Part shown: positions 1 to 20,466 of the stretch, piece after piece | How positions within the stretch are numbered: the first letter of the stretch is position 1 | Layout of the letters: the number at the start of each line of letters is the position of its first letter | The notes under the pieces: generated by a model | Told to the model about the DNA's origin: nothing | The model's database searches: none | Seen by the model: only the letters and a program-made list of their open reading frames with translations | IMG/VR virus record: IMGVR_UViG_3300022074_000473 | Span: 1 to 20,466 of that record | Origin: a virus | Length of the DNA stretch: 20,466 nt | Strand: one strand, 5' to 3' | Translations under genes and position numbers: made by a program

Positions 1-681
1 AGCATTACCTAATTTTGTATGGTCTGCATCTGTAAAGACATTAGAATCTGAAGCAGCTTCTACTGCTGTTCTTATCTCAGCATTAGTTTGGTCAGCAGTT
101 GCACTAGCTTCTATACCATTTAATTTAGTATGGTCAGCATCAGTAAACACGTTGCTATCACTAGCACTTTCAACAAGTGTTCTAATCTCTGCTGCTGTTT
201 GGTCTGCTGTAGCAGAAGCTTCTATTGCATTTAATTTAGTATGATCTGCGTCTGTAAAGACATTACTATCACTTGCACTCTCGACTAAAGTTCTAATTTC
301 TGCATTTGTCTGATCTCCTGTAGCTCCTTCTTCTATACCTGCTAATTTATCAATAATCTCTTGTTGAGCAAACAATACTTGGTTAGTATTGCTATCTAAA
401 TCTGCTTCTGTAAGAACACTTCCATCTTGAAAGTCAATAGCTTTTGTACTTATATTTGTATTTCTTTGAAACTTAATTGCTGCACTATTAGCAGGAACAT
501 TACCAACAGTAAAAGTAACTGTTGATCCGCTAACTGTATAGTGAGTACCTAATGTTTTAGTAACTCCTGCAACTGTTACAACTATTTCAGAAGTAGTAAT
601 GTACTCAAAACTAATTGAATAGTTAACTTCTGTTCCGTTTCCTGTATGGTTAGTAAACGTATTAGTGGTGTTAGTTGCCAT
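1..681 (-). CDS. Tail fibre protein, N-terminal part (runs off left edge)
   Basis: This is the 5' end of a tail fibre gene, 227 codons, still open at the window edge. Residues 1-115 look like the T7 gp17-type N-terminal domain that attaches the fibre to the tail: it starts MATNTTNTFTNHTGNGTEVN, is beta-rich and continues with TKAIDFQDGSVLTEADLDSN. From residue 116 it becomes tandem 37-residue repeats (listed separately), probably a fibrous shaft; the receptor-binding tip would lie beyond the edge. The ATG follows the stop of the 1477-residue core gene by two bases (TAA-CT-ATG), with no Shine-Dalgarno sequence, which suggests translational coupling. The position after the core proteins matches T7 gene 17. 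The family call is from pattern recognition, not a search. Confidence 0.88.
   Translation of the reverse strand, partial: MATNTTNTFTNHTGNGTEVNYSISFEYITTSEIVVTVAGVTKTLGTHYTVSGSTVTFTVGNVPANSAAIKFQRNTNISTKAIDFQDGSVLTEADLDSNTNQVLFAQQEIIDKLAGIEEGATGDQTNAEIRTLVESASDSNVFTDADHTKLNAIEASATADQTAAEIRTLVESASDSNVFTDADHTKLNGIEASATADQTNAEIRTAVEAASDSNVFTDADHTKLGNA
4..336 (-). repeat. Three tandem 37-residue (111-base) repeats in the tail fibre
   Basis: Units lie at 226-336, 115-225 and 4-114, each exactly 111 bases and in frame. The repeat runs from IEASATADQT through a variable-alanine stretch to SNVFTDADHTKL. Units 1 and 2 are identical over 24 consecutive residues (EIRTLV to DHTKLN), yet about 13 of those 24 codons differ synonymously. 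Unit 3 has a few substitutions (TAVEAASD, ending KLGN). The array may continue past the left edge. Similar repeats occur in marine phage fibres and probably form a trimeric shaft. Confidence 0.9.
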
Positions 682-683
682 AG

Positions 684-3600
684 TTAATAATTAATAAAAC
701 CTTTAAGCATTTCAGTAGTGTTCATTTTTTGTTCACCTCCTTCCCATAATAATAGCTTTCTGTTGTAATCTTCATATTGTTTTTTCTTTTCTTTACTTAA
801 AGGGTCTATACCTTTTGGTAATCCTTCGCCTGTTATAAATGCTTTTTTAGCTCCTTTTTTGTAATAAGTATGTATTTTTCCTAAAATCTCACTTAAATCT
901 TTTCTTGCTTTATCTATTAAATCAACTCTCATTCTGTCATTAAAATCTGCTGTTAAATAAAAATCATTACCTGTTATTCTTGCCATTTCTGCTCTATCTT
1001 TTGCACTAATTTCCCCTTTCATTTCTTTTAAATTACTAATTTTATTTAAAGATATTTGTCCAAAACGACTTTCTAAAACTTGTTTCATAGCGTCATACAT
1101 TCTTTGTCTTTTTCCGTTGTAATACAAAGAAACAAAAGCAGTTGCACTTATTAAGTTTGCTGTTTCAGTTTTATCTAAAAATATTCCATTAGTAAAGTCA
1201 TTCTTAGGAATTAAAACATCTGTTGGTGGTGCATATTCTTCGCCAAGAGCATTTATAGCAGACAAGACTAGATCATTATTAGTCATTGTTTTCTGTGACC
1301 AACCATCAGTAACTAAATTCATTTCTCCTGCTCCAAAACCTACAGGAGTTTTCATAAAGTTACCTGTAATATGATGTTGCATTGGTCTTGCTTCAGCATT
1401 ACCCCAACTTGTTTTACCTGCAATTTCATTTAATAGTCTTTGGAATATTACTAAAGGTGCAAACTTTGCATCTGGTTGTCCTTCTTCATCTAAGAATTGT
1501 CCTTTAGCAACCTTTCTATCCATTCTGATATTGCCTGACTTACTTTCATCAAACATTCCTGAGTTAATTGCAGTCTTAACATTCTTTTGTAAACCACTTA
1601 AAGGTACAGCTAAAGTAGCAATTCTATTCATTAAGTAACCATTTAAAGTAGATTCATTATTCATCACTTTAAACAGTTCTGTCATACCTCGCAAGTATGA
1701 CTTATCTCCAAGATTGTTATACATAGCAGACATAATTACTTGATACAAACCATCTTTTTCAATTTGTCCTTCTTCTCCTAATAATCCACCTATTCTTGAT
1801 AAGTCTGCTACTGAACTTAAGAACATAGCGTAAGGGTCAAGTCTCTTATAACTAATGTATCTGTAAGCTAACTTGCCATCTTCTCCTCTTACTAACTTAA
1901 CGTCAGGGTGTTCAGGATGGTTTATTACTTCATACGCTTTTCCTTCTGCTCCATACTTGGCTATATCTTCTTCTGTAGCTCTTAATCTAAAAGCATAAGG
2001 TAAATATCCAGTAGCTAATAATTTTTCTCTTGCTTGTTTATTAGCAGGTAAACCACCTGTTATTGCAACTTTAGCTGTAGGGTCATTAAGATTATTAGCA
2101 AATAAAACTCCCATAGTAAGCATAGAATTACCAACTATCATTCTTCCTTTTGCCATACCTCTAACTGCTGAATCATCAGAAGCAAAATCTTCAGCAGTCT
2201 CCCTTACAAAAGCTAGATGTTGTTTAGCCCAAGCGTTATCTTTTAACAGATAACCAACAGGTGTAGTTTTTGCAAACTGCTTCATTATGTTAGATGGTGT
2301 TCTAACAAAAGGTATTATCTGACGTAGTATTGGATTTTGATTTACTATTTTTTGTACAGTTTTACCTGAAGTTCCATTTAATAAATCTTCTGTAAATGTT
2401 GCTTCGTTAGCATACTGTCTTGCTTCTTTATATAATTTTGAATTTTGCTTAGATAATTTACCTGTCATTGATTCTTTATTAACAACATCAATAATTGAAT
2501 TAAATTGATTGTTGACATATTTTTCATATTCAGACCTGTTTGCAAATTTTTTCCCTAGACTTCTTTCCCATATCTTTGCTTTAACATAGGCTCTAAAATT
2601 TACTTGCTTAAAAAATTCATCTTCTGCCATAAGAAATCTTTGTGGCAAAGTATAAGTCCCATGTAATCCTTTTATAAAAAATCCTTTTCCGCTTACATCA
2701 ACTTGATTTAATCTTGATATGTCTACAGTTTGGTTTGTTGCATCTAAAATATTTGCATTATTCATAAATGATTTACCCGCCATATTCATAGATTCAAAAG
2801 TTGCAACCGACATATAATACATTTCCATTAAACCTCTTTTAACAGTTGCCATACCTTCAGAACTAAGACCTTCATTGTTTTTTAAAAGTCCTTCTCCTAT
2901 CTCAAATCCACCACCTACAACTTTCATAAATGGGCGTACTGCTGTATTTAAAGCAGTCGACAACATATTGACTTGATGTGTTATTGGACTAGATAAAATT
3001 GAATTTATAAATAATTCGTTAGTGATTTTTATGACATTATTACCTTTTTGTGCTTGTAAGATCATCTTCATAGCTCTTGGGTTTGTAGCTGCAAGATGTA
3101 GTTGACGAGTAAGTTTCATTAAAGCTTTTGTATTACCTGAATCAGCAGCTTTCATAATCTGCTCTACGGTAAATGACTGTAATGGATCTTCTATTGCTTC
3201 AAGTGCTACATCATCTGCGTTAGCCATATCAGCTAAAACCTTATCTTGATTACTTGATTCAAGATAATTTTTTAATCCTTTAACTTGTCCTGTTGCTCCT
3301 TCTACTAAGTCTCCTGAAGTTTTATTTACAACCCTTAGAGAAGAACCTAAAACGCTTTTTGTTCCTCCTTTAACATTTAAAAGATCGCTGTAAAATTTTA
3401 ACGTATGAAATAAATCTTGTTTTAATATGTCGTACCCATCTCCTTTTTGTATTCCTCCTTTCGTCAGTTTTAATTGATTGTGCATCTGCATTGAAAGATC
3501 ACGAACAACAATACCTGATTCCAAGATCATGTCATTCAAAGTAATAATTACAGCAGGTAAATCTATTTCTCCGTCTGCTCCATACTTTTCAACAAAATCT

Positions 3601-5117
3601 GCTGCTGCGTCATAAACATCTAAAGGTAGTTGGCTCCTTGCTTTTTCAAATAAACCTTTATCATTCCTTACATTTTTTTTATTTAATTCTGCAACTGCTT
3701 TTGATCTGGCAGTAATGTATTCCCATATCGCACCTTTTTTAACTATTTGTCCATCTTTTTGAAAAAAGTTTTTGTATAAACTTCTAGCATTAAATGTTCG
3801 AGTAATCTTTGAATTTTGTAAAGGCACTCCATATAATGAGTTACCTGTACCACCTGATGTTTCTGTTAAATATTTTTGCATAGCTTTATTATTTTTTAAA
3901 GCCTTTTCATATTGAACCTGACTTATTATTAAATTTGCATCTATTTCGTCTAATTCAACTTTGTTTATATCTGCTCCATTCTTTTGCATAATATCGTTTA
4001 ATTTTGCAATTACGACTGATCTTCTTTTAGGATTAGCTTTCATTTCATAAAACTTTTCCATTACAAAATCAACAACTTCTTGTCCTTTTTTACCTGTTAA
4101 ATCAGTAATACTTTTTATACCAAAAAGTTCTTTAAACATTTTTGCTTTTGCTAGTTGTTGTTTAGCAAACGCACCTGTTCTTCTTCCTCCTTTGCTTATA
4201 ACTTTGGTTGCAGCAGGTAAACCTTTACCCATTACTCCTTCTCCTACTACTAAACCTTGAACAAGAGACATTAACCTACCTCTCATTCTGTCTTCAACAC
4301 TAGATTCCCCTGATTCAGGAGCAGTTAAGAAATCTAAAATAGGATTTGCTAAATCAAATCTTTTTTCTATAAAATTAAAAAAGTTAGCGTCATAAGGATC
4401 TGTTAAAGCTGCGTCTGTTACTGCACCTGCAATAGCATATCTAAATCTTTTTACTCCTAATTTTTTTAAACTTTTAGCTACTAATCCTGTTGGTATAATC
4501 CATTGACTTATTGTTTTACTTAGACCATAACCACTTAATAATCCGTCATCTACTTCTTCTGAGTATTCTCCACCTATAGGACTTTTAAAACCATAGTTAT
4601 CATGTCCTTCTTTAAAACCTATTAAATCAAAATCATCTGCTCTTTTTGAATTATATAAATCTCCCATTACTAAATCTAAAACATCATCTCCAAAGGCATA
4701 TAACTCATTAATACTTTCTATACGACCATTTATTAGCCCTCTTACAATTTTACCTGTAAGTGTTTTCTGTACTGCTTTTTTACTTTCTTCTAATTGTAAT
4801 TTAGAGTCTGCGTATTTTCTTTCGTTCTCTGCTGATTTTTCGTCATACCATTTTTTGACTCCACCAAACCAAGATGTATCTTCTGTTTCGGGTTTGTCTA
4901 ATGGATTTACTTTTGATTCAACTATTTCTTGCTTTTGTTCTTCTACTTTTTGATTTATTATTTTTTCTTCTGTAACTTTTTCTGTTTCTTTCTCATTAAT
5001 ATAAGTATCTCCTCCGACTTTGACTTCATTGTTTACTTCATTAACAGCATTTACTATGTTAGCTTGTTGGTCATCATTACCTGAAGTACTGATGAGAGTA
5101 TTGATTTCGTTAGACAT
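684..5117 (-). CDS. Large internal core / ejected virion protein (T7 gp16 position)
   Basis: This 1477-residue protein lies between the gp15-position protein and the tail fibre, the place of T7 gp16 (about 1318 residues), which is ejected and spans the cell envelope. Residues 40-125 are highly charged and probably helical (repeated KETEKVTEEK-type sequence). Hydrophobic stretches appear near residues 200-240 (WIIPTGLV, YAIAGAVTDAAL) and near 995-1010 (MLTMGVLFANN). Residues about 927-950 carry NPILRQIIPFVRTPSNIMKQ, a motif I associate with large phage core proteins. I see no transglycosylase-like N-terminus such as T7 gp16 has; a wall hydrolase domain sits instead on the preceding protein. 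The ATG abuts the previous stop (TAA-ATG), with no Shine-Dalgarno. Role is inferred from position and size. Confidence 0.75.
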   Translation of the reverse strand: MSNEINTLISTSGNDDQQANIVNAVNEVNNEVKVGGDTYINEKETEKVTEEKIINQKVEEQKQEIVESKVNPLDKPETEDTSWFGGVKKWYDEKSAENERKYADSKLQLEESKKAVQKTLTGKIVRGLINGRIESINELYAFGDDVLDLVMGDLYNSKRADDFDLIGFKEGHDNYGFKSPIGGEYSEEVDDGLLSGYGLSKTISQWIIPTGLVAKSLKKLGVKRFRYAIAGAVTDAALTDPYDANFFNFIEKRFDLANPILDFLTAPESGESSVEDRMRGRLMSLVQGLVVGEGVMGKGLPAATKVISKGGRRTGAFAKQQLAKAKMFKELFGIKSITDLTGKKGQEVVDFVMEKFYEMKANPKRRSVVIAKLNDIMQKNGADINKVELDEIDANLIISQVQYEKALKNNKAMQKYLTETSGGTGNSLYGVPLQNSKITRTFNARSLYKNFFQKDGQIVKKGAIWEYITARSKAVAELNKKNVRNDKGLFEKARSQLPLDVYDAAADFVEKYGADGEIDLPAVIITLNDMILESGIVVRDLSMQMHNQLKLTKGGIQKGDGYDILKQDLFHTLKFYSDLLNVKGGTKSVLGSSLRVVNKTSGDLVEGATGQVKGLKNYLESSNQDKVLADMANADDVALEAIEDPLQSFTVEQIMKAADSGNTKALMKLTRQLHLAATNPRAMKMILQAQKGNNVIKITNELFINSILSSPITHQVNMLSTALNTAVRPFMKVVGGGFEIGEGLLKNNEGLSSEGMATVKRGLMEMYYMSVATFESMNMAGKSFMNNANILDATNQTVDISRLNQVDVSGKGFFIKGLHGTYTLPQRFLMAEDEFFKQVNFRAYVKAKIWERSLGKKFANRSEYEKYVNNQFNSIIDVVNKESMTGKLSKQNSKLYKEARQYANEATFTEDLLNGTSGKTVQKIVNQNPILRQIIPFVRTPSNIMKQFAKTTPVGYLLKDNAWAKQHLAFVRETAEDFASDDSAVRGMAKGRMIVGNSMLTMGVLFANNLNDPTAKVAITGGLPANKQAREKLLATGYLPYAFRLRATEEDIAKYGAEGKAYEVINHPEHPDVKLVRGEDGKLAYRYISYKRLDPYAMFLSSVADLSRIGGLLGEEGQIEKDGLYQVIMSAMYNNLGDKSYLRGMTELFKVMNNESTLNGYLMNRIATLAVPLSGLQKNVKTAINSGMFDESKSGNIRMDRKVAKGQFLDEEGQPDAKFAPLVIFQRLLNEIAGKTSWGNAEARPMQHHITGNFMKTPVGFGAGEMNLVTDGWSQKTMTNNDLVLSAINALGEEYAPPTDVLIPKNDFTNGIFLDKTETANLISATAFVSLYYNGKRQRMYDAMKQVLESRFGQISLNKISNLKEMKGEISAKDRAEMARITGNDFYLTADFNDRMRVDLIDKARKDLSEILGKIHTYYKKGAKKAFITGEGLPKGIDPLSKEKKKQYEDYNRKLLLWEGGEQKMNTTEMLKGFINY

Positions 5118-8100
5118 TTAATATAAAGGAGGATTTCTCCGAGCATCATTAAGAACATCTGTCACTAGCTTAACGTAGTCTGAGTCTGTTGCATAACCAT
5201 TTTCTTTTAATCGTATTATTGCTTCTTCAGCAGTATTTACATTTATAGTACCTTTTCTAGTGCTGTAACCATTAAACCAATCGTCATTATGATATTTCTT
5301 ATAATCTAATAGCATTTCTTTTACAGATGTAAAGTTTTTAAACTTCTCCATACGTTTAACCATCTTGCCATTTATCTCTTCAAATGTTTCAACTTCAGTA
5401 AAGTTACCTGATTTTATATCTTCAGGTCTTGCTTTTATACCTAAGTAATTATTTGTACCAGTAACTTTTAATCCATGCGTTGACTCCACACCAAACTGTG
5501 CTGCAACCACTTCTGGGAATTTAATACCAACTTCTTTAGCTAAAGCGTAAATTGTTTTAAAGTTAGTTTCCATACGAACTACATTATTTTGGTCTTTACT
5601 AATTTCTACTTTTGTATCTTGTTGCTCTTTTGTTTCTGTTCCTTTTGGAGGTAAAGCCATAGCTATAAGACTGCCATCTCTTAAACCTAGGTTTGAAGTC
5701 ATGTCAGACTGTACTTTAGATAAGTCTTGTGTCGGTAAGAAATCTCCTGTTACTGTTGGTGTTTCTTCTTGTGTTCCTAACTCTTGTGCTGTTTCATCTT
5801 GAAAAGAACCCATCAGGTTTGACTTCATATAGTTAGGCATAGCCTTATAGATAGTGTCATTAGTATCAAATCCATAAGCAGTCTTTAAATATAAATCAAA
5901 TCGTTTCATAAAGTTGTCTCCTGCTCCTATCGGTAATGGTACTTCTCCTGTGTTAGTAAGTAATGTTCCATCTTCTACTGCATTTGCAGGTGGCACAATT
6001 ATGTCAGAAAAGATTTTAGATAAATTTACATTATTAATTGTTTTAACTTCATTACCGCCCTTGTTGGTATCTACTGTCTTAGTCGGAGTCTCAGTTAAAA
6101 CATTTGATTCTTCTACATTTTCGTTAGTGTTCTGGGGTGTTACTACCCCTGTATTTCCTGCATTAAAGTTGTCATCAAACTTAGAGTCAGCATTAAAACT
6201 ACCTTCTGGGTAAGTGTCTCCTCTTTCAACTGATTGATTAAATTCTCTACGAGCTAACGTAGAATTATAATTATTTATTCTTTCAGTTAAATCTGAATAC
6301 TTCCTTGTTATGTTGTCTCCTATATTTTCGTATAAGTCTAATATTCCATATTGTTCTATATCTTGATCTGACAACTCTACTTCATTTAATAATTTAGCTA
6401 AATTCTCTTTGTCATTTGCAGCTATATCTCCTGTCTTAGCTTTTTCTGTTTCTCCTGAAAATTGATTTAATAAAAATTCAATAGTTACATCTTTACCTAA
6501 ATAATCATAAGCCATTTCTAAATCTTCTAATGTTGGTTTTGCTCTTTTATCTCCTACAATATCTTGCTTACTAATTAAATTTTTTAAAACTTCTTTTATT
6601 TTTTGTTTATTTATGTCTTTTTCCTGTTGTTTAAATTCAGGAGTTAAACTATCTATACTCATGTTTATTCCATCTTGATCGCTTGCGTATTTTTGTATAG
6701 CTAATAAATTAATATTCATAACTTCTCTTCTTCTTTCTTTTTCAGCATCTATTTCTTCTTTTGTTGGGTATCTTGGTGCTTCTCCTTCTGTAAATACTTT
6801 TTTAGTTTCTGCGTAATCCATCATGTATGGAATTATTGCTTGTACTTCAGTATTTAATTTGCTCATTAAAACAGGATCATTTTTAGTTTCATCAGATAAA
6901 GTATTAAAAATAATTGTTTTTGAAGTCACTACTTCTTTTGCTCCCGTTGCTGCATAAACTCTTTCTTCGTTAGCTTCTGTATCTACCATGTCGTTTAACT
7001 TATTAAACTTTGCAGTATCAGCATCTAATTTCAATGTACTGTTATACCAGTCTTCTATTTTTACATAAGCCAATTCATCATCACGAAGATTACCTCCTCT
7101 TAAATCAGCATATAACTGGTTATAACTTGCAAGTGGGTTAGGGTTGTAAGTATCTCTATTGTTTTTTAACCATGTAAGTGCTTTTGGACTTTTAGAAGCA
7201 AGTTCTTTTATTGTTTGTCTATCTTCGTCTGTTATATCTTTTCCTTTTCTTAAAAGAGTTTTTATTGTCTGTCTGTCTTTTAATAAATCTTTATCTCCTC
7301 CTATTTTTTGATCTTGTATTTCTAAAGCGTTTATAGCTTTAAGTGCAGTATTTAATTTACTCTCATAATTTTTTTTAGTTTGTAAAACATTCTGGTCAAA
7401 ATATTCTGCTTCAAATAAAGGCTTACCTTTCTCGTCAAACATCTTTTCGCCTTTTGCATTTACTACACGTTTCAAAACTGGATTGACTACTACTTCTCCT
7501 TTCTTATTTATTTTTGTTTCCGTTTTCATTTTTCTAGGAAACAAGTTTGCATAGTTTTTTATAAAGTCTCTAGCTAAATCAAACCTTTCATCTCCCATTT
7601 CTGTCATAGATGCCATTAACAAACCTCTATCCATAATCCATGGAATAATTACTTCGTCATAAATTTTTGCTTGATCTTCTGCTTGATATAGTTTTGATAC
7701 GTTTTCAACTATCTCTCTAATATCTTTTGCTTCAGCACTAAAGTCTGCTTTATCTCCAAACTTTGCAGTTTTAATTTGATACGAAGTCCAAGTTAAACCT
7801 AAGTTTTCTTTTAACTGTTTTTTGTATTCTTCTAATTTGTAGTAAGCATGATCTGTGTCATGTTCTTTTGCAAAGTTTTTTACTCCTTTTTCTATTTGTG
7901 GTAAAAATGATCTATTAAAATAAAACTCTGATACATTAGCTGCTTCAACATTTTTATTTCTAAACGAACTAATGTAATCTTGTACTTCTGCACTTTGATA
8001 AGGATATGCCGATAGCGGTTTCATTTCCCCTGTAACCTTGTCTGGCACTCTATAAGTGTCATAGTTAGATTCAAGTTCTACTGCAAAGTTTTTACCTAGA

Positions 8101-8501
8101 GTTATAGCTTTAGCTTCTTGATATGCGTTGCTATACCATAAACTTTTTCCTCTAGTAATTTCTACATCAATACCTTTTTGATTTTTCTTAAGAGCATTTA
8201 AGGATTTTGCGTAGTCTTCTGAAGTCTCGTCTATCTCTACATTCTGGGGATATAAAAGTTTTTCTGTCTTACTATATATTCTTCCTGCTGCTGATCCTTT
8301 TTGTTGTGCTTCAGCTACTTCTTTTTCTTTAATGTCTTCAATTTTAGTTACTATAAATTTCTGTAACTTAGGTTCAATAGTTGCCAATGCTGTAGCAACC
8401 TGACTTAAAGGGTCAGTTATGTTAATAGCAGCAACAGTACTTTGTTGAACAAAAGTATCTCTCGGTGTTGTAGCTGATTGAAAACCTTCTGGTACTGCCA
8501 T
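5118..8501 (-). CDS. Internal virion protein (T7 gp15 position) with C-terminal glucosaminidase domain
   Basis: This 1127-residue protein is mostly charged, Lys/Glu-rich and helical in character. Its last ~145 residues (about 983-1127) look like a glucosaminidase (GH73-like) peptidoglycan hydrolase: YALAKEVGIKFPEVVAAQFG, then VESTHG with a likely catalytic Glu1006, then NNYLGIKA. A typical C-terminal half follows (FTSVKEMLLDYKKYH, EEAIIRLKENGYATDSDYV). This domain would cut the host wall during DNA ejection. Residues about 800-960 are low-complexity Asn/Thr/Glu-rich and may be a flexible linker. It follows the gp14-like gene directly (TAA-ATG junction) and precedes the gp16-position gene the same way. 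T7 gp15 is shorter (about 747 residues) and has no wall hydrolase. Alternative: an independent tail lysin fused to a core protein. Confidence 0.8.
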   Translation of the reverse strand: MAVPEGFQSATTPRDTFVQQSTVAAINITDPLSQVATALATIEPKLQKFIVTKIEDIKEKEVAEAQQKGSAAGRIYSKTEKLLYPQNVEIDETSEDYAKSLNALKKNQKGIDVEITRGKSLWYSNAYQEAKAITLGKNFAVELESNYDTYRVPDKVTGEMKPLSAYPYQSAEVQDYISSFRNKNVEAANVSEFYFNRSFLPQIEKGVKNFAKEHDTDHAYYKLEEYKKQLKENLGLTWTSYQIKTAKFGDKADFSAEAKDIREIVENVSKLYQAEDQAKIYDEVIIPWIMDRGLLMASMTEMGDERFDLARDFIKNYANLFPRKMKTETKINKKGEVVVNPVLKRVVNAKGEKMFDEKGKPLFEAEYFDQNVLQTKKNYESKLNTALKAINALEIQDQKIGGDKDLLKDRQTIKTLLRKGKDITDEDRQTIKELASKSPKALTWLKNNRDTYNPNPLASYNQLYADLRGGNLRDDELAYVKIEDWYNSTLKLDADTAKFNKLNDMVDTEANEERVYAATGAKEVVTSKTIIFNTLSDETKNDPVLMSKLNTEVQAIIPYMMDYAETKKVFTEGEAPRYPTKEEIDAEKERRREVMNINLLAIQKYASDQDGINMSIDSLTPEFKQQEKDINKQKIKEVLKNLISKQDIVGDKRAKPTLEDLEMAYDYLGKDVTIEFLLNQFSGETEKAKTGDIAANDKENLAKLLNEVELSDQDIEQYGILDLYENIGDNITRKYSDLTERINNYNSTLARREFNQSVERGDTYPEGSFNADSKFDDNFNAGNTGVVTPQNTNENVEESNVLTETPTKTVDTNKGGNEVKTINNVNLSKIFSDIIVPPANAVEDGTLLTNTGEVPLPIGAGDNFMKRFDLYLKTAYGFDTNDTIYKAMPNYMKSNLMGSFQDETAQELGTQEETPTVTGDFLPTQDLSKVQSDMTSNLGLRDGSLIAMALPPKGTETKEQQDTKVEISKDQNNVVRMETNFKTIYALAKEVGIKFPEVVAAQFGVESTHGLKVTGTNNYLGIKARPEDIKSGNFTEVETFEEINGKMVKRMEKFKNFTSVKEMLLDYKKYHNDDWFNGYSTRKGTINVNTAEEAIIRLKENGYATDSDYVKLVTDVLNDARRNPPLY

Positions 8502-9125
8502 TTAAGTTGTCTGGAATTGTGATTTGCTTGGGTCTATATCCATATAAGTTGACAGACCTGAAGAAGCTACATTAGCTATCGTTGGCAATAAGCCTTGATA
8601 TTGCTGCTGTGCTTCCATATATCCTCTATTTCCTATATCCGTAGCTTGATTTCTACGGCTATCTCGTTGTGCAATTATTGCTGAGACATCTCTACCATAC
8701 TGCACTTCTGCCGATTCTAATGATTGTGATAAACTTTCACGCATACCTGCAACTTGTCTATCAACATCCATTTGTATAAGATTTAACAACCTGCCAGAAA
8801 CACCTTCTCTTGCTGCTACTGATCCTCTAGCTTTCAATCCTTCTACAGTTTTTGCTAATTTTTTTTGTGCAGCATCAGCCCTTCTTTCTTGTAACTGTGC
8901 ATTTAACGCTTCTTGTTGTGCAGACATAGCAGCGTCAGCAGATAAAGCCGTTCTTTCTGCTGCTTGATATGCGTAAGATGCAGTTTGTCTAGCAACTTTA
9001 TTTTTTTGTACAGCACCTAAAACTTGTGTACCTGCACTAAGAGCTAAAGACGCACCAAATAATCCTGCGGCTGATCCTGCAAGTGTACCTCCACTTAATG
9101 CTGCTCCTAATGCTACAAAACACAT
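8502..9125 (-). CDS. Internal virion protein B-like (T7 gp14 equivalent)
   Basis: The protein has 207 residues, close to T7 gp14 (about 196). It starts MCFVALGAALSGGTLAGSAA; residues 3-37 form a hydrophobic Gly/Ala-rich segment able to insert in a membrane. A long Ala/Gln/Arg-rich helical region follows (about residues 40-170; AAERTALSADAAMSAQQEAL, QLQERRADAAQKKLAKTVEG). In T7, gp14 is ejected and forms the outer-membrane part of the DNA channel, and this arrangement fits that role. It lies between the gp13-like and gp15-position genes, as in T7. Its ATG shares one base with the preceding stop (TAATG). The Met-Cys start is shared with two other small proteins of this window. Confidence 0.82.
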   Translation of the reverse strand: MCFVALGAALSGGTLAGSAAGLFGASLALSAGTQVLGAVQKNKVARQTASYAYQAAERTALSADAAMSAQQEALNAQLQERRADAAQKKLAKTVEGLKARGSVAAREGVSGRLLNLIQMDVDRQVAGMRESLSQSLESAEVQYGRDVSAIIAQRDSRRNQATDIGNRGYMEAQQQYQGLLPTIANVASSGLSTYMDIDPSKSQFQTT

Positions 9126-9577
9126 TAGCTCATCCTCATAAATTCATAGAACGGTTTTTTATGTTCTCCATATTCTTTATGATAGTTTATAAATTGAAAT
9201 CCTAAAGTTTCTAACCATTTCATAGCCTTTTTATTTTCAGCATATACTACATTGTATAAAATTTTATATGATTTAAGCAATTCATCAACCCATTTTCTAC
9301 CTTCTCTTATTAATTGTATTTTATATTTGTCGTTTGAAAACAATTCTTCTGTTGCAACCATATAGATACAACCATTATATGTTACTCCACAGATACCAAT
9401 AGGGTTATCATTGTCTCCACAAATAGCCATAACTGTTTTACTTGATAGATAAGCCATTTTAATTGCAGAATCAGGGTCTTGATTTGTTTGATATACAGCT
9501 TCAAGCCTGTCCATATCTCTCATGTTATCACTTACGTATAGCATATCTTTTAATGTGCATTTTCTTAAATGCCCCAT
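9125..9577 (-). CDS. GNAT-fold-like virion assembly protein (T7 gp13 equivalent)
   Basis: This 150-residue protein lies between tail tubular protein B and the gp14-like gene, the position of T7 gp13. The C-terminal half, VVYAENKKAMKWLETLGFQF, resembles both GNAT N-acetyltransferases and the matching part of T7 gp13 as I remember it (WNYVWVGNTSHIRFLKTIGA). The acetyl-CoA pyrophosphate-binding motif (Q/R-x-x-G-x-G/A) expected after the central strand is not visible; the region reads MVATEELFSNDKYKIQLIRE. A structural role without acetyltransferase activity is therefore likely, though an active enzyme cannot be excluded. It is one of the few genes here with a good Shine-Dalgarno-like sequence: AGGAGA about eight bases before the ATG, inside the end of the previous gene. 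Confidence 0.75.
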   Translation of the reverse strand: MGHLRKCTLKDMLYVSDNMRDMDRLEAVYQTNQDPDSAIKMAYLSSKTVMAICGDNDNPIGICGVTYNGCIYMVATEELFSNDKYKIQLIREGRKWVDELLKSYKILYNVVYAENKKAMKWLETLGFQFINYHKEYGEHKKPFYEFMRMS

Positions 9578-9578
9578 A

Positions 9579-12032
9579 TTATATTCTCCTACTCTTCATG
9601 TGAAACATAGCTTCAAATTCTGCACTAGCTAATAAGGTAGGTAAGAATGTTTTATTTTTTACATCTATATCTACACCATCTGCCCTACTCATTATTGGTA
9701 CTCTAAATGTTCCTGTCTCTAGATTAAGTTGGCCTATCAGAGATGAAGCAGCACCTAGCAAACGACCACTAAATTTATGAGTACTGGTATCTCTATGTTC
9801 AGGTGTTACTTCTACTTGAAAGAAACCACTCTTCTCAAACTTAATATAGAAATGATGTAGCTGTACTCTTGAACTAATAATCTCTGCACTATTTTGCTGT
9901 GCTGTTTCAGTAATCCTTTGTTTACTAAACCTATAGTGCATATCGTAAGGTTCTCCTACTATAAATTTTGATAGTCTAAAGTCTCCATCTGCTTCTATTG
10001 TTGTAGTAGATCCATTAGTTAAGTTTGTTGATTGAATAATTGTTGCTGGTTTTAATGTCTTTGTTACTCCATTCTGGTCAACAAAAGTACTGGTTTCACT
10101 TGGTGTTAAATATCTTCCTACCACATCCATATCTGCTCTTAACCTATAAGGCAAAGTAAATGTAGATTTCTTAGTAGTACTGTTATAGGCAATGCTGACA
10201 CCTGTAGTTGCTTCAGTTACTTTATGATCTAGGTGATATTCAAACTCAGCATTAGGTTCTTTATAGTCTGTTTCAAAAGGCAGCTTTTCTAAAGTAACTT
10301 TATTGGCTTCTTCAATTACCATAAACAAATCTGTACCTATAAAATCAATATTCTTTATAGACCTGTTTTCATTAATAGTAAAAGTAAACCAACTATTTAA
10401 AACTTTCTGTCCTTGTTGACCAAACAACCAACGATTAATAAATAATTTATTTGGATTATCAGTACCCAAGCAAACTAAAATGTCTTGATTATTAGAGACT
10501 GCAAGTTTAAAAATATTACTTGGTATTAGTCTTGGTACATGAATAGTAATGTTTGCAGCATCTTTTATTGTTACGTCTGACTGTGTTATATATTCTCTGA
10601 TACCTGCAAAGCTTCCTTTCTTAGTTAGAAAATAAATACTAGATCCACTACCTACTGGTTGTGCTTGATCGCTAGATTCAAATTCAGTTGCTACAAGTAC
10701 GTTAGCTGTTAGAGGAGTTAAACTATCTGATGAACTAGACAATACAAACTGCGTCTGTTCAGAGAATAGAATTAACTGTTCTCCCATAGTTACAGCGTGT
10801 TTTAAGATAGCAACTTTAGTATGAGAAGCAGCTACATCTATAGGATGTGAGTCAACAATAGTTAAAACTGTGTCAGGAAAGAAGTTAAAAAATTGAGATA
10901 CGTTAGATAGGATTACATTGTCATCAGCTAGAAATCCTAATCTGTTCCTAAAGAAAAATACGTTATTTATTTTACGACCAATAAATGTAGGATCTGGAGC
11001 AGAGATGTCATCTCCTGCTGTGCGTTCTCCCCACTTAGGTAAAGTATAATCTGTTCCAGATAAGGTATAAGTATCACCATCTACTCTTGCAAATCTAAAA
11101 TTACCATCAGCTTGCCTTACTAATATATGTGGCATGGTGGAATAATTAAATTTAAATTCTATGCCAGCTTCTACAGTTTCTTCCCATTGCCCTTCTTCAA
11201 ATGTACCTCCATTATTGGTGACAAATTTTACATAGTAATTATCAAAATTAGTATTCTCATCTCCTTTTACTTCAACAATATATCCATTAGGAGAAACAGT
11301 AGGTAGGTCTGTAAATCTTTGTACTGAATTTTTAACTATTTTTAATTGTGTATTACCTTGCGTGTCAGTTCCATCAATAGAAAAATTACTACCATTTGTT
11401 TTTTTGATATGAATAACACTTCCATTTCTGGCAATAGTAAATCCTGACAGTCCTGAGTTAAGACCTGATTGCAAATCGGATGCAACTTGTGAAGTGCTTA
11501 GAGATGAGTCGCTAGTCGTGTCATCTGTTACTGTAACTCCATCAACTGTTACTGAGTAAACAGTATCATTAGAAACCTGCTCTACAAATATTATTGCTTG
11601 AGTAATATTGCCACTTGATAAAGTTGTGTCCATAGCAGCAACTACACTTGTATTAACAACAAATGTATAGTCAGCAATAGTAACAGTTTTTATTTCATCT
11701 CTAGGAATAGATGTATTTAAGTAGGTAGTGCCATCAGGTTTGTTTACAGTCTTTTCATTCCCTGCTAAGTCATAGACTTTTACATTTCCATTACTAAAAA
11801 TAGCTACATACTGTTCATTAGTATCTCTATTAATAGTTTGAATATGAACATTACCTAAAGTTGAAGTACTTAAGGCTGTAATAAATTGAATACCAGATCT
11901 TTTAACTAGACCTACTACTGGATTACTGTCAGCATTGTCTTGAATATCAGCATGGTCTGATTGTTTAGATGAATCAGAAGACTGAGATACACCTCTCAAT
12001 AAAGTAGGTATAGCTCTTGATACAATTCCCAT
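9579..12032 (-). CDS. Tail tubular protein B (T7 gp12-like nozzle)
   Basis: At 817 residues it is close to T7 gp12 (about 794). The N-terminus is diagnostic: residues 5-48 hold RAIPTLLRGVSQS, then ADIQDNADSNPVVGLVKRSG, the conserved start of podoviral nozzle proteins (in T7, GISQQP...CNPDPVAGLSRRP). The rest is beta-rich, with TFIGRKINNVFFFRNRLGFL near residues 345-370, typical of the propeller part. It forms the distal tail tube through which DNA leaves. The gene starts two bases after the stop of tail tubular protein A, as in T7, and is followed by the gp13-like gene. No Shine-Dalgarno sequence is visible, so coupling to the upstream gene is likely. Confidence 0.93.
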   Translation of the reverse strand: MGIVSRAIPTLLRGVSQSSDSSKQSDHADIQDNADSNPVVGLVKRSGIQFITALSTSTLGNVHIQTINRDTNEQYVAIFSNGNVKVYDLAGNEKTVNKPDGTTYLNTSIPRDEIKTVTIADYTFVVNTSVVAAMDTTLSSGNITQAIIFVEQVSNDTVYSVTVDGVTVTDDTTSDSSLSTSQVASDLQSGLNSGLSGFTIARNGSVIHIKKTNGSNFSIDGTDTQGNTQLKIVKNSVQRFTDLPTVSPNGYIVEVKGDENTNFDNYYVKFVTNNGGTFEEGQWEETVEAGIEFKFNYSTMPHILVRQADGNFRFARVDGDTYTLSGTDYTLPKWGERTAGDDISAPDPTFIGRKINNVFFFRNRLGFLADDNVILSNVSQFFNFFPDTVLTIVDSHPIDVAASHTKVAILKHAVTMGEQLILFSEQTQFVLSSSSDSLTPLTANVLVATEFESSDQAQPVGSGSSIYFLTKKGSFAGIREYITQSDVTIKDAANITIHVPRLIPSNIFKLAVSNNQDILVCLGTDNPNKLFINRWLFGQQGQKVLNSWFTFTINENRSIKNIDFIGTDLFMVIEEANKVTLEKLPFETDYKEPNAEFEYHLDHKVTEATTGVSIAYNSTTKKSTFTLPYRLRADMDVVGRYLTPSETSTFVDQNGVTKTLKPATIIQSTNLTNGSTTTIEADGDFRLSKFIVGEPYDMHYRFSKQRITETAQQNSAEIISSRVQLHHFYIKFEKSGFFQVEVTPEHRDTSTHKFSGRLLGAASSLIGQLNLETGTFRVPIMSRADGVDIDVKNKTFLPTLLASAEFEAMFHMKSRRI

Positions 12033-12034
12033 AG

Positions 12035-12643
12035 TTATCTGTTAAGAACATCAGCAGGAGTAAACGTATTAATAGGATTATTTAAATTTGGATCGCCTGT
12101 TAATACATTATGATCTGCATTTGATAAGTCTGTGTCCATTAGAATTGATCTTGCTCTAGCTTCATCTTGTGCTGTATAAGTTCTTAGTCCATCATCTCCT
12201 ACAGTTCTATCAACAAATATTCTTGCAGCTTTTATATTTATATATCTTCTTGCAGGTTCAGGGATCTCATCAAAATTTCTAAAGTAGGTAACATGACAAG
12301 TTAAGTCTTCATCAAACACATAAGTATTATTTTTCCTGTCGTATAATTTTAAACCTCTTTGTATTACATCAAGAGTTGAGTGGTCATATATATTGGTATC
12401 TATTTTTAAAATGTCAGTTGCTATTGCTACTTGATTACTTCCATCTCTAGTAAATACAACATTAAATTCTTGATTAAAAGACCAGCCTTCTGTTTGTACT
12501 TCTTTATTTACTTCAGTTAAAGTTCTTTGTGCAATCTTAGCGTCAACTGGTAACGTACCTGTCAACGTGTTAATAGGTGCTTCGCCTATAGCAGCGAGCA
12601 TTATATTAATACATTCAAGTTCGGTGGTTGCAGCTACAGCCAT
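12035..12643 (-). CDS. Tail tubular protein A (T7 gp11-like adaptor)
   Basis: At 202 residues it is close to T7 gp11 (about 196). The N-terminus TELECINIMLAAIGEAPINT is the hallmark of this family, which forms the ring adapting the portal to the nozzle. Further family-like segments are VNKEVQTEGWSFNQEFNV (residues about 45-62) and YINIKAARIFVDRTVGDDG (about 134-152). It immediately precedes tail tubular protein B. Upstream, a 39-residue basic gene ends seven bases before the ATG. The leader (GTAAAGAACA-ATG) has no clear Shine-Dalgarno. Transcription must read through the terminator behind the capsid gene, or start after it. Confidence 0.93.
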   Translation of the reverse strand: MAVAATTELECINIMLAAIGEAPINTLTGTLPVDAKIAQRTLTEVNKEVQTEGWSFNQEFNVVFTRDGSNQVAIATDILKIDTNIYDHSTLDVIQRGLKLYDRKNNTYVFDEDLTCHVTYFRNFDEIPEPARRYINIKAARIFVDRTVGDDGLRTYTAQDEARARSILMDTDLSNADHNVLTGDPNLNNPINTFTPADVLNR

Positions 12644-12649
12644 TGTTCT

Positions 12650-12769
12650 TTACTTTTTTTTTGATAGTTTTAAAGCCATAAGCTTACTAGCCTTACTAGA
12701 TTTTTTCTTATCTGATTTTTTAGGTCTTCCTACTTTGCTTCCGTAAGTGCCTTTGCCCATCGGTGACAT
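12650..12769 (-). CDS. 39-residue Lys-rich basic protein with GRPKK motif
   Basis: A short gene between the capsid terminator and tail tubular protein A. The translation begins MSPMGKGTYGSKVGRPKKSD and continues KKKSSKASKLMALKLSKKK. It has 13 Lys and one Arg against one Asp. GRP flanked by lysines resembles an AT-hook core, which binds the minor groove of AT-rich DNA; that is a motif-level suggestion only. I recall short MGKGTYGSKVGRP proteins from marine podoviruses at this site, function unknown. The start is uncertain: Met1 directly abuts the U-tract of the terminator, and Met4 (start codon at 12758-12760) is an alternative; neither has a Shine-Dalgarno sequence. The nine-A run near the 3' end was checked and keeps the frame. 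Confidence 0.8.
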   Translation of the reverse strand: MSPMGKGTYGSKVGRPKKSDKKKSSKASKLMALKLSKKK

Positions 12770-12802
12770 AAAAAAAAGGGGTATCTAATAATAGAATACC
12801 CC
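12770..12802 (-). terminator. Rho-independent terminator after the major capsid gene
   Basis: On the minus strand GGGGTAT (12796-12802) pairs with ATACCCC (12778-12784), extended by CTA/TAG with one bulged T and a short loop. Eight T residues (12770-12777) follow at once. It lies 20 bases past the capsid stop codon. Position and form match the T7 late terminator T-phi behind gene 10. It would limit expression of tail and core genes relative to capsid protein. The T-run ends at the ATG of the 39-residue gene. Confidence 0.88.
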
Positions 12803-12822
12803 ATTTTAACCATTTAGGTAGA

Positions 12823-13809
12823 TTATGAAGCAGACAATTTAATTGTTGCTGCACATTCTGGTCTTAGGATTCCATGACCAAGAGCATACTTCGCTAAAAG
12901 TAATGTTGATTGATACATCATACCGTAGTCTGCACCTGAGATCTCAGTTGTCATGTCCTGTAGTTTTACAGTTCCGACTGCTGATTTGTGGAAGACCAAT
13001 CCAATAGTTTTGCTATCGTCACCTGAGTAAGTGTTGTTAGCTCCACTTGGGTTAGATCCCACGTTTGATTGAGGTACGTTGTTAGACATCATTACAGGAA
13101 TACCAGCAACTTGTGTAACATTACCAGCAGCTACAGATCCATTACCTTGTGGGTTGAAATCTGTATTCATTACTCTGGTAGCAGATTCAGGAATCTTGTA
13201 GTATTCCGCAGGTGGTAACACACAGAATCTATCAGTAGTTGGAATATCTCTAGAGTCAAACTCTTGAGCTATATCATAGATAGCAGCAACAAGTTCATCA
13301 CCTGTTACGTTTGCTGTAGCAGTATTACCATTAGCAAGTGTTAATACAAGACCGCCATCTCCACCTGTAAGAGTAGTAGATGCACGACTCGCATTAGCGA
13401 TTACCTTCGCTACGTTTTGATCATACGTTTTTGCTAAAGCCTTTCCTAATTCCGCACTATAGGTCGCTCTTACGTCATAATGATTTTTTAATTCATCGAG
13501 CTTGGCGATTACTGCTTGAGCTATGAGCATATCATCTATGTTGATGATCTTTTCATTAGCTAAGATTTGGTTTGCTCCTACGAGAGGTGTGCCAATCGTA
13601 TGATAAGCCGCAGTTGCAGTTCCTAAAACTGGAAAACTGGCTGATTTTCCGCTTGTGATCGTGCGAACAGAGTGGAGTTGCTCAGTAAAAATGTTGTTTT
13701 GAGCAAACGCTGTAAGAACTTCGCCACTAAAAATTTTAAGGAAAAGTTCGTTAAAGTTTGTACCACTATTGTTTACAAGACCCAAACGAGAAGAGGTTTG
13801 GTTAGCCAT
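12823..13809 (-). CDS. Major capsid protein (T7 gp10A-like)
   Basis: At 328 residues it is close to T7 gp10A (about 345), placed downstream of scaffold and upstream of the tail tubular genes. It begins MANQTSSRLGLVNNSGTNFN and continues LFLKIFSGEVLTAFAQNNIF, then SGKSASFPVLGTA, a typical T7-family capsid start with an HK97-type fold expected. Later segments such as DRFCVLPPAEYYKI (about residues 193-206) and the C-terminus GHGILRPECAATIKL also fit. It assembles the icosahedral head around the scaffold. No slippery sequence for a 10B-type frameshift was seen at its end. The 122-base leader upstream has no recognisable Shine-Dalgarno. Confidence 0.93.
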   Translation of the reverse strand: MANQTSSRLGLVNNSGTNFNELFLKIFSGEVLTAFAQNNIFTEQLHSVRTITSGKSASFPVLGTATAAYHTIGTPLVGANQILANEKIINIDDMLIAQAVIAKLDELKNHYDVRATYSAELGKALAKTYDQNVAKVIANASRASTTLTGGDGGLVLTLANGNTATANVTGDELVAAIYDIAQEFDSRDIPTTDRFCVLPPAEYYKIPESATRVMNTDFNPQGNGSVAAGNVTQVAGIPVMMSNNVPQSNVGSNPSGANNTYSGDDSKTIGLVFHKSAVGTVKLQDMTTEISGADYGMMYQSTLLLAKYALGHGILRPECAATIKLSAS

Positions 13810-13931
13810 AATTAATGCTAATAATGTAAATAATTTGTTTGTACTTACTCTGTCCTACTTACCTTGTTTTAAAGCGTTATCTGCAACATGGTTGTCAGGC
13901 ACTTTAATATGTAGATTTGTATTATGAGAGC
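13810..13931 (-). other. 122-base leader region upstream of the capsid gene
   Basis: This is one of the two largest non-coding stretches and precedes the most highly expressed gene, where T7 has its phi10 promoter. I see no hairpin with a U-tract and no convincing promoter. A CTACATATTAAAG sequence (minus strand, about 13902-13914) is loosely like the CTACTATAAAAG of the candidate promoter at 17767-17787 but needs a one-base gap, so I do not call it. An untranslated leader that aids capsid expression is possible. Confidence 0.25.
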
Positions 13932-14198
13932 CTAGCAATTCCACTTGCGTAGAGCAAGAGCCTTCCTAGTTGGCTTACCATTTGGTTTCTTCATGGCTCC
14001 TTTGTTACCTTTCATCCTCGCACAAAAAGATTTTTTCCTACCTTTTTCACGTTTAGAAAGTCCACTTGTTTTAGTGACAGGTCGTTGCAACTTAGAACCT
14101 GTAGCAGCATTAATCCTTCGTCTTCCACTTTCTGATAATCCTCCTGTTGGATTCTTGTCAGACTTTCTGAGAGATAAAGTTTTTCTGCGAGAAGACAT
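13932..14198 (-). CDS. 88-residue basic protein, DUF6321-like
   Basis: The start MSSRRKTLSLRKSDKNPTGG, a central SGRRRINAATGSKLQRPVT and the end SFCARMKG, then KPTRKALALRKWNC, match a family I know as DUF6321, common in phages and of unknown function. It has 28 Lys/Arg against three acidic residues. The invariant-looking features are the NPTGGL motif, the Cys in SFCARM, and the terminal RKWNC. It lies between the 50-residue basic gene and the capsid gene, so expression with the head genes is likely. A + strand open frame at 13945-14214 overlaps it; the family resemblance decides for the minus strand. Nucleic-acid binding or a minor capsid role are both possible inferences. Confidence 0.85.
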   Translation of the reverse strand: MSSRRKTLSLRKSDKNPTGGLSESGRRRINAATGSKLQRPVTKTSGLSKREKGRKKSFCARMKGNKGAMKKPNGKPTRKALALRKWNC

Positions 14199-14245
14199 GA
14201 ACTACAGCAAATAGTAGCTTAATAAAAATATAACATTAACTTAAA

Positions 14246-14398
14246 TTATTTGCTCATTTTTAATTTCTTTTTATTCTTAGGAAACCCTGCTTGCATATTC
14301 TTATATGCCTTATCACTTATAGTACTATCCTTTTTTGATCTGCTAGTACCAGACTTCTTTCGTTTGTTGATGTTGTAGTAAAGTCCTTTTTTAGCCAT
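14246..14398 (-). CDS. 50-residue Lys-rich basic protein (KKGLYxNIN family)
   Basis: The translation starts MAKKGLYYNINKRKKSGTSR, continues SKKDSTISDKAYKNMQAGFP, and ends KNKKKLKMSK. It has 15 Lys and two Arg against two Asp. Short proteins with the KKGLYxNIxxKRK...G motif are widespread in marine phages, function unknown to me. Its ATG (14396-14398) overlaps the end of the scaffold gene by eight bases in another frame (ATGGCTAA), implying translational coupling. A 47-base gap then leads to the 88-residue basic gene. A role in packaging, DNA condensation or capsid assembly is guesswork from charge and position. Confidence 0.82.
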   Translation of the reverse strand: MAKKGLYYNINKRKKSGTSRSKKDSTISDKAYKNMQAGFPKNKKKLKMSK

Positions 14399-15194
14399 TG
14401 TTTAATACAGTACTGTCCTTTAATCTATTATATACAGATTGTGTATAAGCTTCATCCCTATTATATCTTGGGTCACTCATAGCAGTTTGTATTTCTGCTG
14501 CTGTTTTGAATGTATTAGTTGCAGAAGTTGGACTTCTACCATTAATTAAAGATGGTTCATATCCTTCGGCTTCTCTCATCTGTGCTGCAAAACCTTGAAC
14601 TGCAATTTTAATTATAGCAGGATCTTGTGTATCTAAAATCTTATCGAATGATTGTAAAGTTTCAGCAGGTAAGTTGTTTTGTGTCCAGTTCTTAAGTTCT
14701 TCATAGCCTTGTTCTCCACCTACAACTGACTGTATATCTTCTAACTGTGATTGTTTTATATCTTCAGTAGAACTAGCACTACCTTTAATACCATCTAAAT
14801 AAGTATCAATTACTTGCTTAGAAAATCCTGCTTCTTCTAACTTTGAATAGTGATCTTCTGTGATCTTACCTGTGTCTGTAAATGTGTCTGTAATTTCTTT
14901 TGTATCTATACCAACTTCTTCTAATACTGAAGCTAATCCTTCTCCATAAATTTCTTTAGGATTCCATTCTTCTTGTGTCTCTTCTGTTTCAGCTTTAGGT
15001 GTCTCTTCTGTAGATTCTTCAGGCTTACTATCTTCAATACCACCTAGCTTACCTTCGAGTTCTTTATAACTATTAACCATATCTTCTACAGTTTTAAACT
15101 TTCCTGCAATTAAACCATTGTCATCTTTCAGGCCTTCTATATCCTGTGCAGACATTGGTGGGGTTTCGTTTACTTGTACTTGTGATGAAGTCAT
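14391..15194 (-). CDS. Capsid assembly scaffolding protein (T7 gp9-like)
   Basis: At 267 residues it is somewhat shorter than T7 gp9 (about 307). The segment GLIAGKFKTVEDMVNSYKEL, then EGKLG (residues about 27-51), is the conserved GKFKxxEDxxxxYxELExKLG motif of podoviral scaffolds. A strongly acidic low-complexity region follows (SKPEESTEETPKAETEETQE, about 56-76), and the rest is helical and acidic. It guides capsid assembly and leaves the head before DNA packaging. It lies between portal and capsid, as in T7, separated from portal only by the 68-residue gene. The leader before its ATG is A-rich (AAAAGAAAAAACCACA) with at best a weak ribosome site. Confidence 0.92.
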   Translation of the reverse strand: MTSSQVQVNETPPMSAQDIEGLKDDNGLIAGKFKTVEDMVNSYKELEGKLGGIEDSKPEESTEETPKAETEETQEEWNPKEIYGEGLASVLEEVGIDTKEITDTFTDTGKITEDHYSKLEEAGFSKQVIDTYLDGIKGSASSTEDIKQSQLEDIQSVVGGEQGYEELKNWTQNNLPAETLQSFDKILDTQDPAIIKIAVQGFAAQMREAEGYEPSLINGRSPTSATNTFKTAAEIQTAMSDPRYNRDEAYTQSVYNRLKDSTVLNNG

Positions 15195-15208
15195 TGTGGT
15201 TTTTTCTT

Positions 15209-15415
15209 TTAACTATAGTGAATTGTGCTGCCATGTCTAGTAGTAACATCCTTTGTTCCTTTTGGAATTACTGCTTCTTTGTTTCCACCTAATCTACTTA
15301 CTACAGCAGTTTCAGGAGCGACATAATCTCCATTATTGTCATTAGGCTTTTCAGTTTTTACAGTTTTTACAGTTTTTTTAGACTGACTGTTCTTGTTGCG
15401 GGCTGGCATTGGCAT
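15209..15415 (-). CDS. 68-residue hypothetical protein between portal and scaffold
   Basis: Starts MPMPARNKNSQSKKTVKTVK and ends GTKDVTTRHGSTIHYS. The ATG lies inside the portal gene, with a 38-base out-of-frame overlap (15378-15415), and the stop is 14 bases before the scaffold ATG. The N-terminal part holds an imperfect direct repeat of AAAACTGT-type bases encoding KTVKTVKTE. I do not recognise the family. The position argues for expression as part of the head operon; the tight packing and lack of competing frames support it being real. A small virion or assembly protein is plausible, but no function can be read from it. Confidence 0.6.
   Translation of the reverse strand: MPMPARNKNSQSKKTVKTVKTEKPNDNNGDYVAPETAVVSRLGGNKEAVIPKGTKDVTTRHGSTIHYS
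15213..15230 (-). promoter_or_regulatory. Candidate T7-type promoter core upstream of scaffold gene
   Basis: The minus strand carries CACTATAG at 15213-15220, identical to the T7/SP6 promoter core, with five of the ten bases upstream also matching T7. It sits 19 bases before the scaffold ATG, where T7 has its phi9 promoter. Caution: the same eight bases occur inside the tail tubular B gene (9931-9938), so a chance match is quite possible, and it resembles the candidate at 17767-17787 only in the core. It also encodes the last residues of the 68-residue protein. Confidence 0.35.
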
Positions 15416-16988
15416 CCATTTGTTGTGAAATCAGACCTGCTTCAGCTTGTTTCTTGGGATCAAGTAAAGGTGAGCCTACAGCAGCACTACCAAGACTTCT
15501 AACAAGTTCTTGTTGTTGTGCTTGTTGTTGTTCGGCAGCAATCTGTTCTCCTGATTTTATCAAAGTTTCAGTTTCTATGCCAATACTGGTAGCTAACCTC
15601 TTAATAGCTTCGTCAAGATTAACGTACTGTCTCATCACATCAGCACCTAAAGCCTGTGCTATGACTGTAATAAATTCAAGTAGCTTCTCTTTATCCTGTC
15701 CTCTTCCGAGACCTTGAAGACCTGTAATTATTGAGATACCTACTATATCATCAGGTAGTTTTGGTACTTTACCTGACTTAACTAACAGGTGCATACGTCT
15801 TCTTAAATAAGGTAGCTGTAACTCAGAACTCAGGATAGAGTAGATTCCCCCAAGTGTTGACTCTAGTTCTTGTGTAAGAATTTTTAACTCTGTACTTGTT
15901 ACTCTTTCTGCGTCACGTTGTACTGCTTTAGCCATAAGGAAAGCATATTGTAATCTCTGTTCTATTCTTTGAATAGCAGTAAAACTAACTTGCAAGTCTG
16001 CTCCCTTACCTACTTGTAAGACAGAAACATCTTGTGCATTTCCTTCTCTGATCGCTCCATTAGGAGCCTTTGCTAAAGTAGCTGCTCGTGTTGTGCCATT
16101 GGGATTTACGAGAAAAACTGTACGTGCAGACGCAGCAGCATTTTCAATTATTGCTTTCATCAATCCTTCTAAAGAAACCAAGTCTCCTCGGTACTCTTCA
16201 ACATATCCCCTTCCGTAATGTTCTCCTGAAATTCGGGTAAACCTGAGATTTAAAAAAGGCGATACATCTTTTTTAGCTCTACCTTCTGTGTTAGGTATCA
16301 ATTCATTCTTACATTCTTGATGGTAATTAAAATAATCTCCATCTCTTTTAACGTGTGTATAGATATCTAGATCTTCTTCCATTGTATCTTCTGTGTATTC
16401 TGCTTTCTGTTGTAGATTTTTTAAGAAAGACTCAGGTAAAGCTTTAGCATTTATAGTTTCTTTAATAATAATTTCTAACGTATTACCATTAGGGTCACGC
16501 TTACAAACATATTTTTCTAATGGGTAAACTTGTAACCCTTCATCTGTTAGATACAGTAAAACATTCCCACCAACTACTAAATGTTTTAGTGCTTCAAACA
16601 TAGCAACTCTATCGTTAGATACTTCTATCTCTCTCATCAAAGCATTTTCTACTTTACGTAAAGCTTTATCTATTTCTGTTATAGCTTCTTTACCACCTTC
16701 TTCTTGAGATAGTTTAATTTGATCTAGTACAAGTTTAAAGAAAGGTATGTTAGTAGGGAAAAGTCCTGTCAAAAGTTTTGAAGCAAGACTGTTTGTACCT
16801 GCTGCACCTATACCTTGATAAGGTGTTTTGATCCTAGTTCTTCTTCCACTACTAACAGCAGTCTCAGGTATAAGGTATGGCAAGGTGTACTTGCTAGACT
16901 CTTGGCCTTCTCTTAGATAAGTAGATCTTTCAGAAGCATACTGTTCATACAGTCCTGCTGCTGTAACTTGCTTCGAGGAATACTCCAT
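15378..16988 (-). CDS. Portal protein / head-tail connector (T7 gp8-like)
   Basis: At 536 residues it matches the T7 gp8 length. The start has YEQYASERSTYLREGQESSK, then YTLPYLIPE and TPYQGIGAAGTNSLASKLLT, then GLFPTNIPFFKL (to about residue 95), typical of podoviral head-tail connectors. Further family-like segments are HLVVGGNVLLYL and YGRGYVEEYRGDLVSLEGLM. The C-terminus is Gln-rich (QQQAQQQEL near residue 490). Twelve copies would form the ring through which DNA is packaged and ejected. Its ATG is one base after the stop of the 80-residue Pro-rich gene (TAG-T-ATG), so translation is probably coupled. It is the first of the large structural genes. Confidence 0.94.
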   Translation of the reverse strand: MEYSSKQVTAAGLYEQYASERSTYLREGQESSKYTLPYLIPETAVSSGRRTRIKTPYQGIGAAGTNSLASKLLTGLFPTNIPFFKLVLDQIKLSQEEGGKEAITEIDKALRKVENALMREIEVSNDRVAMFEALKHLVVGGNVLLYLTDEGLQVYPLEKYVCKRDPNGNTLEIIIKETINAKALPESFLKNLQQKAEYTEDTMEEDLDIYTHVKRDGDYFNYHQECKNELIPNTEGRAKKDVSPFLNLRFTRISGEHYGRGYVEEYRGDLVSLEGLMKAIIENAAASARTVFLVNPNGTTRAATLAKAPNGAIREGNAQDVSVLQVGKGADLQVSFTAIQRIEQRLQYAFLMAKAVQRDAERVTSTELKILTQELESTLGGIYSILSSELQLPYLRRRMHLLVKSGKVPKLPDDIVGISIITGLQGLGRGQDKEKLLEFITVIAQALGADVMRQYVNLDEAIKRLATSIGIETETLIKSGEQIAAEQQQAQQQELVRSLGSAAVGSPLLDPKKQAEAGLISQQMDANASPQQEQSV

Positions 16989-16989
16989 A

Positions 16990-17232
16990 CTATAAAGGTG
17001 TACTTAGATTATTTGATTGTGAAGTGGTATCAGATAACAAAGGGATTCTTAAAGATGCAGTACCAGTTCTGCCAGCTTCCCTTCTCTTAGTTCTGCCAGC
17101 TTTCTTACCACCTTTCTTAGCTACTTCTCTTTGTTGTCCAGTTACAATTTGTTCAGCAGTCTTCTCAGCTTTAGGTGCTACTGGTTCTGGATCAGGTAAT
17201 GGAGGTGGTGGGGGAGGACTTCTAAAACACAT
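16990..17232 (-). CDS. 80-residue Pro-rich protein, gp7.3-like by position and C-terminus
   Basis: Begins MCFRSPPPPPPLPDPEPVAP, then a Lys/Arg-rich middle (REVAKKGGKKAGRTKRREAG), and GRTGTASLRIPL. The C-terminal basic-then-SLRI pattern is loosely like the end of T7 gp7.3 (GGKKSLSVARSSGGGINI as I remember it), and the gene lies directly before portal, where T7 has 7.3. T7 gp7.3 is a tail-assembly and ejected protein. Pro-rich MCF proteins with a SLRIPL-like end are common at this place in marine T7-like phages. The homology is weak and positional, so the call is tentative. It starts two bases after the preceding stop (TAA-TT-ATG). Confidence 0.72.
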   Translation of the reverse strand: MCFRSPPPPPPLPDPEPVAPKAEKTAEQIVTGQQREVAKKGGKKAGRTKRREAGRTGTASLRIPLLSDTTSQSNNLSTPL

Positions 17233-17234
17233 AA

Positions 17235-17555
17235 TTAAACTCTGGTTCCTGACCTATTGTAGGATGTTTTTGTTTTTCCTCTAAGTTTAGCACTACGTTT
17301 ATTTCGTGCTACTACTCCACCTCGACCACCGCCAGTTTTTAATAGTGATTCAGTTCTATCTAAATTTGTATTAACAGTCGGGTCAACATAAGTTCCTTCT
17401 TCTTTTTTTCTACTCATCTTTAATTTTTCTGTTGCCTTCGCTGTATCTTTAGGATCATCAACACCTGTTTGTTTCCCTGTGACAACAGGAGGAGCGTCAT
17501 CAAACTCTGCCTTCTTAGGAGCAGGAGCAGCAGTAGCACCACCAAAGAAACACAT
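17235..17555 (-). CDS. 106-residue MCF-type small virion protein, gp6.7-like
   Basis: Starts MCFFGGATAAPAPKKAEFDD, then PPVVTGKQTGVDDPKDTAKA; a basic C-terminal part reads GGGRGGVVARNKRSAKLRGK, ending SYNRSGTRV. T7 gp6.7, a small virion protein ejected early in infection, also starts MCF and has a Ser/Gly/Lys-rich tail (from memory). Position between exonuclease and portal agrees. Function as a small ejected or tail-associated protein is an inference from this likeness. The ATG follows the stop of the 63-residue gene by two bases (TAG-TT-ATG), and no Shine-Dalgarno is visible. Confidence 0.72.
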   Translation of the reverse strand: MCFFGGATAAPAPKKAEFDDAPPVVTGKQTGVDDPKDTAKATEKLKMSRKKEEGTYVDPTVNTNLDRTESLLKTGGGRGGVVARNKRSAKLRGKTKTSYNRSGTRV

Positions 17556-17557
17556 AA

Positions 17558-17749
17558 CTAATTACTCAAAACTTTTTGGTTTAACATAGTCTCACGTTGT
17601 CGCTTCTGTTGCTCAATAAAATAATCAACAACAGATCGTTGTCCTGACCTATACCATATCTCTCTATCAGATAAAGACAAGTCGGGATGACGATTAGGAT
17701 ATGCAACATCTAATGCTTCTATTAGCTCATCAGTAATAGGTGGTAGCAA
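17558..17749 (-). CDS. 63-residue conserved-looking hypothetical protein, TTG start
   Basis: Reads MLPPITDELIEALDVAYPNR, then HPDLSLSDREIWYRSGQRSV and VDYFIEQQKRQRETML. I recall proteins with the pattern of acidic helix, PDxxxxDREIWxRxGQRSVV from marine T7-like phages at this position, without a known function. No ATG exists in frame upstream before a stop at 17780-17782, and the next internal Met is near the C-terminus, so TTG at 17747-17749 (or an ATT a few codons later) must be the start. It is the first gene after the hairpins and candidate promoter, and so probably the first gene of the late transcript. Confidence 0.75.
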   Translation of the reverse strand: MLPPITDELIEALDVAYPNRHPDLSLSDREIWYRSGQRSVVDYFIEQQKRQRETMLNQKVLSN

Positions 17750-17766
17750 AACTATAAATGAAACTA

Positions 17767-17787
17767 CTTTTATAGTAGTTCATAAAT
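17767..17787 (-). promoter_or_regulatory. Candidate SP6-like phage promoter before the late genes
   Basis: On the minus strand these 21 bases match the SP6 promoter from -17 to +4 at 15 positions, including the 5' ATTTA and the core ACTATA followed by AAG. The predicted start near 17770 gives a leader of about 21 bases before the TTG start of the 63-residue gene. It lies just after a terminator-like hairpin and at the switch from replication to virion genes, a sensible place for a late promoter. It overlaps an imperfect inverted repeat (17752-17767 with 17775-17789), so it could instead be an operator or hairpin. No RNA polymerase gene is in the window to support the reading. Confidence 0.45.
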
Positions 17788-17828
17788 AGAGAATATAAAT
17801 ACCTTTGTGTAGATTTCTATGCTATCTT

Positions 17829-17856
17829 AAAACTAATGGGGGTGGTTTCCCATTGG
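17829..17856 (-). terminator. Terminator-like hairpin after the replication genes
   Basis: On the minus strand CCAATGGG (17849-17856) pairs with CCCATTAG (17833-17840), eight pairs including one G-U, around an eight-base loop, followed by TTTT (17829-17832). The U-tract is short, so efficiency may be moderate. It would end the early/middle transcript about 50 bases after the exonuclease stop. Confidence 0.6.
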
Positions 17857-17869
17857 TAAAGCAACAAGG

Positions 17870-17899
17870 AACCCTGAGACTGTGGCTCGTCTTAGGGTT
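17870..17899. other. 11-pair hairpin directly behind the exonuclease gene
   Basis: AACCCTGAGAC (17870-17880) pairs with GTCTTAGGGTT (17889-17899), with one G-U pair and an eight-base loop. On the minus strand no U-tract follows, so it is not a classical terminator there; on the + strand TTCTTT follows, which could stop antisense transcription. It starts four bases past the exonuclease stop codon. An mRNA-stabilising 3' end or an RNase III processing site, as found between T7 genes, is an alternative. Confidence 0.55.
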
Positions 17900-17903
17900 T
17901 TCT

Positions 17904-18638
17904 TTATGGCTGCCAAAGTTTTACTTCACCTGTCTGAAAGTTATAATCTCCATCTCTTAATATCCTTGTCAATCTTGCATTGAGAATAGCATCAGCGATA
18001 GTGTAGCCCTTCTTTGTGTATGTCTCCTGAACCTTAGACCATAGTGCATCTGTAGTATCAGGTGTATCAGCTAATGTTTTGGAAGCAGTAACCATACCCA
18101 TACCTTTAAGACCTGCAATACCATCTCCTGAATCGCCAGCTAGTGACATCTCAAACCAATGTCTGTTAGCTTTCTTCTCTGTTATATGTAGGATCTCATC
18201 AGAAGCTATCAGCTTACAAGGTATAGTCTTCATGTCTTTATCTACTGAGACTATGATTGGATTTTTATACTGACCGTTCGTGGCTAGTAATCCTAGTACG
18301 TCATCACCTTCTAAGTTTTCGTAGGCAGCACATTCATAAGTCTGTTTAATTTTATTTATTACATCTCTAAGTGCTAGTGGTTTTCGTTTACCTATCCTAT
18401 TCATTTTGTATTCAGGGAATATCTCATGTCGAAATGTAGGGTAAGAAGTAAAGCACATAACTATGTCATGCTTATCTTCGGCTATACCTCTGTAAACATC
18501 TAACCTACTTTCAATTAGATTTAATATATCTTTCTCATTAGAGTGAAGAGTATGCTCCCACTCATTCCATCTTGTATCTTCTTCGCAAGCACAGCAAGAA
18601 GAATAGACTAGCCAATCAGCATCAATTAATAAAGTCAT
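17904..18638 (-). CDS. 5'-3' exonuclease (T7 gp6-like)
   Basis: This 244-residue protein has the layout of the PIN/H3TH 5'-nuclease family. Acidic metal-binding motifs are MTLLIDADWLVYSS (Asp6, Asp8), ENLEGDDVLGLLA (Glu110, Asp112, Asp113), VSVDKDMKT (Asp133, Asp135) and LAGDSGDGIAGLKGMGMVTA (Asp169, Asp172; the last part is the helix-three-turn-helix DNA contact). HEIFPEYKMNRIGKRKP is the basic arch-like region. It degrades host DNA for nucleotides and removes RNA primers. Length is shorter than T7 gp6 (about 300). Its ATG overlaps the primase/helicase stop by four bases (ATGA). A GGTGA about five bases before the ATG may serve as a ribosome site. Confidence 0.92.
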   Translation of the reverse strand: MTLLIDADWLVYSSCCACEEDTRWNEWEHTLHSNEKDILNLIESRLDVYRGIAEDKHDIVMCFTSYPTFRHEIFPEYKMNRIGKRKPLALRDVINKIKQTYECAAYENLEGDDVLGLLATNGQYKNPIIVSVDKDMKTIPCKLIASDEILHITEKKANRHWFEMSLAGDSGDGIAGLKGMGMVTASKTLADTPDTTDALWSKVQETYTKKGYTIADAILNARLTRILRDGDYNFQTGEVKLWQP

Positions 18639-20248
18639 AAGTCACCAAAAGAATTTTCATATACAATTAACCGACCTGTTTTTTGGTCGTATAATAATTT
18701 ATCTACTTCACCTGTCATCCCTGTATGTCTAGACTTGAGTACCTTTAGCTGTAATCGCTGTCTCTCACTAGCATCCCCTGTCTGGTTTCTGGAAGCCGAG
18801 AGTACAACATCACTTAATTGAAGTAGTGAATGAGATCCTCTCAAGTCTGAAGTATCAACCTCCCTGCCTGACTCATGTGATTGTCCTTGTGGTCTACGTA
18901 GATGGCTGACTAATACAAGAGCTATACCAGTAGCTTCACATAAACTTCTTAGCTTAGTCATTATTACATCTATTGCTTTACGCTCATTGTCTAACTCAAG
19001 ACCAGATAAAACTATACTAATGTGATCAAGGATTACTACCTGCACTCCATCAACTGTAGCTAAGTATCTGATCTGTTCTAGCAGTACATCAGGTTCAAGA
19101 CTTCCGAAATGATTGTATAAAAAAAGACTGCGACTTGACGTTAGTTTGTCAAATGCAGTCTTCAGACTAATTTCATCTATGCCATCTTCATTTAAATGCA
19201 AAGGTACATTCAAGTCAATACCTACTAAACCTTGAAGTGTTCTTTGTACTGATTCTTCTAGTCCTATATAACCTACCTTCAATCCTTTCTTGAGGAAGTG
19301 ATAGCAAAATTCTCTACAGATTGTGGACTTACCAGCACCACTAGCACTAGCTACTGTGAATAGCTGACTAGGAAATAATCCCTTGGTAAATTCATTTAGT
19401 TTAGGGAAAGGAAAATCTGTTACAGCTTTACTTGTTTCTTTAGTAAAGAGATCCCAAGCATCCGCAGCATTGATAAGGGAATCAGGTCTTACTGGTCTAG
19501 CTTTCCATAACCTATCTCTTACTAAGTCTTCTTCATTTAATACAAGGTGATCGTTAACATCATTACGATCTAGTCTTGCTATTGCAACCTTACCTTTGGG
19601 TAAAATTTCCATACACTTCTCTGCTGCTTTATTCCCTGCATCATCATTATCAAAGCAAAGAACTATACGACAATAAGTATCTAACCATTTGTAGTTGGCT
19701 GCTAAATACTTAGCTGCTGACTGTACTCCTGATGGTATTGATACACAGGGAAACTTGTTGCCTTGTATTTGAGATCCACTCATGCAATCAATCTCACCTT
19801 CAAAGCAGCTAACAAATATAGATCCGTTACTACCATGCTGTCTCCAAAGATGTTGACCCCATAGTTGTACGTTAGATATATCTCCTATCCAAACAAACTT
19901 CTTATCTTGAAAGCGTATATGTTGTGCAACATCTCTACCTTTCTGATCTTTATAAGTAGCAACTTGAACAGGTTGTCCTCTATATTCTGCTTGCCCATAT
20001 CCAAATAGTTCGCAAGTCTCCTTAGTGATTCCACGTTTAGCTAAAGCTATAGGTGTTACCTTCAATAGTTTTGGATTTGTTTTCTTTAGTGGAATAACAT
20101 TTGTCACTTTCTTTTCCTTGTTTTGATTTGGGTAGTAGGTGTATTCGCAGTCCATAGTGAAGCAATGTTCATGGCCATCATCAAAGACTGCACAGTTCTT
20201 CTTGCCACATTCAGGACAAACTTTCTTATTCTTGTATTGGCTCTTCAT
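18635..20248 (-). CDS. DNA primase/helicase (T7 gp4-like)
   Basis: This 537-residue fused enzyme carries a zinc-binding domain at residues 11-34 (Cys11, Cys14, Cys29, Cys34), a TOPRIM primase core with CFEGEIDCMS (Glu150, Glu152) and VLCFDNDDAG (Asp200, Asp202), and a RecA/DnaB-type helicase. The helicase shows Walker A SASGAGKST (301-309; Lys307), Walker B VVILDHIS (Asp408), the VSHLRRP motif near 448-453, and DLRGSHSLLQLSD near 468-480. It makes primers and unwinds DNA at the phage fork. Length is close to T7 gp4 (about 566). In T7, DNA polymerase follows; here the exonuclease follows at once with a four-base overlap. It starts inside the end of the 72-residue gene. Confidence 0.96.
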   Translation of the reverse strand: MKSQYKNKKVCPECGKKNCAVFDDGHEHCFTMDCEYTYYPNQNKEKKVTNVIPLKKTNPKLLKVTPIALAKRGITKETCELFGYGQAEYRGQPVQVATYKDQKGRDVAQHIRFQDKKFVWIGDISNVQLWGQHLWRQHGSNGSIFVSCFEGEIDCMSGSQIQGNKFPCVSIPSGVQSAAKYLAANYKWLDTYCRIVLCFDNDDAGNKAAEKCMEILPKGKVAIARLDRNDVNDHLVLNEEDLVRDRLWKARPVRPDSLINAADAWDLFTKETSKAVTDFPFPKLNEFTKGLFPSQLFTVASASGAGKSTICREFCYHFLKKGLKVGYIGLEESVQRTLQGLVGIDLNVPLHLNEDGIDEISLKTAFDKLTSSRSLFLYNHFGSLEPDVLLEQIRYLATVDGVQVVILDHISIVLSGLELDNERKAIDVIMTKLRSLCEATGIALVLVSHLRRPQGQSHESGREVDTSDLRGSHSLLQLSDVVLSASRNQTGDASERQRLQLKVLKSRHTGMTGEVDKLLYDQKTGRLIVYENSFGDL

Positions 20249-20444
20249 TAAGATTGCACTTGTGTTCTTTAAGGTTTACGTCAACCCATTCTTTGCCATT
20301 GAATACTATCCACATATTTCTGTGGTCATCAAATACTACACAACCTATGTCTGGGTTAGGTGGTAAAGGATAGCTAGGCATACCATTCGTTAGGAATAAA
20401 TTTATCGCAGTAGAGAAACCCATGTCTCTCACACCATTTGGCAT
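20226..20444 (-). CDS. 72-residue hypothetical protein, possibly 5'-incomplete
   Basis: Reads MPNGVRDMGFSTAINLFLTN, GMPSYPLPPNPDIGCVVFDD, and HRNMWIVFNGKEWVDVN. I do not recognise it. The frame stays open to the right edge (seven more codons upstream, reading KQRTLSL), so the true start may lie outside the window and the ATG at 20442-20444 is only the first visible candidate. It overlaps the primase/helicase start by 23 bases in another frame, which suggests coupling. A Trp/Asp-rich C-terminal segment may form a small beta fold. A + strand frame overlaps here but has no supporting signal. Confidence 0.55.
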   Translation of the reverse strand: MPNGVRDMGFSTAINLFLTNGMPSYPLPPNPDIGCVVFDDHRNMWIVFNGKEWVDVNLKEHKCNLNEEPIQE

Positions 20445-20466
20445 AAGAGATAGAGTTCTTTGCTTT

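Follow-up and report, generated by a model that had tools for sequence, protein, structure and literature searches.

A predicted glucosaminidase domain in an apparently exchangeable C-terminal slot of the gp15-position core protein of a T7-like phage

The gp15-position core protein of a marine relative of T7 ends in about 155 residues that profile matches and a fold model assign to the GH73/FlgJ-type glucosaminidases. The phage is represented by a 20,466-base viral record (the whole stretch analysed, hereafter the window), which carries a T7-like gene block on its minus strand. The reading that we consider likely is that the domain is an entry glucosaminidase (GH73), tethered to the ejection tunnel and lodged in an exchangeable C-terminal slot of the gp15-position protein. 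Because relatives hold unrelated domains, several of them wall-cutters, at the same spot, the C-terminal domain looks like an exchangeable wall-entry tool.

The minus-strand block comprises a primase/helicase, exonuclease, portal, scaffold, capsid, tube, nozzle, gp13-, gp14-, gp15- and gp16-position proteins and the start of a tail fibre; the names of the primase/helicase and exonuclease were transferred from P-SCSP2 and C159. The order nozzle-gp13-gp14-gp15-gp16-fibre was read from Pfam and PHROG matches, and the position labels follow the T7 gene numbering. All genes that follow are on the minus strand. The nozzle (gp12-position) protein (9579..12032; PF25675, E = 1.6e-250) served as the basis of the tree and as the anchor for collecting relatives. 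It is followed by the gp13-position protein (9125..9577; PF11090, E = 3.1e-06; PHROG 308, E = 3e-35) and the gp14-position internal virion protein (8502..9125; PF24072, E = 4.1e-05, a match below the curated cut-off at 24 vs 27 bits; PHROG 805, E = 3.7e-06). The gp15-position gene (5118..8501) is a single open ORF encoding an internal core (ejection) protein of 1127 aa with a predicted C-terminal wall hydrolase, named from the ORF, gene order and a weak body match. The gp16-position internal core protein (684..5117; 1477 aa; PHROG 6651 internal virion protein, E = 8.6e-39) has no recognised hydrolase. Prochlorococcus phage P-SCSP2 is the closest named phage (75.5% for the nozzle), and from this kinship one might guess at Prochlorococcus as the host.

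The original prediction had placed a glucosaminidase-like domain, with ESTHG and NNYLGIKA motifs, at the C-terminus of this 1127-residue protein, and had suggested an HMM search of both core proteins and structure prediction around Glu1006. Both approaches bear it out for the gp15-position protein. The motifs are present at residues 1006-1010 and 1017-1024, and Pfam PF01832 (Glucosaminidase) matches residues 984-1119 (5145..5552, minus strand) at E = 5.6e-12 and 46.8 bits, above its curated cut-off of 30.2, as expected of a GH73 member. Three PHROG endolysin families also match the protein, at 1e-20 to 3.2e-10. With the window's protein as query, phmmer against the PDB returned FlgJ at 5.7e-05, and a profile of 13 domain relatives returned ten chains at E ≤ 0.01, with FlgJ on top (5.1e-11).

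The AlphaFold2 model of the whole gp15-position protein has a mean pLDDT of 67.9 and a pTM of 0.33; over domain residues 971-1120 the pLDDT blocks range from 69 to 85, except at 1071-1090 (42 and 54). In this model the domain has a FlgJ-type fold by both Foldseek and VIA-align. The best Foldseek matches were 3vwo (5.9e-05), 7qfu (2.5e-04) and FlgJ 5dn5 (2.9e-04), and the top eleven are all peptidoglycan-hydrolase entries, seven being FlgJ/SpFlgJ, AtlA or Auto and the remaining four being chains of 5t1q, which is titled amidase. VIA-align superposed residues 973-1127 on 3vwo (SpFlgJ) with Z 15.4 and rmsd 2.7 over 144 aligned residues; the FlgJ, AtlA and Auto matches span Z 11.8-15.4, and the tenth row is a type VI effector, 4kt3 (Z 10.7). 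SpFlgJ, AtlA and Auto are bacterial flagellar or autolytic enzymes, in contrast to the phage core carrier of the window. The interval first given for the domain, 5118-5560, covers the last ~147 residues; by structure the domain is slightly longer (residues 966-1127; 5121-5606).

Both glutamates of GH73 enzymes, on the central helix and the beta-hairpin, are retained. FlgJ E184 is the conserved general acid/base and E223 a beta-hairpin glutamate required for activity, according to PMC4752226. Counted along the FlgJ alignment, the equivalents of this pair are Glu1006 (5484..5486, minus strand), the predicted general acid/base, and Glu1041 (5379..5381, minus strand), the predicted second catalytic residue on the beta-hairpin. 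In the alignment of 13 domains (set A7), E1006 is invariant (13/13) and E1041 nearly so (90% or more). The domain is under purifying selection, as expected of a working protein: dN is 0.039-0.079 against dS of 0.31-0.45 in all five pairs with the window, pairs that are not independent, since L113 and L114 are near copies.

Upstream, residues 109-524 (6930..8177, minus strand) form a helical, perhaps tunnel-like body. VIA-align matched it weakly to the T7 ejectosome chains 7k5c_A (Z 8.0, rmsd 16.0, 266 aligned) and 6yt5_A (Z 8.0, rmsd 16.2, 264 aligned), to 9jyy_G of the same ejectosome over residues 116-393 (Z 8.0, rmsd 4.3, 181 aligned), and weakly to PhiM1 8vb2_E (Z 7.0, rmsd 8.7, 260 aligned). 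As unrelated helical proteins score alike, the T7 match is a hint only. The gp15 assignment is drawn mainly from gene order, the gene lying between gp14 and gp16, with the weak structural match of the body as an addition.

T7 carries its transglycosylase at the N-terminus of gp16, where Pfam in our control search finds SLT at residues 15-127 (1.7e-31); among 19 reference gp16-position proteins, no other than T7 gp16 gave an SLT match. That the window's gp16-position protein would show no such domain agrees with the searches. The 1477-residue protein matches no Pfam family at E ≤ 1, and peptidoglycan-hydrolase Pfam families match none of 24 nonredundant gp16-position proteins at E ≤ 0.1 (set A2 omits the copies L006, L076 and L087), although ten unrelated families match weakly among them. 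The N-terminal SLT of a T7-type gp16 was accordingly found by Pfam in 0/24. This silence carries less weight because phiKMV gp36 and phiKMV gp37 (which has an annotated endolysin domain) go undetected by Pfam too. The fold model of residues 1-725 was poor (pLDDT 46.4; the gp16 folding set, A5, holds 19 of the 24 pieces). Profile comparisons for a hidden hydrolase in gp16 gave no match, and they show nothing, since the positive control, an SLT_3-type module against T7 SLT, failed as well. Since the gp15-position protein bears a glucosaminidase-type hydrolase and the searches detect no hydrolase in its gp16-position neighbour, both the carrier and the predicted enzyme class differ from T7, as had been proposed; a changed ejection order or core topology, also raised, is not needed by the data and finds no support in them.

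Hydrolases have been described on the gp15-position protein of other phages. According to PMC8954989, the hydrolase of ejection proteins can change its carrier from gp16 to gp15, and in K1E/K1-5 it is on the gp15-position core protein, as in the window. phiKMV gp36 likewise carries its hydrolase at the C-terminus of the gp15-position protein, with lytic activity shown for phiKMV (PMC5380687 and PMC8954989). The phiKMV gp36 and K1E/K1-5 enzymes are, however, lysozymes, which cut another glycosidic bond than a glucosaminidase does, and none of the five module profiles described below matched phiKMV gp36 at E ≤ 1; SP6 gp36 is likewise listed as a lysozyme in PMC5380687. T7 gp16 resembles the proposed window enzyme in being the entry hydrolase of an ejected T7-like core (PMC8954989 and PMC11440229), but its SLT domain is at the gp16 N-terminus, whereas the window's glucosaminidase domain forms the C-terminal end of the gp15-position protein. 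PhiM1, like the window, has a hydrolase-like domain late in its gp15-position protein, OEP; that domain is lysozyme-like (Gly718-Ser903) rather than GH73, and PhiM1 differs further in a second, endolysin-like domain on its gp16-position protein TEP (Asp268-Asp528), as described in PMC11440229. The gp15-position carrier itself is therefore known, from phiKMV gp36, K1E/K1-5 and PhiM1 OEP. As far as our searches reach, what is new is that such a core carries a predicted enzyme of the glucosaminidase class and that a single phage group exchanges modules of several classes. In the literature searched, mostly outside subscription papers, we found no report of a glucosaminidase in a podovirus core; the text available from PMC11172527 names glucosaminidase only as an item in a list of enzyme classes.

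The nozzle search of IMG/VR found 503 relatives, of which the best 80 were used; many of their contigs end inside or before gp15. All 41 complete gp15-position proteins examined end in one of five module types, taken as the last 130-185 residues: the glucosaminidase, two transglycosylase-like types and two without any library name. BLAST gave four clusters, one of which, with 12 members, we split into nine of SLT_3 type and three others. Among 34 nonredundant proteins, 17 carry the glucosaminidase, 9 the SLT_3 type, 3 a second SLT type, 4 the P-SCSP2 type and a single protein the L049 type. Pfam at E ≤ 0.1 found glucosaminidase in 17, SLT_3 in 9, SLT in 7 and LysM in 12 of 33 gp15-position proteins (set A1, which leaves P-SCSP2 aside; per-protein tables cover ten C-terminal pieces). 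The glucosaminidase-type set, A4, has 18 proteins, one of which duplicates the window's. No catalytic Pfam family matches the P-SCSP2 and L049 types, so their label as hydrolases follows from position. A SleB-like hydrolase was considered for the P-SCSP2 type and rejected, given no Pfam support at E ≤ 1, no fitting PHROG, no sensible PDB profile match and no link to the glucosaminidase profile.

In a profile test of 39 complete gp15-position proteins, including those of the window and P-SCSP2, each matched exactly one of the five C-terminal profiles; because the profiles were built from the same proteins, this speaks for exclusiveness, not identity. L062 and L005 are complete and lie outside the 39, their nozzle being absent or cut. 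L062, which contributed to no profile, has an SLT_3-type match at 2.7e-49; the protein of L005 is a near copy of the window's and fits the same scheme. With the five profiles, neither the group's 28 gp16-position proteins nor the 36 proteins taken from 18 reference phages gave a match (the Pfam scan of named gp15-position proteins covered 10 of these 18, the module profile search all 18). MEP301 (L102), whose core gene order is unclear, was left out. P-SCSP2 itself has the gene order of the window, which gives likely gp15 and gp16 positions for core genes that its authors were unable to annotate (PMC9860041); its gp15-position protein, PSCSP2_00029, differs in having 876 aa and another, unnamed C-terminal module.

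Module type differs even among close relatives. On a nozzle tree of 34 (omitting the copies L004, L006, L028, L076 and L087), the distribution of the five types takes 14 changes, compared with a possible minimum of 4, and shuffled labels need 15.3 on average and as few as 14 in 35 of 200 shuffles; as the count resembles that of shuffled labels, module type hardly follows the nozzle. Several of these switches may have replaced gp15 and gp16 together as one block, not just the module, L009 and L013 (gp15 bodies 33% identical) being a possible example.

In three cases the module differs or moves alone. The L035, L034 and L029 proteins share gp15 bodies 86-89% and gp16 87-88% identical with those of L044 (89% and 87% for L035), and despite this similarity they carry the glucosaminidase module and L044 the P-SCSP2 type. 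L046 and L047 have 95-98% DNA identity in the last six 60-base windows before a break at the end of LysM, and 65-91% in most windows further upstream; their catalytic parts are unlike, and past the stop codon identity is 98-100% in the first three windows, then 88-91%. The window shares with L113 and L114 a module at 5117..5576 (minus strand), delimited by blastn and by alignment of both edges, with nucleotide identities of 88.7% and 88.3%, respectively, over 460-462 columns ending at the gp15 stop codon. Outside this ~460-bp module there is no blastn match to either in the gp15 body or gp16, and similarity between the gp15 bodies is confined to short or weak stretches of 23-52% identity. The linker motif LGLRDGSLIAMA (5655..5690, minus strand) directly precedes the module of the window; a relaxed form of it occurs in 12 of the 34 nonredundant proteins, namely 11/17 of the glucosaminidase type, 1/3 of the SLTQ type and 0/14 of the others. 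Patches of identity at the linker between the window and L113 would fit recombination there. Beyond the single carrier swap originally put forward, this is a slot where several unrelated modules alternate.

Outside this slot scheme, the domain was followed across 80 viral loci, near copies included (the ORF survey omitted the copies L110, L117 and L120). By rule, it is C-terminal on a frame beside core genes in 56; we count 55 because L169 is doubtful. The other 24 loci have frames of 206-509 codons. Of these 55 frames, 44 run to 700 codons or more; the contig start truncates another 10, and the last, L123, has 641 codons and begins beside the contig start. The 55 include distant phages, L184 and L186, whose gp15 bodies have no blastp match to that of the window. 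A gp15-gp16 fusion of 2104 aa considered for L184 was rejected, as its 921-aa gp15-position ORF stops at the domain and the tblastn match had overrun the stop. Similarly, an apparent second glucosaminidase gene in the L032 contig proved to be the other end of the same module, where the contig breaks with two strain versions. The module occurs in bacterial genomes at three loci, among which no bacterial donor was found: L189 is itself a phage core region of this kind, and the remaining loci hold ORFs of 498 and 374 aa with no core genes adjoining. Among 60 of 89 matches listed, S-CRES1/2, PSS2 and S-RIM2 proteins show 33.6-40.0% identity over the window's domain; in a separate search with the L184 domain, S-CBP1 and S-CBP3 matched at 50.4%.

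As we picture it, the core proteins would be carried in the virion and ejected into the host, as are those of T7, which form a tunnel; the gp15 body would build the periplasmic tunnel, and the tethered C-terminal enzyme would open the peptidoglycan where the tunnel passes. The window enzyme would thereby do the job of the T7 gp16 transglycosylase, and being on gp15 it would be placed on the same tunnel. The exchangeable slot would extend from the end of the gp15 body up to gp16, and hydrolase or hydrolase-like modules would be traded in it as whole units, each terminating with the stop codon of gp15. PMC11440229 describes the PhiM1 gp15-position protein as octameric and its gp16-position protein as tetrameric, and by analogy gp15 as carrier could bring more copies of the enzyme than gp16.

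Could the domain serve, or also serve, lysis at the end of infection, with gp15 doubling as endolysin? We hold this to be improbable, yet there are points in its favour. Among the matches listed, those with a named source come from cyanophages, where the genes are annotated lysozyme, endolysin or hypothetical. The named hits examined further were S-CBP1 and Sulfitobacter NYA-2014a; S-CBP1, the one cyanophage whose gene neighbourhood was covered, differs from the window in that the same domain family makes up a lysozyme gene of its own, located after the tail fibre gene. Moreover, no separate glucosaminidase, Amidase_2 or phage lysozyme (PF01832, PF01510, PF00959) was found in any of six records searched (four relatives of 37.3-38.3 kb, one 17.7-kb fragment and P-SCSP2), some of which may be incomplete. 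In L030 (37.6 kb) and L016 (37.3 kb) the sole PF01832 match is gp15, the two matches in L032 are opposite ends of gp15, and neither the L025 record nor P-SCSP2 has any. With no separate lysis enzyme among three families in six records, a part in lysis keeps some probability, but that search covered these three enzyme families only. The proteins of T7-like cores are entry proteins, according to PMC8954989, and the domain ends a long frame in the 44 of 55 core-context relatives noted above, the other 11 being cut or nearly cut at the 5' end.

We give still less credence to a catalytically dead GH73 fold kept for peptidoglycan binding or core assembly. Hydrolase folds can be retained for binding, and activity here is a prediction; against this, both FlgJ catalytic glutamates are retained, the domain has a dN/dS of ~0.13-0.18, and hydrolases of other classes are among the modules that occupy the slot in relatives. 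That the module differences are chimeras of metagenome assembly seems very improbable. All relatives except P-SCSP2 are indeed metagenome contigs, and one of them, L032/G004, starts and ends inside the module with two versions that are 84% identical. However, the same arrangement recurs on contigs of what are, by name, different samples (L113 and L114; L029, L034 and L035), reading frames are continuous across the junctions of the complete proteins, and the cultured P-SCSP2 carries the module type of L044, L069 and L080. The entry glucosaminidase in an exchangeable slot is the reading we prefer.

Within one group of relatives it is the module itself that is exchanged; its edges are clean, and several enzyme classes take part. 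A further proposal, tentative and in our judgement rather doubtful, is that this is a dedicated exchange slot of this marine phage group, in which hydrolases of different classes (glucosaminidase, the transglycosylase types and the two unnamed kinds) swap as ready-made modules faster than the nozzle diverges because hosts vary their peptidoglycan, making wall-cutting a determinant of host range. If that were true, wall-cutting specificity would be a second host-range determinant after receptor binding. The arrangement raises a testable question, namely whether the wall bond cut by the entry enzyme limits the hosts that such a phage can enter.

The proteins PSCSP2_00031 and PSCSP2_00030 of Prochlorococcus phage P-SCSP2, the closest named phage to the window, are encoded in its record at 8567-11878 and 11881-16671. 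In an ISME J paper, g29 and g31 are proposed as internal virion proteins of this phage. PSCSP2_00031, however, matches the T7 tail-fibre N-terminus (PF03906, E=5.7e-18), while the gp16 position is occupied by PSCSP2_00030, the homologues of which also lie at that position. These assignments suggest that, provided the ISME J numbering corresponds to the locus tags, the internal virion proteins would rather be g29/g30 than g29/g31.

In the window itself, the tail-fibre ORF (1-681) comprises a T7 fibre N-terminus followed by near-identical in-frame repeats of ~37 residues each. The gp13-position protein (9125-9577) matches PF11090 (T7 Gp13) and, weakly, GNAT acetyltransferase families.

A domain related to the window's glucosaminidase domain lies within a 644-aa protein annotated ‘peptidoglycan hydrolase’ in Sulfitobacter phage NYA-2014a (L192 5527-7461), which its record places in Caudoviricetes only.

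Both ends of one 38-kb metagenome contig (L032) fall within the exchangeable C-terminal gp15 module (L194 1-665 and L195 1887-5282), and the two module versions are 84% identical, as if strain variation there had broken the assembly.

At the gp15 position of Syn5, gp44 (L093 1703-4213) carries a weak, below-cut-off match to Phage_lysozyme2 (residues 695-815, E=0.013), a hint that the C-terminal slot of this core protein predates the window's phage group.
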